Shown here piece after piece: positions 1 to 64,000 of a DNA stretch of 64,000 nt. Source of the stretch: Oscillospiraceae bacterium (lineage in GTDB: Bacteria; Bacillota; Clostridia; Oscillospirales; Oscillospiraceae); NCBI GenBank assembly GCA_017395935.1, contig JAFQNL010000004.1:48073-112072 (forward strand). Direction: 5' to 3'. The notes below the pieces were generated by a model. The model was not told where the DNA came from. It saw only the letters and a program-made list of their open reading frames with translations, and searched no databases. The position numbers were made by a program, and so were the translations under genes. Every line of letters starts with the position of its first letter. Position 1 is the first letter of the stretch.

Positions 1-1
1 T

Positions 2-673
2 CTGCTCCATCTGGACCCTGCCGCTGTGGAGGAGAGCGTTTGCAGCTATGATATGCCCGAGGTCATCATCTCCCCCTCCGGAGCAAGAAAAACAGTGAAG
101 CTCACTGAGACGACGCAGGCCATTCACGATCTCCGCCTGATTGTTTCCGCTCTCGTTGCTGACAATCAGCTGACTGACGGGGAAGTGGATTTTCTTAATC
201 GGTGGGTCCAGCAGCATCACCACCTTTATGGCCACTACCCTTATGACAAGATCCTGCATACACTGGATGGCGCATTGGCAGACGGCATCCTTGAGCAGCA
301 GGAGCTGGACGAACTGCTGTTGGTCCTCAAAGAGACCCTTGACCCGGTAAAAGAGGCCTGCACCTGCCCTGCTGATCAGGCCCTCACTGTCGCCGGAAAG
401 AATCTCCTGCTGACCGGCGATTTCGAGAGTATCTCTCGCTCCCAATTGGAAAAGCAATTGGCCGAGATGGGAGCTGTGGTCCAAAAGGGCGTGACCCGCA
501 AGACGGATTATCTGATCGTAGGCGGCAAAGGCAGTGCCGCATGGAGCTCCGGCAACTATGGCAACAAAGTCAAAAAGGCTTTGGAACTCCAGGAGAAGGG
601 GTTTTGCGTGCAGATCATCAGAGAGCCGGATTTTCTGGCCGCGATCAAGAAAGATGGTGCGTGCAATGAATGA
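2..673 (+). CDS. BRCT-domain protein, 5' end outside window
   Basis: The reading frame is open to the left window edge, so the true start is not visible; a GTG at 26 is available but need not be the start. The C-terminal ~90 residues form a BRCT domain, with the usual LLLTGDF strand, a helix ending in GA-V, and a DYLIVG strand as in NAD-dependent DNA ligase. The middle part holds two acidic DG-x(4)-E helices (LTDGEVDFL and ADGILEQQEL) resembling a TerB-like helical fold. BRCT domains bind DNA ends or partner proteins. An exonuclease domain might lie upstream, but that cannot be seen. The next gene overlaps this one by 8 bp. The gene probably belongs to the element carrying the integrase at 1399. 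Confidence 0.7.
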   Translation: MLHLDPAAVEESVCSYDMPEVIISPSGARKTVKLTETTQAIHDLRLIVSALVADNQLTDGEVDFLNRWVQQHHHLYGHYPYDKILHTLDGALADGILEQQELDELLLVLKETLDPVKEACTCPADQALTVAGKNLLLTGDFESISRSQLEKQLAEMGAVVQKGVTRKTDYLIVGGKGSAAWSSGNYGNKVKKALELQEKGFCVQIIREPDFLAAIKKDGACNE

Positions 674-1208
674 ACAAGTAACATCCTCTGATATTGGAGC
701 TTCCATGAGCGAACCTGAAAAAATCTACCTCAGTTTAAGGCCTTGGCTCCTGAGCGTACTGCGAGAGCACAACATCCCGGAAGATCAGCTGCAGTTTGCC
801 AAAATGAAAGACTATTGGTCCGCCACACTGGGGAAAGGGCTCCTGTTCCGCATCAAGGTAACAAAGCAGCTCCGACACCTGACCTGCAAGCAGCTTAGCG
901 ACGATCAGCAACACCTGTTCGACGGATTGAAAGTAAGCCAAAACAAAACAGAGCTGAACGAGGGGTTTGTTCGCATTCAGCTCCCTGCCGCAAATATCCC
1001 AGATGCGATGGAGCCTCTTATCAGGACTATTTTACTCAACTATCTCGACTCTTTTACCGCCGAATTTGATTGCTGCTCCCGGTACGAATCCTGCAGTAGC
1101 GCAAAGCATTGCATCCACCCCGATGCCCTGTTCAGTCTCTCTTGCGGGTATCGCCACAAGCTGAGGCAAGGAGTCATTTTCTACGGAAAGAATCGCAACG
1201 TAGACTGA
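666..1208 (+). CDS. Cys-rich conserved protein of integrated element
   Basis: Hypothetical protein of 180 aa. The ATG at 666 overlaps the stop of the BRCT gene, suggesting translational coupling; an internal ATG (MSEPEK) is an alternative start. The C-terminal 50 residues contain five or six cysteines and a histidine (FDCC...SC...KHCIHPD...CGYR), ending in a basic IFYGKNRNVD tail. This looks like a metal-binding or Fe-S module. I associate such tails with mobile-element proteins of Clostridia but cannot name the family. It shares a strand and likely a transcript with the BRCT gene, and a strong terminator follows. Function unknown. Confidence 0.65.
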   Translation: MNEQVTSSDIGASMSEPEKIYLSLRPWLLSVLREHNIPEDQLQFAKMKDYWSATLGKGLLFRIKVTKQLRHLTCKQLSDDQQHLFDGLKVSQNKTELNEGFVRIQLPAANIPDAMEPLIRTILLNYLDSFTAEFDCCSRYESCSSAKHCIHPDALFSLSCGYRHKLRQGVIFYGKNRNVD

Positions 1209-1210
1209 TC

Positions 1211-1238
1211 AAAACCGCAACCGGTTGCGGTTTTGGCA
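1211..1238 (+). terminator. Palindromic terminator after the Cys-rich gene
   Basis: A perfect 24-bp palindrome (arms AAAACCGCAACC / GGTTGCGGTTTT) begins 2 bp after the stop codon at 1208, with the T-run in its right arm. A second hairpin (CTCCCGGTG...CACCGGGAG, 1249-1273) follows. The stretch 1209-1398 otherwise holds only the integrase ribosome site. Confidence 0.7.
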
Positions 1239-1398
1239 AAAAGAAAAACTCCCGGTGTTACCAGCACCGGGAGCGGACAGAGCTGTTACCAGCAGCTCCA
1301 CCATCATACAGAAAGGACCCATGTACCACCAAAGGCACCAGTCTGCCCTTTTATTGTACCATAAGTGGCTGACAGGTGCAAGAAAGGAAGGAAAAATC

Positions 1399-2607
1399 AT
1401 GGCAAAAAGTAAGCTGTTTACTGCGACGCTAACTTTACCGGACGGCACCCGGAAATATTTCCGGGGGAAAACAAAGGCTGAGGCTGAGCGCAAAAAGACG
1501 GAGGCCAAGTACCTGCTGGGCCTCGGAATCCGGATCAACGATACCACCACCTTTGGAGAGTTTGCTGAGCTATGGTATAACGTATACAAAAAGCCCCGGC
1601 TCAAGAGCCCCAATTCCCGGGCGGAGACGCTGAACATCCTCAATAATCATCTCCTGCCCTATCTCACCTATTATACCCTCAAGGAGATCACCCCCGCCCA
1701 CATCCAGCAAGCGATGAACGCGCTGGAAGGCAAGAGCCAAACCCTCAACAAAAAGTCAATGCAATATCTCCGATCCATCTTCCAAACGGCGGTGGACAAT
1801 GGCCTGCTCTACAAAAGCCCGGTGACTAAGTCCATCAAGGCCGAGGGCCGGGAGACAGCGGAAAAGGTGCCGCTGACCACTGAGCAGGCTCAGGTCCTAC
1901 TCAGTGCGGTAAGGGATACCAGAGCATTCCCTTTTGTGTTTCTGGGCCTGAACACCGGCCTGCGCCGTGGAGAGCTGCTGGGCCTCATGTGGGAGGATAT
2001 TGATCTCGATGCCGGGATGATCCACGTGACCCATAACGCTGTATTTGATAAAAACCAGGTGATTGTCAGCGACGATCTAAAAACCACTGCGGCCCGGCGA
2101 TCCGTGCCGCTGCCCCTGCCGCTGACCACATACCTCAGGCAGCGCAAGGTGGACAGCAACTCAGAGTACGTGATCCCCATGCTCAACGGGGAGCCCATGA
2201 CAAAAAACGCATTCCGGGCCATGTGGCGGATCGTGGAGCAGCGGACGGCCGGCGAGGGGAAAGAGCTAGGGAAGTCCCCCCGTAATCACGGGCAGGTAGT
2301 GTATTCCCTGGACTTCCACGTTACCCCGCACCTGCTGCGGCACACGTATATCACGCGGCTCTTCGACGCCGGGCTAGATATTAAGGAAGTGCAGTATCTG
2401 GCCGGGCACAAAACCCCGGATCTCACGCTCAAGGTGTACACCCATTATATGCTTGAGCAGCGCAAAGCCCAGACGGCCGAAAAGATCCACTCCGGATTTG
2501 GGCCGGTCGCCGCTGCCTTTGTTACCCCAGATTCAGGCCAACGCCCGCCCAAACAGGTGCAACACAGGTGCAACACGCAAAGCGAAAAAACCGCTGTAAC
2601 GGGATAG
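1399..2607 (+). CDS. int: Tyrosine recombinase / integrase
   Basis: A 402-aa site-specific recombinase of the phage/ICE integrase family. The N-terminal ~55 residues are an Arm-type DNA-binding domain (DGTRKYFRGKTKAEAE), residues ~50-150 are a SAM-like core-binding domain, and ~155-365 are the catalytic domain. Visible active-site residues are R189 (TGLRR), K228, H311 and R314 (HLLRH), H337 (LAGHK) and the nucleophile Y347 (VYTHY), so the enzyme appears intact. The ATG at 1399 is chosen because AGGAAGG lies just upstream and the Arm domain starts there; the frame is open further upstream without domain content. It reads toward the 3' end of tRNA-Lys 83 bp away, the classical layout for integration into a tRNA gene. 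Confidence 0.93.
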   Translation: MAKSKLFTATLTLPDGTRKYFRGKTKAEAERKKTEAKYLLGLGIRINDTTTFGEFAELWYNVYKKPRLKSPNSRAETLNILNNHLLPYLTYYTLKEITPAHIQQAMNALEGKSQTLNKKSMQYLRSIFQTAVDNGLLYKSPVTKSIKAEGRETAEKVPLTTEQAQVLLSAVRDTRAFPFVFLGLNTGLRRGELLGLMWEDIDLDAGMIHVTHNAVFDKNQVIVSDDLKTTAARRSVPLPLPLTTYLRQRKVDSNSEYVIPMLNGEPMTKNAFRAMWRIVEQRTAGEGKELGKSPRNHGQVVYSLDFHVTPHLLRHTYITRLFDAGLDIKEVQYLAGHKTPDLTLKVYTHYMLEQRKAQTAEKIHSGFGPVAAAFVTPDSGQRPPKQVQHRCNTQSEKTAVTG

Positions 2608-2638
2608 CTCGTTCTTTCCCTCGCAAAAGCGCAAAGAA

Positions 2639-2686
2639 AAAAAGGTTTTGAAATCAGCCAGTGAAGGCCAATTTCAAAACCTTTTT
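2639..2686. terminator. Bidirectional terminator between int and tRNA-Lys
   Basis: A 16-bp perfect inverted repeat (AAAAAGGTTTTGAAAT / ATTTCAAAACCTTTTT) with a 16-nt loop. A-runs on the left and T-runs on the right let it end both the integrase transcript (+) and the five-tRNA transcript (-). Confidence 0.85.
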
Positions 2687-2689
2687 AGA

Positions 2690-2762
2690 TGACCCGTCCG
2701 GGGCTCGAACCCGGGACACCCTGCTTAAAAGGCAGGTGCTCTACCGACTGAGCTAACGGATC
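2690..2762 (-). tRNA. tRNA-Lys (TTT)
   Basis: Cloverleaf with acceptor GATCCGT/ACGGGTC, anticodon loop CTTTTAA and T-loop GTTCGAG. No CCA is encoded. It is the last tRNA of the operon, and its 3' end faces the integrase, making it the probable attachment gene of the element on the left. Confidence 0.95.
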
Positions 2763-2784
2763 GTATTGACTTGGAGGGGGAAAA

Positions 2785-2856
2785 CTGGGATGGCGGGATT
2801 CGAACCCACGGATGCGGGAGTCAAAGTCCCGTGCCTTACCGCTTGGCGACATCCCA
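2785..2856 (-). tRNA. tRNA-Gln (TTG)
   Basis: Acceptor TGGGATG/CATCCCA, anticodon loop CTTTGAC and T-loop GTTCGAA. No CCA encoded. Fourth tRNA of the Gly-Arg-His-Gln-Lys operon. Confidence 0.95.
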
Positions 2857-2924
2857 CCGAAAAAACAAAGGACCAGCGAGGGAATTCTACCGCGCTGGCC
2901 GCTTCCCTGCCACGCAGGAAGGAG

Positions 2925-2999
<75 letters not shown>

Positions 3000-3070
3000 A
3001 TATGTTTGCTGTAACGAACTGGTCAGACTCCAGCCGACGGCCATGGGCCAAAACATGGAGCCAGACATAG

Positions 3071-3144
<74 letters not shown>

Positions 3145-3147
3145 ATA

Positions 3148-3221
3148 TGGAGCGGGTGATGGGAATCGAACCCACGCGACCAGCTTGGAAGGCTGGGATT
3201 CTACCATTGAACTACACCCGC
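3148..3221 (-). tRNA. tRNA-Gly (TCC), CCA encoded
   Basis: Acceptor GCGGGTG/CACCCGC, anticodon loop CTTCCAA, discriminator T followed by an encoded CCA. It is the first tRNA of this operon, lying just after the promoter at 3242-3271. Confidence 0.95.
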
Positions 3222-3241
3222 AAGCCGTTACCAGCTCGACT

Positions 3242-3271
3242 ATCTTAGCACAGCTCGCGGGCGTTTGTCAA
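3242..3271 (-). promoter_or_regulatory. Promoter of first tRNA operon
   Basis: On the minus strand, TTGACA (3266-3271) and TAAGAT (3242-3247) are separated by 18 bp, about 20 bp before tRNA-Gly. This is the only good sigma-70-type promoter ahead of the five tRNAs. Confidence 0.8.
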
Positions 3272-3305
3272 TAGTTAATTTTCAAATTATTCCGGTCTCC
3301 TCCGG

Positions 3306-4370
3306 TCAGAGGGCCTTGTCACAGTAGGCGCAGCAGTCTACGCCGCCGATCTTTTTGATCAGAACGGGCAGGTAGCCGCCCTCGGTCTGGGTAATACAGT
3401 TGGGGTTATGACAGACGGGCTTGGTTCCGATCTCCACAGGCGGAGGCATCCGGTGGCCCTGGTTGGCCAGATCCATCAGCAGGGCCATACGGGCATACAT
3501 ACCATAGCGGGCCTGCTCAAAGTAGGCGGCTCTGGGGTCGTCGTCCACGTCCACGGCGATCTCGTCCACCCGGGGCAGGGGGTGCATGACCAGCAGATCA
3601 GGCTTGGCCCGGTTCAGCTTCCGCCGGTTGAGGACGTAGACGCCTTTGACCCGCTCATATTCCAGCGGGTCAATAAAGCGCTCCCGCTGAATTCGGGTCA
3701 TATAGAGCACATCCAGCATGGGGATAACCGACTCCATGCCCGAGACCTCAGTGAACCACATTTTGTTCTCCTGCATGAAGGCCCGCATATAGTCGGGGAT
3801 GGCCAGCTCCCGGGGGCTGATGAGGTAGAAGCGGATATTCTGAAACTTGGCCAGGGCCTTAATCAGCGAGTGGACGGTACGGCCGTTTTTCAGGTCGCCG
3901 CAGAGGCCCACTGCCAGCCCATCCACCCCGCCTCTGAGTCGAGTAATGGTGGTCAGGTCGGCCAGCGTCTGGGTGGGGTGCATATGTCCGCCGTCGCCAG
4001 CGTTGATCACCGGCACCTCGGAGTAGAGGCTGGCTGCCAGCGCCGCTCCCTCTCTGGGGTTTCGCATAACGATCACGTCGGAGTAGGCCGATACCATTTT
4101 AATCGTGTCCTTCAGCGTCTCTCCCTTGGCAGTCGAGGAGCTCTTGGGGTCGGCAAAGCCAAAGACGGTGCCGCCCAGCCGGAGCATAGCCGTCTGAAAG
4201 GAGAAGTTGGTCCGGGTGGAGGGCTCGAAAAAGAGACTGGCCTGCAGCTTGCCCCGGCAGGCGTCCAGAAACTCGTTGGGTGCGTCCATGATTTTCTCTG
4301 CCCGGGCGTAGAGTGTCTCCCACTCCTGGCGGCTCAGGTCGCCAAAGTCAATCAGATGTCGAAAGCTCAT
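3306..4370 (-). CDS. pyrB: Aspartate carbamoyltransferase with fused C-terminal zinc ribbon
   Basis: Catalyses carbamoyl phosphate plus aspartate to N-carbamoylaspartate, the first committed pyrimidine step, in the cytoplasm. Residues 1-~305 are a complete PyrB: carbamoyl-phosphate loop STRTNF (51-56), HPTQTLADL, and MHPLPRVDEI. After ~305, in place of a normal PyrB end, comes a four-cysteine module (CHNPNC...CCAYC) like the zinc domain of the regulatory chain PyrI. The total of 354 aa exceeds the ~305-310 of simple PyrB. The start at 4370 is preferred over 4400 because GAGGGGAG lies at correct spacing. It is monocistronic, with no pyrI or other pyr gene in the window. The zinc tail probably gives built-in trimer contacts that PyrI otherwise supplies (inference). 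Confidence 0.93.
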   Translation of the reverse strand: MSFRHLIDFGDLSRQEWETLYARAEKIMDAPNEFLDACRGKLQASLFFEPSTRTNFSFQTAMLRLGGTVFGFADPKSSSTAKGETLKDTIKMVSAYSDVIVMRNPREGAALAASLYSEVPVINAGDGGHMHPTQTLADLTTITRLRGGVDGLAVGLCGDLKNGRTVHSLIKALAKFQNIRFYLISPRELAIPDYMRAFMQENKMWFTEVSGMESVIPMLDVLYMTRIQRERFIDPLEYERVKGVYVLNRRKLNRAKPDLLVMHPLPRVDEIAVDVDDDPRAAYFEQARYGMYARMALLMDLANQGHRMPPPVEIGTKPVCHNPNCITQTEGGYLPVLIKKIGGVDCCAYCDKAL

Positions 4371-4536
4371 GGAATTTTCTCCCCTCATCTCATAGTTCAT
4401 TTCATTTTATCACGTCCCGGAGCCGGAGACAAGAGGGGAGGTCGTCTTTCCTGCCGCCGGTGCCTCCCGTCTTTGGGTATGAAGGGCCGCTCTTTTTCCC
4501 ATCCTAAGAGGGAGACTACCTGACAGGAGGATCCCT

Positions 4537-5100
4537 ATGACGCTCATCGCTCTCTTTTTTCTCGCCTCTGCCGCCGGTTTTCTGCTGGAGGTGGGCTATG
4601 CCCGGCTCATGAATCTGCCCCGGACGGGGCGGAAGTGTCTGCTCTTCTTTCCCCTCTGCCCGGTCTACGGGGCGGCGGCGGTGGTGCTGACCCTGCTGCC
4701 GGAGGAGCTCCGGTCGGTTCCGGCCCTGTTCGCTCTGCTGGGCGGCTGTCTTGCCACGGCAACGGAGTATCTCTTCTCCCTGTACTACGAAAAGCGCTGG
4801 CACGTCCGATTCTGGGACTACTCCCAGCTCCCCTTTCAGCTGGCCGGTCGAGTCTCGCTGATCTTTTCCCTGATCTGGGGCGGACTTATTCTTCTCTGCT
4901 TCCCGCCCCTTCTGGCTCTGGCCGGCCAACTGGTGGGGATACTCTCCCCCGCCCTTCTCGCCGGACTGGTCTGGGCCTTCTGCTTTGACTGGATGGTGAC
5001 CGGGCTGCTGCTGCGCCGGACCGGGGACCGGCAGCGGCTGCGCTGGTGGCTGAGCCAGCCGGGACCCGGCCATGGACAGGAGCGCTTTCCTATATTATAA
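4537..5100 (+). CDS. CmpB-type (putative ABC transporter type IV) membrane protein
   Basis: A 187-aa integral membrane protein with about five hydrophobic segments (first at residues 3-20, last near 150-168). The motif WDYSQLPFQLAGRVSLIFS, followed by a WG-containing helix, is the signature of PF06541, a Firmicutes family named for an inferred ABC-transporter role that is not firmly shown. A ribosome site (GACAGGAGG) precedes ATG 4537. The next gene starts 29 bp downstream on the same strand, so the two may be cotranscribed. The actual function is unknown; nothing else in the neighbourhood encodes an ABC transporter. Confidence 0.75.
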   Translation: MTLIALFFLASAAGFLLEVGYARLMNLPRTGRKCLLFFPLCPVYGAAAVVLTLLPEELRSVPALFALLGGCLATATEYLFSLYYEKRWHVRFWDYSQLPFQLAGRVSLIFSLIWGGLILLCFPPLLALAGQLVGILSPALLAGLVWAFCFDWMVTGLLLRRTGDRQRLRWWLSQPGPGHGQERFPIL

Positions 5101-5129
5101 TGTAGAAAAGCCTATGAGGAGGTCTTTCT

Positions 5130-5645
5130 ATGCTGATCAAGCCCTTTCGCCAGGCCCTGCCCCGGCTCCATCCTTCCGTCCTTGCCGCCGAGACGGCCGC
5201 CGTCATCGGAGACGTGACCCTGAGCGAGGGGGTCAGCCTCTGGTACGGAGCGGTGCTTCGGGGGGACGTGGGCCGGATCTCGGTGGGGGCCGGCAGCAAT
5301 ATTCAGGACAACGCCGTTCTTCACTGCGACCGGGGCCGGCCATGCGTGCTGGGGGCCGGGGTGACGGTGGGGCATAACGCCGTGGTCCACTCGGCTATGG
5401 TGGCTGACCATGTGATTGTGGGCATGGGCGCCACGCTGCTGTCCGGCTGCGTAATCGGACCGCAGTGTATAATTGGCGGCGGCGCACTGGTCCCGGGCAA
5501 TCTGGTCGCCCCTCCGGGCAGTTTGATTCTGGGCGTTCCGGCCAAGGTGGTCCGGCAGCTGACGGCTCAGGAGCTGGACAAGTGCCTTGAAAGCGCCCAG
5601 CATTACCGGCAGCTGGCTCAGGAGAGCTTTGGCGCTCAGGTCTGA
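5130..5645 (+). CDS. Gamma-class carbonic anhydrase family protein (hexapeptide fold)
   Basis: A 171-aa left-handed beta-helix protein of the YrdA/CaiE/gamma-carbonic anhydrase family, close to the usual length. Hexapeptide-type repeats run from residue 20 to 135 (VSLWYGAVLRGDVG, NIQDNAVLHC, VTVGHNAVVHS). The histidines in LHC, VGHN and VVHS match the three zinc ligands at trimer interfaces. It probably hydrates CO2 or acts as an acyltransferase-like protein; the family has members of both kinds. Start ATG 5130 is preceded by GAGGAGG. Likely cotranscribed with the membrane protein upstream. Confidence 0.85.
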   Translation: MLIKPFRQALPRLHPSVLAAETAAVIGDVTLSEGVSLWYGAVLRGDVGRISVGAGSNIQDNAVLHCDRGRPCVLGAGVTVGHNAVVHSAMVADHVIVGMGATLLSGCVIGPQCIIGGGALVPGNLVAPPGSLILGVPAKVVRQLTAQELDKCLESAQHYRQLAQESFGAQV

Positions 5646-5723
5646 GCTTTTTTTCTCCCGCCGGGTATATTTCTCCCCGGAGGCCGCCATACTATCCTTG
5701 CCATCGCAAAGGAGGTATGAGCT

Positions 5724-5906
5724 ATGGACAAGATCAACAACAACATTCAGTGCAGCGTCAATACCTGCGCCTACCACGCCGACGTGCAGGACTACTGCAC
5801 CCTCAACAGCATCAAGGTAGGCTGCTGCTCTCCCCAGCCCAAGAGCTGCGACTGCACCGAATGCGCTTCCTTTAAGGCCAGAAAGGGCGGCTCCTGCTGC
5901 CGCTGA
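5724..5906 (+). CDS. DUF1540 small cysteine-rich protein
   Basis: A 60-aa protein with eleven cysteines: CSVNTCAYH, YCTLNSIKVGCC, CDCTECASF and a CC near the C terminus. This matches DUF1540, a small Firmicutes family, common in spore formers, whose Cys pattern suggests metal binding. Start ATG 5724 follows AAGGAGG. It is followed directly by a strong terminator. No partner is evident; the function is unknown. Confidence 0.88.
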   Translation: MDKINNNIQCSVNTCAYHADVQDYCTLNSIKVGCCSPQPKSCDCTECASFKARKGGSCCR

Positions 5907-5927
5907 GCTTCCGGTCTGAGGAAGGAA

Positions 5928-5964
5928 ACCGCCGCCCTCTCTCGGAGGGCGGCGGTCTTTTTTC
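5928..5964 (+). terminator. Terminator after DUF1540 gene
   Basis: GC-rich hairpin (ACCGCCGCCCTC / GAGGGCGGCGGT) followed by seven T, ending the + strand unit and separating it from the convergent HD gene. Confidence 0.9.
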
Positions 5965-5970
5965 GTTTAT

Positions 5971-6552
5971 TTATTCTGTCAGCGCGGCCATGTACGCGCC
6001 AATGGCCTGTTCGTCAGCCTTCATAGCCTGAAGGGTCCGCTCCTGCAGCAGGGCCAGATCCCAGCCCAACAGCTGGGCGCCCTGGGTAATTACCTCCCGG
6101 GAGCAGCCGGCGGCAAACTTCTTGTCCTTGAACTTCTTTTTCAGGCTCTTGAGCTCCATATCCTGCACGCTTTTGGAAGGGCGCATGAGGGCGGCGGCGT
6201 AGATCAGGCCGGTCAGCTCATCGGCGGCGTAGAGGACCTTCTCCATCTCATGTTCCGGCTTGATCTCCACCTGATGGCCCCAGCCGTGGCTGGCAGTGGC
6301 CCGGATCAGCCGCTCCTCCAGCCCCCGCTCTCTCATAATCTGCTGGCTCCGGATACAGTGTTCCTCCGGATACAGCTCAAAGTCCAGATCGTGGAGCAGA
6401 CCTACCATGGCCCAGAAATCGGCCTCCTCGCCGTAGCCCAGCTCCCGGGCGTACCATCTCATAACACCCTCTACCGTCAGAGCATGGCGGATATGGAAGG
6501 GGTCCTTGTTATACTCTTTCAGCAGGGAAAGGGCTTCTTCTCTTGTCAGCAT
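5971..6552 (-). CDS. HD-domain hydrolase
   Basis: A 193-aa HD-superfamily phosphohydrolase. The metal-binding histidine HIRHA is near residue 20-23, the HD pair is at 54-55 (LLHDLDF), a further His pair lies in TASHGWGHQ near 85-89, and an Asp in YAADELTG near 110. This is the layout of small HDIG/HDOD-like proteins acting on nucleotides or phosphate esters; the substrate cannot be told. ATG 6552 has a GAAAGGAATG-type site. It lies 35 bp after mnmA on the same strand and may be read with it. Convergent with the DUF1540 gene. Confidence 0.85.
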   Translation of the reverse strand: MLTREEALSLLKEYNKDPFHIRHALTVEGVMRWYARELGYGEEADFWAMVGLLHDLDFELYPEEHCIRSQQIMRERGLEERLIRATASHGWGHQVEIKPEHEMEKVLYAADELTGLIYAAALMRPSKSVQDMELKSLKKKFKDKKFAAGCSREVITQGAQLLGWDLALLQERTLQAMKADEQAIGAYMAALTE

Positions 6553-6587
6553 AGCCGTTACATTCCTTTCTTTCTTTCGGTCCGGGG

Positions 6588-7649
6588 TTAGAGAATGGTG
6601 CCGCCGCAGACCACCGTATCCCCCTCATAGAGGACGATGGCCTGTCCCGGGGTGGCGGCCCGCTGGGGCTGGTCAAACCGGGCCAGCAGCTCGCTCTCCC
6701 CTGTCTGGATGACGGTGCAGGGGGCCAGCGTCTGGCTGTGCCGGGTCTTGCCCATCAGCCGGACCGGCCCGCTCAGGCTGTCGCAGGCCAGAAAATTCAC
6801 CGCTCCGGCCCGGACGGAGGTGGTATAGAGCTCCTCGTTGCTGCCCAGCGTGACGGTATTGGACCGGGGGTCCTTCCCCGTCACATAGACCCGGCGGCCC
6901 AGGGCCACATTCAGTCCCCGGCGCTGACCCAGCGTATAGCGGACGTGACCCCGGTGCCGGCCCAGCACATTGCCCTCCCGGTCCAGAAAGTCTCCTTCCG
7001 GCCAGCACGTTCCGGTATACCGCTCCAGAAACGCTCCGTAATCCCCGTCGGGGATAAAGCAGATATCCTGACTGTCCTTCTTCATGGCGTTGTCCAGTCC
7101 GGCATCGCCGGCCAGCTGGCGGACCTGATCCTTGGTCAGGTCACCCAACGGGAAGAGAATCCGGCTGAGCTGGTCGGAAGTCAGGCTGTAGAGGAAGTAG
7201 CTCTGGTCCTTCTGCGGGTCCCGTCCCCGCTGGAGCAGATACCGATCCCCCTGCCGCTGGATCCGGGCATAGTGTCCGGTGGCCACATAGGGGATCTGCC
7301 GCCGGGCGGCCTCAGCCAGCAGGACGAGGAACTTTACCTCCCGGTTGCAGCGGATACAGGGATTGGGAGTCAGGCCCTGCTCATAGCTGTGGACGAAATA
7401 GTCTTGAACCTGCCGGGCAAAGAGACTCCGTCCATCCGACCAGCTATGCGCCACGCCCATCCGGTCAGCAGACCGGGCGGCCTCCCGGATACTGTCCTCA
7501 CCGCCGCAGACCCCGTCTGTCAGCAGCAGCGTATGGCCAAAGACCTGATAGCCCTCCGCCTTCAGCAGCGCCACCGCCGCCGAACTGTCCACGCCGCCGC
7601 TCATACCTACCAGCACCTGCCGCTTGCCATATTCTTCCACAGCCTTCAC
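6588..7649 (-). CDS. mnmA: tRNA-specific 2-thiouridylase
   Basis: Inserts sulfur at C2 of U34 in tRNA-Lys, -Gln and -Glu, using ATP and a persulfide. The 353-aa product has the normal length. The PP-loop ATP motif GMSGGVDSS is at ~15-23, the conserved NPCIRCN holds C101, and DSQDICF holds C197, matching the E. coli C102/C199 pair. A C-terminal beta-barrel follows. It is divergent from rpe, with 164 bp between the starts. Two of its expected substrates, tRNA-Lys(TTT) and tRNA-Gln(TTG), are encoded in the operon at 2.7-3.2 kb. Confidence 0.96.
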   Translation of the reverse strand: MKAVEEYGKRQVLVGMSGGVDSSAAVALLKAEGYQVFGHTLLLTDGVCGGEDSIREAARSADRMGVAHSWSDGRSLFARQVQDYFVHSYEQGLTPNPCIRCNREVKFLVLLAEAARRQIPYVATGHYARIQRQGDRYLLQRGRDPQKDQSYFLYSLTSDQLSRILFPLGDLTKDQVRQLAGDAGLDNAMKKDSQDICFIPDGDYGAFLERYTGTCWPEGDFLDREGNVLGRHRGHVRYTLGQRRGLNVALGRRVYVTGKDPRSNTVTLGSNEELYTTSVRAGAVNFLACDSLSGPVRLMGKTRHSQTLAPCTVIQTGESELLARFDQPQRAATPGQAIVLYEGDTVVCGGTIL

Positions 7650-7733
7650 CTTCTTTCTCCCTTATTCTGCTATAGTTAGTAACACTATATCCTGTTTTGG
7701 GAAAGTTTTCAACTGTTTCATTTCCCTTCTTTC

Positions 7734-7762
7734 TTGCCAACGCATATTCCCCGGGTTATAAT
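7734..7762 (+). promoter_or_regulatory. Promoter of rpe
   Basis: TTGCCA (7734-7739) and a perfect TATAAT (7757-7762) with 17-bp spacing, 51 bp upstream of ATG 7814. Confidence 0.75.
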
Positions 7763-7813
7763 AGAGAAAACAGACCAATTGATCTAACTATTACGAGAAC
7801 AGGAGATGTCCCT

Positions 7814-8470
7814 ATGACTAAGCTGAGCCCCTCTGTCCTTTCCGCCGACTTTGCCTGTCTGGCCGAGAGCTGCCGCTCGGTACTGGAGGCCGGCGCCGAC
7901 ATGATCCATTATGACGTGATGGACGGCCATTTTGTGGACAATATCAGCTTCGGCCTGCCCGTGCTGGAGAGTCTGAAGAAGGCTCTGCCTCAGGCGATCT
8001 ACGACGTCCATCTGATGATCACCCATCCCCTGCGCTATGCCGCTGACTTTGCCAAGGCCGGCGCCGACTACATCACCTTCCACGTGGAGACCACGGACGA
8101 TATCCAGCAGACCATTGACGCCATCCGGGCCGCCGGCTGCAAGCCGGGTATGTCCCTCAAGCCTGACACCCCCGTTGAGGCCCTCTTCCCCTGGCTGGAT
8201 CAGCTCTCGCTGGTCCTGGTTATGGGCGTCGAGCCCGGCCACGGCGGACAGGCCTTCCTGAACTCGGCTCTGGACAAGCTGGCCGCCCTCCGGGCCGAAT
8301 GCCGCCGCCGGGGCCTCGGGGAGATGCTGCTGAGTGTGGACGGAGGCGTCAAGCTGGGTACCACCGGCCCCGCCTGCGTGGCCGCCGGAGCCAACCTGCT
8401 GGTGGCCGGCAGCGCCGTCTTCTGCGCCCAAGATAAGGCCAAAGCTGTGGCCGAATTCCGCAGCCTCTGA
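7814..8470 (+). CDS. rpe: Ribulose-phosphate 3-epimerase
   Basis: Interconverts ribulose 5-phosphate and xylulose 5-phosphate in the pentose phosphate pathway. The 218-aa product is a complete TIM barrel: N-terminal LSPSVLSADF, metal-binding residues in HYDVMDGHFV and DVHLM, the catalytic loop VMGVEPGHGGQ, and the phosphate-binding SVDGGV and GSAVF. ATG 7814 is chosen because AGGAG lies 8 bp before it; the open frame upstream to 7697 runs through the promoter and is not coding. It is transcribed alone and followed by a terminator. Confidence 0.96.
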   Translation: MTKLSPSVLSADFACLAESCRSVLEAGADMIHYDVMDGHFVDNISFGLPVLESLKKALPQAIYDVHLMITHPLRYAADFAKAGADYITFHVETTDDIQQTIDAIRAAGCKPGMSLKPDTPVEALFPWLDQLSLVLVMGVEPGHGGQAFLNSALDKLAALRAECRRRGLGEMLLSVDGGVKLGTTGPACVAAGANLLVAGSAVFCAQDKAKAVAEFRSL

Positions 8471-8492
8471 GCCCTCCGCTTCCCCTGTACCA

Positions 8493-8530
8493 GAAAGCCG
8501 CCGGTCAGGCGGCTTTCGGCATTTTATTTT
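8493..8530 (+). terminator. Terminator of rpe
   Basis: Hairpin GAAAGCCGCC / GGCGGCTTTC followed by ATTTTATTTTC. Confidence 0.8.
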
Positions 8531-8551
8531 CAAAGGAATGTCTGACACTTA

Positions 8552-8580
8552 TTGACAGATTTGAAATTTCATGTTACCAT
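8552..8580 (+). promoter_or_regulatory. Promoter of the secreted FN3 protein
   Basis: Consensus TTGACA (8552-8557), 17-bp AT-rich spacer, weak -10 TACCAT (8575-8580). The coding start follows at 8627. Confidence 0.65.
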
Positions 8581-8626
8581 TTCCATTAAGATGTTACAAA
8601 TAGTATCAATTTCAGGAGGGACCACT

Positions 8627-11600
8627 ATGAACAACCGTTGGAACAGATTTCTGTCTCTGATGCTGGCTCTGTGCACCGTCCTCACCATGATCCCCGCCGG
8701 CTTTGCTCTGGAAACCCCCGAGGAACTTCCCCAGCAGCCTGAGGCCGAGGCAGAAGAGGTCATCGCCGAGGAAGAGGCTGCTCCCGTCGAGCAGGAGCCT
8801 GCCGCCGAGACTCCCGTTATGGAAGAGACTGCCGTCTCTGAACCCATTGAGGGTGTTATGGCCGCCGCTGTCATCGAGCTGGATAAGACTGCCGGCACCG
8901 ATTACCCCAGCCTGCAGCTGACCGGTCTGGGCAGCTTTACTCTGGCTGAGGAGCTGATCTCCAAGCTCAATGCCAAGCGGGCCGGCAACGGCGCCTCCTC
9001 CCTCATCCGTGTAGACGAGGCTATGAGCGCCGCTCTGGACATGGCTGCCGAGCATGTTCTGGGCACCAACGCTGTCCGTCCCAACGGCGAGAGCTGGCTG
9101 ACCATCGCCGGCGACCATGAGCTGGCTGTCAACGAGGGTTCTGAGCCTCTCTGCGCCTTTTTGACTGCCGACGAGGCCGACGCTGAGGCCGCTCTGGAGA
9201 CTCTGCTGAGCGCCTATCCCACTCTGGCCGACAGCACCAGCTACAACAACGTGGGCGCTGCCTGCTTCCAGCGGGACAACGGCCTGGTCTACTGGGCTGT
9301 TCTGGCCTTTAACGGCCCCGGCTATGAGAGCTGCGCTGCCAAGGGCGAGCTGAGCTACAGCTATAATGTGCCCTTTACCGCCGATAGTCTGGACGCCGCT
9401 CTGGTCGTGGAGGCTGAGGATACCGATCTGAGCCTGGGCGAGAGCTTCACCCTCAACGCCGCTCTGGTCACCGACCAGGACAGCATTGTGCTCGACGCCT
9501 CCCTGCTCACCTTTGCCACCTCCGACGAGAAGGTAGTCTCCGTTGACGAGACCGGTAAGGTCACTGCCGCCGGCGACGGTCAGGCTGACGTCACCGTCAC
9601 CCTGAAGGCCGAGGAATCCATCACCACCTCTATCTCCTATACCTCTACCCTGAATCTGACTTCCCCCGTCCTCAAGAGCGCCGCCAACCAGACTGCCGGC
9701 ATCAAGATCACCTGGGAAGCTGTTCCCGGCGCTACCTCCTATCGAATCTATCGCTCCACCACCGCCGGCACCTGGAAGGATCGTCTGGCTACTGTAGCCG
9801 CTCCCGGCACCAGCTATGTGGACAAGACTGCCACCGTCGGCACTACTTACTACTACACCGTCCGCAGCGTCCACAATAACGGCGGCACCGATATTCTGGG
9901 CACCTATGACAAGGACGGTCTGGCCATCATCCGTCTGGCCACTCCCACCGTTAAGTCGGCCACTGCCTCCAACAACGGTATCACCGTCGCCTGGAACAAG
10001 GTCAACGGCGCTGCCAACTACTCCGTCTGGCGCAAGGTGGGTACCGGCAGCTGGACCAAGATCGCTACCACCTCCTCCACCACCTATCTGGATACCAACG
10101 TCAAGTCCGGCACCAAGTACACCTATACCATCCGGGCTCATAAGGGCAGCTATATGTCCGACTACAACCGGACCGGCAAGACCGCCACTGCCACCAAGAC
10201 CGTCTCTCTGACCAACTATATCGCCTGGACCGACGTCAAGTACCGGACCGGCGCGGGCACCAGCTATGCCGCCGGCGGCACCTTTAAGGCCGGCGCCACC
10301 GTCACCGTCTACTCCGGCTGGTCCACTACCGCCAACAACACCACCTGGTACAAGGTACTGGTCAACGGCAAGGTCTACTATGTCATGGCTCAGTATCTGC
10401 TGGCCACTCCCACTCTGAAGACTCCCGCCAACCGCTCCGGCGGCGTTCAGGTGGGCTGGAACAAGGTAGCCAACGCCACCGGCTACACCGTCTGGCGTAT
10501 GCCCGAGGGCGGCAGCTGGAAGAAGATTGCCACCATTACCTCCGGCAATACCACCAGCTACATCGACAAGAAGGAAGAGCTGACCAGCGGCGAGACCTAC
10601 TCCTACACCGTCCGGGCCACCAGAAACAGCAAGCAGTCCAGCTATAACAAGACCGGCAAGTCTCTGGTCTATGTTGAGACTCCCGAGCTGATCTCTGCCA
10701 AGGCCGACACCTCCAGCATCACCTTCACCTGGAAGGCCGCTGAGGGCGTTGACGGCTACACCGTCTGGCGTAAGGTCAACAACGGCAGCTGGCAGAAGGT
10801 CCAGACGCTGACCGATCCCACTGTCACCAGCTATAAGGATCTGGACGTCACCAGCCTGACCGAGTACGCCTATACCGTCCGGGCTCAGCTGGGCAAGAAC
10901 CAGTCCCACTATGACACCAAGGGCGTGGCCGATATGATCGTTCTGGCCGGCTCCTTTGAGAACGCTGTGGTCACCTCCGCCACCAAGTATCGTACCGGCG
11001 CGGGTACCAGCTACTCCTCCGACGGCTCTCTGAAGGCCGGCGCCAAGGTCTCTGTCCTGAGCGAGGATCTGAAGAGCACCACCACCAGCTGGTGCCGGAT
11101 TCTGATCACCAACACCAAGGGCAGCTTCCTGCGCTATATCCCCAAGAGCGCCATCCTCACCTCCCCCGCCCTGAAGAAGGTCAGCATCGTCCAGTCCGGT
11201 ATCAAGGTGGAGTGGCCCGCCATCAGCGGCGCTACCCAGTATGAGGTCTGGCGTAAGGCCAACGACGGCAGCTGGAAGCAGATGGCCGTTGTCACCGGCA
11301 CCAACTACACGGATACCTCCGTCTCCACCGGCACCAAGTACACCTACACCCTCCGGGCCACCGTCAACGGCGTCCGCTCCTCCTATAACAGCACCGGCAC
11401 CTCCATCATCTATCTGGCCACTCCCAGCCTGACTTCTGCCATCGCCTGCAAGGTGGGCAGCAAGTACGGTATCCAGGTCCGCTGGGGCGCTGTGGACGGA
11501 GCTGACGGCTATGTGATCTACCGGAGAGCTGCCGGCGCCACCAGCTGGGCTCGTCTGGGCACCACTGCCAACCTGAACTTCTTTGACTCCTCCTCTATGG

Positions 11601-11941
11601 TCAAGGATGTGACCTATTACTACACCGTCCGGGCTTATAAGGGCAGCTATATGTCCTACTATGACAAGACCGGTATCGGCTGCAAGGCTCAGGTCACTCA
11701 GGTGGCTGACTCTGACACCGTCAAGTACACCGTCACCTCCGCTACCCCCTACTATGAGCTCATCAACGGTCAGGTCCTTGGCGCCGGCCAGAAGGGCACT
11801 CTGGCCAAGGGCGATACCATCCGGGTCATTCCCAGCATGGACGTGGTGGAAGACGGCTACTCCGAGGGCGTCACCTACACCCCCTTCCTCCAGGACGGCA
11901 AGATCTATTACGTCCTGACCGCCCGGATCAAGAAGGTCTGA
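8627..11941 (+). CDS. Secreted multidomain CAP / Ig-like / FN3 / SH3 protein
   Basis: A 1104-aa exported protein, probably surface- or matrix-associated. Residues 1-28 form a signal peptide (basic start, hydrophobic core, AGFA). An acidic Glu-rich linker follows. Then come a CAP/SCP-like domain (~105-235), a bacterial Ig-like BIG2 domain (~263-338), FN3 repeats 1 and 2 (~343-520), an SH3-like domain (~525-590), FN3 3 and 4 (~591-775), a second SH3-like domain (~778-844), FN3 5 and 6 (~845-1020), and a third SH3-like end (~1030-1104). FN3 units repeat the phrases YxVWRK, GSW and YTYTxRA. No LPXTG sorting motif or transmembrane anchor is seen. The CAP histidine/glutamate set looks incomplete, so it may be binding rather than catalytic. 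ATG 8627 follows AGGAGGG. Function inferred as adhesion or cell-wall binding. Confidence 0.85.
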   Translation: MNNRWNRFLSLMLALCTVLTMIPAGFALETPEELPQQPEAEAEEVIAEEEAAPVEQEPAAETPVMEETAVSEPIEGVMAAAVIELDKTAGTDYPSLQLTGLGSFTLAEELISKLNAKRAGNGASSLIRVDEAMSAALDMAAEHVLGTNAVRPNGESWLTIAGDHELAVNEGSEPLCAFLTADEADAEAALETLLSAYPTLADSTSYNNVGAACFQRDNGLVYWAVLAFNGPGYESCAAKGELSYSYNVPFTADSLDAALVVEAEDTDLSLGESFTLNAALVTDQDSIVLDASLLTFATSDEKVVSVDETGKVTAAGDGQADVTVTLKAEESITTSISYTSTLNLTSPVLKSAANQTAGIKITWEAVPGATSYRIYRSTTAGTWKDRLATVAAPGTSYVDKTATVGTTYYYTVRSVHNNGGTDILGTYDKDGLAIIRLATPTVKSATASNNGITVAWNKVNGAANYSVWRKVGTGSWTKIATTSSTTYLDTNVKSGTKYTYTIRAHKGSYMSDYNRTGKTATATKTVSLTNYIAWTDVKYRTGAGTSYAAGGTFKAGATVTVYSGWSTTANNTTWYKVLVNGKVYYVMAQYLLATPTLKTPANRSGGVQVGWNKVANATGYTVWRMPEGGSWKKIATITSGNTTSYIDKKEELTSGETYSYTVRATRNSKQSSYNKTGKSLVYVETPELISAKADTSSITFTWKAAEGVDGYTVWRKVNNGSWQKVQTLTDPTVTSYKDLDVTSLTEYAYTVRAQLGKNQSHYDTKGVADMIVLAGSFENAVVTSATKYRTGAGTSYSSDGSLKAGAKVSVLSEDLKSTTTSWCRILITNTKGSFLRYIPKSAILTSPALKKVSIVQSGIKVEWPAISGATQYEVWRKANDGSWKQMAVVTGTNYTDTSVSTGTKYTYTLRATVNGVRSSYNSTGTSIIYLATPSLTSAIACKVGSKYGIQVRWGAVDGADGYVIYRRAAGATSWARLGTTANLNFFDSSSMVKDVTYYYTVRAYKGSYMSYYDKTGIGCKAQVTQVADSDTVKYTVTSATPYYELINGQVLGAGQKGTLAKGDTIRVIPSMDVVEDGYSEGVTYTPFLQDGKIYYVLTARIKKV

Positions 11942-11975
11942 TGATCTTCCCCGGACCCTCCCCTTTATAACCGAC

Positions 11976-12010
11976 AACCCCCGCTGTCTTTGGGCAGCGG
12001 GGGTTTTTCT
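11976..12010 (+). terminator. Terminator of secreted FN3 protein
   Basis: Hairpin AACCCCCGCTG / CAGCGGGGGTT followed by a T-run, 35 bp after the stop codon. Confidence 0.9.
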
Positions 12011-12056
12011 CTTCTCTTCCGGCCGGCAGCCCGTTCTCTCTCCGGCCTGCCGGGCA

Positions 12057-12090
12057 GAAAAAGCCCCCCGCGGCAGCCGCCGCGGGGGGG
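12057..12090 (-). terminator. Terminator of the ssnA-hydA-xdhC-ygfK unit
   Basis: On the minus strand a very GC-rich hairpin (CCCCCCCGCG / CGCGGGGGG) is followed by TTTTT, 65 bp after the ygfK-like stop at 12155. It closes the minus-strand purine operon. Confidence 0.85.
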
Positions 12091-12154
12091 ACAGGTCCGG
12101 CTGTTCTGCCGGCTCTTATTATTTGCTCTGCTTCAGGCGCTTTTCCGTGCCGCC

Positions 12155-13774
12155 TCAGTTCAGGAAGGTCCGGACAACCTCCCGCAGCTGCTCGGGCAGC
12201 TCTTCCAGTTGGGTAATCTCCCTCTCCCCCACCCGGGCCACGAAGCCGGTATCGGTGAGCCGGAAACCCTGATTGGCGCTGTCGGCCATGGTCGCCTCCG
12301 AAGAGAAGAGGGTGAATTTATCCCGGTAGGGGGTATAGCCGAAGGGGCAGAAGCAGGCGCAGTTTCCGCACTCGTTGCACAGGTCGTCCACATGGACGGC
12401 CTTTTTCAGCTCCGTCAGCGGGAGATTGGCCCGGTTGGGACAGACATCCACGCAGTTCCGGCACTGGTAGCAGGCCAGATCCGTCAGCGGACGCAGCACC
12501 GTTCTGCCCGGCTTCTCCTTCTGATAGTAGCTGTCCTCGGCCACCTGTTCAATCAGCCGGTCCAGAAGACGGCAGTCCACCTGTTCGGGAATGGTCTCGG
12601 GGGCCAGCCCGGCCAGCCGGGTCAGGTTCTTGTATCCCCCCTGCTTCAGCAGCAGGGTGGCCAGCGTGACGGGGGCAATACCGGCCGAGAGCACCTGAGC
12701 CACGTTATGGGCGTCGATACCGCCGGAGAAGGAGATGGGCAGCGCTCCGTCAAAGGCGTCGCTGAGCAGCTTTGCCGTCCGGATCGACAGCAGGAAGAGG
12801 GGCTTGCCCGACAGATACATGGTCTGGCCGGGGAGCTCCCGGTTCCGGATGGCCACCGGGAAGGTATTGGTCAGCTTGACGCCCATGGTGAGGCCCAGCG
12901 ACCGGGCCAGCTGGGTCATCTCGGTCAGCATTTTTACCGCATAGTCCAGCTTCAGGTCGTGCTCAAAGCCCTCGGGGCCAAAGCTGAGATAGTCATAGCC
13001 CTTTTCATCCAGTACCTTCCGGGCCGTCTCATAGCCCACCAGCGTGGGATTGCACTTGACGAAGGTATGCAGGCCCTTTTCCCGGAGCATATGGGTGATC
13101 ATGGCCTGAATCTGGTCCACCGGGCAGCCGTGGAGGGTGGACAGGGTGACGGTATTACAGAGGGCGGAGGGGATGGCGTCCAGATAGGCCTCGTCCACCA
13201 CCCGGAAGAGATCCAGATGCTTCTTCAGGATGGCCAGAGACTCTGCCCAGACCGGGCTCCGGGAGGCATCCTTCATGGTCTCAATAAAGCCATCAATCTT
13301 GGGCGACTGGAGGCCGGGCAGGTCATAGCCCACCGACATATGGAACTGGAAGCCCTCCGGGCTGCCCAGATCGAACTCCTTTGCCAGCACCTTGATCAGC
13401 AGCCAGGCCTTGATATACTCCTCGGCAGCCTGCGCCACCGTAAGCTCGGTCGACCACTCCACGTTATAAGCCTCGCCCTGAACATAGATACAGGGCTTAT
13501 CCACCGGCAGATCCTCGCCGTCGATGATCTGGACCGTCTTCAGCTCGAAGATCCGGGCGCCGGCGGCATAGGCGGCCACCAGATTATTGGCCAGCTGGGT
13601 ATGGGGGCCGGCAGCCGGGCCCACCGGGTTTTCCATTACGCCGCCGCAGAAGGCCAGAGGCGCGGACTTCGGGCGGACTGCCGGCACATAGAAGACCGAC
13701 TGCTTCTCTCTCATCTCCTTCATTACCGTCAGCAGCAAAGGCTCAAAGGCCATTGGGATCATACGATCACTCAT
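12155..13774 (-). CDS. ygfK: Short YgfK-like reductase (DHOD-like barrel plus 2x4Fe-4S)
   Basis: A 539-aa homologue of the putative selenate reductase subunit YgfK, a member of the gene set linked to anaerobic urate breakdown. Residues ~1-420 match the N-terminal flavin-binding barrel (NPVGPAAGPHTQLA, FELKTVQI, TLSTLHGCP, ISFSGG). Residues ~440-510 match its C-terminal ferredoxin module (CYQCRNCVDVCPNRAN and CNECGNCACFCP). The middle GltD-like FAD/NAD(P)H oxidoreductase part of full-length YgfK (about 1,000 aa) is absent, with no frameshift, so this is a compact form. Electrons must come from elsewhere, such as ferredoxin or a separate flavoprotein. It is last in the ssnA-hydA-xdhC-ygfK unit, 25 bp after xdhC. 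ATG 13774 follows AAAGGAG. Confidence 0.85.
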   Translation of the reverse strand: MSDRMIPMAFEPLLLTVMKEMREKQSVFYVPAVRPKSAPLAFCGGVMENPVGPAAGPHTQLANNLVAAYAAGARIFELKTVQIIDGEDLPVDKPCIYVQGEAYNVEWSTELTVAQAAEEYIKAWLLIKVLAKEFDLGSPEGFQFHMSVGYDLPGLQSPKIDGFIETMKDASRSPVWAESLAILKKHLDLFRVVDEAYLDAIPSALCNTVTLSTLHGCPVDQIQAMITHMLREKGLHTFVKCNPTLVGYETARKVLDEKGYDYLSFGPEGFEHDLKLDYAVKMLTEMTQLARSLGLTMGVKLTNTFPVAIRNRELPGQTMYLSGKPLFLLSIRTAKLLSDAFDGALPISFSGGIDAHNVAQVLSAGIAPVTLATLLLKQGGYKNLTRLAGLAPETIPEQVDCRLLDRLIEQVAEDSYYQKEKPGRTVLRPLTDLACYQCRNCVDVCPNRANLPLTELKKAVHVDDLCNECGNCACFCPFGYTPYRDKFTLFSSEATMADSANQGFRLTDTGFVARVGEREITQLEELPEQLREVVRTFLN

Positions 13775-13799
13775 ATCTCTCGACTCCTTTCCGGTCAGA

Positions 13800-14837
13800 T
13801 CAGTCCTGTTTCTCCTCCGGGGCAGCAGCCCCTTCCATCCGTTCCAGCAGCAGCTTGACGCTGCCGCTGGTCACTGTCGTCTGTTCATCCAGCCGGAGCG
13901 TTACCTCCAGCCGCTCCTGCCGGCAGTGCTCGCCGGTCTCCAGCATCGTCCGGCAGAGCGCGGCCGCCTCGGCCTCCATGGCTCCGCCGCCGATGGTGCC
14001 CAGCTGGCCTTCCCGGGTGACCAGGAACTTGGTTCCCTCTCCCCGGGGCACCGAGCCTGAGACGGCGACAATGGTAGCCAGTATCGCCTCCCCTTCTCCG
14101 CCCCGGGCCAGCAACTGCTCCGGATAGCCGCCGGACTGGCCGCTCTGGCGCCGGACAGAGACCATCTGGGCCAGAATGGCAAGGGCGATCTCCTCCGGCG
14201 TCTGGGCGCCGATCTCCAGTCCGATGGGGGCATGAACCCGTTGGATCACCGCCGGGGAAAAGCCCTTCTGGGCCATACGCTTTTTTACCATCTCCGCCCG
14301 GCTGTGGCTGCCCAGCATACCGGCATAGGCCCACTGCTTGGGCAGGATCTGCTCCAGACACTTCTGGTCAAAGAGATGCTCCCGGGTAAGAATGGCATAG
14401 TAGACCTGATTTCCGCCGGGATGCTGGGCCAGCAGCTGGGTAAAGTCCCCGGTGAGTACCCGATGGGCGCCGGCCTCCCGGGCCCGGTCGGCAAACTCCT
14501 CCCGATCCTCCAGCACGGTGACGAAAAAGCCCAGCCGGTCTGCCATGGGGATCAGCGCCTGAGCCACATGGCCGCCGCCGCAGAGAACCAGCTCCGGCTG
14601 GCCCTCCAGCAGCTCCAGATAGACCTTCTCCCCTCCCAGCGAGAGCGAGCAGCTCTCCGGGATCATAGCCAGCAGCGGCAGCCAGCCGGCCAGGGGGCTG
14701 TCCTTGGGCTGGCAGCTGATGACCACCATGGCCTCGGAAAAGATAATCCGGTGGCCCAGATGAGGTCCCTCGGTGATCACGGCGGTACGGATCCCCTGAC
14801 GCTGGGGGAGCAGGCTTAATAGTTTCAGATAGTTCAT
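13800..14837 (-). CDS. xdhC: XdhC/CoxI-family molybdo-hydroxylase maturation protein, permuted order
   Basis: A 345-aa protein of the family that loads sulfurated molybdenum cofactor into xanthine dehydrogenase-type enzymes. Residues ~75-225 are the Rossmann XdhC_C domain (LVLCGGGHVAQAL, YAGMLGSHSRAEM). Residues ~245-320 are the XdhC_CoxI domain (ATIVAVSGSVPRGEGTKFLV, GTIGGGAMEAE). In classical XdhC the CoxI part comes first, so the order here is reversed. It lies between hydA and ygfK with short gaps. Its presence implies a molybdenum hydroxylase in this organism, but none is encoded in the window. The start at 14837 (MNYLKLL) follows AAAGGAAGAAGC. Confidence 0.85.
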   Translation of the reverse strand: MNYLKLLSLLPQRQGIRTAVITEGPHLGHRIIFSEAMVVISCQPKDSPLAGWLPLLAMIPESCSLSLGGEKVYLELLEGQPELVLCGGGHVAQALIPMADRLGFFVTVLEDREEFADRAREAGAHRVLTGDFTQLLAQHPGGNQVYYAILTREHLFDQKCLEQILPKQWAYAGMLGSHSRAEMVKKRMAQKGFSPAVIQRVHAPIGLEIGAQTPEEIALAILAQMVSVRRQSGQSGGYPEQLLARGGEGEAILATIVAVSGSVPRGEGTKFLVTREGQLGTIGGGAMEAEAAALCRTMLETGEHCRQERLEVTLRLDEQTTVTSGSVKLLLERMEGAAAPEEKQD

Positions 14838-14872
14838 GGATGCTTCTTCCTTTGTCCTGTTTCAGTTTCCTC

Positions 14873-16243
14873 TCAGAGCTGGCAGCTGCTCCGGGGAAGA
14901 TATTGGCCCAGTCCGGCAGCAATCAGCCGGCCGCCGCTGACCACATGGTGGCCCCGGAGGAAAACCTCCTCCACTCTGCCCCGGATCTTCCAGCCCTCGT
15001 AGGGGGTGTAGCCGGCGGCGTTATGGCACTGGTCGGAGCGGATTGTCCCCTCCCAGTTGGGGTCAAAGAGGACAAGATCGCCGTCGCTGCCCACCTGCAG
15101 GCAGCCCTTCCGGGGATAGAGGCCGAAGAGCCGGGCCGGCTGGGCGGCCAGCACCCGGACCAGCCGGGAGGGCTCCGCCCCGTCCTCGGCCACCCAGGAA
15201 TGGTACATGATCCGGACCCGGTCCTCTACGCCGGGCATACCGCCGGGAATGGCGGTAAAGTCTCCCTGTCCCGCCGCCTTCTGCGCGTCGGTAAAGGAGC
15301 AGTGGTCGGTGGAGATCAGGTCAATCTCCCCCTCGTCCAGCGCCTCCCAGAGGGCGGCCAGATCCTCTCCGGTCCGCAGGGGCGGGGAGCAGATATAGCG
15401 CCGCCCCTCCTTCTCGTCGGCGCCCTCAAAGACCCGGTCGGTCAGATGGAGATACTGAGGGCAGGTCTCCACATAGACCTGCTGGCCCTGCTCCCGGGCC
15501 TGTCGGATTACCTCCAGACCCTTTTTGCTGGACAGATGGACCACAATCACAGGTACATCAGCCACCCGGGCCAGCGCCAGCAGCCGGTTCACCGCCTCGG
15601 CCTCGGCCTCGTCGGGCCGGGAGAGGGGATGGCCCTCAGGGCCGGTAATGCCCCGGGCTTTTACCTGCCGCTGCATGACGTCGATCATGCCGCTGTTTTC
15701 ACAGTGGACCCCGACGATACCGCCCAGAGGCTTGAGGGCCAGCAGCACCTCCAGCAGCTCCCTGTCGGTCACCTGATTGGCGTAGGTCATGTAGAGCTTA
15801 AAGGAGGTGACGCCCCGTCGGAAGATCCGGGGCAGATCCGCTTCGGCCTGCCGGTCCCACTGGGAGATGGCCAGATGGAATCCGTAGTCGCAGCTCGCCT
15901 TGCCCTCCGCCTTCCGATGCCAGTTGTCCAGTCCCTGCTCCAGCGTCTCTCCCTTTTCCTGGGTGGCAAAGTCCACGATGGTGGTGGTGCCGCCCAGCAG
16001 GGCGGCGGCGGTGCCGGAGGCAAAGTCGTCGGCGGTCACCGTTGCGCAGACGGGCAGATCCATATGGGTATGGCCGTCGATAAAGCCGGGAAAGACCAGC
16101 TTTCCCTCCGCCTCAATCACCCGGGCCTCCGGGCAGGAGAGCTCCGGGCCGATCGCGGCAATCTTCTCCCCCTCCAGCAGCAGGTCTGCCCGGAGGGATT
16201 CATATTCCGTTACAAGGGTTCCGCCCCGAATCAGGGTCTTCAT
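14873..16243 (-). CDS. hydA: Dihydropyrimidinase / hydantoinase-type cyclic amidohydrolase
   Basis: A 456-aa zinc amidohydrolase that opens cyclic ureides or imides. Seen: metal ligands GHTHMD (H58, H60), the carbamylated bridging lysine K149 in TSFKLYMTY, HCENSG and VVHLSS histidines, and the catalytic Asp in STDHCSF. Length and motifs fit dihydropyrimidinase/HydA. In urate-type clusters HydA is expected to open a ring of a reduced purine product; the exact substrate is inferred. It is 12 bp after ssnA and 35 bp before xdhC, so the four genes form an operon. ATG 16243 is preceded by AAGGAGGAAGG. Confidence 0.92.
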   Translation of the reverse strand: MKTLIRGGTLVTEYESLRADLLLEGEKIAAIGPELSCPEARVIEAEGKLVFPGFIDGHTHMDLPVCATVTADDFASGTAAALLGGTTTIVDFATQEKGETLEQGLDNWHRKAEGKASCDYGFHLAISQWDRQAEADLPRIFRRGVTSFKLYMTYANQVTDRELLEVLLALKPLGGIVGVHCENSGMIDVMQRQVKARGITGPEGHPLSRPDEAEAEAVNRLLALARVADVPVIVVHLSSKKGLEVIRQAREQGQQVYVETCPQYLHLTDRVFEGADEKEGRRYICSPPLRTGEDLAALWEALDEGEIDLISTDHCSFTDAQKAAGQGDFTAIPGGMPGVEDRVRIMYHSWVAEDGAEPSRLVRVLAAQPARLFGLYPRKGCLQVGSDGDLVLFDPNWEGTIRSDQCHNAAGYTPYEGWKIRGRVEEVFLRGHHVVSGGRLIAAGLGQYLPRSSCQL

Positions 16244-16255
16244 TGCCCTTCCTCC

Positions 16256-17593
16256 TTATCCGTTGATACTCCGGGCCAGCTCTGCCGCCCCCTGACGGAC
16301 CCGGGCGGTGACCTCCTCCTCGTCGCAGAAGGTGAGGACCCGGTCCTTCATGAGCACCTTGCCGGCGCAGACCGTATGAATGACGCTCCGGCCCATCATG
16401 CCAAAGAGGATATGGCTGTTGGCGTTGGAGCCGTCCATGGGGGTATTGGGGATATAGTCTGTCACAATCACGTCGGCCCCGTAGCCCGGCTTCAGCGCGC
16501 CCAGAGGGGTCTTGAAATAGCGGCCGGCGATTCTGGCGTTTCCGGTAAAGAGCATCTCGGGCACCTCGCTCCAGGCGGCGTTGGGGTCCTGAAGATGGTG
16601 CTTATGGAGCAGGTTGGCCATCTTATAGCTCTCGGTCATATCGTGGGTATAGCCGTCGGTGCCAAGGCCCACCAGTACCCCCTTATGGCACAGGGCCATG
16701 GTGGGAGGACAGCCGCAGGCGTTGCCCATATTGGACTCGGGATTATGGACTACCATGGTATCGGTGGCCTTGAGCAGGTCCATCTCCTCCTCGTCAATAT
16801 AGATACAGTGGGCGGCAAGGGTCTGGGGACCCAGAATACCCAGATCGTTGAGCCGGTGGACCAGCCGCTTGCCGTAGGTCTTTTGGCAGTGTTCCAGATC
16901 GTAGGCCCCTTCGGCCACATGGATATGGTAGCCGGCCCCCTCGGGCAGGTGCTCGGCAGCCAGCGCCATGGTCTGGTCAGAGATGGTAAAGGAGGCGTGC
17001 ATACCCATCATGCCGGCGGCCATATCGCCCCCCTCCCGCTGGGCGTAGCGGATATACCGCTCGTTTTCCAGAACGGCCTGCTTTGCCTTCTCCGCCCCGT
17101 CCCGGTCGGAGATCTCATAGCAGAGGCAGCGGCGAAGGCCCACCGTCCTGCCCGCCTCCTCAATGGCAAAGAGGCTGTCGGGAACCTGGAAGAAGCTGGC
17201 ATGATGGTCAAAGATGGTAGTGACGCCAAACTTGACGCAGTCCATCATGGTGGTCAGGGCGGAGAGATGGGTCTGCTCCAGCGTCAGATGCCGGTCAATG
17301 TTCCACCACATTCCGTCCAGAATGTCCAAAAATCCCTGCGGATGATAGCCCCGGATGGAGAGGCCCCGGGCCATGGCCGAGTAGATATGCTCGTGGGCGT
17401 TGATCAGACCGGGCATAATCACGCCGCCCCGGGCATCGAGCACATCCGCCTGAGGATATTTCTTCCTCAGCTCCTCCCAGCGACCCACCTGAACGATGAG
17501 CCCTCCTTCTACAGCGACGCCGCCTCCTTCCAGAAAGGGGCAGTCCGCGTCCCGGGTCAGTACCCGTCCGCTTCCGATCAGCAGCATAGTCAT
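16256..17593 (-). CDS. ssnA: SsnA-type aminohydrolase
   Basis: A 445-aa amidohydrolase of the chlorohydrolase/guanine deaminase group, matching SsnA of the E. coli ygf/yge purine region. Metal ligands are AHEH (H67, H69), HVAE, AHCIYI and the Asp in LGTDGYTHD. It probably removes an amino group or hydrolyses a C-N bond in a purine-derived ring (inferred from family and cluster). It is the first gene of a four-gene minus-strand operon, expressed from the promoter at 17631-17659 and divergent from the PAS regulator. ATG 17593 lies behind AGGGA; the ATG two codons later is an alternative. Confidence 0.9.
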   Translation of the reverse strand: MTMLLIGSGRVLTRDADCPFLEGGGVAVEGGLIVQVGRWEELRKKYPQADVLDARGGVIMPGLINAHEHIYSAMARGLSIRGYHPQGFLDILDGMWWNIDRHLTLEQTHLSALTTMMDCVKFGVTTIFDHHASFFQVPDSLFAIEEAGRTVGLRRCLCYEISDRDGAEKAKQAVLENERYIRYAQREGGDMAAGMMGMHASFTISDQTMALAAEHLPEGAGYHIHVAEGAYDLEHCQKTYGKRLVHRLNDLGILGPQTLAAHCIYIDEEEMDLLKATDTMVVHNPESNMGNACGCPPTMALCHKGVLVGLGTDGYTHDMTESYKMANLLHKHHLQDPNAAWSEVPEMLFTGNARIAGRYFKTPLGALKPGYGADVIVTDYIPNTPMDGSNANSHILFGMMGRSVIHTVCAGKVLMKDRVLTFCDEEEVTARVRQGAAELARSING

Positions 17594-17630
17594 TCCCTCC
17601 TTATCTGAATAATGAAAACTACTTTTTTAT

Positions 17631-17659
17631 ATTATACCATCTTTAGTTGTCCCTTTCAA
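17631..17659 (-). promoter_or_regulatory. Promoter of ssnA operon
   Basis: Minus strand TTGAAA (17654-17659), 17-bp spacer, perfect TATAAT (17631-17636). Divergent from the regulator promoter at 17683. Confidence 0.85.
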
Positions 17660-17666
17660 CCTTTCC

Positions 17667-17681
17667 TGAGAACGGTTCTCA
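17667..17681. promoter_or_regulatory. 15-bp palindrome, candidate operator between divergent promoters
   Basis: TGAGAACGGTTCTCA is a perfect palindrome (7-bp arms, one central base) lying 7 bp from the ssnA -35 and 1 bp from the regulator -35. A protein bound here could affect both promoters. The PAS-HTH protein at 17764 is the obvious candidate, but this is inference. Confidence 0.6.
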
Positions 17682-17682
17682 C

Positions 17683-17711
17683 TTGTCTTACAGGGTTTTA
17701 TCTGCTATCAT
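17683..17711 (+). promoter_or_regulatory. Promoter of PAS-HTH regulator
   Basis: TTGTCT (17683-17688), 17-bp spacer, TATCAT (17706-17711), 53 bp before ATG 17764. Confidence 0.75.
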
Positions 17712-17763
17712 AGAAGCAGAACAATCGCTCCCCGCTTCACCGCTCCGGAAAGGATGTGACTCT

Positions 17764-18399
17764 ATGACAGAAGCGCTGGCCCTGCTCAAGCAGATGGCCC
17801 ACGGCATTGCCGTCCAGTACGGCTCGAATACCGAAGTGGTCATTCACGACCTGAGCGACCGGGAGGAAGACCCGGTTGTGGCCTATATTGAAAACGGCCA
17901 CGTCACCCACCGCTCTGCCGGAGACGGACCCTCCCCGGTGGTCATGGCTGCCCGGAACAAGACCCGGGACCAGCTGCCTGATCATCTGGGCTTTACCACC
18001 CGGACGGCAGACGGCAAGATACTCAAGTCCAGCACCATCTACCTCTGGGGCGAGGACGGTCAGGTGGACTATATTCTGTCCATCAACAGCGACATTACCG
18101 TCCTCATGGCGGCGGAAAACGCCATCCACACCCTGACCTCCTCCGGCCAGGCGGCAAACCCGATTCCTGACAAGGCCCCCACCAACGTCAATCAGCTTCT
18201 GGAGGATCTGATTGCCCAGTCAGTGGCTCTGGTGGGAAAGCCGGTGCCCCTGATGACCAAGGAGGACAAGGTGAAGGCCATCCGGTTCCTCAACCACTCC
18301 GGCGCGCTGCTCATTACCAAGTCGGGCGCCAAGATCAGCCAGTTCTTCGGTATCTCCAAGTACACCCTCTACAGCTATCTGGAGGAGGGCGGGGAGTAA
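17764..18399 (+). CDS. YheO-like PAS/HTH transcriptional regulator
   Basis: A 211-aa DNA-binding protein. Residues ~8-120 are a YheO-like PAS domain (SNTEVVIHDLSD, DYILSINSDITVL). Residues ~145-208 are a helix-turn-helix of the HTH_22 kind (NHSGALLITKSGAKISQFFGISKYTLYSYL). Family members often sense small metabolites and control nearby catabolic genes. The start at 17764 is preferred because AAAGGATG lies upstream and the promoter ends at 17711. It sits between the divergent ssnA operon and the convergent PLP genes, so it probably regulates the purine island and perhaps itself (inferred). Confidence 0.88.
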   Translation: MTEALALLKQMAHGIAVQYGSNTEVVIHDLSDREEDPVVAYIENGHVTHRSAGDGPSPVVMAARNKTRDQLPDHLGFTTRTADGKILKSSTIYLWGEDGQVDYILSINSDITVLMAAENAIHTLTSSGQAANPIPDKAPTNVNQLLEDLIAQSVALVGKPVPLMTKEDKVKAIRFLNHSGALLITKSGAKISQFFGISKYTLYSYLEEGGE

Positions 18400-18432
18400 G
18401 GCTCTCCGCCGGCAGTCCGGATTTATATCACA

Positions 18433-18478
18433 AAGGAGGCTTCGACCGGGCGTCGAAACCTCCTTCTTCTTTTTTCTT
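18433..18478 (+). terminator. Terminator after the PAS-HTH regulator
   Basis: Hairpin AAGGAGGCTTCGAC / GTCGAAACCTCCTT followed by a T-rich run. It separates the regulator from the convergent PLP genes and could also act on the minus strand. Confidence 0.75.
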
Positions 18479-18500
18479 CTCTTTGCCCTCGGCGGGCCCC

Positions 18501-19733
18501 TTACAGCTCATCCATGACCGCCAGCAGCTGGCCCATGTCCGGGTCTATGGCCACAGGCTCGCCGGCGGCTTTGATGGCGTTGGGGGTATCTTTCAGCCCG
18601 TTTCCGGTCACGATACTGACCACGGAGGCGTTCCGGTCGATCAGGCCCAGCTCCACCGCCTTTTTCACGCCGGCGGTACCTGCCACGCCGGCAGGCTCAC
18701 CAAAGACGCCGCAGGTCCGGCCCAGCAGCCGGGCGGCAGCCAGAATCTCCTCGTCAGACACGTCTACCACCACGCCTCCCGACTCCAGAATGGCGTTGAG
18801 GGCCTTCTCCGCGTTCCGGGGCACGCCTACGGCGATGGAGTCGGCCAGTGTATTCTCCTCCATGGGCTGCCAGTCCGTTCCCTCCCGGATGGCCCGGTTC
18901 AGGGGACAGCAGCCCTCGGCCTGTACGCTGATCAGCCGGGGGAGCCGGTCGATCATGCCGGTGGCGTAGAGGTCCTTGAAGCCCTTCCAGACACCGGCGA
19001 TGGTACAGCCGTCGCCCACCGAGAGGGCCACATAGTCGGTCATCTTCCAGCCCAGCTGCTCGGCAATCTCCAGCGCCACCGTCTTTTTTCCCTCCATGAG
19101 GTAGGGATTGATGGCAGCGTTCCGGTTGTACCAGCCGTAGGTCTCTATGGCCTGCTGGCTGAGCCGGAAGGTGTCCTCATAGCTGCTCTTGACACTGATC
19201 ACATGGGCGCCGAAGATCATCAGCTGGGAGACCTTCCCCTTGGGCGCCCGGGAGGGGACGAAGATATAGGTGGGGAAGCCGGCGGCGGCGGCATTGCCGG
19301 CCAGCGAGGAGGCGGCGTTGCCCGTAGAGGAGCAGGCGATGATTTCCGCTCCCGCCTCCTCCGCCTTGACCACGGCCATGGCCGAGGCCCGGTCCTTCAG
19401 GCTGGCGGTGGGATTCACTCCGTCGTCCTTGATATACAGCTCCCGCAGGCCCAGCGCGTTGGCCAGACCCTCCGCCCGGTAGAAGGGGGACCAGCCCACC
19501 CGAAGCCGGGGCCGGCTGCCCTTGCCCAGTACCGGCAGATACTCCATATAGCGCCACATGGACTGCTCCTGCCGGGCGGCCATGGTCTCATGGCTCACCT
19601 CTTTGGCAATGGCGGCGTAGTCGTAGCGGATATCCAGCAGACCGCCGCAGTGAGGGCAGGTCGTAATGTCGGGCAGCGCCTCCCAGAGCTTGCCGCAGCG
19701 GATACACTGGGCGCCCAATACATGCTTCATCAT
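18501..19733 (-). CDS. Threonine synthase-like PLP enzyme in the purine island
   Basis: A 410-aa fold-type II PLP enzyme. An N-terminal zinc ribbon (CIRCGKLW, CPHCGGLLD; residues ~9-33) precedes the PLP lysine motif TASLKDRASA and the phosphate/Asn loop SSTGNAASSLAGNA, as in threonine synthase. Its location, 30 bp after another PLP enzyme and away from homoserine genes, argues for a role in purine-derived diamino acid breakdown rather than threonine biosynthesis (inference). It could still be a genuine ThrC. Start 19733 (ATGATG) follows AGAAGGAGG. Confidence 0.85.
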   Translation of the reverse strand: MMKHVLGAQCIRCGKLWEALPDITTCPHCGGLLDIRYDYAAIAKEVSHETMAARQEQSMWRYMEYLPVLGKGSRPRLRVGWSPFYRAEGLANALGLRELYIKDDGVNPTASLKDRASAMAVVKAEEAGAEIIACSSTGNAASSLAGNAAAAGFPTYIFVPSRAPKGKVSQLMIFGAHVISVKSSYEDTFRLSQQAIETYGWYNRNAAINPYLMEGKKTVALEIAEQLGWKMTDYVALSVGDGCTIAGVWKGFKDLYATGMIDRLPRLISVQAEGCCPLNRAIREGTDWQPMEENTLADSIAVGVPRNAEKALNAILESGGVVVDVSDEEILAAARLLGRTCGVFGEPAGVAGTAGVKKAVELGLIDRNASVVSIVTGNGLKDTPNAIKAAGEPVAIDPDMGQLLAVMDEL

Positions 19734-19763
19734 GGCCGGTGGCCTCCTTCTTCCCGTCTTGGC

Positions 19764-21239
19764 TTACAGATTCTCCAGCAGACCGGTCCGCCGGTTGAAC
19801 TCGTTGATCAGCTCATCCAGCTCCTCGGCCTGAGCGTGGACGGCATCCCAGGTGCCTGCCTCGTCGTACCAGAGGGCGTCCAGCTCCTGGGCCGTCTTGC
19901 CCTGCTGCTCGACCCAGGTATAGTACTTCAGGTTATGGACCCGCTTCCGGTCCTGATAGGTCAGCTCGGTCATATGGTCGGTCTTGAGACCCAGCATATG
20001 GAGGTTATGGTCCAGAATGGCCTCGGTGTAGTTATAGGGGCCATGGTTCCGGTCCAGCTCCTGAATCCGGCTGGCATACATACTGGCCGAGTCGGTAAGG
20101 ACGGTGCCTACCACGTCGTGCTCGGTGAACTCGTAATACTTGGCCATCTTGATACAGCAGAGGACGTTGGCGATACCGCTGATACCCAGCCAGGTCAGCT
20201 TCTCCAGCAGCGGCTCCTCCAGACCCAGCTCCTCCCGGAGATACTTCTGGCCGTCGGGGGTGTTGAAGAGCCGGAGCAGACGCTGGGAGTCCTCGTCGTC
20301 AATGGCAATGGCCATATCCGTGTTCTTCACGTTATGGATCCACGGGATATGCTTATCTCCGATGCCCTCGATCCGGTGGCCGCCGAAGCCGTTGTTCAGG
20401 ATGGTGGGGCACTGGAGCGCTTCGCCCACGGCCAGCCGGAGCCGGGGATAGCGTTCCTTGAGCAGGTCGCCGGTGGACATGGTTCCGGCAGAGCCCGAGG
20501 TAAAGCAGGCGCCGGCAAACCGGTCGCCGGGCCGCTTGATCGCCTCAAAGAGGTCGGCCATGGCGTAGCCGGTCACGTTGTAGTGCCAGAGGGGATTGCC
20601 CATCTCCTCAAACTGGTTGAAGATCATATAGCCGGGATCGGCCTTGAGCTCGTTGGTCTTGTCGAAGATCTCCTTCACGTTGGACTCGCAGCCGGGGGTG
20701 GCGATGACCTCGGCGCCGATGGAGTGGAGCCAGTCAAACCGCTCCTGGCTCATCTCTGCCGGCAGGATGGCCACGCCCTGGGCGCCCAGCAGCTTGGAGT
20801 TGAAGGCGCCGCCCCGGCAGTAGTTGCCGGTGGAGGGCCAGACCGCCTTGTGCCGGGAGACGTCGAACTGGCCGGTGACCAGCCGAGGGGCCAGACAGCC
20901 GAAGGAGGCGCCCACCTTATGGCATCCGGTGGGGAACCACTTGCCCACCATAGCAATAATCCGGCAGGGAACGCCGGTCAGGCTGGAGGGCAGCTCCACA
21001 TAGTTGGGCACCGGCTGGAAGAGGCCGCCGGACTCCTTGGCCTCGTTCTTCCAGGTAATCCGGAAGAGGTTGAGGGGATTGACCTCCCACAGACCTATCC
21101 CCTTCAGCTTCTCCTGAATGGGTTGGGGGATGGTCTCCGGATGGCGCATCTGGGCGATGGTAGGGATAATAATACCGCTTTCCTTTGCCGTCTGGATATT
21201 GCGAAGCAGGCCTGCTTCCTTTCTGGTCAGATCGATCAT
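19764..21239 (-). CDS. Fold-type II PLP-dependent lyase of purine island, ~490 aa
   Basis: A 491-aa PLP enzyme related to the cysteine synthase/threonine deaminase superfamily. The PLP lysine is probably in PTGCHKVGASF (~115-125), the cofactor-binding Asn loop in STGNYCRGGAF, and the phosphate-binding region in FTSGSAGTMSTGD. It is longer than, and in sequence distinct from, diaminopropionate ammonia-lyase YgeX (~400 aa), which holds this place in the E. coli set. It probably acts on an amino acid intermediate, releasing ammonia. It is first in a two-gene minus-strand operon divergent from ygeY. ATG 21239 is preceded by AGAGAGG. Confidence 0.8.
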   Translation of the reverse strand: MIDLTRKEAGLLRNIQTAKESGIIIPTIAQMRHPETIPQPIQEKLKGIGLWEVNPLNLFRITWKNEAKESGGLFQPVPNYVELPSSLTGVPCRIIAMVGKWFPTGCHKVGASFGCLAPRLVTGQFDVSRHKAVWPSTGNYCRGGAFNSKLLGAQGVAILPAEMSQERFDWLHSIGAEVIATPGCESNVKEIFDKTNELKADPGYMIFNQFEEMGNPLWHYNVTGYAMADLFEAIKRPGDRFAGACFTSGSAGTMSTGDLLKERYPRLRLAVGEALQCPTILNNGFGGHRIEGIGDKHIPWIHNVKNTDMAIAIDDEDSQRLLRLFNTPDGQKYLREELGLEEPLLEKLTWLGISGIANVLCCIKMAKYYEFTEHDVVGTVLTDSASMYASRIQELDRNHGPYNYTEAILDHNLHMLGLKTDHMTELTYQDRKRVHNLKYYTWVEQQGKTAQELDALWYDEAGTWDAVHAQAEELDELINEFNRRTGLLENL

Positions 21240-21295
21240 AATGATAACCTCTCTTCTGGCATATACTGCGGCCTGAGGGCCGGTCTCTTGTGTAT

Positions 21296-21324
21296 ACTAT
21301 AGCATCGTGTCAATTAAATTGCAA
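21296..21324 (-). promoter_or_regulatory. Promoter of the PLP-enzyme operon
   Basis: Minus strand TTGCAA (21319-21324), 17-bp spacer, TATAGT (21296-21301), 57 bp before ATG 21239. Confidence 0.65.
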
Positions 21325-21626
21325 TCTGTTATATAAATCTATATTACCAAAGCTAAAAATTTGTTTGGTGCCAGTCTAATTTTTGATTTTGATGTTTTTT
21401 CTATCCATTCTTCCGTTTTTGCAACATTTCAGCCTCTTGCAGGTTTACATAATCAAATTCACGGGCCAAAAATTCTGTCAGGGAGCCGGAATCTTTTTGT
21501 AATTCGCCCTTGCTTTTTCCAATGCGTATGCTATGATATTTTTAGAAAACACACTTCCGGAAGCGTCTGTCCCCAGCTCATCCGGAGGTCTTTGTCCCAA
21601 CACTATATGCACGGGAGGAACTGATT
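21303..21626. other. AT-rich divergent intergenic region
   Basis: A 324-bp gap between the divergent PLP operon and ygeY, clearly richer in A and T than its flanks. It holds the two divergent promoters and no open frame I would accept. I did not find a copy of the 15-bp palindrome of 17667-17681 here. Confidence 0.6.
21510..21537 (+). promoter_or_regulatory. Promoter of ygeY-ygeW
   Basis: TTGCTT (21510-21515), 16-bp spacer, TATGAT (21532-21537), ~90 bp upstream of ATG 21627. Confidence 0.55.
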
Positions 21627-22934
21627 ATGGATTCTGAAAAAATCAAGGCGGCCGCTCAGGGCTATGAGCAGGCCATGACCCGCTTTCTGCGGGATCTGAT
21701 CGCCATCCCCAGCGAGAGCTGTCAGGAGGAGGGGGTCATCCGCCGCTGTGCTCAGGAGATGGAAGCGCTGGGCTTTGACAAGGTGGAGATTGATCCCATG
21801 GGCAACTGTCTGGGCTGGATGGGTACCGGCTCGAAGATCATGGCCTTTGACGGCCATATTGATACCGTAGGCATCGGCAACCGGGAAAACTGGGAACATG
21901 ACCCCTATCTGGGCTTTGAGACCGACCAGATTATTTATGGCCGGGGCGGCTCGGATCAGGAGGGCGGCGTGGTGGCTGCCGTATACGGCGCCAAAATCAT
22001 GAAGGATCTCGATCTGATCCCCGAGGACACCGCCATTCTGGTCACCGCCACCGTACAGGAGGAGGACTGCGACGGCCTGTGCTGGCAGTATATCCATGAG
22101 CAGATGGGCATTACCCCCGAGTTTGTGGTCTCCACCGAGCCCACTGACGGCGGTATCTACCGGGGCCACCGGGGCCGGATGGAGATCCGGGTGGACGTCA
22201 GAGGCGTCTCCTGCCACGGCTCTGCCCCCGAGCGGGGAGACAACGCCATCTATAAGGTGGCCGATATTCTTCAGGATGTCCGGGCGCTGAACGAGAACGG
22301 ATGCGGCGCCGAGGACGAGGTAAAGGGTCTGGTCAAGATGCTGGAGCCGGAATACAACAGCCAGTGGGAGGACGCCCGGTTCCTCGGCCGGGGCACCATT
22401 ACCGTCAGCCAGATCTTCTACACCTCCCCCTCCCGCTGCGCCGTGGCCGACAGCTGCTCGGTGTCGCTGGATCGGCGGATGACGGCCGGCGAGACGTGGC
22501 AGAGCTGTCTGCAGGAGATCCGGGATCTCCCGGCCTGCAAGAAGTATGCCGACGACGTGACTGTGTCCATGTATCTCTATGACCGGCCGGCGTGGACGGG
22601 TCTGATCTATCCCACCGACTGCTACTTCCCCACCTGGATCAACGCCGAGAGCGCGCCCCACGTTCAGGCGCTGGCCAACGCGCACAAGGCCCTTTACGGC
22701 GATGAGCGGGTAGGCGACCCCGACGCCATGGAAAAGCGCCGTCGCCCGCTTATTGACAAGTGGACCTTCTCCACCAACGGCGTCTCCATTCAGGGCCGCT
22801 ACGGTATCCCCTGCGTCGGCTTCGGACCCGGCGCCGAGAGTCAGGCCCACGCCCCCAACGAGATCATCTGGAAGTCGGATCTGGTCCGCTGCGCCGCTGT
22901 CTACGCGGCAATGCCCGGTCTGTACAAGAAATAA
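21627..22934 (+). CDS. ygeY: YgeY-family M20 metallohydrolase
   Basis: A 435-aa zinc hydrolase of the M20/ArgE/DapE superfamily, of the selenium-metabolism-linked YgeY type. Metal ligands appear in [19 protein letters not shown] and TVQEEDCDG (the catalytic Glu-Glu), followed by STEPTDG and a C-terminal histidine in ESQAHAPNE. In urate-type clusters it should remove a carbamoyl or acyl group from a linear intermediate (inferred). ATG 21627 follows GGGAGG. ygeW starts 17 bp later, so they are cotranscribed. Confidence 0.92.
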
Positions 22935-22951
22935 GTGAAGGAGTTATCGCT

Positions 22952-24157
22952 ATGGATCAGAAGAAATTTAAAGCGCTGCTGTCCGAGCTGAAAGAGCTGG
23001 ATCTGTCCGGAATGTATAATGACGACTTTTTCCTCACCTGGGAAAAGACCGACGACCAGCTCAAGGCGGTCTGGACGGTAGCCGATCTGCTGCGTACCCT
23101 CCGGGAGGGCAATGTGTCCACCAAGGTGTTCGATTCCGGTCTGGGCATCTCCATCTTCCGGGACAACTCGACCCGGACCCGGTTCTCCTTCGCCTCGGCC
23201 TGCAATCTGCTGGGTCTGGAGGTACAGGATCTGGACGAGGGCAAGAGCCAGATTGCCCACGGCGAGACCGTCCGCGAGACGGCCAATATGATCTCCTTCA
23301 TGGCCGACGTAATCGGTATCCGGGATGATATGTACATTGGCAAGGGCAACGCCTATATGCACGCCGTCTCTCAGGCGGTTCAGGAGGGCAACGCCGCCGG
23401 CGTTCTGGAGCAGCGGCCCACGCTGGTCAACCTTCAGTGCGATATCGACCATCCCACCCAGTGCATGGCCGACATGGCCCATCTGATCCACTACTTCGGC
23501 GGAATTGAAAACCTGAAGGGTAAGAAGGTGGCTATGACCTGGGCCTACTCCCCCTCCTACGGCAAGCCTCTCTCCGTCCCGCAGGGCGTCATCGGCCTGT
23601 TCACCCGGCTGGGTATGGACGTGGTTCTGGCCCATCCCGAGGGATATGAGGTAATGAGCGAGGTGGAAGAGGTGGCCAAGGCCAACGCCCAGGCCTCCGG
23701 TGGCTCCTTCACCAGAACCAATTCCATGGCCGAGGCCTTTGCCGGAGCCGATATCGTCTATCCCAAGAGCTGGGCCCCCTTCGCCGCCATGGAGGAGCGG
23801 ACCGATCTCTACGGCAAGGGAGACTTTGACGGTATCAAGGCGCTGGAGCAGCGGCTGCTGGCCCAGAACGCCCAGCATAAGGACTGGACCTGCACCGAGG
23901 AACTCATGGCCACCACCAAGGATGGCAAGGCCCTCTATCTCCACTGCCTGCCCGCCGATATTACCGGCGTCTCCTGCAAGGAGGGCGAGGTGGAAGCCTC
24001 TGTCTTCGACCGGTATCGGGACGAACTGTACAAGGAGGCCAGCTACAAGCCTTATGTGATCGCCGCTATGATCCTGCTGTCCAAGTTCAAGGATCCCGCC
24101 GCCATTCTGGCCCGGCTGGAAAAGCAGGGCCGCCAGCGGATCATGGATCTGGAGTAA
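22952..24157 (+). CDS. ygeW: YgeW-type knotted carbamoyltransferase
   Basis: A 401-aa member of the aspartate/ornithine carbamoyltransferase superfamily of the YgeW type. Seen: the carbamoyl-phosphate motif FRDNSTRTRFSF, the HPTQCMADMAHL motif, and HCLPADITG. It is longer than OTCase, and the insertions fit the knotted YgeW/UTCase class. The likely direction here is catabolic, producing carbamoyl phosphate from a ureido compound for ArcC (inference). ATG 22952 follows AAGGAG; the frame open upstream of it overlaps ygeY and is not used. Followed by a terminator, then arcC. Confidence 0.93.
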   Translation: MDQKKFKALLSELKELDLSGMYNDDFFLTWEKTDDQLKAVWTVADLLRTLREGNVSTKVFDSGLGISIFRDNSTRTRFSFASACNLLGLEVQDLDEGKSQIAHGETVRETANMISFMADVIGIRDDMYIGKGNAYMHAVSQAVQEGNAAGVLEQRPTLVNLQCDIDHPTQCMADMAHLIHYFGGIENLKGKKVAMTWAYSPSYGKPLSVPQGVIGLFTRLGMDVVLAHPEGYEVMSEVEEVAKANAQASGGSFTRTNSMAEAFAGADIVYPKSWAPFAAMEERTDLYGKGDFDGIKALEQRLLAQNAQHKDWTCTEELMATTKDGKALYLHCLPADITGVSCKEGEVEASVFDRYRDELYKEASYKPYVIAAMILLSKFKDPAAILARLEKQGRQRIMDLE

Positions 24158-24177
24158 GCTTCTGAGCAAGCGAAAAA

Positions 24178-24219
24178 CAGGCAGAGTGCCCCCGCGCCTC
24201 TGCCTGTTGGCTTTTTTGT
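24178..24219 (+). terminator. Terminator between ygeW and arcC
   Basis: Hairpin ACAGGCAGAG / CTCTGCCTGT followed by six T. arcC begins 32 bp later, so part of its expression may depend on read-through or on a promoter I cannot identify. Confidence 0.8.
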
Positions 24220-24250
24220 TCATTTCATGGAAGAGAAAAGAGGAGTTTAT

Positions 24251-25195
24251 ATGGCGCGGAAGCCTCGTATCGTTATCGCTCTGGGCGGCAACGCTCTGGG
24301 CAAGACCCTGCCGGAGCAGATGATCGCCGCCAAGACCACCTCCAAAGCCATTGCCGATCTGGTGGAGGAGGGCTATCAGGTGGTTATCTCCCACGGCAAC
24401 GGACCGCAGGTGGGCATGATTAACAACGCCATGGCCGCCCTGAGCCGGGAAAATCCCAACCAGCCCAACACCCCCCTCTCCGTCTGCGTGGCTATGAGTC
24501 AGGCCTATATCGGCTACGACCTGCAAAACGCGCTCCGGGAGGAGCTGCGCAACCGGAAGATTATGGATCCCAAGGTGGTTACCATGGTCACGCAGATCGA
24601 AGTGGACGCCGACGACCCCGCCTTTGACCACCCCACCAAGCCCATTGGCCACTTTATGACCGAGGAGCAGGCCCGCCACGCCGAACAGGCCTACGGCTAT
24701 GTCATGATGGAGGACGCGGGCCGGGGCTGGCGCCGGGCGGTGGCATCCCCCATGCCCAAACGGATTGTGGAGATGAACGCCATCCGGGCGCTGGTGGAGG
24801 CCGAGCAGATTGTCATCGCCTGCGGCGGCGGCGGAATTCCGGTGACCATGAAGGGCAACCACCTGACCGGTGCCTCGGCGGTCATTGACAAGGACCACTG
24901 CTCTGCCCTGCTGGCCAAGGAGCTGGAGGCGGAATTTCTCATTATCCTCACCGCCGTGGATCAGGTGGCCATCAACTACGGCCGGCCTGACGTCCGCTGG
25001 CTCTCCCGGCTCACCTGTCAGCAGGCCCGGGAGTATATCGCTCAGGGCCACTTCGCCCCCGGCTCCATGCTGCCCAAGGTGGAGGCCGCCGTCTCCTTTG
25101 CCGAGAGCGGCAGCGGCCGCACCGCTCTGATCACCCGGCTGGAACGGGCCCGGGAGGGCATACTGGGCCTGACCGGCACCCGGATCTGCCGCTGA
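24251..25195 (+). CDS. arcC: Carbamate kinase
   Basis: Converts carbamoyl phosphate and ADP to ATP, CO2 and ammonia; this is the energy-yielding last step expected after YgeW. The 314-aa protein shows the amino acid kinase fold: ALGGNALG near the N terminus, VISHGNGPQVG, IACGGGGIPV and VIDKDHCSALLA. Length is normal. ATG 24251 is preferred over an upstream in-frame ATG at 24227 because AGAGGAG sits 7 bp before it. E. coli carries the related yqeA in the same cluster. No arcA or other arginine deiminase gene is nearby, so the substrate probably comes from YgeW. Confidence 0.95.
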   Translation: MARKPRIVIALGGNALGKTLPEQMIAAKTTSKAIADLVEEGYQVVISHGNGPQVGMINNAMAALSRENPNQPNTPLSVCVAMSQAYIGYDLQNALREELRNRKIMDPKVVTMVTQIEVDADDPAFDHPTKPIGHFMTEEQARHAEQAYGYVMMEDAGRGWRRAVASPMPKRIVEMNAIRALVEAEQIVIACGGGGIPVTMKGNHLTGASAVIDKDHCSALLAKELEAEFLIILTAVDQVAINYGRPDVRWLSRLTCQQAREYIAQGHFAPGSMLPKVEAAVSFAESGSGRTALITRLERAREGILGLTGTRICR

Positions 25196-25218
25196 AAGCC
25201 GGCCATCAGACGCTGTCC

Positions 25219-25250
25219 GCCCCCGGCCCCCTCAGGGCTGGGGGCTTTTC
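25219..25250 (+). terminator. Terminator of arcC
   Basis: GC-rich hairpin CCCCGGCCC / GGGCTGGGG followed by four T. Confidence 0.6.
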
Positions 25251-25263
25251 CCCGTCCGGGCAG

Positions 25264-25296
25264 AAAAAAATCCTGATATTCCGAGGAATATCAGGA
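25264..25296 (-). terminator. Terminator of second tRNA operon
   Basis: On the minus strand, hairpin TCCTGATATTCC / GGAATATCAGGA followed by seven T, just beyond tRNA-Cys. Confidence 0.9.
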
Positions 25297-25302
25297 CCTT
25301 AG

Positions 25303-25374
25303 AGGCAACACCCGGATTCGAACCGGGGAATCAGGGTTTTGCAGACCCACGCCTTACCACTTGGCTATGTTGCC
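25303..25374 (-). tRNA. tRNA-Cys (GCA)
   Basis: Acceptor GGCAACA/TGTTGCC, anticodon loop CTGCAAA, T-loop GTTCGAA. No CCA encoded. Last of the Val-Asp-Phe-Gly-Cys operon. Confidence 0.95.
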
Positions 25375-25380
25375 ATATGG

Positions 25381-25410
25381 AAAACAGGAGCAAAGCTTTG
25401 CTCCTGTTTT
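25381..25410. repeat. 30-bp perfect palindrome between tRNA-Cys and tRNA-Gly
   Basis: AAAACAGGAGCAAAG and its exact complement follow each other without a loop. It may be a processing hairpin or a partial terminator inside the tRNA operon. Confidence 0.7.
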
Positions 25411-25414
25411 CATT

Positions 25415-25490
25415 TGGAGCGGAAGACGAGGCTCGAACTCGCTACCTCCACCTTGGCAAGGTGGCGCTCTACCAGATGAGCTACTCCCGC
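25415..25490 (-). tRNA. tRNA-Gly (GCC), CCA encoded
   Basis: Anticodon loop TTGCCAA on CCACC/GGTGG; discriminator T followed by encoded CCA, as in the other tRNA-Gly of this window. Confidence 0.95.
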
Positions 25491-25516
25491 AAATGCTCCA
25501 CGAATGTGGAGCGTGA

Positions 25517-25589
25517 TGCCTCCGATCGGAGTCGAACCAATGACACGGGGATTTTCATTCCCCTTCTCTACCAACTGAGCTACAGAGGC
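25517..25589 (-). tRNA. tRNA-Phe (GAA)
   Basis: Acceptor GCCTCTG/CGGAGGC with one G-T pair, anticodon loop ATGAAAA on GGGGA/TCCCC. No CCA encoded. Confidence 0.95.
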
Positions 25590-25620
25590 AAATTGTAAGT
25601 TGATTCATAAATGAATCGAG

Positions 25621-25694
25621 CGACCCGGAACGGGCTCGAACCGTCGACCTCTAGCGTGACAGGCTAGCGTTCTAACCAACTGAACTACCGGGCC
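25621..25694 (-). tRNA. tRNA-Asp (GTC)
   Basis: Acceptor GGCCCGG/CCGGGTC, anticodon loop CTGTCAC on CTAGC/GCTAG. No CCA encoded. Confidence 0.95.
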
Positions 25695-25712
25695 AGATAT
25701 GTTGACAAATAG

Positions 25713-25786
25713 TGGGAGCAACAGGACTCGAACCTGTGACCCCCTGCTTGTAAGGCAGGTGCTCTAACCAGCTGAGCTATGCTCCC
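25713..25786 (-). tRNA. tRNA-Val (TAC)
   Basis: Acceptor GGGAGCA/TGCTCCC, anticodon loop CTTACAA. No CCA encoded. First tRNA of the second operon. Confidence 0.95.
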
Positions 25787-25821
25787 GTTCCCGTTGTACC
25801 CTTTCGTCAGGCGCAGGTATT

Positions 25822-25849
25822 ATTATACCATGGAACTTCTATTTGTCAA
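25822..25849 (-). promoter_or_regulatory. Promoter of second tRNA operon
   Basis: Minus strand consensus TTGACA (25844-25849) and TATAAT (25822-25827) with 16-bp spacing, ~35 bp before tRNA-Val. Confidence 0.85.
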
Positions 25850-25886
25850 CGGTTTTTCTCGATTTTTTCGAGATTTTTTTAATTGC

Positions 25887-26783
25887 TTATTTTTGTACCC
25901 GATTCAGCCGATCTGCAAGGATTTCTTTCACTTCGTACTGGGGGAAGCGATAGCTCTTGCTGCAGAACTGGCACTGGAGCTCTACGCCGGCGGGGTCGTC
26001 GGCCATCTCCTTCAGGTCCTCGGCGGCCAGTGTAAGCAGGGCGGCCCGATAGCGCTCCCGGCCGCAGGTGCAGCGGTAGGCCACCTCCGACTGGTCCAGA
26101 ATCTCCACCTCAAAGCCGGCCAGCACCTGATGGAGCATCTGCTCCGGGGTCATGCCGGCCTGCAGATGGGTGGTGACGCTGCCAAAGGCGGTGACGGCGG
26201 CCTCCACCATGTCAATGGTGCTCTCGTCGGCGCCGGGGAGGAGCTGGATCAGGTAGCCGCCGGCGGCGGAGACCGACTGGTCCCGGTCCAGCAGCACGCC
26301 CAGAGCGCAGGCGGTGGGGAACTGCTCACTGACGGCATAGTAGCTGGTTACGTCCTCGGCAATCTCACCGCTGACCAGAGGGACAGAGCCCACGTAGGGC
26401 TCTTTCATACCCAGATCCTTAATCACCGTCAGGCTGCCTGCCCGGCCTACAGCGGTGCCCACGTCCAGCTTGCCCTGGTACTTGTCGGGCTGATGGACAA
26501 AGGGATTTTCCACAAAGCCCCGGACATTGCCCCGGTAGTCGGCCACGCAGACGATCTTGCCCAGAGGGCCGCCGCCATTGAACTGGAGGGTGAGGCTGTT
26601 CTCGTCGCCCTTGAGCTGGTTGCCCATGAGGGAGGCGGCCATCAGGCTCCGGCCCAGAGCGGCAGTCGCCACGGGGAGGGTGGTATGGAGCTGGCGGGCT
26701 GTCTCCACCATCTCTTTTCCGGTAATGGCGGCGGCCATAACGGCCCCGTCAGAGGTAATCGCTCTTACAATCTTATCAGACAT
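25887..26783 (-). CDS. hslO: Redox-regulated chaperone Hsp33
   Basis: A cytoplasmic holdase that is activated when oxidation releases its zinc. The 298-aa protein has the N-terminal Hsp33 core (VRAITSDGAVMAAAIT, GNQLKGDENSLTLQFNGGGPLG) and the C-terminal zinc switch CTCGRER...CQFC (CxC and CxxC, ~235-270). Start 26783 (MSDKIV) is chosen because GGAGA lies 7 bp upstream; in-frame ATGs at 26789 and 26810 are less well placed. It is monocistronic, between the tRNA operon and the divergent sigma factor gene. Confidence 0.95.
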   Translation of the reverse strand: MSDKIVRAITSDGAVMAAAITGKEMVETARQLHTTLPVATAALGRSLMAASLMGNQLKGDENSLTLQFNGGGPLGKIVCVADYRGNVRGFVENPFVHQPDKYQGKLDVGTAVGRAGSLTVIKDLGMKEPYVGSVPLVSGEIAEDVTSYYAVSEQFPTACALGVLLDRDQSVSAAGGYLIQLLPGADESTIDMVEAAVTAFGSVTTHLQAGMTPEQMLHQVLAGFEVEILDQSEVAYRCTCGRERYRAALLTLAAEDLKEMADDPAGVELQCQFCSKSYRFPQYEVKEILADRLNRVQK

Positions 26784-26998
26784 ATTCATTCTCCATTCAG
26801 AGGTCTTCATACGTTATCGAGATTACTATACACCAGAACGGGGTATCACCGCAAGGGGGAGTTTTTCCCCGGCTGCCCCTCTTCGGTCAACTTCCGATTG
26901 CCAGTCGGCCGATGCTCTGGTAAAATTTCCTCAAAGCCAATTGCAGCAAAGGAGCTTTCCGGCTCGTATGAATTGTAACAGAGGATGGTGAGGAGACT

Positions 26999-27478
26999 GT
27001 GTTTGGAAGGAAAGGACGGGAGACCTCCTTTGAGTCTCTGCTCAGACGGCAGGAGGACCGGGTCTATCGGATCGGCCTTGCCATACTGGGCAATGTCCAG
27101 GACGCCGAGGATCTGACTCAGGAAACTTTTTTGAAATATCTGGAGAAGCGGCCCCGGTTTGAAAACGAGGCCCATGAGAAGGCATGGTTTATTACCGTGG
27201 CCCGGAACGGGGCCATTACCCGCCTTCGGGCCAGCCACCGGAGGGAGCTGCCTCTGGAGCTGGAGATTCCCACCCCCGGCCCTGAGGAGCGGGAGGAGCT
27301 GGAAGAGCTCTACGCCCTGCCGCCGGAGGATCGGGAAGTGATTCATCTGTACTATTACGAGGGCTGGTCCACCGGAGAGATCGCCCGGATGACCGGCAGC
27401 CGGGAGGGGACGGTCCGCAGCCGTCTCAGCCGGGCCCGGGGCAAGCTGAAGAAACTACTGGAGGAGGTGGAAGCATGA
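26999..27478 (+). CDS. ECF-type RNA polymerase sigma factor
   Basis: A 159-aa extracytoplasmic-function sigma factor. Region 2 is at ~25-65 (ILGNVQDAEDLTQETFLKYL) and region 4 at ~105-155 (LPPEDREVIHLYYYEGWSTGEIA, then TVRSRLSRARGKLK). GTG 26999 is the start, with GAGGAG 5 bp upstream. Its stop overlaps the start of the next gene (ATGA), so the two are translationally coupled as sigma and cognate membrane regulator. The regulon is unknown. Confidence 0.92.
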   Translation: MFGRKGRETSFESLLRRQEDRVYRIGLAILGNVQDAEDLTQETFLKYLEKRPRFENEAHEKAWFITVARNGAITRLRASHRRELPLELEIPTPGPEEREELEELYALPPEDREVIHLYYYEGWSTGEIARMTGSREGTVRSRLSRARGKLKKLLEEVEA

Positions 27479-28272
27479 AGGGCTATCGAAGCTATATGGA
27501 TCGGCAGAAGGTCTCGCCGGAGCTGCACCGGCGACTGATGGAGCTGGAGGAGCGGCAGAGCCCCTCCCCTTCCCGTCAGAAGCACACCCCTTCCTCCTTC
27601 CGTTGGCAGCCTTTGGCCGTGGCCGCCTGTCTCTGTCTGGTCATCGGCGGAAGCTGGCTGGCCTTCTTTGGCCGGGGCATGGGCAGCGGCAAGCCGGAGA
27701 GCATGGATTACGCGCTGGATGCGGCCGCCAGTGCCGAGGCACCCGCCGAGGCTGAGGAAGCCACAGCTGTCGAGCCGGCAGCGGCTGAGAGCATCTATTC
27801 CGCTCAGGAGGATAACGGTCTTGCCGACGAGGCGCCGGCAGAGGCCGGTCTCATAACCGAAACGGAACTGGAGGAAGCGGCCCAAGAGGCCATCCCCACC
27901 CAGTCGGGCAGCGGGGAGGAGGATCTGGTCGGGATCTATGGTCCTCTGCTCTACGCCCCGGAGGGATACCGGCTGGTCTATGCCCACCGGACGGAGGAGG
28001 AGCTGCTCTTCCGCTGGGAGGGAAGCGACGGCGGCGAAATCACCGCCCGCCGGATCTACTCCGATCCGGCAGCGCTGGTCCGGAAGGAGGGCGGTCTGGC
28101 CGTCTACGACGGAGAGAGCTACGACTGGCGGGAGCCGGAGAGCCTCCGGCAGGAGGGAGAGCTCTGGGGCTTCATTCTGGACTGGAGCGAGTATATCGAG
28201 TGCTATACCGCCGATCTGCTCCCCGAGGAGCTGGCCGCGGTGGCCGAGAGTTTTTCCTCGGCAGTAGCGTAA
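27475..28272 (+). CDS. Membrane-anchored anti-sigma-like protein
   Basis: A 265-aa protein with a short cytoplasmic N-terminal helix (~10-30), one transmembrane segment (~45-65), an acidic Ala/Glu-rich linker (~75-145), and an extracytoplasmic globular end (~150-260). The overlap with the ECF sigma gene and the single-span layout suggest an anti-sigma factor or sigma-linked sensor. No canonical HxxxCxxC zinc motif is seen in the N-terminal part, so assignment rests on context. Confidence 0.65.
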   Translation: MKGYRSYMDRQKVSPELHRRLMELEERQSPSPSRQKHTPSSFRWQPLAVAACLCLVIGGSWLAFFGRGMGSGKPESMDYALDAAASAEAPAEAEEATAVEPAAAESIYSAQEDNGLADEAPAEAGLITETELEEAAQEAIPTQSGSGEEDLVGIYGPLLYAPEGYRLVYAHRTEEELLFRWEGSDGGEITARRIYSDPAALVRKEGGLAVYDGESYDWREPESLRQEGELWGFILDWSEYIECYTADLLPEELAAVAESFSSAVA

Positions 28273-28389
28273 GGCCGGGAGAGCCCCCGCTCTCCCTGTT
28301 TGGGCGGCAGGCCGGTCAGGTCTGCCGCCCGGTCTCGCTTCCGGGGGAAAAGTTGCACAGTATATTGTCTTTTTCCTCCCCCTGTCCCC

Positions 28390-28418
28390 TTGAATTTGGT
28401 GTGTCTTTCGTCTATAAT
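28390..28418 (+). promoter_or_regulatory. Promoter of purA
   Basis: TTGAAT (28390-28395), 17-bp spacer, perfect TATAAT (28413-28418), 53 bp before ATG 28471. Confidence 0.8.
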
Positions 28419-28470
28419 GATTTTGTACGGCCTCAACATTATTTTTCCCGTACAGAGGAGCTATTGAATT

Positions 28471-29763
28471 ATGGTTAAAGCGATCGTAGGCGCCAACTGG
28501 GGCGACGAGGGCAAGGGTAAGATCACAGATATGCTGGCTCAGCAGTCTGACGTGGTCATCCGTTTCCAGGGCGGTGCAAATGCCGGTCATACGATTATCT
28601 GTGACTACGGCAAGTTCTCCCTCCATCTGCTGCCCTCCGGTGTGTTCTACCCTCATACCACCAATATTATTGGCAACGGCGTTGCCCTGAACGTCAACAG
28701 CCTGGTCAAGGAGCTTAAGCATCTGGCCGACGGCGGTGTTCCCACCCCCAATCTGCTCATCTCCGAGCGGGCCCAGATTCTGATGCCCTATCATGTCCTC
28801 TTCGACGCTTATGAGGAAGAGCGTCTGGGCGGCAAGGCCTTCGGCTCTACCAAGAGCGGTATCGCCCCCTTCTATTCCGACAAGTACGCCAAGAACGGTA
28901 TTCAGGTGGCCGACCTGACCGATCCTCAGCGGCTGCGCACCCGTCTGGACTATGTCTGCCAGCTGAAGAACGTTATGCTGGAGCACCTGTATCACAAGCC
29001 CCTGCTGGACGTGGACGCCCTGTATGACGAGCTCATGGCCGCCCGTGAGATCATCCTCCCCTACATTGCCGACACCACCACCTTCATCCACAACGCCATC
29101 CGGGAGGGCAAGACCATCCTGCTGGAAGGCCAGCTGGGCAGCATGAAGGATCCTGATCTGGGCATCTATCCCTTCACCACCTCCAGCCATACCGTGGCCG
29201 GCTTCGGCTGCGTGGGCGCCTGCATCCCGCCCCATGAGCTGAAGGATATTATCTGCGTGACCAAGGCCTACTCCTCCTCTGTTGGTTCCCATGCTGAGCC
29301 CTTCGTCTGTGAGATCACCGGCACCGAGGGCGAGGAGCTCCGCCGCCGCGGCGGCGACGCCGGCGAATACGGCGCCACCACCGGCCGTCCCCGCCGGGTG
29401 GGCTGGTTTGACGCTGTGGCCACCAAGTACGGCTGCGCCGTTCAGGGCGCTACCGAGGTAGCTCTGACCTGTCTGGACGTGCTGGGCTATCTGGACGAGA
29501 TCAAGGTGGTCGTGGGCTACGAGATTGACGGCGAAGTGACCGATATCTTCCCCGTCCCCGCCCGTCTGGGCCGGGCAAAGCCCGTCTATGCCACCCTCCC
29601 CGGCTGGAAGAGTGACGTCCGGGGCTGCACCGACTACGACGCGCTGCCCGAGCAGGCCAAGGCCTATGTGGACTTCCTGGAGCAGCAGATCGGCTTCCCC
29701 ATCACCATGGTCTCCACCGGTCCCAAGCGCAGCGAGATGACCCATCGGGCCGCCAAGCTGTAA
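28471..29763 (+). CDS. purA: Adenylosuccinate synthetase
   Basis: Joins IMP and aspartate with GTP in AMP biosynthesis. The 430-aa enzyme has the GDEGKGK loop (11-17), GGANAGHT, the IMP-binding ATTGRPRRVGW, and the guanine-binding STGP near the C terminus. Length is typical. ATG 28471 follows GAGGAGC. It is transcribed alone from its own promoter and is followed by a terminator. It is biosynthetic and separate from the purine-degrading island. Confidence 0.96.
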   Translation: MVKAIVGANWGDEGKGKITDMLAQQSDVVIRFQGGANAGHTIICDYGKFSLHLLPSGVFYPHTTNIIGNGVALNVNSLVKELKHLADGGVPTPNLLISERAQILMPYHVLFDAYEEERLGGKAFGSTKSGIAPFYSDKYAKNGIQVADLTDPQRLRTRLDYVCQLKNVMLEHLYHKPLLDVDALYDELMAAREIILPYIADTTTFIHNAIREGKTILLEGQLGSMKDPDLGIYPFTTSSHTVAGFGCVGACIPPHELKDIICVTKAYSSSVGSHAEPFVCEITGTEGEELRRRGGDAGEYGATTGRPRRVGWFDAVATKYGCAVQGATEVALTCLDVLGYLDEIKVVVGYEIDGEVTDIFPVPARLGRAKPVYATLPGWKSDVRGCTDYDALPEQAKAYVDFLEQQIGFPITMVSTGPKRSEMTHRAAKL

Positions 29764-29779
29764 TATCCCATTCCCTTTC

Positions 29780-29813
29780 CGCCCCTGTCCGAATGGATGG
29801 GGGCGTTTTTTCT
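29780..29813 (+). terminator. Terminator of purA
   Basis: Hairpin built on CGCCCC / GGGGCG followed by TTTTTTCTTT. Confidence 0.8.
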
Positions 29814-29864
29814 TTGGCCGGCGCTTGCGGGAGGCAGCTTGCCGGTGAAAATTTTCCTCCTCTC

Positions 29865-29893
29865 TTGCCCCCGGTCCGCTGGCCTGTTATCAT
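29865..29893 (+). promoter_or_regulatory. Promoter of GH3 gene
   Basis: TTGCCC (29865-29870), 17-bp spacer, TATCAT (29888-29893), 48 bp before ATG 29941. Confidence 0.65.
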
Positions 29894-29940
29894 ATAGAAA
29901 ACCCCCTTCCAAAACCCCTCGTTTTTAAGGAGGAAGTGCT

Positions 29941-32295
29941 ATGAAAGAGAGAATTCAATTTATCCTCGACGCCATGACGCTGGAGGACAAGATCGCCCTC
30001 TGCAGCGGCGCCGACGCGTGGCATACCAAGGCTATGGACCAGTACGGTATCCCCTCTGTCATGATGACCGACGGCCCCCACGGCCTGCGCAAGCAGGACT
30101 CGGCCAGCAATCTGGTTAATATCAACCACTCCGTCCCCTCCACCGCCTTCCCCACCGCCGTCTCCACCGGCAGCAGCTGGGACCCGGAGCTGGTGGAGCA
30201 GGTGGGTCAGGCCATCGGCGAGGAGGCGCTGGAGCAGCAGGTCTCTCTGGTACTGGGACCCGGCCTGAACCTCAAGCGCAATCCCCTCTGCGGCCGGAAC
30301 TTTGAGTATTTCTCCGAGGATCCCCTGCTGGCCGGCAAGCTGGCCGGCGCCATGATCCGGGGCATCCAGTCTCAGGGCGTGGGCGCCTGTATGAAGCATT
30401 TTGCCGCCAACAATCAGGAGTATAAGCGCTTCACCTCCGACAGCGTGGTTGACGAGCGCACCCTCCGGGAGCTCTATCTGGCCGGCTTTGAGATTGCCGT
30501 CAAGGAGGGCCATCCCCGCTCGGCCATGTGCGGCTACAACAAGCTCAACGGCGTCCACTGCAGCGACAGCGTCTATCTCATGACCCGGGTCCTCCGGCAG
30601 CAGTGGGGCTTTGACGGTATGGTGGTCACCGACTGGGGCGCCATGAGCGACCGGATCGAGGGCTTCCGGGCCGGCTGCGACCTGTCCATGCCCGGCGGCA
30701 GCGCCTACATGGAGCAGGAGACTCTGGAGGCCGTCCGCTCGGGCAAGCTGAGCGAGAAGCTGGTGGACGAGAGCGCCCGCCGGGTTCTCCGGCTGGTTCT
30801 GGAGAGCCAGCCCGCCCTGAGCCGGCAGCACACCTTCTCCCGGGAGGAACACCATGAGCTGGCCTGCCGGGCCGCCGAGCAGAGCGCCGTCCTGCTGAAA
30901 AACGAGGATCAGCTGCTCCCCCTGAAGCCGGGCGCCCGGGTGGCGCTGATCGGCGATATGGCAAAGAACTTCCGCTATCAGGGGGCCGGCTCCAGCCATA
31001 TCACTCCCACCAAGCTGGAGACCCTCTTCGACTGTCTGGAGCAGGCGGTCTACGCCCCGGGCTGCAACGAGCTGGGCCAGACCGACGAAACCCTGCTGGC
31101 TCAGGCCCTTCAGGCGGCAGAGGGGGCTGACGCCGTCGTCCTCTGCGTGGGCCTCACCCCCGCCTACGAGTCCGAGGGCTTTGACCGGGACCATATGCGC
31201 CTGCCGGAAGGCCATATCCGGCTCATCGAGCAAGTCAGTCAGGTCAACGAAAACGTGGCCGTCGTCCTGCTGTCCGGCAGCCCGGTGGAGACCCCCTGGC
31301 GCCATCTGGTCAAGTCCATCCTCTTTATGGGCCTGTCCGGTCAGGCCGGCGGCCGGGCCGCCGCCAATCTCCTCTGGGGCCGGGTCAGTCCCTCGGGCCG
31401 TCTGGCCGAGAGCTGGCCGGAACGCTATGAGGACTGCCCCAGCAGCCAGACCTTTGCCAAGGGGATCCGGGACGCCCAGTACCGGGAGGGAATCTATATG
31501 GGCTACCGCTACTACGACAAGGCAGAGGTGCCGGTGGCCTTCCCCTTCGGCCATGGTCTGAGCTATACCAGCTTCCGCTGGTCGGACTGGTCTCTGAGCC
31601 GGGAGAGCGCGTCGGTGACGGTGACCAATACCGGCAGCCGCTCCGGCGGCGAGGTGGTTGAGCTGTATGTCGCCATGCCCCAGACCGGCCTCCATCGGCC
31701 GGTTAAGGAGCTGAAGGCCTTCCGGAAGATCTGGCTGGCTCCTGGAGAGAGTCAGCGGGTCACCATTCCCTTCCACAGCCGGATGTTCGCCCTCTGGTCT
31801 GAGGGCTGGAAAATCCCTGCCGGCTCCTACGCCATTTTGATGGGCCCCCGGCCGGAGGCGCTGAAGGAGCTGGGCAGCCTCACCCTGCAGGGCGACTGCC
31901 TGCCCATTCCCCAGTGGCAGCCGGGCAGCTGGTACCAGCAGCCCAAGGGCCAGCCCCCCAAGGAAGACTGGGAGGCCATGCTGGGCCGGCGCCATGAGGA
32001 GCGGCTGCCCGCCAAGGGAGAATATACCATGCAGAGCACCATTCTGGAGATGAAGCAGACCTCCCGGCTCATGCAGGTCCTCTTTAAGACCGTTGAGAAG
32101 ATCTTTGCCAGCCAGTACGGCGGCAAGGTGGACTACTCCATTCCTGAGTTCCGGATGATGATGGCCAGCAGCACCGACTGCTCCATGAGCGCCATCCAGA
32201 TTCTGGCCGGCATCCGGGGCCACGCCGTCAACGCGCTGGTGGAGCTGGCCAACGGCCGGCCCCGTCAGGCTGCCCGGCTGCTGAAAGAGAAATAA
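29941..32295 (+). CDS. Glycoside hydrolase family 3 beta-glucosidase-like enzyme
   Basis: A 784-aa cytoplasmic enzyme (no signal peptide) that removes terminal sugars from beta-glycosides. The (beta/alpha)8 domain holds PGLNLKRNPLCGRNFEYFSEDP, KHFAANNQE and the nucleophile D231 in VVTDWGAM. The alpha/beta sandwich domain follows (~300-500; LKNEDQLLPL, LSGSPVETPW), then an FN3-like domain (~540-640; PFGHGLSYTSF, VTNTGSRSGGEVVELY). The C-terminal ~130 residues are an extra segment. ATG 29941 follows AAGGAGGAAG. No transporter is adjacent; specificity cannot be read from sequence. Confidence 0.92.
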   Translation: MKERIQFILDAMTLEDKIALCSGADAWHTKAMDQYGIPSVMMTDGPHGLRKQDSASNLVNINHSVPSTAFPTAVSTGSSWDPELVEQVGQAIGEEALEQQVSLVLGPGLNLKRNPLCGRNFEYFSEDPLLAGKLAGAMIRGIQSQGVGACMKHFAANNQEYKRFTSDSVVDERTLRELYLAGFEIAVKEGHPRSAMCGYNKLNGVHCSDSVYLMTRVLRQQWGFDGMVVTDWGAMSDRIEGFRAGCDLSMPGGSAYMEQETLEAVRSGKLSEKLVDESARRVLRLVLESQPALSRQHTFSREEHHELACRAAEQSAVLLKNEDQLLPLKPGARVALIGDMAKNFRYQGAGSSHITPTKLETLFDCLEQAVYAPGCNELGQTDETLLAQALQAAEGADAVVLCVGLTPAYESEGFDRDHMRLPEGHIRLIEQVSQVNENVAVVLLSGSPVETPWRHLVKSILFMGLSGQAGGRAAANLLWGRVSPSGRLAESWPERYEDCPSSQTFAKGIRDAQYREGIYMGYRYYDKAEVPVAFPFGHGLSYTSFRWSDWSLSRESASVTVTNTGSRSGGEVVELYVAMPQTGLHRPVKELKAFRKIWLAPGESQRVTIPFHSRMFALWSEGWKIPAGSYAILMGPRPEALKELGSLTLQGDCLPIPQWQPGSWYQQPKGQPPKEDWEAMLGRRHEERLPAKGEYTMQSTILEMKQTSRLMQVLFKTVEKIFASQYGGKVDYSIPEFRMMMASSTDCSMSAIQILAGIRGHAVNALVELANGRPRQAARLLKEK

Positions 32296-32356
32296 CTTGC
32301 CGGCAGCGCGCCGCGCCCCGGCCTTACACTTGATTCATTGACAGGAGGAATCGCGT

Positions 32357-33505
32357 ATGAACTACCGTATTCTGGGCCGGACCGGTATCCGGGTCAGCGA
32401 AATCGGTCTGGGCTGCGAAGGCTTTGTCATGGGTGACGACGCCTTTGCCCGCCAGGCCTTCGCCCGGGCCTTTGAGGCCGGAATCAACTGCATGGACCTC
32501 TACAGCCCCAATCCCGACGCCCAGCGCCGGGTGGCCCAGGCCATGAAGGGCCGCCGGTCGGACTTCGTCCTTCAGGCCCATCTCTGCGCCATCTGGTCCA
32601 ACGGCCAGTACAAGGCCACCCGGGAGATCGGACAGGTCAAGGCCGGCTTTGAGACCATGATGAAGAATCTGGAGACCGACTATCTGGACGTGGGTATGTT
32701 CCACTATATCGACTCTCCGGAGCGCTGGCTGGAGATCCAGAACGGCCCGGTTATGGCCTACGCCCGGGACCTGAAGGCCGCCGGCCGGATCCGCTCCATC
32801 GGTCTGAGCTGCCATAACCCGGAGGTCGGTATTATGGCCGCCGAGAGCGGCGACGTGGACGTAATCATGTTCAGCGTCAACCCCTGCTACGACCTGCTCC
32901 CCGGCGACGAGGACTGCGACCTGCTGTTTGACAAGGACAGCTATCAGGGCCAGTTCACCAATATGGACCCCCAGCGCCAGCGCTTCTACGAGACCTGCCA
33001 GCGGCTGGGCGTGGCCATCACCGTTATGAAGGCCTTTGGCGGCGGCGACCTGCTGGACGCCCGGCTCTCCCCCGCCGGCGTGGCCCTCACCCCCGTCCAG
33101 TGCCTCCACTATGCCCTGACCCGGCCCGCCGTGGCCAGTGTCATGTCCGGAGTCCGGACCATGGAGGATCTGGAGCGGACTCTGGCCTATGTCACCGCCA
33201 GCGAGGAGGAAAAGGACTACGCCACCGCCTTCGCCAGCTTCCCTCGAATCCGCTGGGAGGGCCACTGTATGTACTGCGGCCACTGCGCCCCCTGCCCCAT
33301 GGGCATTGATGTGGCCACGGTGACCAAGTTCCTGAATCTGGTCCGGGCCCAGGGCTCTATCCCCGAGACCGTCCGGGAGCACTATGCCGCCCTGAAGCAC
33401 AAGGCCGGCGACTGCGTGGGCTGCGGCCAGTGCGAGACCCGCTGCCCCTTCGGCGTCTCCATTCGGGAGAATATGAAGCAGGCCGCCCGGCTCTTCGGCC
33501 GGTAA
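32357..33505 (+). CDS. Aldo/keto reductase with C-terminal 2x4Fe-4S domain
   Basis: A 382-aa fusion of an aldo/keto reductase barrel (~1-270) with a ferredoxin-like domain (~300-375; CMYCGHCAPCPMG and CVGCGQCETRCP). This COG1453-type architecture is common in anaerobes. Barrel residues include the Tyr in MDLYSPN and the His in MFHYID. At the place where the catalytic Lys of the tetrad is expected, I read QAHLC rather than a lysine. Electrons may reach the site through the clusters. ATG 32357 follows AGGAGG. It starts 61 bp after the GH3 gene on the same strand and may be cotranscribed. Confidence 0.87.
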   Translation: MNYRILGRTGIRVSEIGLGCEGFVMGDDAFARQAFARAFEAGINCMDLYSPNPDAQRRVAQAMKGRRSDFVLQAHLCAIWSNGQYKATREIGQVKAGFETMMKNLETDYLDVGMFHYIDSPERWLEIQNGPVMAYARDLKAAGRIRSIGLSCHNPEVGIMAAESGDVDVIMFSVNPCYDLLPGDEDCDLLFDKDSYQGQFTNMDPQRQRFYETCQRLGVAITVMKAFGGGDLLDARLSPAGVALTPVQCLHYALTRPAVASVMSGVRTMEDLERTLAYVTASEEEKDYATAFASFPRIRWEGHCMYCGHCAPCPMGIDVATVTKFLNLVRAQGSIPETVREHYAALKHKAGDCVGCGQCETRCPFGVSIRENMKQAARLFGR

Positions 33506-33525
33506 CCAGAGCAAAGACAGCAAGC

Positions 33526-33560
33526 GCCGCCCCTTCCCGAGGAGGGGGCGGCTTTGCTTT
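33526..33560 (+). terminator. Terminator after aldo/keto reductase
   Basis: Hairpin GCCGCCCCTTC / GAGGGGGCGGC followed by a short T-rich stretch. Confidence 0.7.
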
Positions 33561-33585
33561 GGCTGTAAGATAACATAATATTGCG

Positions 33586-34107
33586 TTATGTTAATAATTC
33601 CTTAGGCAGCGGAGCCAGCAGCTCCTCGTCCAGGCCCCGGAGGGCATAGATCCCCTCCCCTCTCACCAGCAGCTTATCTCTCCGTCTGCCGGCCCGGCCC
33701 GGGGGCAGCAGCGAGGCCGGGTTCTCCGGCAGCCCCTCGGGCAGGCTCCAGAGGTCGGCCCGGCGGAGCTCTGACCGGTCCAGCCGGGCGTACCAGAGGA
33801 TACTCAGCAGCTGTCGGCTCTCGTAGGTCACCTGAAAGCCGGTCTCTCCCCAGAAGAAGGGCAGGGGCCGGGACCGGGCCAGCGCCTGCTCTGCCAGGGC
33901 GGTATACCGGCCCAGCTCCCTGCTCAGCCGCCGGACCAGCGCCCCTTCCAGACGCCGGTAATAGCGCTCCATCCGCTTCATGCCCCGGCCCCCGTCGGGG
34001 AAATGGGGCAGATCCAGCCGGCAGCGGACCAGAGGCAGCTCCCGCCAGCAAAAGACCTCTTCCCGGGGGCAAGAGGTGACAATAGGTTGATTTGTTTGAG
34101 AAAACAT
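33586..34107 (-). CDS. Hypothetical basic protein, 173 aa
   Basis: I do not recognise this protein. It is arginine-rich, contains a conserved-looking helix (MERYYRRLEGALVRRL), a FFWGETGFQVTYES strand pair, and a Trp-rich middle, suggesting a small alpha/beta cytoplasmic domain as in several DUF families of Oscillospiraceae. It has no signal peptide or membrane segment. The start at 34107 is preferred over 34155 because GGGGAGG lies ~7 bp upstream. It is divergent from the YerC-type regulator, which has its own promoter at 34183. Confidence 0.6.
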   Translation of the reverse strand: MFSQTNQPIVTSCPREEVFCWRELPLVRCRLDLPHFPDGGRGMKRMERYYRRLEGALVRRLSRELGRYTALAEQALARSRPLPFFWGETGFQVTYESRQLLSILWYARLDRSELRRADLWSLPEGLPENPASLLPPGRAGRRRDKLLVRGEGIYALRGLDEELLAPLPKELLT

Positions 34108-34182
34108 GACGATTCCTCCCCATTGGGTTTGAATTTCTCCCAAATTGAAGGGCAAGATTCTGAATATTTTTGAAAAAAGGGG

Positions 34183-34211
34183 TTTACTTTCGTGCTTTAA
34201 TATGTTAAAAT
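34183..34211 (+). promoter_or_regulatory. Promoter of yerC-methyltransferase unit
   Basis: TTTACT (34183-34188), 17-bp spacer, TAAAAT (34206-34211), ~40 bp before the start. Confidence 0.6.
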
Positions 34212-34252
34212 CCTAAATAACCTGCAAAGGAACATGAAGGAGGATGCTGAAA

Positions 34253-34561
34253 ATGTCCAAGGTAATGGGTAAGGCGCCCAGCATGGCGCTGTATGAGACC
34301 ATTCTGCAGCTGAAGGATCTGGATGAGTGTTTCCGCTTTTTCCAGGATCTGTGTACGATTTCCGAGCTTCGGGCCATGGAGCAGCGCTTTGACGTGGCTG
34401 TTCTGCTGGAGAAGGGTATGATCTACAACGACATTCTGGATAAGACGGGCGCCTCCAGCGCCACCATCAGCCGTGTCAACCGGTCGCTGAACTACGGTGT
34501 AGACGGCTATAAGGACGTCTTTGGCCGGCTGGCCATCACCGAGCAGCCGGATGAGAAATGA
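34253..34561 (+). CDS. YerC/YecD-type TrpR-related regulator
   Basis: A 102-aa DNA-binding protein of the TrpR-related YerC/YecD family. The helix-turn-helix lies at ~55-80 (EKGMIYNDILDKTGASSATISRVNR in one run), ahead of a short tail. ATG 34253 is chosen over 34244 because AAGGAGG directly abuts 34244 but is well spaced for 34253. The stop overlaps the next gene start (ATGA). Target genes are not evident. Confidence 0.88.
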   Translation: MSKVMGKAPSMALYETILQLKDLDECFRFFQDLCTISELRAMEQRFDVAVLLEKGMIYNDILDKTGASSATISRVNRSLNYGVDGYKDVFGRLAITEQPDEK

Positions 34562-35313
34562 GCTCCTATAACGGTCTGGCTCAGGTCTATGACCAGTTCA
34601 CCGGCGACGTGGATTACAGCCGCTGGCTGAACTGGTACCAGACCAGCTTCCGCCGGGAGAAGGAGCCGGTGGAGCTGGTATTGGATCTGGGCTGCGGAAC
34701 GGGAACGCTGACCTGCCTGCTGGCCGGGCTGGGCTACGAGATGATCGGGGTCGATCTGTCCGAGGAGATGCTCAGTCAGGCTATGGATAAGGCTTATGAG
34801 CTGGAGCTGGAAAAGATGCCCCTCTTCCTCTGCCAGTCCATGGCAAAGCTGCGGCTCTTCGGTCAGGTGGACGCCTGCGTCTGCTCGCTGGACAGTCTGA
34901 ACTATCTCACCCGCCGCCGGGAGCTGGAGAGCACCCTGAGCCGGGTGGCACAGTATCTGAAGCCGGGCGGCCTCTTCCTCTTCGACGTAATTCCCCCTTG
35001 GGAGTTTGCCCGCCGGGACGGGGAGGTTTTTGTGGACGAGTCGGAGCAGGCCCTGGTCCTCTGGCGGGCCAGCTACCGGAAGCAGAGTCAGATTATCACC
35101 TATGGTCTGGACCTCTTCCATACTCAGGACGGTCTCCGCTGGACCCGGGAGCAGGAGGAGCACCGGGAGCGGGGCTGGGAGCCGGAGCTGCTGGAGTGTC
35201 TGCTCCGGGAGCGGGGCTTTTCTCAGATCCGGATCTATGGCAGTGACCGAAAGAGTGCCCCCAGCCAGTCGGACGACCGGCTCTTCTTTGTCGCCCGCAG
35301 GGCTGTGGACTGA
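34558..35313 (+). CDS. Class I SAM-dependent methyltransferase
   Basis: A 251-aa Rossmann-fold methyltransferase. Motif I is LDLGCGTGTLT (~42-52), motif II is IGVDLSEEML, and the later motif is VCSLDSLNYL with KPGGLFLFDV. The substrate (small molecule or protein) cannot be told. It overlaps the YerC-like gene by 4 bp, forming a two-gene operon that ends at the terminator at 35344. Confidence 0.88.
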   Translation: MSSYNGLAQVYDQFTGDVDYSRWLNWYQTSFRREKEPVELVLDLGCGTGTLTCLLAGLGYEMIGVDLSEEMLSQAMDKAYELELEKMPLFLCQSMAKLRLFGQVDACVCSLDSLNYLTRRRELESTLSRVAQYLKPGGLFLFDVIPPWEFARRDGEVFVDESEQALVLWRASYRKQSQIITYGLDLFHTQDGLRWTREQEEHRERGWEPELLECLLRERGFSQIRIYGSDRKSAPSQSDDRLFFVARRAVD

Positions 35314-35343
35314 CAGCCCTCACCTGCCCCCCAAAACGCAATC

Positions 35344-35379
35344 ACAGCGCCACCCTTTCGGATGGCGCTGTGTTTTTTT
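35344..35379 (+). terminator. Terminator of yerC-methyltransferase unit
   Basis: Hairpin CACAGCGCCA / TGGCGCTGTG followed by seven T and TCTT. Confidence 0.9.
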
Positions 35380-35418
35380 CTTCTCGGTGCCGGCTGCGGG
35401 GCCGGATGCCGCGGCCGG

Positions 35419-36600
35419 TTACTCCAGCGACTCCACCGCCGCCCGGAGCTGGTCCAGTGCCCGATCCAGCGTGGCTCTGGGACAGGCCAGCACCACCCGC
35501 TGGAACTGCTGGGCGCACTGGCCGAAGATCTCTCCGGCATCCAGCCAGAGCTTGGCCCGATGGATGATCAGCTCGTTGAGCGCCTGAGCGCTCAGACCCA
35601 GACCGGAGCAGTCCAGCCAGGCAAAGTAGGTGCCCTCCGGCTCCACCAGCCGGATCTGGGGCAGATACCGGGCCAGATAGTCCCGGACGTGGGCCAGATT
35701 GGCCTGCATATAGCTCCGGCACTCCTCCAGCCACTGGCCGCAGGAGGCGTAGGCGGCCTCACAGGCGATCAGACCCATGACGTTGGGCATATCGGTTCCC
35801 GCCCGGTCCAGCTCGGCCAGATAGCGCTCCCGAAGCTGCTGACCGGGGATCCAGATATTGGAGGTCTGGAGACCGGCCAGATTAAAGCTCTTGCTGGGGG
35901 CGGTACAGACCAGAGAGCGATGGGCCATCTCGGGCACGGCCAGAGGGAAGATGGTATGGGGATGGCCGGGGAAGGTGAAGTCGCAGTGGATCTCGTCGGA
36001 GAGGACGATCACGTCATGCTTCAGGCAGATCTCGCCCACCGCCCGCAGCTCCTCCCGGGTCCAGACCCGGCAGACCGGGTTATGGGGGGAGCAGAGGATA
36101 AAGAGCTTGACGTCGTTGTCCACAATCTTCCGCTCAAAGTCGGCCAGATCCATGCTGTAGCGGCCATTGTCGTAGCGCAGCTGATTTTCCACCAGCTGCC
36201 GGCCGTTCTTGCCGATAACGCTGTAGAAGGGATAGTAGACCGGAGGCTGGATCAGTACCCGGTCCCCGGGCTGGGTAAAGGCCCGGACGGCAGTGGCCAG
36301 CGCGTAGACCACGCCCGGGGTGGGGACCAGCCATTCCCGCTGGGTCTCCCAGCCGAACTTGTCCCGGAACCAGCCGCCCACCGCCTGATGGTAGCTGTCG
36401 GAGATTCCGCTGTAGCCGAAGATACCGTGCTCAATCCGCCGGCTCAGCGCCTCCCGGACCCCGGCCGGGGCCTGAAAGTCCATATCGGCCACCCAGAGGG
36501 GAAGGACGTCTGCCGGCAGACCCCGCTCCACGGGATAGTCAAATTTCTCGCTGTTGGTGCCCTTCCGGTTGATTACATGGTCAAAGGGGAGATTGATCAT
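35419..36600 (-). CDS. MalY/PatB-type PLP aminotransferase / C-S lyase
   Basis: A 393-aa fold-type I PLP enzyme, class I/II aminotransferase of the MalY/PatB group. Seen: LPLWVADMDF near the N terminus (typical of MalY), SPHNPVCRVW, LSDEIHCDF, and the PLP lysine in APSKSFNLAGLQ. Such enzymes cleave cystathionine or other cysteine conjugates, and some also regulate. Start 36600 (MINLPFD) is preferred over the long open extension to 36699, since AGAGGTGG lies upstream and homologues start here. It is monocistronic, divergent from the alcohol dehydrogenase gene. Confidence 0.92.
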   Translation of the reverse strand: MINLPFDHVINRKGTNSEKFDYPVERGLPADVLPLWVADMDFQAPAGVREALSRRIEHGIFGYSGISDSYHQAVGGWFRDKFGWETQREWLVPTPGVVYALATAVRAFTQPGDRVLIQPPVYYPFYSVIGKNGRQLVENQLRYDNGRYSMDLADFERKIVDNDVKLFILCSPHNPVCRVWTREELRAVGEICLKHDVIVLSDEIHCDFTFPGHPHTIFPLAVPEMAHRSLVCTAPSKSFNLAGLQTSNIWIPGQQLRERYLAELDRAGTDMPNVMGLIACEAAYASCGQWLEECRSYMQANLAHVRDYLARYLPQIRLVEPEGTYFAWLDCSGLGLSAQALNELIIHRAKLWLDAGEIFGQCAQQFQRVVLACPRATLDRALDQLRAAVESLE

Positions 36601-36725
36601 AGAGAGCCACCTCTTTCTGGTATTGTTTCTGCTCTGATTATACTCCAAAGCGGGGAAAGAGGGAAGGAGGACTTTTCTCCCCGGCGGCCCGGGAGACATT
36701 TTCGCTAAAATGTCTCATTTTTATA

Positions 36726-36754
36726 TTGTCTCAGAATTGACAAAGGTGTATAAT
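36726..36754 (+). promoter_or_regulatory. Promoter of Fe-alcohol dehydrogenase
   Basis: TTGTCT (36726-36731), 17-bp spacer, TATAAT (36749-36754), 73 bp before ATG 36827. An internal TTGACA at 36737 is too close to the -10 to serve. Confidence 0.7.
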
Positions 36755-36826
36755 AAATCTGCCCAAAAGAATTCCTTTCCGTACAGAAGCATTATACACA
36801 TTTTCACAAAAAAGGAGCGTAACAAC

Positions 36827-37975
36827 ATGGCAAACCGTATCGTCCTCAACACCATCTCCTACCACGGCAAGGGCGCCATCGAGAACATTCTTCCCGAGCT
36901 CACCGCCCGCGGCTATCAGAAGGCCTTCGTCTGCACCGACCCCGACCTGATCAAGTTCGGCGTGGCCGGCAAGGTCACCGATCTGCTGGACGCAGCCGGC
37001 TACCCCTACAGCGTTTACAGCGACATTAAGGCCAACCCCACCATTGCCAACGTCCAGAACGGCGTTGAGGCCTTCAAGGCTTCCGGCGCCGACTGCATCC
37101 TGGCCATCGGCGGCGGCTCCGCTATGGATACCGCCAAGGCCATCGGCATTATTATCAACAACCCCGAGTTCGCCGACGTCCGCTCTCTGGAAGGCGTTGC
37201 CCCCACCAAGCGCCACGCCGTCTTTACCATCGCCGTCCCCACCACCGCCGGCACCGCCGCCGAGGTTACCATCAACTACGTCATTACCGACGTGGAGAAG
37301 AAGCGTAAGTTCGTCTGCGTGGATACCAACGATATCCCCGAGATCGCCGTAGTTGACCCCGACATGATGGCCTCCATGCCCAAGGGCCTGACCGCCGCCA
37401 CCGGTATGGACGCTCTGACCCATGCCATCGAGGGCTATATCACCAAGGGCGCCTGCGCCATCAGCGATATGTTCCATCTGGAAGCCATCCGCCTGATCTC
37501 CCAGAACCTCCGGGGCGCCGTCGCCAACACCCCCGAAGGCCGTGAAGGCATGGCTCTGGGCCAGTACATTGCCGGTATGGGCTTCTCCAACGTGGGTCTG
37601 GGCATCGTCCACTCCATGGCTCACGGCCTGTCCGCCCTCTATGACACCCCCCACGGCGTGGCCTGCGCCATTCTGCTGCCTGTGGGTCTGGAGTACAACG
37701 CACCCGTGGCCGGCGAGCGCTATCGCGCCGTTGGTAAGGCTATGGGCGTTGAGGGTATCGACGCCATGACCGCCGATGAGGCCGCTGCCGCCACCATCGC
37801 CGCTGTCAAGCAGCTGTCTGCCGACGTGGGCATTCCCTCCGACCTGAAGGGCATTCTGAAGGAAGAGGACGTCCAGTTCCTGTCCGAGTCCGCCTTCGCC
37901 GACGCCTGCTGCCCCGGCAATCCCCGCGACACCAGCGTGGAAGAGATCGCCGCCCTCTATCGCAGCCAGATGTAA
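36827..37975 (+). CDS. Iron-containing alcohol dehydrogenase
   Basis: A 382-aa group III (Fe) NAD(P)-dependent alcohol dehydrogenase, acting on butanol, propanediol or lactaldehyde in related enzymes. The nucleotide motif is GGGSAMDTAKAIG (~93-105). Metal ligands are in DALTHAIEGY and IVHSMAHGLSALYDTPHG. ATG 36827 follows AAAGGAG; the frame upstream through the promoter is not coding. Codon use is strongly C-ending, like that of the other highly biased genes here (secreted FN3 protein, tandem aldolase), suggesting high expression. Monocistronic. Confidence 0.95.
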   Translation: MANRIVLNTISYHGKGAIENILPELTARGYQKAFVCTDPDLIKFGVAGKVTDLLDAAGYPYSVYSDIKANPTIANVQNGVEAFKASGADCILAIGGGSAMDTAKAIGIIINNPEFADVRSLEGVAPTKRHAVFTIAVPTTAGTAAEVTINYVITDVEKKRKFVCVDTNDIPEIAVVDPDMMASMPKGLTAATGMDALTHAIEGYITKGACAISDMFHLEAIRLISQNLRGAVANTPEGREGMALGQYIAGMGFSNVGLGIVHSMAHGLSALYDTPHGVACAILLPVGLEYNAPVAGERYRAVGKAMGVEGIDAMTADEAAAATIAAVKQLSADVGIPSDLKGILKEEDVQFLSESAFADACCPGNPRDTSVEEIAALYRSQM

Positions 37976-38025
37976 CGCCCCGATTCCCCTCCGGGGGCCT
38001 TCCGGGACCCATAGACAATCCGCTT

Positions 38026-38056
38026 ATGGAGCGTATCTTCGGATACGCTCCATTTC
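38026..38056 (+). terminator. Terminator of Fe-alcohol dehydrogenase
   Basis: Perfect hairpin ATGGAGCGTATC / GATACGCTCCAT with a TTCG tetraloop, followed by a weak T-rich stretch. Confidence 0.7.
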
Positions 38057-38083
38057 TTTGCCCCTTCCCCGGCGGGCCCAAAG

Positions 38084-38117
38084 AAAAAAAGGGCAGAGCG
38101 CCCAACGCGCTCTGCCC
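38084..38117 (-). terminator. Terminator of C_GCAxxG_C_C gene
   Basis: On the minus strand, hairpin GGGCAGAGCG / CGCTCTGCCC followed by seven T, just beyond the stop at 38135. Confidence 0.9.
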
Positions 38118-38134
38118 CTCGGTTCTTCTTCCGG

Positions 38135-38590
38135 TTACTTGCCCGCGTCCTCCAGCAGCTCGTCCAGCAGCTGGCAGGCGTAGGCGCAGTAGTCTCCGCA
38201 GTTATCATAGACTCCGGTCCGGGTGGGAATGACCTCCCGGTGGGCGGGAATGCCCACGTCCCAGCCGCCCAGCAGGCAGCGGCACTGGTTGGAGCCAAAC
38301 CTGGCAATGAACTTATCATGGAACTCCCGGATCTTGGCCGCCAGCTTGGCGTCCACCTCGCTGTCAGGGGTGTCAAAGCCGTAGGCCATATTCAGGCACA
38401 TAATCGCTCCGGCCACCGCGCCGCAGGTATCGCCATGGAAGGTGCCGCCGCCAAAGCCGGAGCTCAGGCGGAGGGCCAGCGCCTGATCCAGACCCAGACG
38501 CTCGGCGGCGTGAAACAGAATGACCTGAGAGCAGTGGTAGCCCTGGTCCATGATCTCGTTTGCCCTTGCGGCAGTCATCTTATCAGCCAT
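38135..38590 (-). CDS. C_GCAxxG_C_C family redox-like protein
   Basis: A 151-aa protein with the family signature: a Cys in YHCSQVIL, then GDTCGAVAGAIMCL (the CGAxxG stretch), NQCRCLLG, and a final pair in NCGDYCAYAC. The spaced cysteines suggest metal or Fe-S binding with a redox role; function is not established. ATG 38590 has AAAGGAGAG upstream. It starts 18 bp after the stop of the CoA-disulfide reductase-rhodanese gene and ends at a terminator, so the two form an operon and may share a thiol or sulfur role. Confidence 0.88.
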   Translation of the reverse strand: MADKMTAARANEIMDQGYHCSQVILFHAAERLGLDQALALRLSSGFGGGTFHGDTCGAVAGAIMCLNMAYGFDTPDSEVDAKLAAKIREFHDKFIARFGSNQCRCLLGGWDVGIPAHREVIPTRTGVYDNCGDYCAYACQLLDELLEDAGK

Positions 38591-38608
38591 GGTTCTCTCT
38601 CCTTTTTC

Positions 38609-40309
38609 TCAGTTAAAGTTGTATTTGTCCAGAATAGGGGTCCGGCCCTGGGCCTTGTCGTTGAAGTATTCGTACAGACTGATTCCCAGATAGGAGCCGC
38701 TGATATTGACCAGATTGTCAAAGCCGTTGCCCTGGAGGCAGCAGATGGCGTAGTAGCTGCGCTGGCTGGACCGGCAGTGGAGATAGACGGGCCGGTCAGT
38801 GGGGATCTCATCCATCCGCTGACGGAGCTGGCTCAGGGGGATATTGTGGGAGCCGTTCAGGTGGCCGTTGGCGTACTCGCCGGGCTCACGGACGTCCACG
38901 ATATAGGCTCCGGACTCTACCAGCGACCGGACCTGAGACACATGGACCTGACGGAAGCGGCCGTAGAGGACGTTCAGCGCCACCAGCGCCGCCTGATTGA
39001 CCACGTCCTTGGCCGTGCCAAAGACGGGGGAATAACACAGCTCCAGCTCCTTCAGATCTTCCAGATCGGCTCCCATGGTGATCATGGCGGCGATCACGTC
39101 CACCCGCTTGTCCACGGCGCCTTTGCCGATGGCCTGCGCGCCCAGAATCCGGCCGGTAGGCACCTCGAAGATCAGCTTGAAGAGCATATAGTGGCTGTCG
39201 GGCATGAGGCCCACCTTGTCGGGGGGAATGACGGTGACCGAGTCGAACTGGTAGCCGGCCGCGGCGGCCATCTTCTCGTTCAGGCCGGTGGAGGCGGCGT
39301 TCTGGGAAAAGACCCGGATACAGGAGGAGCCGATATAGCCCCGGTTATTGTGGTGCTTGCCGTAGATATGATCGGCGGCGGCCCGGGCCTGACGCTGGGC
39401 GGGGCCGGCCAGTGCCAGCCGGCCGGGCTTATGGGTGAGGGCGGAGTAGAGCTCTACCGCGTCGCCCACGGCGTAAATATCCGGGTCGCTGGTCTGGTAG
39501 TTGTGGTTGACCTTAATGCCCCGGGTCTGGCCAATCTCCAGGCCGCAGGCCCGGGCCAGACTGGTCTCGGGGGCCACGCCGATGGCCATAATAACGGCGT
39601 CTGCCTCCAGCGTAATCTCCTCTCCGGCCTTCATGGCCTTGACGTGGCCCTCTTCGATGGCCGTCAGGGTGCTGGACAGGTGGAGCTGGATTCCGTGGTC
39701 ATCCAGCTCCTTATGGAGGATCTGGACCATATCGTAGTCAAAGGGAGCCATGATCTGGTCGGCGCCCTCGATCAGGGTGACCTGCTTGCCCGCCTGGCAG
39801 AGATTCTCCGCCGTCTCGATACCGATAAAGCCGCCGCCTACCACGGCCACCCGCCGGACCTCCTCCCGGTCCAGATAGGCCTTCAGGGCCCGGATATCGG
39901 TGACGTTCCGGATGGCAAAGACGTTTTCCCGGTCGATGCCCCGGATACTGCCGGGCAGGATGGGGTTGGCGCCGGGAGCCAGCACCAACTTGTCATAACT
40001 CTCCTCATAGGTCTCGCCGGTAAGGGTATTCTTTACGGTGACCTTCTTATTGGCCCGGTCGATGGCGATGACCTCGCTGTTAACCCGGGCGTCGATATCG
40101 TGGCTCTTACGAAAACTGGTGGGATTCATGAGCACCAGCGAATCACTGTTGGCCACGATACCACTCAGATGATAGGGCAGGGCGCAGTTGGAGAAGGAGA
40201 CGTGCTCTCCCCGCTCGAACATAATGACCTCTGCCTTGGGATCCAGACGGCGGACACGGGCAGCGGCGGACGCGCCTCCCGCAACGCCGCCAACGACGAC
40301 CAGTTTCAT
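38609..40309 (-). CDS. CoA-disulfide reductase fused to rhodanese
   Basis: A 566-aa flavoprotein. Residues ~1-445 are a pyridine nucleotide-disulfide oxidoreductase: FAD motif VVGGVAGGASAAARVRR, single active cysteine C42 in SFSNCALPYHLSG, NAD motif VAVVGGGFIGIETAENL, and YAVGDAVEL. Residues ~460-560 are a rhodanese domain with cysteine in YLHCRSSQRS. This matches CoADR-RHD enzymes, which reduce CoA disulfides or persulfides and polysulfides. First of a two-gene operon with the C_GCAxxG_C_C gene. ATG 40309 follows GGAGGTAGTAC. Confidence 0.93.
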   Translation of the reverse strand: MKLVVVGGVAGGASAAARVRRLDPKAEVIMFERGEHVSFSNCALPYHLSGIVANSDSLVLMNPTSFRKSHDIDARVNSEVIAIDRANKKVTVKNTLTGETYEESYDKLVLAPGANPILPGSIRGIDRENVFAIRNVTDIRALKAYLDREEVRRVAVVGGGFIGIETAENLCQAGKQVTLIEGADQIMAPFDYDMVQILHKELDDHGIQLHLSSTLTAIEEGHVKAMKAGEEITLEADAVIMAIGVAPETSLARACGLEIGQTRGIKVNHNYQTSDPDIYAVGDAVELYSALTHKPGRLALAGPAQRQARAAADHIYGKHHNNRGYIGSSCIRVFSQNAASTGLNEKMAAAAGYQFDSVTVIPPDKVGLMPDSHYMLFKLIFEVPTGRILGAQAIGKGAVDKRVDVIAAMITMGADLEDLKELELCYSPVFGTAKDVVNQAALVALNVLYGRFRQVHVSQVRSLVESGAYIVDVREPGEYANGHLNGSHNIPLSQLRQRMDEIPTDRPVYLHCRSSQRSYYAICCLQGNGFDNLVNISGSYLGISLYEYFNDKAQGRTPILDKYNFN

Positions 40310-40447
40310 ATGTACTACCTCCAGACGTTGAAATTATGCAGACAACTTTTGAAAATCAGATACAATAAGTATACCCTTTTTCCGTCGAATGTCAAGCAGG
40401 GAGCGGCGCCGGTCCGGCGCCGCTCCCTCTCTCCGGCCCACAGGCCG

Positions 40448-41188
40448 TCAGTATTCAAAGTGGGGGAAGAGCTTTACATGGGGATCGCTCCGCCGGGCCA
40501 GACTAACCCGGTCCCGGTAGGGCTGGGTGCAGTCCAGCCGGAGAAACTCCTCCACCGTCTCCTGCCGGTCCCAGAAGTGCATAGGACAGGCCAGCGCCGT
40601 CCGGGTCCGGCGCATAAAGCGGTCAAACCCTTTCCAGTACAGCTCCTCCTGCCGGGGATCCAGCGGGAGGAAGGCCACGTCCAGCTCCATTCCCGCCAGC
40701 GGGGCGATGGCCCGGTTATAGGCCTCCTCCGCCCGGCTGTTCTCCTCCTCGGCCCGGCCGGGCCAGACCCAGAGATTCAGGTCGCCGGCGTGGAAGATCC
40801 GCTTGCCCTCCGCCCGGAGCAGGAAGGCTATCCCCTCCTCAGTGGTGGCCAGCGCGGTCACCTCAATGCGCTCGTCAGCATACCGCTCACCCGGGGCCAG
40901 AAAACGGAGGTCCTGATACTCCCCGTCGGTGACCCCCAGACAGCGCATGGTCTGGCGGCCAAAATGCCGCTCCACGTCGGCGGAGAGGAGAAAGCGGACG
41001 GAGGGGTGGCCCCGGAAGAGGGGGAAAAGCATGGGGCTGAAGTGGTCGGCGTGGTGGTGGCTGATAAAAATGTACAGGGGCTTGGAAAAGTCAAAGTCAG
41101 GCAAGGGCCCCTTGGCATAGTCAAAGAGCATGGCGCAGTGCTCCAGCTCCAGATAGAAGCCGGAATGGCCGATATAGGTGATATTCAT
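40448..41188 (-). CDS. MBL-fold metallo-hydrolase
   Basis: A 246-aa metallo-beta-lactamase-fold hydrolase. N-terminal TYIGHSGFYLELE, metal motif SHHHADHFSP (HxHxDH, ~60-66), FHAGDLNLW and a C-terminal CPMHFWD carry the usual ligands. It resembles UlaG/YcbL-like cytoplasmic hydrolases; the substrate is unknown. The start at 41188 has GGAGG upstream; the extension to 41290 runs through a terminator hairpin and is not coding. No promoter is visible between that terminator and the gene, so it may depend on read-through of the leader at 41236-41541. Confidence 0.87.
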   Translation of the reverse strand: MNITYIGHSGFYLELEHCAMLFDYAKGPLPDFDFSKPLYIFISHHHADHFSPMLFPLFRGHPSVRFLLSADVERHFGRQTMRCLGVTDGEYQDLRFLAPGERYADERIEVTALATTEEGIAFLLRAEGKRIFHAGDLNLWVWPGRAEEENSRAEEAYNRAIAPLAGMELDVAFLPLDPRQEELYWKGFDRFMRRTRTALACPMHFWDRQETVEEFLRLDCTQPYRDRVSLARRSDPHVKLFPHFEY

Positions 41189-41235
41189 GGTCCGTTGCCT
41201 CCAAGGGCGGGGAACGCCAGGGATGTACGATGGCC

Positions 41236-41284
41236 AAAAAATGGTGTTGACCTCTACCCTTCCTGTTGGATAGAGGTCAACACC
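41236..41284 (-). terminator. Leader terminator upstream of the MBL gene
   Basis: On the minus strand a 14-bp perfect stem (GGTGTTGACCTCTA / TAGAGGTCAACACC, 14-nt loop) is followed by ATTTTTT. It ends 47 bp before the MBL start, the geometry of an attenuator. Confidence 0.8.
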
Positions 41285-41541
41285 GATCATTCTTGGTATC
41301 TAACATCCTTTATATTCCTCGCTTTCTTAGATTTGTGAGTCCCGCGTCTTTTTCCGTCGGTATCGCTCCTCTGTCTCTGCTCGCCGCAACACAGGCATCT
41401 CTCTGATGCGTTTCATTATGATGGTTGCCGGATCTACAGGTCCGCTTCCGGGAAAAATCTCACCAGATGGCGGATCACTCTGCTCCGCCGCGGGTCTTTT
41501 CGAGATTGGCCTCCGAATGGGGAGGTTGATCTCTTTTGTGT
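41285..41541 (-). ncRNA. Candidate structured leader / small RNA
   Basis: A ~300-nt transcript is predicted between the promoter at 41546-41574 and the terminator at 41236-41284. Near its 5' end a nested stem is seen (outer GAGAT/ATCTC, inner CCTCC/GGAGG), then GGCGGA/TCCGCC. No intact open frame with a ribosome site lies on this transcript. A frame starting at 41550 would begin inside the -10 box; read with one -1 shift near 41440 it gives ~74 Arg-rich residues to a stop at 41327, so a decayed small gene is the alternative. I do not recognise the RNA. Confidence 0.45.
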
Positions 41542-41545
41542 CTCT

Positions 41546-41574
41546 ATCATAGCATCCTCCTCCGCTTTTGTCAA
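41546..41574 (-). promoter_or_regulatory. Promoter of the MBL leader
   Basis: Minus strand consensus TTGACA (41569-41574), 17-bp spacer, TATGAT (41546-41551). It lies about 360 bp before the MBL start codon. Confidence 0.75.
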
Positions 41575-41630
41575 GACATTTTTTAAATTATTTTAGATAA
41601 GTTAGACCATTCTCACCCTACCTCCATTCA

Positions 41631-41659
41631 TTGACGGCTGGGCCTCCCGGTCGTATAAT
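41631..41659 (+). promoter_or_regulatory. Promoter of ParB-like/BMP gene
   Basis: TTGACG (41631-41636), 17-bp spacer, perfect TATAAT (41654-41659), 38 bp before ATG 41697. Confidence 0.85.
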
Positions 41660-41696
41660 AGAGGCAGAACCCCACCCACAGAAAGGAGCCTCTCTC

Positions 41697-43655
41697 ATGC
41701 TGGAACTCCATTATCCCACCGCCCTCAAGCTGGGCCAGAAGGAATATCGGCGCAGGACCCTTCGGGGAGAATACCCCTATCTGCCCGCTCTGGACGATAT
41801 GCTCACCGACCAGGCCGGACTGGCCACCGTCTCTCTGGGCTCGGTCCAGATCCCGGCGGAGTTTGTGGTGGGCACCAAGACCGCCGGCCGGGCCACCTCC
41901 TTTGCCGCCGACTTTATGCCTCTGCTTCAGAGCAAGACTGAGTTTGCCATCAAGTGGGAGAACCTCTGTCAGGCCCATCTGAAGGAGGGTATCCGGGACA
42001 GTGTGGTGGCCTATGAGTATATGAACCGGTACTATATCGCCGAGGGAAACAAGCGCTGCAGCGTACTGAAATACTTCGGCGCCGCCACCATCCCCGCCAT
42101 CGTCACCCGGATTCTCCCGGAAAAGACGGACGCCCCGGAGAACCGGTTGTATTATGAGTATCTGGACTTTTACCGGGTGAGCCGGGTGAACTTTATCTCC
42201 TGCAGCCGGCTGGGCAGCTATAAGAAGCTGCTGCAGCGGCTGGGCAAGAAGCCGCAGGAGGTCTGGACGGAGGAGGAGACCCTCTCCTTCCAGCGCTTCT
42301 ACTACAGCTTCCGGAAGGTCTACGAGTCCATGGGCGGCAAAAAGCTGACGGTGACGGCGGCGGACGCCATGCTGGTCTTTCTGGAGCTGTGCGGCTATGA
42401 CCGGGCCCGGGAGCTCTCGGCTCAGGAGCTGCGCCAGCGGCTGACCCGGATCTGGGAGGAGATTGTCCTCCAGCGGGAGGATAACCCCATTGATCTGGTC
42501 CTCTCCCCCGACTTCGGTCAGAAGAAGCTGCTGGGCAAGCTCACCGACACCCTCACCGGCGGAGACCGGCTGCTGGTGGCCTTCCTCCACGACAAGACTC
42601 CTCAGGACTCCAGCTGGACCTATCTTCACGAGCTGGGCCGGGAGCACGTGGAGCAGACCCTCCGGGGTCAGGTCCGGACGATGGCCCACTACAATACGCT
42701 GGAGGAGGACCCGGAGCAGGTCATCCGCCAGGCCATTTCCGCCGGCGCCGGCCTGATCTTTACCACCACTCCCCGGCTGCTCAAGGCCAGTCTGGCCGTG
42801 GCGGTGGACCATCCGGAGGTCAGGATTCTCAACTGCTCCCTCAATACCTCCCACTATGCCATCCGCACCTACTACGCCCGGATGTACGAGGCCAAGTTTG
42901 TTATCGGCGCTCTGGCCGCCGCCCTGTCTGAGGACCACCGGATTGGCTATATCTGTGACTACCCCATCTACGGCATGATCGCCGGTATCAACGCCTTCGC
43001 TCTGGGCGCCCAGATGGTGGATCCCCAGGCTCAGGTCTATCTGGAATGGGACATAGACAGCCAGTCTCAGGCCATCCGAAAGCTGACCGATCAGGGAATT
43101 ACCATTATCTCCGGCCGGGACATGACCAAGCCCTCCAGCCCCAACCCCCACGCCTTCGGCCTCTTCCGGCTCTCGGAGGAGGGAACGCAGCAGACGCTGG
43201 CCCTGCCCGTCTGGCATTGGGGCGTCTACTACGAGCAGATTATCCGCAGCGTACTGGACAAGACCTTTGCCGACAGCGGCGAGAAGAAGGCCAAGAACTA
43301 CTGGTGGGGCATGAGCGCCGGCGTGGTGGAGGTCATCTGCTCGGAGAAGCTGCCCGGCAGCGTCCGGAAGCTGGCCCGGCTGATCAGCTCGGCCATCCGG
43401 GCCGGGGAGTTCCACCCCTTTGACGGTATCCTCAAGAGCCAGACCGGTCTGATCCACTGGAGCGAGGACGATATCGCCACCCCTGAAGAGATTTTGACCA
43501 TGGACTGGCTGGCTGAGAACGTGGTTGGCCAGCTGCCCAGCTACCGGCAGCTGAGCTGGGAGGGTAAGGCCACGGTGGACGTGGTGGGTCTGGAAAAGAT
43601 CGCCAGTCAGGCCGCCGAGGAGACCGACGCCTCCGCCAGAGAGGAGGGGCCATGA
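41697..43655 (+). CDS. ParB-like / BMP ligand-binding fusion protein
   Basis: A 652-aa protein without signal peptide or membrane segment. Residues ~40-150 contain a ParB/Srx-like pattern (YYIAEGNKRCSVLKYFGA followed by IPAIVTRIL). A helical linker follows at ~170-280. Residues ~288-590 are a basic-membrane-protein (PnrA/Med-like) ligand-binding fold (LLVAFLHDKTPQDSSW, NCSLNTSHYAIRTYYARMYEAKFVIGALAA in parts). BMP domains normally bind nucleosides outside the cell; here the protein should be cytoplasmic, so a nucleoside-sensing regulator or enzyme is possible (inference). ATG 41697 follows AAAGGAGCC. The stop overlaps the next gene start (ATGA), coupling it to a phosphoesterase. Confidence 0.75.
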   Translation: MLELHYPTALKLGQKEYRRRTLRGEYPYLPALDDMLTDQAGLATVSLGSVQIPAEFVVGTKTAGRATSFAADFMPLLQSKTEFAIKWENLCQAHLKEGIRDSVVAYEYMNRYYIAEGNKRCSVLKYFGAATIPAIVTRILPEKTDAPENRLYYEYLDFYRVSRVNFISCSRLGSYKKLLQRLGKKPQEVWTEEETLSFQRFYYSFRKVYESMGGKKLTVTAADAMLVFLELCGYDRARELSAQELRQRLTRIWEEIVLQREDNPIDLVLSPDFGQKKLLGKLTDTLTGGDRLLVAFLHDKTPQDSSWTYLHELGREHVEQTLRGQVRTMAHYNTLEEDPEQVIRQAISAGAGLIFTTTPRLLKASLAVAVDHPEVRILNCSLNTSHYAIRTYYARMYEAKFVIGALAAALSEDHRIGYICDYPIYGMIAGINAFALGAQMVDPQAQVYLEWDIDSQSQAIRKLTDQGITIISGRDMTKPSSPNPHAFGLFRLSEEGTQQTLALPVWHWGVYYEQIIRSVLDKTFADSGEKKAKNYWWGMSAGVVEVICSEKLPGSVRKLARLISSAIRAGEFHPFDGILKSQTGLIHWSEDDIATPEEILTMDWLAENVVGQLPSYRQLSWEGKATVDVVGLEKIASQAAEETDASAREEGP

Positions 43656-44245
43656 AGATCCTGACCATTGCCGATCAGGAAGAGAAGATCCTCTGGGATT
43701 ACTTCCGGCCCGGACAGCTGGACGACGTGGACCTGATTCTGTCGGCCGGTGATCTGGACCCCCGGTACCTGAGTTTTCTGGTCACCATGGCCAAATGCCC
43801 CCTGCTCTACGTCCACGGCAACCACGACGGACACTATGACTATACCCCGCCCGAGGGCTGCTTCTGTATTGAGGACGAGATCTTCCTCTGGAAAGGGATC
43901 CGGATTCTGGGTCTGGGCGGCTCCATCCGCTACAACCCCGGCCCCCATCAGTACAGCCAGCGGGAGATGGACTTCCGGTGTAAAAAGCTGTACTGGAAGC
44001 TGAAAAAGCACAAGGGCTTTGATATCCTGCTCACCCACTCCCCCGCCTTCGGTCTGGGAGACGACCCCAGCTCGGCCTCCCATATCGGCTTTCAGGCCTT
44101 TAACCGGCTGCTGGACCAGTATCAGCCGGCCTATATGGTCCATGGCCATGTCCATCTCAACTACGGCTACCAGCTCCCCCGGCAGCGCTCCTACGGTCCT
44201 ACCACCGTGGTCAACGCCTGCGGCAGGTGGGAGATCCAGCTCTGA
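43652..44245 (+). CDS. Calcineurin-like metallophosphoesterase
   Basis: A 197-aa binuclear metallophosphoesterase. Motifs in order: TIADQEEK (the first motif, lacking the usual DxH), LILSAGDLD, VHGNHDG, LLTHSP and VHGHVHLNYG. The degenerate first motif is notable. The likely substrate is a phosphodiester or nucleotide. It overlaps the ParB-like/BMP gene by 4 bp, so the two products probably work together. The metG T-box promoter follows 41 bp after its stop. Confidence 0.85.
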   Translation: MKILTIADQEEKILWDYFRPGQLDDVDLILSAGDLDPRYLSFLVTMAKCPLLYVHGNHDGHYDYTPPEGCFCIEDEIFLWKGIRILGLGGSIRYNPGPHQYSQREMDFRCKKLYWKLKKHKGFDILLTHSPAFGLGDDPSSASHIGFQAFNRLLDQYQPAYMVHGHVHLNYGYQLPRQRSYGPTTVVNACGRWEIQL

Positions 44246-44285
44246 GTCCGGCGGAGAAAGTCCGGGGAGAGGAGCGGTTTTCCTG

Positions 44286-44315
44286 TTGACAAATTGCCCC
44301 AATTCAGACTATAAT
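44286..44315 (+). promoter_or_regulatory. Promoter of metG T-box transcript
   Basis: Consensus TTGACA (44286-44291), 18-bp spacer, TATAAT (44310-44315). Confidence 0.9.
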
Positions 44316-44321
44316 GGCAAC

Positions 44322-44575
44322 GATATCTTCAAAAGCGAGGAAGAGAAGAGTACGCCGGCAGGAACGTTCAGAGAGCCCAGGCAGCTGTGAGTGGGTACGC
44401 CAGGGCCGGCAGAAGATGGTCTCGGAGCTGGGCGGTCGATAGGTAGGCCGCTCCCGGTCAGCGCCCGTTACAGCGCGCCTGAGGCGGAAGGGGCCCGGTT
44501 CCCGTTCCGCGAAACAAGGTGGTACCGCGTCAATTCTTGTCGCCCTTGATCCGTTCAGGGGCGATTTCTTATTTT
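44322..44575 (+). promoter_or_regulatory. T-box leader of metG
   Basis: The T-box signature AAGGTGGTACCGCG occupies 44516-44529, followed by a terminator hairpin TCGCCC / GGGGCGA (44540-44564) and a T-rich run. Upstream lies a long stem I region, with an ATG within GAAGATGGTC near 44413-44422 as the likely specifier for methionine. Uncharged tRNA-Met would stabilise the antiterminator and turn on metG. Confidence 0.92.
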
Positions 44576-44592
44576 GGGAGGAAAGAAGAACT

Positions 44593-46575
44593 ATGTGCAA
44601 TCAGTCCAAAGGTAATTACTATATTACCACCCCTATCTACTACCCCTCTGACAAGCTCCATATCGGCCACACCTACTGCACCGTGGCCACCGATACCATG
44701 GCCCGCTATAAGCGGCTGCAGGGCTACAACGTGAAGTTCCTCACCGGTACCGACGAGCACGGCCAGAAGATCGAGGACAAGGCCAAGGAGGCCGGCGTCA
44801 CCCCCCAGCAGTTCGTGGATAATATCGTCCTCAGCCCCCGGGGCGTGCTGGATCTGTGGAAGCTGATGAATATCTCCAATGACCGCTTTATCCGTACCAC
44901 CGACGACTACCATGTTTCCGCCATTCAGAAGATCTTCAAGAAGATGTACGACAAGGGCGACATCTATAAGGGCACCTATAAGGGCAAGTACTGCAAGCCC
45001 TGCGAGAGCTTCTGGACGGAGAGCCAGCTGGTGGAGGGCAAGTGCCCCGACTGCGGCCGCGAGGTGCAGGACGCGGAGGAGGAGGCCTACTTCTTCCGTC
45101 TGAGCAAGTATGCCGGCCGGATTCAGGATCTGCTGGAGAATACCGACTTTCTGGAGCCCCGGAGCCGGGTCAACGAGATGGTCAATAACTTTATCAAGCC
45201 CGGTCTGGAAGACCTCTGCGTCAGCCGGACCAGCTTCACCTGGGGTGTACCGGTGGACTTCGATCCCGGCCATGTGGTCTATGTCTGGATTGACGCCCTG
45301 TCCAACTATATTACCGCTCTGGGCTATGAGAACGACAAGTATGACGACTACGACCAGTTCTGGAAGAGCAATCCCAACGTTGTCCACTTTGTGGGCAAGG
45401 AGATTGTCCGCTTCCACTCCATTATCTGGCCTGCCATGCTCATGAGTCTGGAAGAGCCCCTGCCCCGGAAGGTCTACGGCCATGGCTGGCTGCTGCTGGA
45501 CGGCGGCAAGATGAGCAAGAGCAAGGGCAACGTGGTCGATCCCTATATTCTGGCCGAGCGCTTTGGCGTGGACGCTCTGCGCTTCTTCCTGATGCGCTCC
45601 TTCCCCTTCGGCTCCGACGGCAACTTCTCTAACGAGCTGCTCATCTCCACCATCAATACCGATCTGGCCAACAGTCTGGGCAATCTGGTCTCCCGGACGG
45701 TGGCTATGAATCAGAAGTACTTTGCCGGCCAGCTGGGTCAGGGCGGCCAGAGCGCCCCTCTGGACGAGGAGCTCAAGGCACTGGCTCAGGAGGTCATGGC
45801 CAACTACGAGAAGCAGATGGACAACTATCAGTTCTCCGTGGCGCTGGCCGAGGTCTTCCGTCTGATCAGCCGGGCCAATAAGTATATCGACGAGACCACT
45901 CCCTGGGTACTGGCCAAGCGGGAGGAGGACAAGCCCCGCCTGCTCACCGTCATGAAGAACCTCTGCGAGTGCATCCGTCTGGCCGCCATCCTCCTCAGCC
46001 CCGTCATGCCTCAGGCTTCCACCGCCATTCTCGACCAGCTGGGCGTGAACGAGCAGGGCCGGAGCTGGAACGCCCGCTGCTACTGCGCCGATGAGCAGGC
46101 CCTCTGGACCACTACCCCCGGTGCGCCCCTCTTCCCCCGGATTGATATGGACAAGGAGCTGGCCGCTCTGGAGGAGATCAGCGCCGCCGCTCAGGCTCCT
46201 GCCAAGCCCGTGCTGGAGATTGAGCCCTATACCGACGAGCAGGTGGACTTCGACACCTTCTGCAAGAGCGATCTCCGGGCCGTCAAGGTCAAGGAGTGCA
46301 AGAAGGTAAAGAAGAGCGACAAGCTGCTCCAGTTCATTCTGGACGACGGCTCGGGCACCGATCGGCAGATTCTCTCCGGTATCGCCAAGTACTACCAGCC
46401 GGAAGAGCTGATTGGCAAGACGCTGGTGGCCATTGTCAATCTGCCTCCCCGGAAGATGATGAGCCGGGAGAGCCGGGGTATGCTCCTGTCTGCCATCCAC
46501 ACGGAAAACGGCGAGGAGAAGCTGAATCTGATCATGATCAGCGACGAGATCCCCGCCGGCAGCAAGCTCATGTGA
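44593..46575 (+). CDS. metG: Methionyl-tRNA synthetase
   Basis: Charges tRNA-Met in the cytoplasm. The 660-aa enzyme shows HIGH (LHIGHTY, ~22-25), a zinc knuckle (CKPC...CPDCGRE, ~133-160), KMSKSKGNVV (~303-312), and a C-terminal tRNA-binding OB domain (~550-660; DLRAVKVKECKK, PPRKMMSRESRGM). Length fits the long bacterial form with fused OB domain. ATG 44593 is preceded by GGGAGGAAAG. Controlled by the T-box leader and ended by the terminator at 46608. Confidence 0.96.
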   Translation: MCNQSKGNYYITTPIYYPSDKLHIGHTYCTVATDTMARYKRLQGYNVKFLTGTDEHGQKIEDKAKEAGVTPQQFVDNIVLSPRGVLDLWKLMNISNDRFIRTTDDYHVSAIQKIFKKMYDKGDIYKGTYKGKYCKPCESFWTESQLVEGKCPDCGREVQDAEEEAYFFRLSKYAGRIQDLLENTDFLEPRSRVNEMVNNFIKPGLEDLCVSRTSFTWGVPVDFDPGHVVYVWIDALSNYITALGYENDKYDDYDQFWKSNPNVVHFVGKEIVRFHSIIWPAMLMSLEEPLPRKVYGHGWLLLDGGKMSKSKGNVVDPYILAERFGVDALRFFLMRSFPFGSDGNFSNELLISTINTDLANSLGNLVSRTVAMNQKYFAGQLGQGGQSAPLDEELKALAQEVMANYEKQMDNYQFSVALAEVFRLISRANKYIDETTPWVLAKREEDKPRLLTVMKNLCECIRLAAILLSPVMPQASTAILDQLGVNEQGRSWNARCYCADEQALWTTTPGAPLFPRIDMDKELAALEEISAAAQAPAKPVLEIEPYTDEQVDFDTFCKSDLRAVKVKECKKVKKSDKLLQFILDDGSGTDRQILSGIAKYYQPEELIGKTLVAIVNLPPRKMMSRESRGMLLSAIHTENGEEKLNLIMISDEIPAGSKLM

Positions 46576-46607
46576 TCTCTCCGCCCCCAATTCCCCAAAC
46601 GAATCAG

Positions 46608-46640
46608 ACACACCCTGCCCGGCGGCAGGGTGTGTTTTTT
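46608..46640 (+). terminator. Terminator of metG
   Basis: Hairpin ACACACCCTGCC / GGCAGGGTGTGT followed by six T. Confidence 0.9.
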
Positions 46641-46789
46641 CTCCTCTCCCGGGGACGCCGGCGGGCCCTGATTTGGCCGGCAACCGGGCTGGCATATTGT
46701 TTCTTAAAGACAGGATAAATTGTCAAAGTATGCCCTAAGCTTATGAATGGTTCAGCCAGAGGGCTTTTACTTCCAGTTCCTTCTGGTAC

Positions 46790-46824
46790 AAAAAAAGAGG
46801 AGTATCCTCAGGATACTCCTCTTT
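46790..46824 (-). terminator. Terminator of tRNA-Arg(CCG)
   Basis: On the minus strand, hairpin AAGAGGAGTATCC / GGATACTCCTCTT followed by seven T. Confidence 0.9.
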
Positions 46825-46829
46825 CGTTA

Positions 46830-46902
46830 TACACCCGAAGGGACTCGAACCCCCAATACCCAGAACCGGAATCTGGTGCCTTATCCATTAGACCACGGGT
46901 GC
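46830..46902 (-). tRNA. tRNA-Arg (CCG)
   Basis: Acceptor GCACCCG/CGGGTGT with a terminal G-T pair, anticodon loop TTCCGGT on CCAGA/TCTGG. No CCA encoded. A single-gene unit. Confidence 0.95.
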
Positions 46903-46933
46903 ATAAACGAAGCGCTCTCTCAAGCGCTTATCT

Positions 46934-46962
46934 ATTATAGCAATCTCCGCTTGAAAAGTAAA
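46934..46962 (-). promoter_or_regulatory. Promoter of tRNA-Arg(CCG)
   Basis: Minus strand TTTACT (46957-46962), 17-bp spacer, TATAAT (46934-46939). A small palindrome built on AAGCGCTT follows in the leader. Confidence 0.75.
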
Positions 46963-46992
46963 GAGGAAAAGAGACAGATTTTTACTCTTATC

Positions 46993-47021
46993 TTGTAAAA
47001 TTTTTGCCGACATGGTATACT
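46993..47021 (+). promoter_or_regulatory. Promoter of DivIVA-like gene
   Basis: TTGTAA (46993-46998), 17-bp spacer, TATACT (47016-47021), 42 bp before ATG 47064. Confidence 0.7.
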
Positions 47022-47063
47022 CGGTAAAGAACCGAACTATCTACCATCCGGGAGGATTCACTT

Positions 47064-47702
47064 ATGCAGAACAATGTCCAGTTCCGCTCCGCCGGCTTTG
47101 GCGGTTTCAATCGACAGGATGTGATTGACTATATTCAGCAGATGACTCAGGAGCATCAGCAGCGGGAGACGGAGCTCCAGACTCTGGCCGACCAGTCCGC
47201 CGGCCAGCTGGCCGCCCTCCGGGAAGAACTGACCTCCGCCGAGGAGAATCTGACCCTTGCTCAGATGACTCACGGGGAGCTGCGCCGGGAGATGGAGGCC
47301 CTGCGGGCCTCTGTCGATCAGCAGCTGGCCGGCTTTGAACAGCGCAAGCAGGCTCTGGCCGAGCTGGAGCTGGAGGCCAAGGGCCGGGCGCAGCAGCTGA
47401 TTGACGGTGCCCAGACCCAGGCCGAGCAGATTCTGGCTCAGGCCCGGGCAGAGGCGGAGGCGATGCTCTCCGACGCCCAGCGCCGGGCAGAGGCAGAGAT
47501 TGGCTCCCTCCAGGAGCAGCTCTACTCCCTTCGGGACCAGCGTGCCCAGCTGCTGGACCAGACCCAGCAGCAGCTGGATCAGGCCGGTCTCCGGCTCCAG
47601 CATCAGACCGGTCTGGCACTCACCCAGCTGGACCAGATCCGCCAGCTTCTGGAGCAGCTGCCCGGTCTCTGCCCCCAGTCTCTGACCCAGCCGGAGGTGT
47701 AA
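47064..47702 (+). CDS. DivIVA-like coiled-coil protein
   Basis: A 212-aa protein. The N-terminal FRSAGFGGFNRQDVIDYI motif resembles the membrane-curvature-binding start of DivIVA/GpsB proteins. The remainder (~30-195) is one long coiled coil rich in Gln, Glu, Ala and Leu, with an AQARAEAEAM stretch typical of the family. Such proteins mark cell poles or septa. ATG 47064 follows GGGAGG. The fumarase-beta-like gene begins 6 bp after its stop, so they are cotranscribed. Confidence 0.75.
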   Translation: MQNNVQFRSAGFGGFNRQDVIDYIQQMTQEHQQRETELQTLADQSAGQLAALREELTSAEENLTLAQMTHGELRREMEALRASVDQQLAGFEQRKQALAELELEAKGRAQQLIDGAQTQAEQILAQARAEAEAMLSDAQRRAEAEIGSLQEQLYSLRDQRAQLLDQTQQQLDQAGLRLQHQTGLALTQLDQIRQLLEQLPGLCPQSLTQPEV

Positions 47703-47707
47703 GTTCC

Positions 47708-48280
47708 TTGTCCCAGACCCGTTCTCTTACCACCCAGCAGCTCCCTCAGGTCGCCGGTCAGCTCCGGGCAGGGGATCGGATTCTCCTCTCCGGAACCATC
47801 TATACCGCCCGGGACGCCGCCCATAAGCGGCTCTTTGCCCTGCTGGACGAGGGCAAGCCCCTCCCCTTCCCCCTGGAAGGCGCGGTGATCTACTATGCCG
47901 GCCCTACCCCTGCCCAGCAGGGTATGGCAGTGGGCGCCTGCGGCCCCACCACCTCCAGCCGGATGAACGCCTTTGCCCCCCGGCTGCTGGATCTCGGTCT
48001 GACCGCCATTGTGGGCAAGGGCGAGATGGATCAGTCCGTCCGCTCGGCCCTGACGCGCAATGGCGCCTGCTACTTTGCCGCCGTGGGCGGTGCCGGGGCG
48101 CTGATCGCCCGGTGCATCCAGTCGGCTCAGGTCATCGCCTTTGAGGATTTGGGCTGCGAGTCCATTAAGCGCATGACCGTCCGGGATCTGCCCCTGACGG
48201 TGGCCATGGACGCTCAGGGTACCAGCCTCTACCAGACAGGCAGAGCCGCCTGGCAGAAGGAAGATAGCTCAGAAAAGTGA
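47708..48280 (+). CDS. Class I fumarase/tartrate dehydratase beta-subunit-like protein
   Basis: A 190-aa protein equal in length to the beta subunit of two-subunit Fe-S fumarate hydratase (FumA C-terminal domain). Motifs: LSGTIYTARDAAHKRL, YYAGPTP, GACGPTTSSRM, GKGEM and GGAGALIARCI. It hydrates fumarate or a related acid only together with an alpha subunit carrying the 4Fe-4S cluster. No alpha subunit lies beside it or elsewhere in the window. The start is TTG 47708, supported by GGAGGTG 9 bp upstream. Followed by a terminator. Confidence 0.88.
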   Translation: MSQTRSLTTQQLPQVAGQLRAGDRILLSGTIYTARDAAHKRLFALLDEGKPLPFPLEGAVIYYAGPTPAQQGMAVGACGPTTSSRMNAFAPRLLDLGLTAIVGKGEMDQSVRSALTRNGACYFAAVGGAGALIARCIQSAQVIAFEDLGCESIKRMTVRDLPLTVAMDAQGTSLYQTGRAAWQKEDSSEK

Positions 48281-48292
48281 TATTATCCTTGT

Positions 48293-48327
48293 AAAACCAC
48301 TCCTTTTGGGGTGGTTTTATTGTTTTT
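48293..48327 (+). terminator. Terminator of DivIVA-like/fumarase-beta unit
   Basis: Hairpin AAAACCAC / GTGGTTTT followed by a T-rich run. Confidence 0.8.
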
Positions 48328-48333
48328 CTGACC

Positions 48334-49269
48334 CTATTCCTTCTCCATCTCCCGAAGCATGGCCCGGAGGGCCTTCATATTGCGCACATTCTCCTCCCGG
48401 ATCCGGTCCCGCTCGGCCTGCCGTCTGGTCTCCCGCTCCCTCTGACTGCCAGACAGGCCGGAGCCGGCGGCGGGTACGGCAGGCTTTCCCTCCCGAGCCC
48501 AGTTGGTGAGAATGCCCCGGACATAGCCCCAGTTGGGTCGGCCCCGGAGGCCGGCCTGCTCAGCGGCCTCCCGAATGGTCTCCAGTCCGTATTCACGGAG
48601 CCATTTCCCCGCCTCTTTCTCCTCGTTTTTTCTCAAACGGATCCCAAACTCAGACAGACAGCGCGCCAGCGCCTGCCCTTCCGGCCCCACTCCCCCTGTC
48701 CGGGAGCGGGCCCCAGTCTCAGTCTCAGTCTCAGTCTCAGTCTCAGGTACAGGTTCAGTCTCAGGTACAGGTACAGTCTCAGGTACAGGTACAGGATAGC
48801 TAACGTCCGCTTCTTTTGCGGGAGCGATTGGAGCGATTGCTTCTTTTGCGGGAGCGATTGGAGCGATTGCTTTTTTGAGCAGGGCAGCGGGAGCGGTCGT
48901 CTCTTCCCGCTCCTGCTGAATCTGTTCCGCTGTCTGCTGCTGCGCGGCTTGCTCCTCCCCGGCCGAGGCCAGAACGGACTCAGCCAGCTCCATCTGTCGC
49001 TTCCGGGCCCGGGTCTCGGCGCTGGCGGCGGCGCCCCGCTTGGCTGCCTCCGACCGGCGCTGGCGGGCCTCCTGATAGCGCTGATGGTTGTCCTCCATCG
49101 AGGAGCGGATAAAGCTCATTGCCATGGCCACTACCGGGTCGGAACACTCGATGGGCTCCTCCTGTGCCACCAGAAACATATTGCGCAGGATCTGTCCCAG
49201 CTGGGCGTCGGACAGAAAGCCCACCTTTTCATACAGGTCGGTATAGACCACAAAACTGCTCATTGCCAT
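48334..49269 (-). CDS. DnaD-like replication-type protein with repetitive linker
   Basis: A 311-aa protein. Residues ~1-95 are a DUF6291-like N-terminal domain (FVVYTDLYEKVGFLSDAQLGQI in parts, then RRSEAAKRGAAASAETRARK). Residues ~225-275 resemble a DnaD/DnaB_2 tail (KWLREYGLETIREAAEQ, then YVRGILTNWAREG). The linker consists of repeats: two 30-bp copies encoding KEAIAPIAPA and a long run of Pro-Val/Glu-Thr units. DnaD-type proteins help load replicative helicase, often in mobile elements. ATG 49269 follows GGGAGGGAG. It stands alone between convergent and same-strand units. Confidence 0.75.
   Translation of the reverse strand: MAMSSFVVYTDLYEKVGFLSDAQLGQILRNMFLVAQEEPIECSDPVVAMAMSFIRSSMEDNHQRYQEARQRRSEAAKRGAAASAETRARKRQMELAESVLASAGEEQAAQQQTAEQIQQEREETTAPAALLKKAIAPIAPAKEAIAPIAPAKEADVSYPVPVPETVPVPETEPVPETETETETETGARSRTGGVGPEGQALARCLSEFGIRLRKNEEKEAGKWLREYGLETIREAAEQAGLRGRPNWGYVRGILTNWAREGKPAVPAAGSGLSGSQRERETRRQAERDRIREENVRNMKALRAMLREMEKE
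48715..48871 (-). repeat. Tandem repeats within DnaD-like gene
   Basis: 48715-48800 is a run of hexamers of the CAGTCT and CAGGTA types, coding for alternating Glu-Thr and Pro-Val. 48811-48871 holds two exact copies of a 30-bp unit beginning GCTTCTTTTGCGGGAGCGAT. Both unit lengths are multiples of three, so copy number change would keep the frame. Confidence 0.9.
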
Positions 49270-49504
49270 ATTCGTTTCTCCCTCCCGGATCTGTTTTTGT
49301 TGACTCTATTCTACTCCGGGCAGGGTTTTTTCTCAATGCAACTCCGGATTCCCCAGGGGGAAAAGGGGCTCTTTTCTTCCTAAAGTTGCATAGTTGCAGC
49401 AAATACTGCAACTGATACCGGGAGAGGCGGAGCTGTCGGGACAAGAAAACAGCGCCCGGACTCTGCCGGGCGCCGATACGGTTGATCAGGGCCGCTTTGC
49501 TCAC

Positions 49505-50281
49505 TCAGTCGTAGTGGAACTCCTGAAAGGGGATTCCAAGGGTGATCAGCCGATGGCGGAAGGTCCGATCGCTCCCCTCGGACAGGAACTCTCCCAGCGC
49601 CTCGGGCAGGGAGGGATACTCCCGGAAGGAGGCCCGGAGCCGCTCGCCGCCCCAGAAGTCGAACTCATAGTGGCTGTCCTCCGCCCGCTCCACGTCCAGC
49701 GAGTACTTCTCAATCTCCCCTTCCGCCCGGTAAAAGACGGACAGGTAATAGATCCCTTCCAGATCCAGGGGAATCTGCTTTCTCCAGTGGCCCAGCGACG
49801 TGTCATACCAGTCGTCGGCCAGAATGGCCTTTGCCATGGCGTACTTGCGCAGCCGCCGCTGGTCCGGCCGGTCCAGACGGCCGGCCATACTGTTATGGCT
49901 CAGGTCGGCCAGCTTGACCCGTCGGGCAATGGGGTCCTTCCGGAGCTGGGCCACATAGCTGAGATAGCCCTGTCCCGGCCGATGGGTCAGCAGCTTCAGC
50001 GCCTCCAGTACCCGCGGGGAGATACCCGCCCGGGCCAGATCCTCCAGGCTCCAGTCGGTATCCTCTACCACGTCATGGAGCAGGGCGGTGCAGATTTCCT
50101 CCTCCCCGCTCAGCTGCTCGGCCACATGGAAGGGATGAAAGACATAGGGCAGGCCGCCCTTGTCCTTCTGGTCCCTGTGGGCCTGAAAGCAGATCTCCAT
50201 CGCTTTCTTTGTCTGGGGGGTATAAAGCAGGCCCGTCTGATTCAGAGGGGCCATTGTCCCGGCAGTATGTTGGCTTGTCAT
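49505..50281 (-). CDS. HD-domain phosphohydrolase (SpoT-HD-like)
   Basis: A 258-aa protein with the HD fold of RelA/SpoT hydrolases: AHRDQKDKGGLPYVFHPFHVAEQL in parts (~34-57), LLHDVVEDTDW (the HD pair with ED) and KLADLSHN. There is no synthetase domain. It may hydrolyse (p)ppGpp-like nucleotides, as small alarmone hydrolases do, but the fold alone does not prove it. ATG 50281 lies 3 bp after the stop of the binding-protein gene, and GGAAGGA overlaps that stop, so it belongs to the YesN/YesM operon. Confidence 0.85.
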   Translation of the reverse strand: MTSQHTAGTMAPLNQTGLLYTPQTKKAMEICFQAHRDQKDKGGLPYVFHPFHVAEQLSGEEEICTALLHDVVEDTDWSLEDLARAGISPRVLEALKLLTHRPGQGYLSYVAQLRKDPIARRVKLADLSHNSMAGRLDRPDQRRLRKYAMAKAILADDWYDTSLGHWRKQIPLDLEGIYYLSVFYRAEGEIEKYSLDVERAEDSHYEFDFWGGERLRASFREYPSLPEALGEFLSEGSDRTFRHRLITLGIPFQEFHYD

Positions 50282-50284
50282 CTC

Positions 50285-51346
50285 TTATCCTTCCTCCTCC
50301 TGCTGCCGGAGGTAGTCCTCCACATCCTTCTCCGTTACCTTCCGGTAAGACAGCCAGATATAGTGTCCTTCCTCCAGCTCCATGGTCTGGGCCGGGTCTT
50401 CTCCCCGGTCCAGTGCCAGTGCCAGATCCATCATGCTCCGGGCCATGCCCGCCCCGTCGTTGAGAACGGTGCCGGTCAGGGTGCCCTGCGCCATGGCGGC
50501 CAGCGCCTCTCCGGTGGCGTCCACGCCCACCGCCAGCGGCAGCTCCTCCAGACCCCGGTCCCGACAGGCGTCCAGCGCTCCCAGCGCCATATCGTCATTA
50601 TTGGCCAGAATCAGCTCGATTTCTCCGCCGAACCGGTCCAGCCAGCCCTCCATCTGCTGCTGGCCCTGACTCCGGCTCCAGTTGGCCGCGGCGCTGGAGA
50701 GCTTCTGGGTGGGGATACCCAGCTCCTCCAGATGCTTCACCGAGTGTTCGCTGCGCAGCAGGGCGTCCTGATGGCCGGGCTCGCCCTCCAGCAGGACATA
50801 CTGGAGCTTGCCGTCTCCGTTCCGGTCGGCCTCACCCCGGTCCCACGCCTCTTTTACAATCTCCGCCTGAAGCCGGCCCGACTGGGCCGCTTCCAGTCCT
50901 ACATAGTAGACCCGTTCCCAGCGGCGCATATCCTCTCCCACCGGCTGGCGGTTGAAAAAGACCACCGGGATGCCCGCCTCCCGGGCCCGGTCGATAATGG
51001 AGGCAGCTACCGTCCGGTCTACCAGATTGACAAAGAGCACGTCATAGCCGCTCTGGATCATCTGGTCAATCTGGTCGTTCTGGGTGCTCTGGTTGCCCTG
51101 TCCGTCTACGATCCGGACGGTAATCCGGCGCGTCTCCTCCTGCGCCAGCTGCTCGACCTCTCTGCCCAGACTGGAGATAAAGGTGTCCTGCTGGTCATAG
51201 AGGGCAAGGCCCAGCCGGAGGGTCTTTTCCTCCTCTGCCTTCCCCTCTCCGCAGCCGGCCGACAAAGCCAACAGCAGGGCCAGCAGCAGGGCCAGCCAAC
51301 GCTTAGGGCAGGACCGGGAAGAAGAGCTTCTGATAGCTTCGTTCAT
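50285..51346 (-). CDS. Periplasmic-binding-type lipoprotein (MglB-like)
   Basis: A 353-aa substrate-binding protein. A basic start, hydrophobic stretch and lipobox (LALSAGC) near residue 30 indicate a lipoprotein. The fold is of the sugar/ribose-galactose type (LRLGLALYDQQDTFISSLGREV, DVLFVNLVDRTVAASIIDRA, ILANNDDMALGALDA, GVDATGEALAAM in parts), closest in motif to galactose-binding MglB. Start 51346 (MNEAIRS) follows AGGAGGA and overlaps the upstream gene by 44 bp. No permease or ATPase is nearby, so it probably delivers ligand to the YesM-type sensor rather than to a transporter (inference). Confidence 0.85.
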   Translation of the reverse strand: MNEAIRSSSSRSCPKRWLALLLALLLALSAGCGEGKAEEEKTLRLGLALYDQQDTFISSLGREVEQLAQEETRRITVRIVDGQGNQSTQNDQIDQMIQSGYDVLFVNLVDRTVAASIIDRAREAGIPVVFFNRQPVGEDMRRWERVYYVGLEAAQSGRLQAEIVKEAWDRGEADRNGDGKLQYVLLEGEPGHQDALLRSEHSVKHLEELGIPTQKLSSAAANWSRSQGQQQMEGWLDRFGGEIELILANNDDMALGALDACRDRGLEELPLAVGVDATGEALAAMAQGTLTGTVLNDGAGMARSMMDLALALDRGEDPAQTMELEEGHYIWLSYRKVTEKDVEDYLRQQEEEG

Positions 51347-52250
51347 CCAGCTCCTCCTTTCCAATGGCATAGAGGGGCAGCTCCCCCTCCCACTCGATCT
51401 CCTTTCCCCGGGCGGCCAGGGCGGCGCTCTCGCAGATCAGGTAGCCCGAGGCATAGTCGCTCCAGCCCACCAGACCCCGGATCACGCCGCTCTCCAGACA
51501 CCGGGCGGCAGGCTCGGTCACCCCCATACCGTAAAACCGGTAGTCCGGGGCCGACTCCTGCTCCTTCATCCAGTGCTGACACAGGGCGTAGGTCAGTCCC
51601 GCCTCCGGGCAGATCACGCAGTCTGGGTCCATTGTCTCCAGCGTCCGGGCCAGCCGGCGGCTCTCGTTCTGTCGGACGGAGAGTCGGACCGGCTCAATAC
51701 CCTGCTGGCGGAGGTAGCTCTCGGCAAAGATAACCCGCTGGTCATCCAGACCGGTGCCCGACTCGCTGAGCAGCAGGAAGGTACCCTCCCGACCGTCCTC
51801 CAGCGCCATATTGATCAGCATCCGGCTCACCTCCTCCCCGCCGGGGGAGAAGTCCAGCAGGGTATGGTCCATACCCTGAGAAAAGGTGAGGATGGGGCAG
51901 TTGGCGCTGGCCTCTTCCAGAATCGGCTCCAGCTCTTGCTCAATGGCCGGGGCGATAATCACCGCGTCCGTCCCGTCGGCCGCCTCCCGGAGCAGGAGCT
52001 GAGCTCCGTCAGTCTCCTCCCCGTCGTAGCTGACACTGAGGAAGCGGAGCTCCGCCCCCTGATCGGCGGCCGCCTGCTCCATGCCCAGTCGGATATTGTC
52101 CCAGAGGCCGCTGTCCCGCTGGAGGAAGAGGACGCTGATCTCCAGCGTCTCCGGCTCTCTGGGCTGGAAGGGGACCATGGACAGCAGAACCAGCAGTCCC
52201 AGCAGGACCAGCAGGATAGACTGAAACAGCCCCTTTTTACCCTTCTTCAT
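51303..52250 (-). CDS. Membrane-anchored periplasmic-binding-like protein
   Basis: A 315-aa protein with an N-terminal membrane anchor (~9-27) and no lipobox, followed by a Peripla_BP_4-like fold (ISVLFLQRDSGLWDNIRLGMEQAA, DAVIIAPAIEQELEPIL, PDCVICPEAGLTYALC in parts). Similar two-lobed proteins sit next to LytS/YesM kinases and present ligand to them. Its start overlaps the kinase stop by 14 bp and its end overlaps the next gene by 44 bp, so expression is tightly coupled. Confidence 0.82.
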   Translation of the reverse strand: MKKGKKGLFQSILLVLLGLLVLLSMVPFQPREPETLEISVLFLQRDSGLWDNIRLGMEQAAADQGAELRFLSVSYDGEETDGAQLLLREAADGTDAVIIAPAIEQELEPILEEASANCPILTFSQGMDHTLLDFSPGGEEVSRMLINMALEDGREGTFLLLSESGTGLDDQRVIFAESYLRQQGIEPVRLSVRQNESRRLARTLETMDPDCVICPEAGLTYALCQHWMKEQESAPDYRFYGMGVTEPAARCLESGVIRGLVGWSDYASGYLICESAALAARGKEIEWEGELPLYAIGKEELDERSYQKLFFPVLP

Positions 52251-54042
52251 GGCTGGCCCCCTCCTCTCTCTCCTCCTCGGCCCGGCGGGCGGGCAGCCGG
52301 AGCCGGACCAGGGTGCCCTCGTCTGGCTCGCTGAAGATGGTAACGCCGTAGCCCTCTCCGTAGGTCAGCCGGAGGCGCTGATGGACATTGCGCACCCCTA
52401 CGCCGGAGCCCTTGCTCTTTTTCCAGGGCTTGCTCTCGTCCAGCAGGGTGGCGGCCACCTCCGGCCGCATTCCTCTGCCGTCGTCAGAGATATCAATCAG
52501 CAGGTCCTCCCCTTCCAGATAGGCCCGGACCTGAATATGGTTCTCCTCCTCCATGGGGTCAATACCATGGTAGAGGGCGTTTTCCAGTATGGGCTGGATT
52601 ACCAGCTTGACCACCGGCAGCTCCTCTGTCCCCGGCTGGGCGGTAATAGAGGCGGAAAAGGTGCTCCGGTAGCGGATCTTCTGAATGGCCAGATAGTTTC
52701 TGGCGTGTTCCAGCTCCCGCTCCAGCGGGATCTCGCTTCTGCCCTCGGACAGGGAGATCCGGAAGAGCTTGGCCAGCGCCGAGACCATCTCCACCGCCTC
52801 CTCCGTCCGGCCGGCCTCGGTCATCCAGACCACCGAGTCCAGCGTATTATAGAGGAAGTGGGGGTTGATCTGGCTCTGCAGCACGTCCAGATCGCTCCGG
52901 CGCTTGGCCCGCTCCTGTCGGCGGATATCCTCCATCAGCCGCCGGAGGGTGGCCACCATGGCCGAGATGGCGCTGCTCAGCCGCCGGACCTCATAGCTGC
53001 CCTCGGCCCGGATCTCCAGATCCAGCACCCCCGACTCAATCTGCTTTACCGCCCGCTCCAGCCGGCGGATGGGATCGGTGACCAGCGCGGCAATCCGGCT
53101 GATCAGCACCGCCAGCAGGCAGGAGACAAAGAGCAGCAGACTCACAGCGAAGGGGAGCAGCTGCATATTCTGCCAGCCCAGTCCCTCCTCGCCGACCACT
53201 CCCACCAGCTTCCAGCCGGTATAGCCCACCGTCCGGACCACCACCATTCGGTTCTGATCCTGCCAGCTTTCATAGTGGACGCCGTCGGCGTAGCCGGCGG
53301 CCGCCAGATGGTTCTCCTCCCGGATTCCGGAGTAGATCAGCTGCTGCCAGGGATGGCTGATCAGCTCCCCGTCGGCGTCCATGAGGTAGACGTAGCCCCC
53401 GTTGGGCAGCTCCACGCCGGACAGGAGCTGGCGCAGGCTGGTGTAGTTGGTGTCCACCAGCAGTATCCCCTTCTCCGTCCTGCCCTGCCGGGTGATCTGG
53501 ACGGCCTGACTGACCGAGATGACCCAGCGGTAGTCCTCCTGATCGTCAAAGAGGTTCTGGACATAGGGGCTGGAAAAATGAAGGTTCTCCGGCTGGACCA
53601 TTGCCTCCCGGTACCAGCCCTCCTCTCTGGGCTCGGCGTTTCGCCGGAGCTGGCTATGGGGCCAGCTGGAGAGGATTCTGCCCTGATGGTCAAAGAGGAC
53701 GGCGCCGGAGGCGATATCGTCGTTTTCCTGACAGAGCAGGCGGAAGAGCTCGGTCCGCTCCCCGTCCTCCAGCTCCTCGTCCTTGACCACCTGATAGTAC
53801 AGCGTATCCGACAGGCTCATAATCTCCCGGAGATGGTCGTCAAGCAGGTGGTTGACCTGCAGGACCATACGCATGGTGTCCTCCTCCACCAGCTGGGTGG
53901 TAATCGCGCCGAAGCGGAGGAGCAGACCGGCAGCCAGCAGCAGCAGAAAGAGCAGCGCCGCGGAGAAGAAGGCGGCAAAGATAACCGTCTGGAGCTTGAC
54001 CGACTCGGCCCGACGGCCAAGGACCTCCGAAACTCCCTTCAT
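52237..54042 (-). CDS. YesM-type sensor histidine kinase
   Basis: A 601-aa membrane kinase. TM1 is at ~20-45, an extracytoplasmic dCache-like domain at ~50-290, TM2 at ~297-321, then a HAMP domain, the His_kinase motif QSQINPHFLYNTLDS with the phosphorylated H395, and a HATPase domain with ISDDGRGM and GSGVGVRNVHQRL. It is of the LytS/YesM class, which commonly senses carbohydrates with help from binding proteins. The response regulator precedes it in the same operon, 42 bp upstream. ATG 54042 has GGGGAAGGGAG before it. Confidence 0.93.
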   Translation of the reverse strand: MKGVSEVLGRRAESVKLQTVIFAAFFSAALLFLLLLAAGLLLRFGAITTQLVEEDTMRMVLQVNHLLDDHLREIMSLSDTLYYQVVKDEELEDGERTELFRLLCQENDDIASGAVLFDHQGRILSSWPHSQLRRNAEPREEGWYREAMVQPENLHFSSPYVQNLFDDQEDYRWVISVSQAVQITRQGRTEKGILLVDTNYTSLRQLLSGVELPNGGYVYLMDADGELISHPWQQLIYSGIREENHLAAAGYADGVHYESWQDQNRMVVVRTVGYTGWKLVGVVGEEGLGWQNMQLLPFAVSLLLFVSCLLAVLISRIAALVTDPIRRLERAVKQIESGVLDLEIRAEGSYEVRRLSSAISAMVATLRRLMEDIRRQERAKRRSDLDVLQSQINPHFLYNTLDSVVWMTEAGRTEEAVEMVSALAKLFRISLSEGRSEIPLERELEHARNYLAIQKIRYRSTFSASITAQPGTEELPVVKLVIQPILENALYHGIDPMEEENHIQVRAYLEGEDLLIDISDDGRGMRPEVAATLLDESKPWKKSKGSGVGVRNVHQRLRLTYGEGYGVTIFSEPDEGTLVRLRLPARRAEEEREEGASHEEG

Positions 54043-54084
54043 TCTCCCTTCCCCTCCTTTCCGGCCCTCCGGCCCAATCCTGAT

Positions 54085-55689
54085 TTACAGCAGCTTTCCG
54101 CCTGCCCGGTAGCGGGAGGGGGTGCAGCCAAAGTGCTTTTTGAATACGTAACTGAAATAGTTGGGATCCAGATAGCCGGTCTGTTCGGCGATCTGGTAGG
54201 TCTTGTCGTCGCTCTCCAGCAGCAGCCGGGCTGCCCGGTCCATCCGGATCTCGGTCACATACTGGGTGAAGCTCACGCCGGTCTCCCGCTTAAAGAGGGT
54301 GGAGAAGTAGGCGTTGGACAGGTGGAGATGGCTGGAGACCACTTCCACGCCCAGCTCATAGTCAGCGTAGTGGCTCTGGACGTAACTTCTGGCCCGCTCC
54401 ACAATCCGCCAGGCCGAGTCGGTCCGCTGCTTGCTCAGCACCCGCCACAGACCCAGACACCGCTGAATCCACCACTTTTCCGCCTCCTCCAGCGAGCCGA
54501 AGTCGCCGATATCCACGCTGCCGTCAAAGCCGGCGCCAAAGGCGGTCTCCAGATCCACCTTGCTGTCCCGGGCCAGCTTGAGCAGGCAGGTGATCAGCTC
54601 CAGAAAGTAGAGCTTGCACTGGGAGAGGGACATCCGGTGCTTTCCAATTCGCTCCATCAGGCCGTGGACCTCCTTGACCACCTGCTCCCGGCTGCCCAGC
54701 TTAATGGCCGCCATAAGCCGATGCTGGTCGTCCTCGCCCAGCGTCAGGGGAATGGTCCGGTCGGGCTCCATGTCCCCGATATAGATAGTCCGGCCCTCTC
54801 CCACCAGCGCCCGATAGCTCAGCGCCGCCCGGGCGCTGTCGGTGGACCGATAGAGCTGGGCGGGGTTCCGGCATACCAGACCCACACCCACCGTCACCGT
54901 CAGATCCAGATAGCTGGAGCAGAGGGAGATCAGCCGGTCCAGCTCACCCAGCAGGGGATAGACGTCCTTCTCCGAGGGGAAGTTGGCCAGTACCGCCACC
55001 CACCGGTCATAGAGACTGACCAGAATCTGGCAGCCCTCCATGCGGAAGCGCTCCTCCAGCAGCGCCTTCACCGGCAGCCGGAGCACCTCGTCCCGGCTCT
55101 GTTCCTCGGTGCCGCTGATCTGGACCAGCGCGGTGGCCCAACAGCTGGCCCGGGGCAGTACCAGTTCATACCGGGCAGCCCGGGTCCGGATCTCCTCCTC
55201 GGTGCAGCGGCCGTCCAGTACCTGAGTGATAAACAGCTGGCGCAGGGCGGGCAGGCTCTCCTCGTACCGCCGGCGCAGCAGCTCCATATCGCTTCTCATC
55301 CGCCGCTCATGGTCAATCTGCCGGTGGATCCGTTCCATAACCTGCCGGAGCTCGGCGGCGGTGACCGGCTTGAGCACGTACTCGCTCACGTCCAGCGCCA
55401 TGGCCGTCCGGGCAAACTCAAAGTCGCTGAAGCCGGAGAACACCACCAGCTTACAGGCCGGCAGCATCTTGCGAATCTGCCGGCAGAGCTCCAGACCATC
55501 CATGTAGGGCATCTTGATATCCGTCAGCAGCACGTCCGGCCGAAGCTGCTCGGCCAGTTCCAGCGCGTCCTGACCGTTGGCCGCCTCGCCGCACAGGTCA
55601 AAGCCCATGGCCTCCCAGTCCACCGTCCGGCAGATCCCCTGACGAATCTCCGCCTCGTCATCTACCAACAGCACACGATAGAGCTCCAT
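54085..55689 (-). CDS. YesN-type response regulator with AraC DNA-binding domain
   Basis: A 534-aa response regulator. The receiver domain (~1-120) has the acidic pair DDE (10-12), the phospho-acceptor D57 (LLTDIKMPYMDG) and the lysine in VLKPVTAAEL. A long middle region (~150-420) is typical of YesN. The C-terminal AraC-type HTH (~430-534) has ANFS-like NAYFSTLFKRETGVSFTQY and GYLDPNYFSYVFKKHFG in parts. It probably activates carbohydrate-use genes that lie elsewhere. First gene of a five-gene operon. ATG 55689 follows GAGGAGG. Confidence 0.93.
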   Translation of the reverse strand: MELYRVLLVDDEAEIRQGICRTVDWEAMGFDLCGEAANGQDALELAEQLRPDVLLTDIKMPYMDGLELCRQIRKMLPACKLVVFSGFSDFEFARTAMALDVSEYVLKPVTAAELRQVMERIHRQIDHERRMRSDMELLRRRYEESLPALRQLFITQVLDGRCTEEEIRTRAARYELVLPRASCWATALVQISGTEEQSRDEVLRLPVKALLEERFRMEGCQILVSLYDRWVAVLANFPSEKDVYPLLGELDRLISLCSSYLDLTVTVGVGLVCRNPAQLYRSTDSARAALSYRALVGEGRTIYIGDMEPDRTIPLTLGEDDQHRLMAAIKLGSREQVVKEVHGLMERIGKHRMSLSQCKLYFLELITCLLKLARDSKVDLETAFGAGFDGSVDIGDFGSLEEAEKWWIQRCLGLWRVLSKQRTDSAWRIVERARSYVQSHYADYELGVEVVSSHLHLSNAYFSTLFKRETGVSFTQYVTEIRMDRAARLLLESDDKTYQIAEQTGYLDPNYFSYVFKKHFGCTPSRYRAGGKLL

Positions 55690-56143
55690 ATCTCATTCCT
55701 CCTCGGGTAAATGGTCACTTTCCTGTATTGTATCACAGCTTTCATCCCTTGAAAACACCCCGCCCTTTTTCCCGCTGAAATTGGACCTATCCGGCAATTA
55801 CTGCCGAAAAAAACCGGCGAAAAGTCCGCCCTTCTTCCGTTTTTTCCCCGCCTCCCGGCTTTTCCAGACCGATTTGACCATTTCTTTCGCCTTTCGTGCA
55901 TTGTTTTTCTCTCAGATATATAGGACAATAAGGCTGAAAGCAGTTTCAAAAGTTCCATTTTTCAATTCCGACGAAATTAAGGCTGTATTATTTGTCAATT
56001 TTGTTACTATGCACAAGATTTCCATTGTAGTTTGGACAGGGAAATGCTATAATACAGCTAAAGTGGTATTGATATTTTCAAACTTGTTACTACACCGCTC
56101 CGGTTCCAGGCGCGGCACAAATCATATTCAGGAGGAGAAATCA
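55690..56143. other. AT-rich divergent intergenic region
   Basis: A 454-bp gap between the divergent YesN operon and the tandem aldolase gene. Apart from the promoter at 56025-56053 and a weak minus-strand TTTCAA/TACAAT pair near 55730-55760, I see no gene or RNA structure. Confidence 0.5.
56025..56053 (+). promoter_or_regulatory. Promoter of tandem class II aldolase gene
   Basis: TTGTAG (56025-56030), 17-bp spacer ending TGC (extended -10), perfect TATAAT (56048-56053). The leader of ~85 nt is AT-rich. Confidence 0.75.
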
Positions 56144-57463
56144 ATGAGCTACAGAATGAAACTGTTCCAGGACGAGCTGGCACGCTGCATCCAGCGCCTT
56201 CACAAGGAAGGCTGGCTGCCCAACGAGAATATGGGCGAAGCCTCTGTCCGTGACACCGAGACCGGTCAGGTTACCATCTCCATCAAGCCCGGCACCATCG
56301 GCGTAACCGATCCCGCCGCCTATTTTGGCAGTGATATGCCCATTGTAGACGCCGACGGCAACTACATCACCCATCATGCCCCCGCCCACGACAACCTGCC
56401 CCTCCATCTGGCCATCTATAAGGCCCGCCCCGACGTGACCGCCATCGCCCACGTCTATCCCCTCTGGACCACTCTGTTCACCAACAAGAAGCAGGGCCTG
56501 CCCTTCGTTCTGGCTGAGCAGCTGGAGGCCTCCTGCAACGTGACCTGCGTTCAGAGCGAGCCCGCCGATACCGACGAGTATCGTCAGGAAGTCGTTGACG
56601 CTCTGGCCGACCAGATCTGCGTCATGATGTACAACGGCGGCATTATCTGCGCCGGCAACAACGTGGACAACGTGATCAACTATATCGCCTGGATGGAGTC
56701 CGTGGCCGAGAAGATCGCTCTGGCCGAGCTGATCGGCGAGGTCAAGACCATTACCGCCGATCCCATCGATCTGGTCACCGAGGGCTACGAGTACACCGTG
56801 GACACCAACTACAAGACCTATCAGGACTATGACCAGATCCTCTTCAAGGAGGAAGTGGCCCGCGGCACCCGTATGCTCAACGAGAAGGGCTACTCCCCCT
56901 CCGGCGAGTCCGGTGACGTGGCCGTCCGGGATCTGAAGACCGGCCTGTGCTATATCTCCGGCAGCCCCGCATGGTGCTTCCAGAAGAACCTCCGGGACGC
57001 CCGCGGCTGGGAGCGCTTCATCTGCGACGCTCAGGACAATATCTTCACCCCCTACAGCGAGCCCACCTGCGAATGGATCATGCATACGGCCATCTTCCGT
57101 AAGCGTCCCGACGTCGGCGCCATCGTCCAGACCCACGGCCGCTGGGCTTCCGTCTTCGCGATTCTGGAGATGGACGTGCCTCTGGATCTGATCGGTGAAG
57201 GCCTCACCGGCGTCATCCCCTGCACTCCCTATCAGAGCGCCGGCGGCTCCGGCCTGGCCGAGGTCATCGCTGACGGCCTGATCGACAGCGACTACGTCCT
57301 CATGGGCCATCACGGCGCCGTTATCGTGGGCAAGACCATGGACGAGGCTATGGCCAAGACCGCCTGGATGGAAAAGGCCTGCGAGAAGGCTTTCTACGCC
57401 ATCCTCTGCGCCGGCGGCGCCAAGAGCTCTCTGGCCAAGGCCCGGGAGACCTACAGCAAGTAA
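56144..57463 (+). CDS. Tandem class II aldolase/adducin-domain protein
   Basis: A 439-aa protein made of two class II aldolase (fuculose-phosphate aldolase-like) domains, ~1-205 and ~220-439. Each has the Asn/Gly-rich start (NMGEASVRD; SGESGDVAVRD), an IxKxRPDV segment (HLAIYKARPDV; HTAIFRKRPDV) and a glycine-rich end. Zinc histidines are better kept in the second half (QTHGRW, MGHHGAV) than in the first (AHVYP, YNGGII), so the first half may be structural. The normal family length is ~215 aa. Codon use is strongly biased, implying high expression. ATG 56144 follows AGGAGGAG. Monocistronic; substrate unknown. Confidence 0.85.
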   Translation: MSYRMKLFQDELARCIQRLHKEGWLPNENMGEASVRDTETGQVTISIKPGTIGVTDPAAYFGSDMPIVDADGNYITHHAPAHDNLPLHLAIYKARPDVTAIAHVYPLWTTLFTNKKQGLPFVLAEQLEASCNVTCVQSEPADTDEYRQEVVDALADQICVMMYNGGIICAGNNVDNVINYIAWMESVAEKIALAELIGEVKTITADPIDLVTEGYEYTVDTNYKTYQDYDQILFKEEVARGTRMLNEKGYSPSGESGDVAVRDLKTGLCYISGSPAWCFQKNLRDARGWERFICDAQDNIFTPYSEPTCEWIMHTAIFRKRPDVGAIVQTHGRWASVFAILEMDVPLDLIGEGLTGVIPCTPYQSAGGSGLAEVIADGLIDSDYVLMGHHGAVIVGKTMDEAMAKTAWMEKACEKAFYAILCAGGAKSSLAKARETYSK

Positions 57464-57483
57464 GCCCCTTCCCCTGCGCTCCC

Positions 57484-57516
57484 CTCCCCCCGTCTCCCCG
57501 GGGGGAGTTCTTTTTC
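57484..57516 (+). terminator. Terminator of tandem aldolase
   Basis: Hairpin CTCCCCCCG / CGGGGGGAG followed by TTCTTTTTCCC. Confidence 0.85.
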
Positions 57517-57561
57517 CCTCTTCGCTATTTACATAATCATTATTATTTGTAACTTCAAGCC

Positions 57562-57606
57562 AAAAAAGGACCGTGCTCCGGCCTTCGCTGCCGGTCTGCA
57601 CGGTCC
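57562..57606 (-). terminator. Terminator of galE unit
   Basis: On the minus strand, a long hairpin AGGACCGTG...CACGGTCCT followed by six T. Confidence 0.9.
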
Positions 57607-57618
57607 TGAATGGTTCGG

Positions 57619-58644
57619 TTACTCTTCGCTTTCGTAGCCCTGAGGGTTCTTGCTCTGCCAGTTCCAGCTGTCCCGGCACATATCCTCCAGCGAGTGGGTG
57701 GCCTCCCAGCCCAGCTCCCGGCGGCTCTTTTCCGGCGTGGAGTAGACGGTGGCCAGATCGCCCGGCCGGCGGTCTACAATCTGATAGGGGACGGGGACGC
57801 CGTTGGCCCGCTCAAAGGCATGGACCATATCCAGCACGCTGTAGCCCACGCCGGTACCCAGATTAAAGACGCCCTCTCCCTTCTCCTTCATGAGGAAGTC
57901 CAGCGCCGCCACATGGCCCCGGGCCAGATCCACCACATGGATATAGTCCCGAACGCCGGTGCCGTCGTGGGTATCATAGTCGTTGCCAAAGACGGACAGG
58001 CAGCTCCGGCGGCCAATGGCGGTCTGGGAGATAAAGGGCATCAGGTTATTGGGCACGCCCTTGGGATCCTCACCGATCAGGCCGCTCTCGTGGGCGCCTA
58101 CGGGGTTGAAGTACCGGAGGAGGACCACCGTCCAGTCCGGATCGGCCTTGGCCAGATCCCGGAGGATCTGCTCGCACATGAACTTGGTCCAGCCATAGGG
58201 GTTGGTACAGCTGCCCGTCTTGCTCTGCTCGCTCAGAGGCATCTGGTTGTCTCCGGAGTAGACGGTGGCCGAGGAGGAGAATACGATCTTCTTCACACCA
58301 TGGCGCTCCATGACCCGGCAGAGGGTAATGGTGGAGTTCAGGTTATTGTCATAGTAGGCAAGGGGCTTGGCCACGCTCTCTCCCACCGCCTTGAGGCCGG
58401 CGAAATGGATCACGCAGTCAATGCTCCAGCGCTGAAAGAGCGCCTCCAGCTGCTCCTCGTCCCGGAGGTCGCAGTTGACAAAAGGGATCTCTTCGCCGCC
58501 GGCAAGGCGGCTGACCCGCTCCAGGCTCTTCGCGCTGGCGTTGCAGAGGTTGTCGGCCACCACTACTTTATGGCCTTCCTTCAGCAGTTCCAGACAGGTA
58601 TGAGAACCGATATAGCCGGCGCCGCCGGTCACCAAAACAGTCAT
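57619..58644 (-). CDS. galE: UDP-glucose 4-epimerase
   Basis: Interconverts UDP-glucose and UDP-galactose. The 341-aa short-chain dehydrogenase-type enzyme has the NAD motif VTGGAGYIGSH (~5-15), a Ser in FSSSATVYSG, and the catalytic YxxxK in NPYGWTKFM. Length is typical. It lies 39 bp after a nucleotidyltransferase gene on the same strand; the two likely form a sugar-nucleotide operon ending at the terminator at 57562. ATG 58644 follows AAAGGAGAAG. Confidence 0.95.
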   Translation of the reverse strand: MTVLVTGGAGYIGSHTCLELLKEGHKVVVADNLCNASAKSLERVSRLAGGEEIPFVNCDLRDEEQLEALFQRWSIDCVIHFAGLKAVGESVAKPLAYYDNNLNSTITLCRVMERHGVKKIVFSSSATVYSGDNQMPLSEQSKTGSCTNPYGWTKFMCEQILRDLAKADPDWTVVLLRYFNPVGAHESGLIGEDPKGVPNNLMPFISQTAIGRRSCLSVFGNDYDTHDGTGVRDYIHVVDLARGHVAALDFLMKEKGEGVFNLGTGVGYSVLDMVHAFERANGVPVPYQIVDRRPGDLATVYSTPEKSRRELGWEATHSLEDMCRDSWNWQSKNPQGYESEE

Positions 58645-58683
58645 AGCTCTTCTCCTTTTCTCCCTAGACTTTGGCTGCTTCCC

Positions 58684-59595
58684 TTATTTGGCCCAGAGCC
58701 GCTCCGGGTACTGGCCGGCGGCCTTCAGGGCGGCCACCGCCTGCCGGACCGACTCCAGATCCTCCCGATAGGTCACTCCATGCCAGCTGTCGCTGGTGGG
58801 CAGTACACGAATCACCCCTCGGCCCTCCTTGATCTGGGCGTTGGCCACGCTGGGGAGATAGTACTCGCATTTGAGAGGGTTCTTCTCCAGCTCCCGGTCC
58901 AGAAAGTCCTTAAACCGGCCGGTAAACTGGTCCAGCATGGTCGGATGGAACCCCCAGAGGTTCATAGATACCAGGGTCTGGCCGTCCAGCGGGTGGAAGT
59001 TCACCCCGTCCTCGGTATAGACGATCCCCTCCGGCCGCTTTTCAATATGGGTCCGCTCGGTGATCTCCCGGAGATAGCCCTCCTCCACCTGACAGACGCC
59101 CCGGGCCACATGGCCATGCTCGGTGACGGTATTTTCCAGCCGGTAGCCTACCATGGCCTGACAGTCGGGAGCGCAGTCGCCGCTGAGAAAGTCATAGATA
59201 GCCTGGAAGGAGGCTCTGCCGTAGAAGTCGTCGGCGTTGATAACGGCAAAGGGCCCGTCGATGACCGGGGCGGCGCAGGCGATGGCATGGCCGGTACCAA
59301 AGGGCTTGACCCGGCCCTCCGGGACGCGGTAGCCCTCAGGCAGCTTATCCAGCTCCTGCCAGGCGTAGCGGACGTCAAACCAGGGCTCCATCCGGTTGCC
59401 CACGGTCTGCATAAAGTGGGGGCCGATGGCCTCTTTGATAATAAAGACCACTTTTCGGAATCCGGCCAGCCGGGCGTCGTAGAGCGAAAAGTCCATCATA
59501 ATATGGCCCTGATCGTCTACAGGGGTGATCTGCTTCAGCCCGCCGAAGCGGCTGCCCATGCCGGCGGCCATCACTACAAGGATCGGTTCCTTCAT
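58684..59595 (-). CDS. Sugar-phosphate nucleotidyltransferase-like protein
   Basis: A 303-aa protein with the NTP-transferase Rossmann fold: PILVVMAAGMGSRFGGLKQ (nucleotide loop, ~3-21), then AVINADDFYGRASF (metal-binding Asp). It resembles UTP-glucose-1-phosphate uridylyltransferases but is a separate subfamily, so the exact sugar is uncertain. Pairing with galE suggests UDP-hexose formation. Start 59595 (MKEPILV) has CAGGAGGAAG upstream; the frame to 59670 is an unused extension. Confidence 0.85.
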   Translation of the reverse strand: MKEPILVVMAAGMGSRFGGLKQITPVDDQGHIMMDFSLYDARLAGFRKVVFIIKEAIGPHFMQTVGNRMEPWFDVRYAWQELDKLPEGYRVPEGRVKPFGTGHAIACAAPVIDGPFAVINADDFYGRASFQAIYDFLSGDCAPDCQAMVGYRLENTVTEHGHVARGVCQVEEGYLREITERTHIEKRPEGIVYTEDGVNFHPLDGQTLVSMNLWGFHPTMLDQFTGRFKDFLDRELEKNPLKCEYYLPSVANAQIKEGRGVIRVLPTSDSWHGVTYREDLESVRQAVAALKAAGQYPERLWAK

Positions 59596-59754
59596 TGCCC
59601 TTCCTCCTGTCTGGTGAAAGCTTATTTTCATTTCTATTGTACACAGCTGCCCAAGAAATTTCAATCCCATTTCCCAATCACCGGCCTTCTTTCCCTCCCT
59701 TTTTTGTCTCGCTTTTCCCCAACTTATTTATGTAGTATATATTTACATAACTTA

Positions 59755-59783
59755 TTGACATATCTCCATCCCTATGCTATCAT
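59755..59783 (+). promoter_or_regulatory. Promoter of frlD-deoC
   Basis: Consensus TTGACA (59755-59760), 17-bp spacer, TATCAT (59778-59783), 33 bp before ATG 59817. Confidence 0.8.
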
Positions 59784-59816
59784 GAACGTATCATTGCTGA
59801 GAAAGAAGGGATTTCT

Positions 59817-60608
59817 ATGCATCTTCGAATTGCCACCGTGGGCGACGGCGACATGGACGTCTACAACAATATCGGTACATCCTACCCCGGCGGCAACGCC
59901 GTTAACGTAGGAGTCCATCTCTTTCGCCTTGGCGTGGAGACCGCCTTTGTCGGGGCCGTGGGCGACGACGAGTACGGTGTCCGGGTCATTGAGGCGCTGA
60001 AGAAGGAGGGTCTGGATACCTCCCATGTACAGATTCTCCACGGAGAGACCGCCGTCTCCAACGTGGAATTTATTGACAACGAGCGGGTCTTTGGAGAATA
60101 TACCGACGGCGTCATGCTGGACTTCAAGCTCCGGGAGGAGGATATTGACTTCCTCTGCTCCTTCCAGCTGGTCCACTCTGCCATGTGGGGTATGGTCCAT
60201 AACGACCTGCATCGGATCCGGGAGCGGGGTACGCTGGTCTCCTTCGACTTTGCCGACAAGCTGGAGAACAATCCGGTCACCGAGATTGCCATTGAAAACT
60301 GTGACTACGCCATCTTCTCCTACACCGAAGACGACGAATATATCCGCGCCTTCCTCAAGCGGATGCAGGCCCGGGGCCCCAAGGTGGTTGTCGCCACGCT
60401 GGGCGGAAACGGCAGTATCGCCTACGACGGCAAGGACTACACCCTCTGCGGTATCGTCCCTGTCAAGGTAGTAGATACCATGGGCGCCGGAGACAGCTAT
60501 ATCTCCGGCTTCATCACCGGCGTAGTCAAGGGTCTGCCCCTGCTGGGCTGCATGGAGCTGGGCGCCGCTACCGCCGCCGAGACCATCCAGTATATGGGCG
60601 CCTGGTAA
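59817..60608 (+). CDS. frlD: Fructoselysine 6-kinase-like PfkB kinase
   Basis: A 263-aa PfkB-family kinase closely resembling fructoselysine 6-kinase FrlD in length and motif order: IATVGDGDMDVY, PGGNAVNVGVHLFRLG, VGDDEYG, RVFGEYTDGVM, VVATLGGNGSIAYDG and the anion hole with catalytic Asp DTMGAGDSY, ending in TIQYMGAW as FrlD does. It should phosphorylate fructoselysine or a similar Amadori compound. The partner deglycase FrlB is not in the window. deoC follows 50 bp later. The start at 59817 is preceded by AGAAAGAAGGG. Confidence 0.88.
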   Translation: MHLRIATVGDGDMDVYNNIGTSYPGGNAVNVGVHLFRLGVETAFVGAVGDDEYGVRVIEALKKEGLDTSHVQILHGETAVSNVEFIDNERVFGEYTDGVMLDFKLREEDIDFLCSFQLVHSAMWGMVHNDLHRIRERGTLVSFDFADKLENNPVTEIAIENCDYAIFSYTEDDEYIRAFLKRMQARGPKVVVATLGGNGSIAYDGKDYTLCGIVPVKVVDTMGAGDSYISGFITGVVKGLPLLGCMELGAATAAETIQYMGAW

Positions 60609-60658
60609 GCGCTGATCCACCGGAGACTATCACAGACGTAAAAAGGAGTTGACTTATC

Positions 60659-61318
60659 ATGCTCGATCCCAGATCCTTCTGCCAGATGCTGGACGCCACC
60701 ACCATCTCCCCCCTGGCCACCCGAGACGATATGCAGGAGCTCATTGAGCTGGCCCATCAGCACCACTTTTTCTCGGTCATCGGCCCCCGTTGCTTTGTCC
60801 CCATGCTGGTCGAAGGCGTCAAAGGCACCAGCACCATCGCCGGTTCCGGCTGCTGCGGCGACGACGGCTGCGAGCCCTGGTATATTAAGACCTTCGCCGC
60901 CAAGGACTCTATCGCTCTGGGCGCTCAGGAAATTGATATGGTCATGAACCTGCACTACTTTAAGTCCGGAATGTACAAGGAAACGGTGGAGGATATCCGG
61001 GCCGTCAAGGAGGCCATCGGTGACCATCGGCTTAAGTGCATTATTGAGTCCCCCATCCTCACTGACGCCGAGATTGCCATTGCCACCCAGCTGGTCATTG
61101 ACGGCGGCGCCGACTTCGTCAAGACCTCCATCGGCGGCGGCCATGTGACCGACCTGCGTCAGGTAGAGATTATCTCCTCCGTCAACCGGGGCCAGATCGG
61201 TATCAAGGCCTCCGGCGGTATCCGGGATCTGGAGACCGTGAAGCGGATGATTGATCTGGGCGTTACCCGGTTCGGCATCGGCCTGACCAGCGCCTTTAAG
61301 ATCATTGAGGGTATGTAA
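60659..61318 (+). CDS. deoC: Deoxyribose-phosphate aldolase-like protein
   Basis: A 219-aa class I aldolase of the DeoC family, cleaving 2-deoxyribose 5-phosphate to acetaldehyde and glyceraldehyde 3-phosphate. Seen: EIDMVMNLHYFKSG (Asp), RLKCIIESPIL (Lys), the Schiff-base lysine in DFVKTSIGGG, and GIKASGGIRD. It begins LDATTISPLAT, as in DeoC. It is cotranscribed with frlD, an unusual partner; a different aldol substrate is possible. ATG 60659 follows AAAAAGGAG. Confidence 0.88.
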   Translation: MLDPRSFCQMLDATTISPLATRDDMQELIELAHQHHFFSVIGPRCFVPMLVEGVKGTSTIAGSGCCGDDGCEPWYIKTFAAKDSIALGAQEIDMVMNLHYFKSGMYKETVEDIRAVKEAIGDHRLKCIIESPILTDAEIAIATQLVIDGGADFVKTSIGGGHVTDLRQVEIISSVNRGQIGIKASGGIRDLETVKRMIDLGVTRFGIGLTSAFKIIEGM

Positions 61319-61451
61319 CCTCCTCAGAAGAGCGGTCGGGAGTTTGCTCCTCATCTGTTTACAATCCTTTCCCCCTCCTTTGGGGGATACTCGCTCATGT
61401 CAGGGTTGCGGCCTTGATCTTCTCTCTTTCTCTCTTCTTTCAAACACAAAG

Positions 61452-61490
61452 AAAACCGGCAGGCTCCAGCAGCCTTCCGGTTTTTCTTTT
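61452..61490 (+). terminator. Terminator downstream of deoC
   Basis: Hairpin AAAACCGGCAGGCT / AGCCTTCCGGTTTT followed by a T-rich run, 134 bp after deoC. The stretch 61319-61451 shows nothing else. Confidence 0.75.
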
Positions 61491-61509
61491 TGAAAAAGGG
61501 GCTGAGTCC

Positions 61510-61539
61510 TTGACAAGCTGTCCGGACGGGGAGTATAAT
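61510..61539 (+). promoter_or_regulatory. Promoter of small-ORF leader
   Basis: Consensus TTGACA (61510-61515), 18-bp spacer, perfect TATAAT (61534-61539). Confidence 0.85.
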
Positions 61540-61566
61540 CCCCCAAAACAGTAAGGAGGTGCCACC

Positions 61567-61743
61567 ATGGCCCGCTGCGAGATGAATCTGATCCGCCGTA
61601 ATTTCTCCCTGTCCGACAAGCCTGTTCATATCCACGGCGTCGGGCCTCTTTTGGCGCACCCTTTTTTCCCCGGTCTGAGGGCCGGGAAAGGACAGTTTTC
61701 CTCCCTTTGTGCCAAAGCAGCAGAGCCCGACACCCGGCGGTGA
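61567..61743 (+). CDS. Small ORF ahead of nucleoside phosphorylase (possible leader peptide)
   Basis: A 58-aa frame beginning MARCEMNLIRRNFSL, with an excellent ribosome site (AAGGAGGTG) and a consensus promoter 28 bp upstream. Its last ~9 codons lie inside the left arm and loop of a terminator hairpin. It has no recognisable domain. Either it is a leader peptide for the next gene or the 5' remnant of a deleted gene; the N-terminal part looks more natural than the C-terminal part. Confidence 0.45.
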   Translation: MARCEMNLIRRNFSLSDKPVHIHGVGPLLAHPFFPGLRAGKGQFSSLCAKAAEPDTRR

Positions 61744-61760
61744 GGCTCTGCTGCTTTTTC
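61716..61760 (+). terminator. Leader terminator before nucleoside phosphorylase
   Basis: 12-bp stem AGCAGCAGAGCC / GGCTCTGCTGCT followed by TTTTTC, overlapping the small ORF and ending 34 bp before ATG 61794. Confidence 0.8.
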
Positions 61761-61793
61761 TATTGTTCGACCACATGGAAAGGAATGATACCT

Positions 61794-62591
61794 ATGAGAA
61801 GAGATAACTTCCCCCTGCTCACCTTCGACCCGGCCCGGGAGGCGGTGATTGAGCCCTCCATGAGCCATTTCCCCGTGGAAGGATTCCCGGAAACGGTGGT
61901 CTCCGTCTTCTCCCATCAGCTCTTTCAGCGGCTCTGCCGGCTGCTGGATGCCAGACAGATCGCCGAAACCCATGACGTGGACGGCGTCTGGCCGGTCTAT
62001 CAGGTCCGCTATGGGGGCCGGGACTTCGGCCTGTATAAGGCAAGGCTGGGGGCCCCTGCCTGCGTGGGCAGTTTTGAGGATCTGCTGCCCATGGGCGCCA
62101 AGCGGCTGATTCTGCTGGGCAACTGCGGCGTGCTGGCGCCGGAGATCGAGGACTGCGGACTTATCCTGCCCACCCGGGCCATCCGGGACGAGGGAACCAG
62201 CTACCATTACGCTCCGGCAGCCGACTTCATCCCAGTCAACCGCCGCCACCGGGAGACCTTCCACCAGCTGATGACCCGGCTGGGCATCCCTTACGTCGCC
62301 GGTACCACATGGACCACCGACGCCTTCTATCGGGAGACCCGGGCCAAGGTGGCGGCCATGCGGGCGCTGGGAGCTGTGTGCGTGGAGATGGAGTGCGCCG
62401 CTATGCAGGCCTTTTCCGACTTTCGGGGGATCGACTACTTCCAGTTCCTCTACGCCGGAGACAGTCTGGCCCAGTCGGAGTGGGATCCCCGGAGTCTGTC
62501 GGGAACCAGCCGGCTGGAGGACAAGGAAAAGATCGGCCTGCTGGCCTTTGAGTTGGCTCTGGCCATAGAAGAGGAGGAGCGGCTCCAATAA
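61794..62591 (+). CDS. Nucleoside phosphorylase (uridine phosphorylase-like)
   Basis: A 265-aa PNP/UDP-phosphorylase family enzyme that splits nucleosides with phosphate. Seen: LLGNCGVLAPEIEDCGLILPTRAIRDEGTSYHY in parts (phosphate and ribose site), the substrate motif GAVCVEMECAAM, and YAGDSL near the end. It is closest in layout to uridine phosphorylase-like proteins. The start at 61794 has AAAGGA upstream; an ATG at 61785 is too close to that site. It may be controlled by the upstream leader terminator. Confidence 0.87.
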   Translation: MRRDNFPLLTFDPAREAVIEPSMSHFPVEGFPETVVSVFSHQLFQRLCRLLDARQIAETHDVDGVWPVYQVRYGGRDFGLYKARLGAPACVGSFEDLLPMGAKRLILLGNCGVLAPEIEDCGLILPTRAIRDEGTSYHYAPAADFIPVNRRHRETFHQLMTRLGIPYVAGTTWTTDAFYRETRAKVAAMRALGAVCVEMECAAMQAFSDFRGIDYFQFLYAGDSLAQSEWDPRSLSGTSRLEDKEKIGLLAFELALAIEEEERLQ

Positions 62592-62683
62592 GCGCGGCCG
62601 GACGCCGGGCGACCGATGGCGCGGGTGGGGGGCTGGCGGCCCTTTCTCTGTTCGTCCACCAGTTACCTCCTTGTTTTGGGTGT

Positions 62684-62714
62684 GAAAAAAGCACGGTGCA
62701 ACTCGCATCGTGCT
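62684..62714 (-). terminator. Terminator of YjcQ gene
   Basis: On the minus strand, hairpin GCACGATGC / GCACCGTGC (one wobble pair) followed by six T, just after the stop at 62716. Confidence 0.8.
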
Positions 62715-62715
62715 T

Positions 62716-63057
62716 TCAGATAAACGGTGTGATCTCTTTGATCTCCTTCAGGAATGACTTTGCTTTCTCAATGAATGAATTATCGCAGAGATATTCGATC
62801 CCGGCAGGCGTGATCTGGCAGGCTTCCAGATTTGTGACGACCGTCTCACCGCCCCAGGGCCGGGTGATGGAAATTCCTTCAATCAGTCCCTGACGCAGCA
62901 GATTGGCCATGATGTAGGCCCAGTATCTCTGGTTGATCCGGAACAGCAGCCCATCATGGGTCAGGCAACCGGCATCCACGTCCTGCCCGTTTTTCAATTG
63001 GACGTAGAGATAAGCCAATACTTTGTATACGATCACATGGTAGTCGTCTTTTGCCAT
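62716..63057 (-). CDS. YjcQ-family phage-type protein
   Basis: A 113-aa winged-helix-like protein of the YjcQ family, usually found in prophages. N-terminal DYHVIVYKVLAYLYVQLKNG and middle NQRYWAYIMANLLRQGLIEGI in parts fit the family; its function is not established. It is lower in GC than the surrounding core genes. It is the third minus-strand gene after the interrupted phage protein and the 51-aa gene and is closed by its own terminator. GGGAG lies ~14 bp before ATG 63057. Confidence 0.8.
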   Translation of the reverse strand: MAKDDYHVIVYKVLAYLYVQLKNGQDVDAGCLTHDGLLFRINQRYWAYIMANLLRQGLIEGISITRPWGGETVVTNLEACQITPAGIEYLCDNSFIEKAKSFLKEIKEITPFI

Positions 63058-63121
63058 GGACTAGATATACTCCCTTTCAAGATCGATGTTCAGGCCGAAA
63101 AGCTTCCGTTCCGACCGGGGG

Positions 63122-63277
63122 TTATTCCACAATTTCAAACTGATCTGGCGGATAGAGGTAGTCATCTCCGGAATCGTCTACAAGACGATACCAGCCATTC
63201 TCGATAGAAAGGACAGAATATACCTTTTCAGCCGTCAACACAAGAAATTCTGTTTTTCCTTTCCACTTAACCTTCAT
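63122..63277 (-). CDS. 51-aa protein coupled to phage toxin-like remnant
   Basis: A small acidic protein of 51 aa beginning MKVKWKGKTEFLVLTAEK, with a YRLVDDSGDDYLYPP core of SH3-like character. Its ATG overlaps the last codons of the upstream frame (63267-63277), so the two are translationally coupled. Small partner genes of this kind follow phage capsid-linked toxin-like domains in Clostridia, which suggests an immunity or chaperone role (inference). Confidence 0.65.
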   Translation of the reverse strand: MKVKWKGKTEFLVLTAEKVYSVLSIENGWYRLVDDSGDDYLYPPDQFEIVE

Positions 63278-63790
63278 CGAGCCACCTCTTCACCTTAAAT
63301 TTCATTTTTCCAACAGACGCAGCTTGGAACCAGTGCACCTCGGCAGGCCGTTCTTCTCCATCACAGTTAAGCACGGCATTCCCTTTGCAGTGCTGCCATT
63401 CTTCAGGATTTCCACCAATCTGCTCGCTCAAACCTTCCGCTACAACTGGGTTCAGTGATTTTTTGCAGCCCAAGCCAGCAAACGCCTAAACATTCTGTAT
63501 TTTCGTTCCTTCTGCAAACTGAAAGTACTCTCCTGTATCAGGATCCAAAACATTGTAATTCTTGGCTTTAGCACCCAAACTGCGACCAATGTTAATCGCA
63601 GGCAGATTTCGACGGCCATCGGATGCCAGGAAGCTCACTGCCTTCCTCGCCTCTATTCTACCACGTTCTTCCTCCGAACGCACCTGTTTCGTATGAACAT
63701 TCCGCACATGTTTCCCATCCCCCGGATCATACTCCACCACGCAGCCGCAGTTGGCGTGGCGGGGCCAGACCCACCACAGCAGGGCACGGG
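63267..63790 (-). pseudogene. C-terminal fragment of phage head/toxin-like protein, amber-interrupted
   Basis: Two parts lie in the same frame, separated only by TAG at 63486-63488. The upstream part reads through HANCGCVVEYDPGDGK, EERGRIEARKAVSFL and DPDTGEYFQFAEGT; the downstream part reads SLNPVVAEGLSEQIGG, GEERPAEVHWF and KFKVKRWLDEG. Together they make a continuous C-terminal domain like those at the end of phage minor head proteins. The 5' part is missing, with the frame fading out next to the rRNA terminators. Seen: the in-frame stop and truncation. Inferred: a decayed gene, unless amber suppression occurs. Confidence 0.7.
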
Positions 63791-63802
63791 GACAAAAAAG
63801 AG

Positions 63803-63835
63803 AAGAGAAAAAACCGGCAGAGGGTAATCTGCCGG
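63803..63835 (-). terminator. Second terminator of rRNA operon
   Basis: On the minus strand, hairpin CCGGCAG / CTGCCGG followed by TTTTTTC. Confidence 0.85.
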
Positions 63836-63861
63836 CTTCTCACGCTTCTCTTCTCTTTCAA

Positions 63862-63890
63862 AGAAAAACGACCGGAAACCCAGTCGTTTT
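63862..63890 (-). terminator. First terminator of rRNA operon
   Basis: On the minus strand, hairpin AAAACGAC / GTCGTTTT with a GG-rich loop, followed by a T-run, directly after 5S rRNA. Confidence 0.8.
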
Positions 63891-63895
63891 CAAAG

Positions 63896-64000
<105 letters not shown>

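Follow-up and report, generated by a model that had tools for sequence, protein, structure and literature searches.

What completes anaerobic urate breakdown in a bacterium that carries most of the urate cluster and in which no YgeX can be found? This question is raised by a gene island of an Oscillospiraceae bacterium (GCA_017395935.1), contained in a 64,000-nt stretch of contig JAFQNL010000004.1 (48,073-112,072, forward strand), which we call the window. The sections of Li et al. 2025 (PMC12507026) used here describe a cluster of the ygeW/ygeY/ygfK/ssnA/hyuA type that reduces urate to 2,8-dioxopurine and then to pyruvate and ammonia, give the E. coli cluster as xdhD, ygfM, ygfK, ssnA, hyuA, ygeW, yqeA, ygeY and ygeX, and take SsnA as the marker of this pathway. 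We suggest, with a probability of about 0.48, that the island encodes a variant of the anaerobic reductive urate route in which two PLP proteins, P1 and P2, act on diaminopropionate at its end, in many genomes in place of YgeX.

Gene content and organization

A preliminary description of the window had listed ygfK, xdhC, hydA, ssnA, ygeY, ygeW, a carbamate kinase, a PAS-HTH regulator and two PLP enzymes. Profile searches with NCBIfam and Pfam located all ten genes at 12155-25195, each where it had been placed, and the four-unit layout was also right: a minus-strand operon (SsnA-HyuA-XdhC-YgfK), a plus-strand regulator, a minus-strand pair (P1-P2) and a plus-strand operon (YgeY-YgeW-kinase).

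12155..13774, minus: short YgfK/UacX-type reductase, 539 aa (TIGR03315)
13800..14837, minus: molybdenum-hydroxylase maturation factor of the XdhC family, 345 aa (PF13478, XdhC_C, and PF02625, XdhC_CoxI, above cut-off)
14873..16243, minus: HyuA, D-hydantoinase/dihydropyrimidinase type, 456 aa (TIGR02033, 558.9 bits, cut-off 393)
16256..17593, minus: SsnA aminohydrolase, 445 aa (NF005540, 633 bits, cut-off 444)
17667..17681, no strand: perfect 7-1-7 inverted repeat between two divergent promoter-like sites
17764..18399, plus: YheO-like PAS and HTH regulator, 211 aa (PF08348, PAS_6, 97 bits; PF13309, HTH_22, 62 bits)
18501..19733, minus: P2, threonine-synthase-like PLP protein with an N-terminal four-cysteine motif, 410 aa (TIGR00260)
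19764..21239, minus: P1, PLP protein with a distant cysteine-synthase fold, 491 aa (above the cut-off of no listed NCBIfam model)
21627..22934, plus: YgeY, M20-family ureido hydrolase, 435 aa (TIGR03526, 614.7 bits, cut-off 321.5)
22952..24157, plus: YgeW knotted carbamoyltransferase, 401 aa (TIGR03316, 781 bits, cut-off 500)
24227..25195, plus: carbamate kinase, YqeA/ArcC type, 322 aa (TIGR00746, 360.8 bits, cut-off 358)

The ATG at 17764 is the likelier start of the regulator, whose open frame runs from 17647, and the ATG at 22952 that of YgeW. Seven of the ten genes (short YgfK/UacX type, HyuA, SsnA, YgeY, YgeW, kinase and XdhC) have a place in the reductive urate (2,8-dioxopurine, 'yanthine') pathway as published. 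In common with the E. coli cluster are the N-terminal half of YgfK and SsnA, HyuA, YgeW, carbamate kinase and YgeY, all five above curated cut-offs; SsnA also passes TIGR03314 (563.6 bits, cut-off 455.5). The reductase is present as a short form, which scores 617 bits against TIGR03315, below the full-length cut-off of 835, its best stretch being profile positions 1-427 of 1012. Unlike E. coli YgfK it has no FAD/NAD(P)H half, and it ends in a tail where two Cx2Cx2Cx3C motifs (2x[4Fe-4S]-like) can be read in the translation and where the Fer4 matches, at 434-479, are every one below the Pfam cut-off. Its relatives of 536-546 aa adjoin SsnA or SeXDH, and a long form of 981-1000 aa occurs in other genomes of the family. 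The gene called xdhC is indeed present (217.7 bits against NF045664, below the cut-off of 350), but as a maturation factor and not the Fe-S subunit.

The preliminary description had likened the island to the ygeX/ygeY/ygeW/ygfK/ssnA/hydA/xdhD group and had suggested that it could carry a full route. The likeness stands for ygeW, ygeY, ygfK, ssnA and hyuA, but neither xdhD nor any other molybdenum hydroxylase was found in the window, and the best match to the YgeX family TIGR01747 in this 97%-complete genome, on another contig, reaches 52.8 bits against a cut-off of 274. The full route must be given up, as the molybdenum-dependent first step is only possible from another contig. Molybdenum hydroxylases lie side by side on one such contig (C6), with XdhB, a 2Fe-2S subunit and YqeB. 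There, outside the island, is a fused selenium-type xanthine-dehydrogenase homologue (TIGR03311), unlike E. coli XdhD, and in a 28-sequence FastTree tree without support values it groups with enzymes that mostly adjoin SsnA, YgfK or YgeX. Within the window no open frame resembles a permease such as E. coli XanQ or GhxQ, and a PAS-HTH regulator stands in the island where E. coli has YgeV.

The Clostridioides difficile variant (UacX, UacY), in the sections of Li et al. 2025 used here, is similar in having a reductase without the FAD domain, probably ferredoxin-fed, and a molybdenum enzyme without YgfM. The likening of the short YgfK to UacX follows that description and does not imply orthology. 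Unlike C. difficile, which keeps YgeX in the same account, the island has YgeW and carbamate kinase instead of UacY. The cluster very probably serves the reductive urate pathway, an assignment that is sound at its core but already known. The main interest of the island is that its two PLP enzymes, both confirmed as PALP-fold proteins, are not YgeX, which the preliminary description had not noticed.

Identity of P1 and P2

P1 and P2 share with YgeX (2,3-diaminopropionate ammonia-lyase; TIGR01747/TIGR03528) the fold-type II PLP fold (PF00291) and the genomic slot beside YgeY. Against TIGR01747, P2 scores 23.5 and P1 15.4 bits (cut-off 274), and twelve P2 sequences, aligned with eight of YgeX, lack the TDGNHG and QDTAW motifs of the latter. 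P2 aligns with solved threonine synthases (2zsj, 1uim, 6cgq, 2d1f) from residue 60 to about 400 and keeps the PLP lysine. Unlike these four, it has A207, L212 and D241 at T. thermophilus S155, R160 and N188, which we take to be the phosphate-binding residues of threonine synthase, and VGDGC in place of VGNAGN. In 80 P2 sequences (>45% identity, >380 aa) these columns hold A (77) or G (3), L (80) and D (80), and K113, L212, D241 and the four cysteines are invariant. P2 is the second ThrC-type gene of its genome, and such a second gene was found in 16/16 P1 genomes and 0/12 genomes without P1.

Among NCBIfam models P1 matches cysK (TIGR01139) best, with 82.9 bits where the cut-off is 351. Over the PLP fold, P1 and its 34-46% relatives can be matched to SbnA and to cysteine synthases (CysK fold); unlike these enzymes, P1 falls far under the curated cut-offs and has about 160 further residues after residue 330, where its match to solved structures ends. 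The PLP lysine, K108, is kept in 107/107 relatives (>33% identity, >400 aa).

Distribution with SsnA and YgeX

In this family P1 and P2 are linked to SsnA and YgeY. SsnA is present in 48 of the 50 P1-bearing genomes examined; conversely, P1 occurs in 52/66 SsnA genomes of the family sample versus 0/12 tested among the 154 without SsnA, and in 7/13 SsnA genomes of the order sample versus 1/184 others. In 52/80 loci no more than 3 kb separates P1 from YgeY, and in the window the pair stands between the regulator and YgeY. Among the family's 48 SsnA genomes of good quality, 19 have P1 and no YgeX (one, G411, with a stop inside P1), 24 have both, four have YgeX only and one, G273, has neither. The finished genome of Oscillibacter valericigenes Sjm18-20 has SsnA, P1 and P2 and no YgeX match. 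A distant genome, G802, has P1 (35%), a kinase and P2 (51%) interleaved with HyuA, YgeW, YgeY, SsnA, YgfK and XdhD; the 42.3 kb of the locus contain no YgeX. Where P1 and YgeY are no more than 3 kb apart, YgeX adjoins YgeY in 4/38 genomes, compared with 6/12 where they are not. As a contrast between P1 and YgeX this is weak: Fisher's test gives p = 0.38 for the family sample by itself and 0.042 once the order sample is included, and the p values are optimistic because the genomes are related.

Several observations speak against a simple replacement of YgeX. P1/P2 and YgeX occur together in some clusters (G605, in the order SsnA-P2-P1-YgeX, and L113, L168, L171 and L177), and L119 has P1 and YgeX without P2. 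Some genomes in which YgeX still adjoins YgeY carry the pair at a distance from YgeY, in a second module with the hydantoinase HyuA and genes for Mo cofactor or Mo hydroxylase. P1 without P2 was found in 16/80 loci, several of them short, and is frequent in distant genomes: P2 is lacking in 11/20 P1 loci of the phylum sample, eight of which (L260-L262, L267, L269, L273-L275) have no clear purine partner. Because P1 without P2 is common there, we have slightly lowered our confidence in the proposed role.

A possible two-enzyme end of the pathway

The route can be assembled by homology to characterised enzymes. Urate would be converted to 2,8-dioxopurine by the fused xanthine-dehydrogenase homologue from the other contig, matured with the help of the island XdhC. 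The short reductase, probably ferredoxin-fed because it is without the NAD(P)H/FAD half, would dearomatise 2,8-dioxopurine; SsnA and HyuA would open the two rings to give 2,3-diureidopropionate; and YgeW with carbamate kinase, together with YgeY, would strip the two ureido groups to 2,3-diaminopropionate, one of them yielding ATP. The last step, that of YgeX in E. coli, might then be done by P1 and P2, most simply as two enzymes sharing the work of one. HyuA of E. coli is D-selective, and both D- and L-diaminopropionate are substrates of YgeX, so that YgeX could be replaced by a racemase together with a stereospecific lyase, two activities already known among fold-type II PLP enzymes. That P1 and P2 take over this step is a tentative proposal, to which we give somewhat less than even odds. 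The wider reading, that the pair is an unrecognised module of two enzymes which closes anaerobic purine catabolism across Clostridia and has replaced, or supplements, YgeX, either as racemase and stereospecific lyase or with a non-pyruvate (serine/phosphoserine) end, has close to an even chance.

Alternative readings

A chance placement of an ordinary cysteine synthase and threonine synthase could be argued from the TIGR00260 score of P2 (211 bits, cut-off 167), but is highly improbable given a separate ThrC (G000:C40, 234 bits) and CysK-like gene (G000:C8), the changes at the presumed phosphate site in all 80 P2 sequences, the low cysK score of P1, and the fact that both proteins track SsnA. 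More serious, though still unlikely at about one chance in four, is a diversion of diaminopropionate, or an aminoacrylate-type intermediate, to another three-carbon product such as serine or O-phosphoserine by beta-replacement, which would lead urate carbon into serine metabolism. It would explain the clusters that hold both P1/P2 and YgeX. SbnA, which has the CysK fold and takes part in diaminopropionate synthesis, acts on diaminopropionate-type C-N bonds, and nine of ten P1 relatives match it at 49-70 bits, the tenth at 30 and P1 itself at 28.9, all far below the cut-off of 350. Downstream of P1 or P1-P2, Pfam identifies a class V aminotransferase (L113, L119), a D-2-hydroxyacid dehydrogenase (L119) and a DUF1015 protein (L119, L168), a set which we take to be a clostridial serine-synthesis operon. 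The Pfam test covered 3/80 loci, however, and ORF sizes in the remaining loci prove nothing because a similar-sized gene in L153 encodes an FtsH-like AAA protein; this analysis also offers no tested precedent for a beta-replacement in which water or phosphate takes the place of an amino group.

Somewhat less probable again is that P1 and P2 are part of a separate heterocycle pathway running in parallel (molybdenum hydroxylase, hydantoinase and P1/P2) that is a neighbour of the urate cluster or was captured by it. In G184 (L127), G173, G139 (L170), G055, G085, L163, L164, L169 and L173, P1 has a HyuA relative as neighbour and neither YgeY nor YgeW in view; most of these loci also have at least one of XdhA, XdhB, YqeC and YqeB, and all but L163 have P2; G687 and G464 have P2-XDH-P1 with a HyuA relative, and G183 a separate HyuA-P1-P2-XDH-YgfK row. 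The association of P1 with SsnA, its proximity to YgeY and the position of the pair in the window all weigh against such a pathway. The cluster as a whole might instead act mainly on another 8-oxopurine or a hydantoin. Substrate specificity is not readable from sequence, neither a urate reductase gene nor a permease like XanQ or GhxQ was found in the window, and the column of E. coli XdhD Glu606 falls in a gapped region of the alignment, so that the residue could not be placed in the fused enzyme. We nevertheless consider a non-urate substrate improbable, as SsnA, YgeW, YgeY and HyuA are experimentally placed urate-route enzymes in the sections used of PMC12507026 and a matching fused xanthine-dehydrogenase homologue is encoded in the same genome.

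Implications for urate catabolism

The oxygen-free uric-acid route, described only recently, appears here in a gut-type bacterium without its usual last enzyme and with two conserved, uncharacterised vitamin-B6-type enzymes in its place, and part of gut uric-acid chemistry may thus still lack assignment. Uricolysis by gut bacteria is under development as an approach to gout and hyperuricaemia, and it is by gene markers that species are classed as uricolytic or not. If P1 and P2 finish the route in Oscillospiraceae, YgeX would be an unreliable marker there (19 of the 48 good-quality SsnA genomes have P1 without it), the carbon of diaminopropionate may end up elsewhere, and a function would be found for two PLP families that are widespread. 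In the Figure 3g legend of Li et al. 2025 (PMC12507026), part of the text used here, any PF00291 protein in the neighbourhood is counted as YgeX; a survey of this kind would score P1 and P2 as YgeX and so miss them. Our reading of the pair also bears on the stereochemistry of the ureido intermediates, which Percudani 2025 (PMC12990295) names as an open question.

Possible regulatory sites

Promoter-like sites, which are consensus matches only (nine found, 3.6 expected), fit the heads of three units at 17659-17631 (minus), 17683-17711 (plus) and 21324-21296 (minus), and a strong hairpin follows YgfK at 12089-12064 (minus). The 7-1-7 inverted repeat has no other match with fewer than three mismatches in the window, and its exact form was found in 2/285 loci, both of them copies of this very site. 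As a lead only, it is a possible operator for the PAS-HTH regulator, whose relatives adjoin YgeY, YgeX or P1 in many loci.

Organization of the island

All ten genes that the preliminary description had arranged in four transcription units at 12155-25195 were found at their places, as follows:

17593 to 12155, minus strand: unit 1, SsnA, HyuA, an XdhC maturation factor and a 539-aa YgfK-type protein (profile matches)
17764-18399, plus strand: unit 2, a PAS_6/HTH_22 regulator (domain matches)
21239 to 18501, minus strand: unit 3, the two PLP proteins P1 (491 aa) and P2 (410 aa) (PLP-fold matches)
21627-25195, plus strand: unit 4, YgeY, YgeW and a carbamate kinase (profile matches)

Promoter-like sites and a hairpin, all of them consensus matches only, agree with the four units. 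SsnA, YgeY, YgeW, the carbamate kinase and HyuA (as dihydropyrimidinase) passed their NCBIfam cut-offs. The 539-aa protein corresponds, by profile match and translation, to the N-terminal half of YgfK followed by an Fe-S-type tail, and it falls under the NCBIfam cut-off for YgfK because the second half is missing. The short form suggests a ferredoxin-type electron donor, the same proposal that is made for C. difficile UacX in passages of Li et al. 2025 (PMC12507026). The promoter-like sites of the SsnA operon and the regulator flank a perfect inverted repeat of 7-1-7 form (17667-17681). Its exact form is absent from the other fetched loci, and among 63 intergenic regions no operator shared by divergent promoters was found, only AT-rich repeats.

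A probable variant of the reductive urate pathway

According to passages of Li et al. 2025 (PMC12507026), the reductive urate pathway has been rebuilt from E. coli and C. difficile enzymes. In this account XdhD converts urate to 2,8-dioxopurine, YgfK or UacX and then SsnA lead to ureidomethyl-hydantoin, the product of HyuA is 2,3-diureidopropionate, YgeW (or UacY) and YgeY yield diaminopropionate, and YgeX converts diaminopropionate to pyruvate and ammonia. An overview of the pathway and of an independent study is given by Percudani 2025 (PMC12990295). The clustering of such genes with 'DHase X1' was noted already in 2013 (in part of PMC4016543), and the gene set is present in a 2008 selenium paper (in part of PMC2276186). 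With the pathway and the clustering already described in these papers, the island in itself is known biology. Judged by its predicted proteins, it is a variant of the known pathway with a conserved two-protein module, P1 and P2. No published mention of a role for P1/P2 in urate degradation was found in the open-licence literature.

The preliminary description was right about the gene set and the pathway, although the pathway was already known; its suggestion of a full route from reduced purine to ammonia, CO2 and ATP within the island did not hold, as a molybdenum hydroxylase, YgeX and a permease are missing from it. The genome that contains the window is 2.07 Mb in size and 97% complete. A whole-genome search identified two molybdenum hydroxylase genes, adjacent on another contig (C6) and outside the island, namely a fused Se-dependent type (TIGR03311, 1267 bits) and XdhA, with XdhB, a 2Fe-2S subunit and the Se-Mo factor YqeB downstream. 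In a FastTree analysis of 28 sequences, a tree without support values, the fused enzyme groups with enzymes that elsewhere are mostly located beside SsnA, YgfK or YgeX, a position that makes it the likely urate reductase. No YgeX match in this genome exceeded the TIGR01747 cut-off of 274, the best (52.8 bits) being on a different contig, and the window has no open frame for a permease resembling E. coli XanQ or GhxQ. An assembly artefact as the reason for the absence of YgeX was rejected: the finished genome of Oscillibacter valericigenes Sjm18-20, which has SsnA, P1 and P2, has no YgeX match either, and 19 good-quality P1-bearing genomes of the family sample, including that of the window, are without YgeX.

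P1 and P2 as putative PLP enzymes

The match of P1 to cysteine synthases is weak (82.9 bits against a cut-off of 351), and a 53-sequence profile matches cysteine and cystathionine synthases, best over residues 83-330 (among the best 60 of 94 matches). Neither P1 nor ten relatives are over the cut-off of any NCBIfam model listed. The PLP lysine of P1 is retained in all 107 sequences, and that of P2 is present in 80 of 80. When P2 was compared with four solved threonine synthases, the residues S155, R160 and N188 (T. thermophilus numbering, counted in the alignment), which we take to be the substrate-phosphate site of threonine synthase, corresponded to A207, L212 and D241. Among 80 P2 sequences the first of these is A (77) or G (3), while L212 and D241 are found in all 80. 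The roles of active-site residues in threonine synthase and YgeX were reportedly described by Omi et al. 2003 and Bisht et al. 2012; a search of the open-licence literature gave no source for them. The kept PLP lysines, the changed residues of P2 and the weak matches of P1 suggest that both function as PLP enzymes but act on other substrates. The two proteins did not match each other in a profile-profile comparison (probability 1.7).

A second ThrC-type gene was found in all 16 P1 genomes tested, on the contig of P1 in 14, while the 12 genomes tested without P1 have one only. P1 and P2 as ordinary CysK and ThrC were rejected on these second copies, the changed residues and the linkage to SsnA described below. 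An OrtB-type thiolase, considered as an alternative, was rejected, as the name is not among the families listed for P1 and ten relatives (several of these lists holding only the best 25).

Linkage of P1 to SsnA

Among 197 genomes of the order, SsnA was over the cut-off in 13 and YgeX in 14, and close P1 relatives (at least 69% identity) were found in eight, that is, in 7 of the 13 SsnA genomes versus 1 of the 184 others. SsnA without YgeX occurred in this sample only in the genome of the window and in one other (G071), each with P1/P2 inside the SsnA cluster. The family sample comprised 220 genomes with an SsnA match in 66 (65 over the cut-off); all 66 and 12 of the 154 others were tested for P1 and YgeX. 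P1 was found in 52 of the 66 and YgeX in 35 of the 66, versus none of the 12 without SsnA in either case. Forty-eight of the 66 SsnA genomes are of good quality (in 47 of them SsnA is over the cut-off, and in G420 it is split in two); 19 have P1 only, including one (G411) with a stop within P1, 24 have both, four have YgeX only and one has neither. The family sample includes three genomes from the genus of the window, and all three lack SsnA, P1 and YgeX, which suggests that the island is an accessory trait in this genus.

A search started from P1 gave at least 544 relatives among 592 stretches, of which the best 80 were taken. SsnA was over the cut-off in 48 and YgeX in 16 of 50 genomes searched from these, mostly metagenome bins with completeness not given; they were picked mostly by locus length with their neighbourhoods already seen, so some bias is possible. 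Oscillibacter ruminantium GH1, like O. valericigenes Sjm18-20, has SsnA and P1 but gave no YgeX match.

A proposed role at the diaminopropionate end

Our preferred reading places P1 and P2 at the diaminopropionate end of the pathway, where they could stand in for YgeX and would also be useful beside it. One PLP enzyme may be a racemase and the other a stereospecific lyase, giving two enzymes in place of YgeX. Two enzymes for one would fit the account of Li et al. 2025 (PMC12507026), in which HyuA of E. coli is D-stereospecific and YgeX accepts either isomer with equal activity.

In the best 80 of the at least 544 P1 relatives, the commonest layout is kinase-YgeW-YgeY, then the PAS regulator, P1 and P2 oppositely directed. 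YgeY is within 3 kb of P1 at 52 of the 80 loci and P2 within 1.5 kb at 57, while 16, several of them short, have no P2 in view. Of the 50 genomes drawn from these 80, 38 have P1 no more than 3 kb from YgeY; YgeX is absent from 29 of the 38, next to YgeY in four and located elsewhere in five, one of which has an additional copy at the edge of a contig. In the 12 genomes where P1 is not near YgeY, YgeX is next to YgeY in six. The Fisher p of 0.007 for this contrast is optimistic because the genomes are related. At one locus (L118, Oscillibacter ruminantium) a Bmp-type substrate-binding protein and an ABC ATPase (2027-5125) adjoin the kinase/YgeW/YgeY/P1 cluster, and these possibly serve purine or nucleoside uptake.

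P1 matched in 87 of 398 genomes of the phylum, and 20 loci were read, nine of them with P2 in view. At 13 loci the P1 relatives have 34-46% identity, and nine of these show P2, SsnA or Mo-hydroxylase genes, none of which is in view at the other four (L260, L261, L262, L267). The seven loci with closer P1 comprise two with P2 and SsnA (L270, L272), one with Se-Mo factor genes (L271) and four with no clear partner (L269, L273, L274, L275). Three genomes illustrate the arrangements. G802 has the order HyuA, YgeW, a TetR-type gene, P1, kinase, P2, YgeY, Mo-hydroxylase genes, SsnA, YgfK, YgfM, XdhD, and YgeX was not found within the 42.3-kb locus. G571 has YgeY, a YgeW relative (34%), kinase, permease, Mo-hydroxylase genes, SsnA, P2 and P1, and YgeX, HyuA and YgfK were not found within 59.7 kb. 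G536 has P1-kinase-P2-YgeW relative-YgeY-permease, and YgeX and SsnA were not found within 43.8 kb.

Several observations argue against a simple replacement of YgeX. G605 carries SsnA-P2-P1-YgeX-YgeV-YgeY-YgeW-kinase-HyuA in a single row, P1, P2 and YgeX occur together at loci L113, L168, L171 and L177, and P1 occurs with YgeX at L119. The family sample by itself gives no significant exclusion between P1 and YgeX (p = 0.38); adding the order sample brings p to 0.042. In several Flavonifractor-type genomes YgeX keeps its place with YgeY, while P1-P2 are found away from YgeY, alongside a different hydantoinase and genes for Mo hydroxylases or Se-Mo factors. The frequent occurrence of P1 without P2 in distant genomes weakens any mechanism requiring both. 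At three loci tested, a class V aminotransferase, a D-2-hydroxyacid dehydrogenase or a DUF1015 protein lies 3' of P1 or P1-P2:

L113, 12891-13976
L119, 11513-15020
L168, 12862-14100

These flanking genes point toward serine and suggest a link of P1/P2 to serine metabolism; a literature search found no paper on DUF1015 as a serine kinase.

HyuA, P1, P2, a 990-aa fused Mo hydroxylase and a short YgfK are located together in genome G183 (contig C90, locus L079, 9656-17885), on a contig separate from its SsnA and YgeX. This second cluster is possibly a parallel purine-type pathway.

Other features of the window

Two blocks of tRNA genes were predicted, the second to the right of the island:

2690-3221, minus strand: tRNA genes Lys, Gln, His, Arg, Gly
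25302-25786, minus strand: tRNA genes Cys, Gly, Phe, Asp, Val

The first block adjoins a tyrosine-type phage integrase (1225-2607, plus strand; PF00589, PF14659), an arrangement that resembles the border of an integrated element. A tmRNA call at 25712-26059 (minus strand) is probably false, as it overlaps tRNA-Val and the Hsp33 gene. A carbamoyltransferase (3306-4400, minus strand) is perhaps a PyrB-PyrI fusion, its tail weakly resembling the metal-binding part of PyrI (20 bits, below the cut-off). The 1129-aa open frame adjoining the island (8552-11941, plus strand), with fn3, Big_2, SH3 (under the cut-off) and GH85-C-terminal matches, probably encodes a large surface or secreted protein. At 38609-40309 (minus strand) a pyridine-nucleotide-disulphide oxidoreductase is fused to a rhodanese domain.
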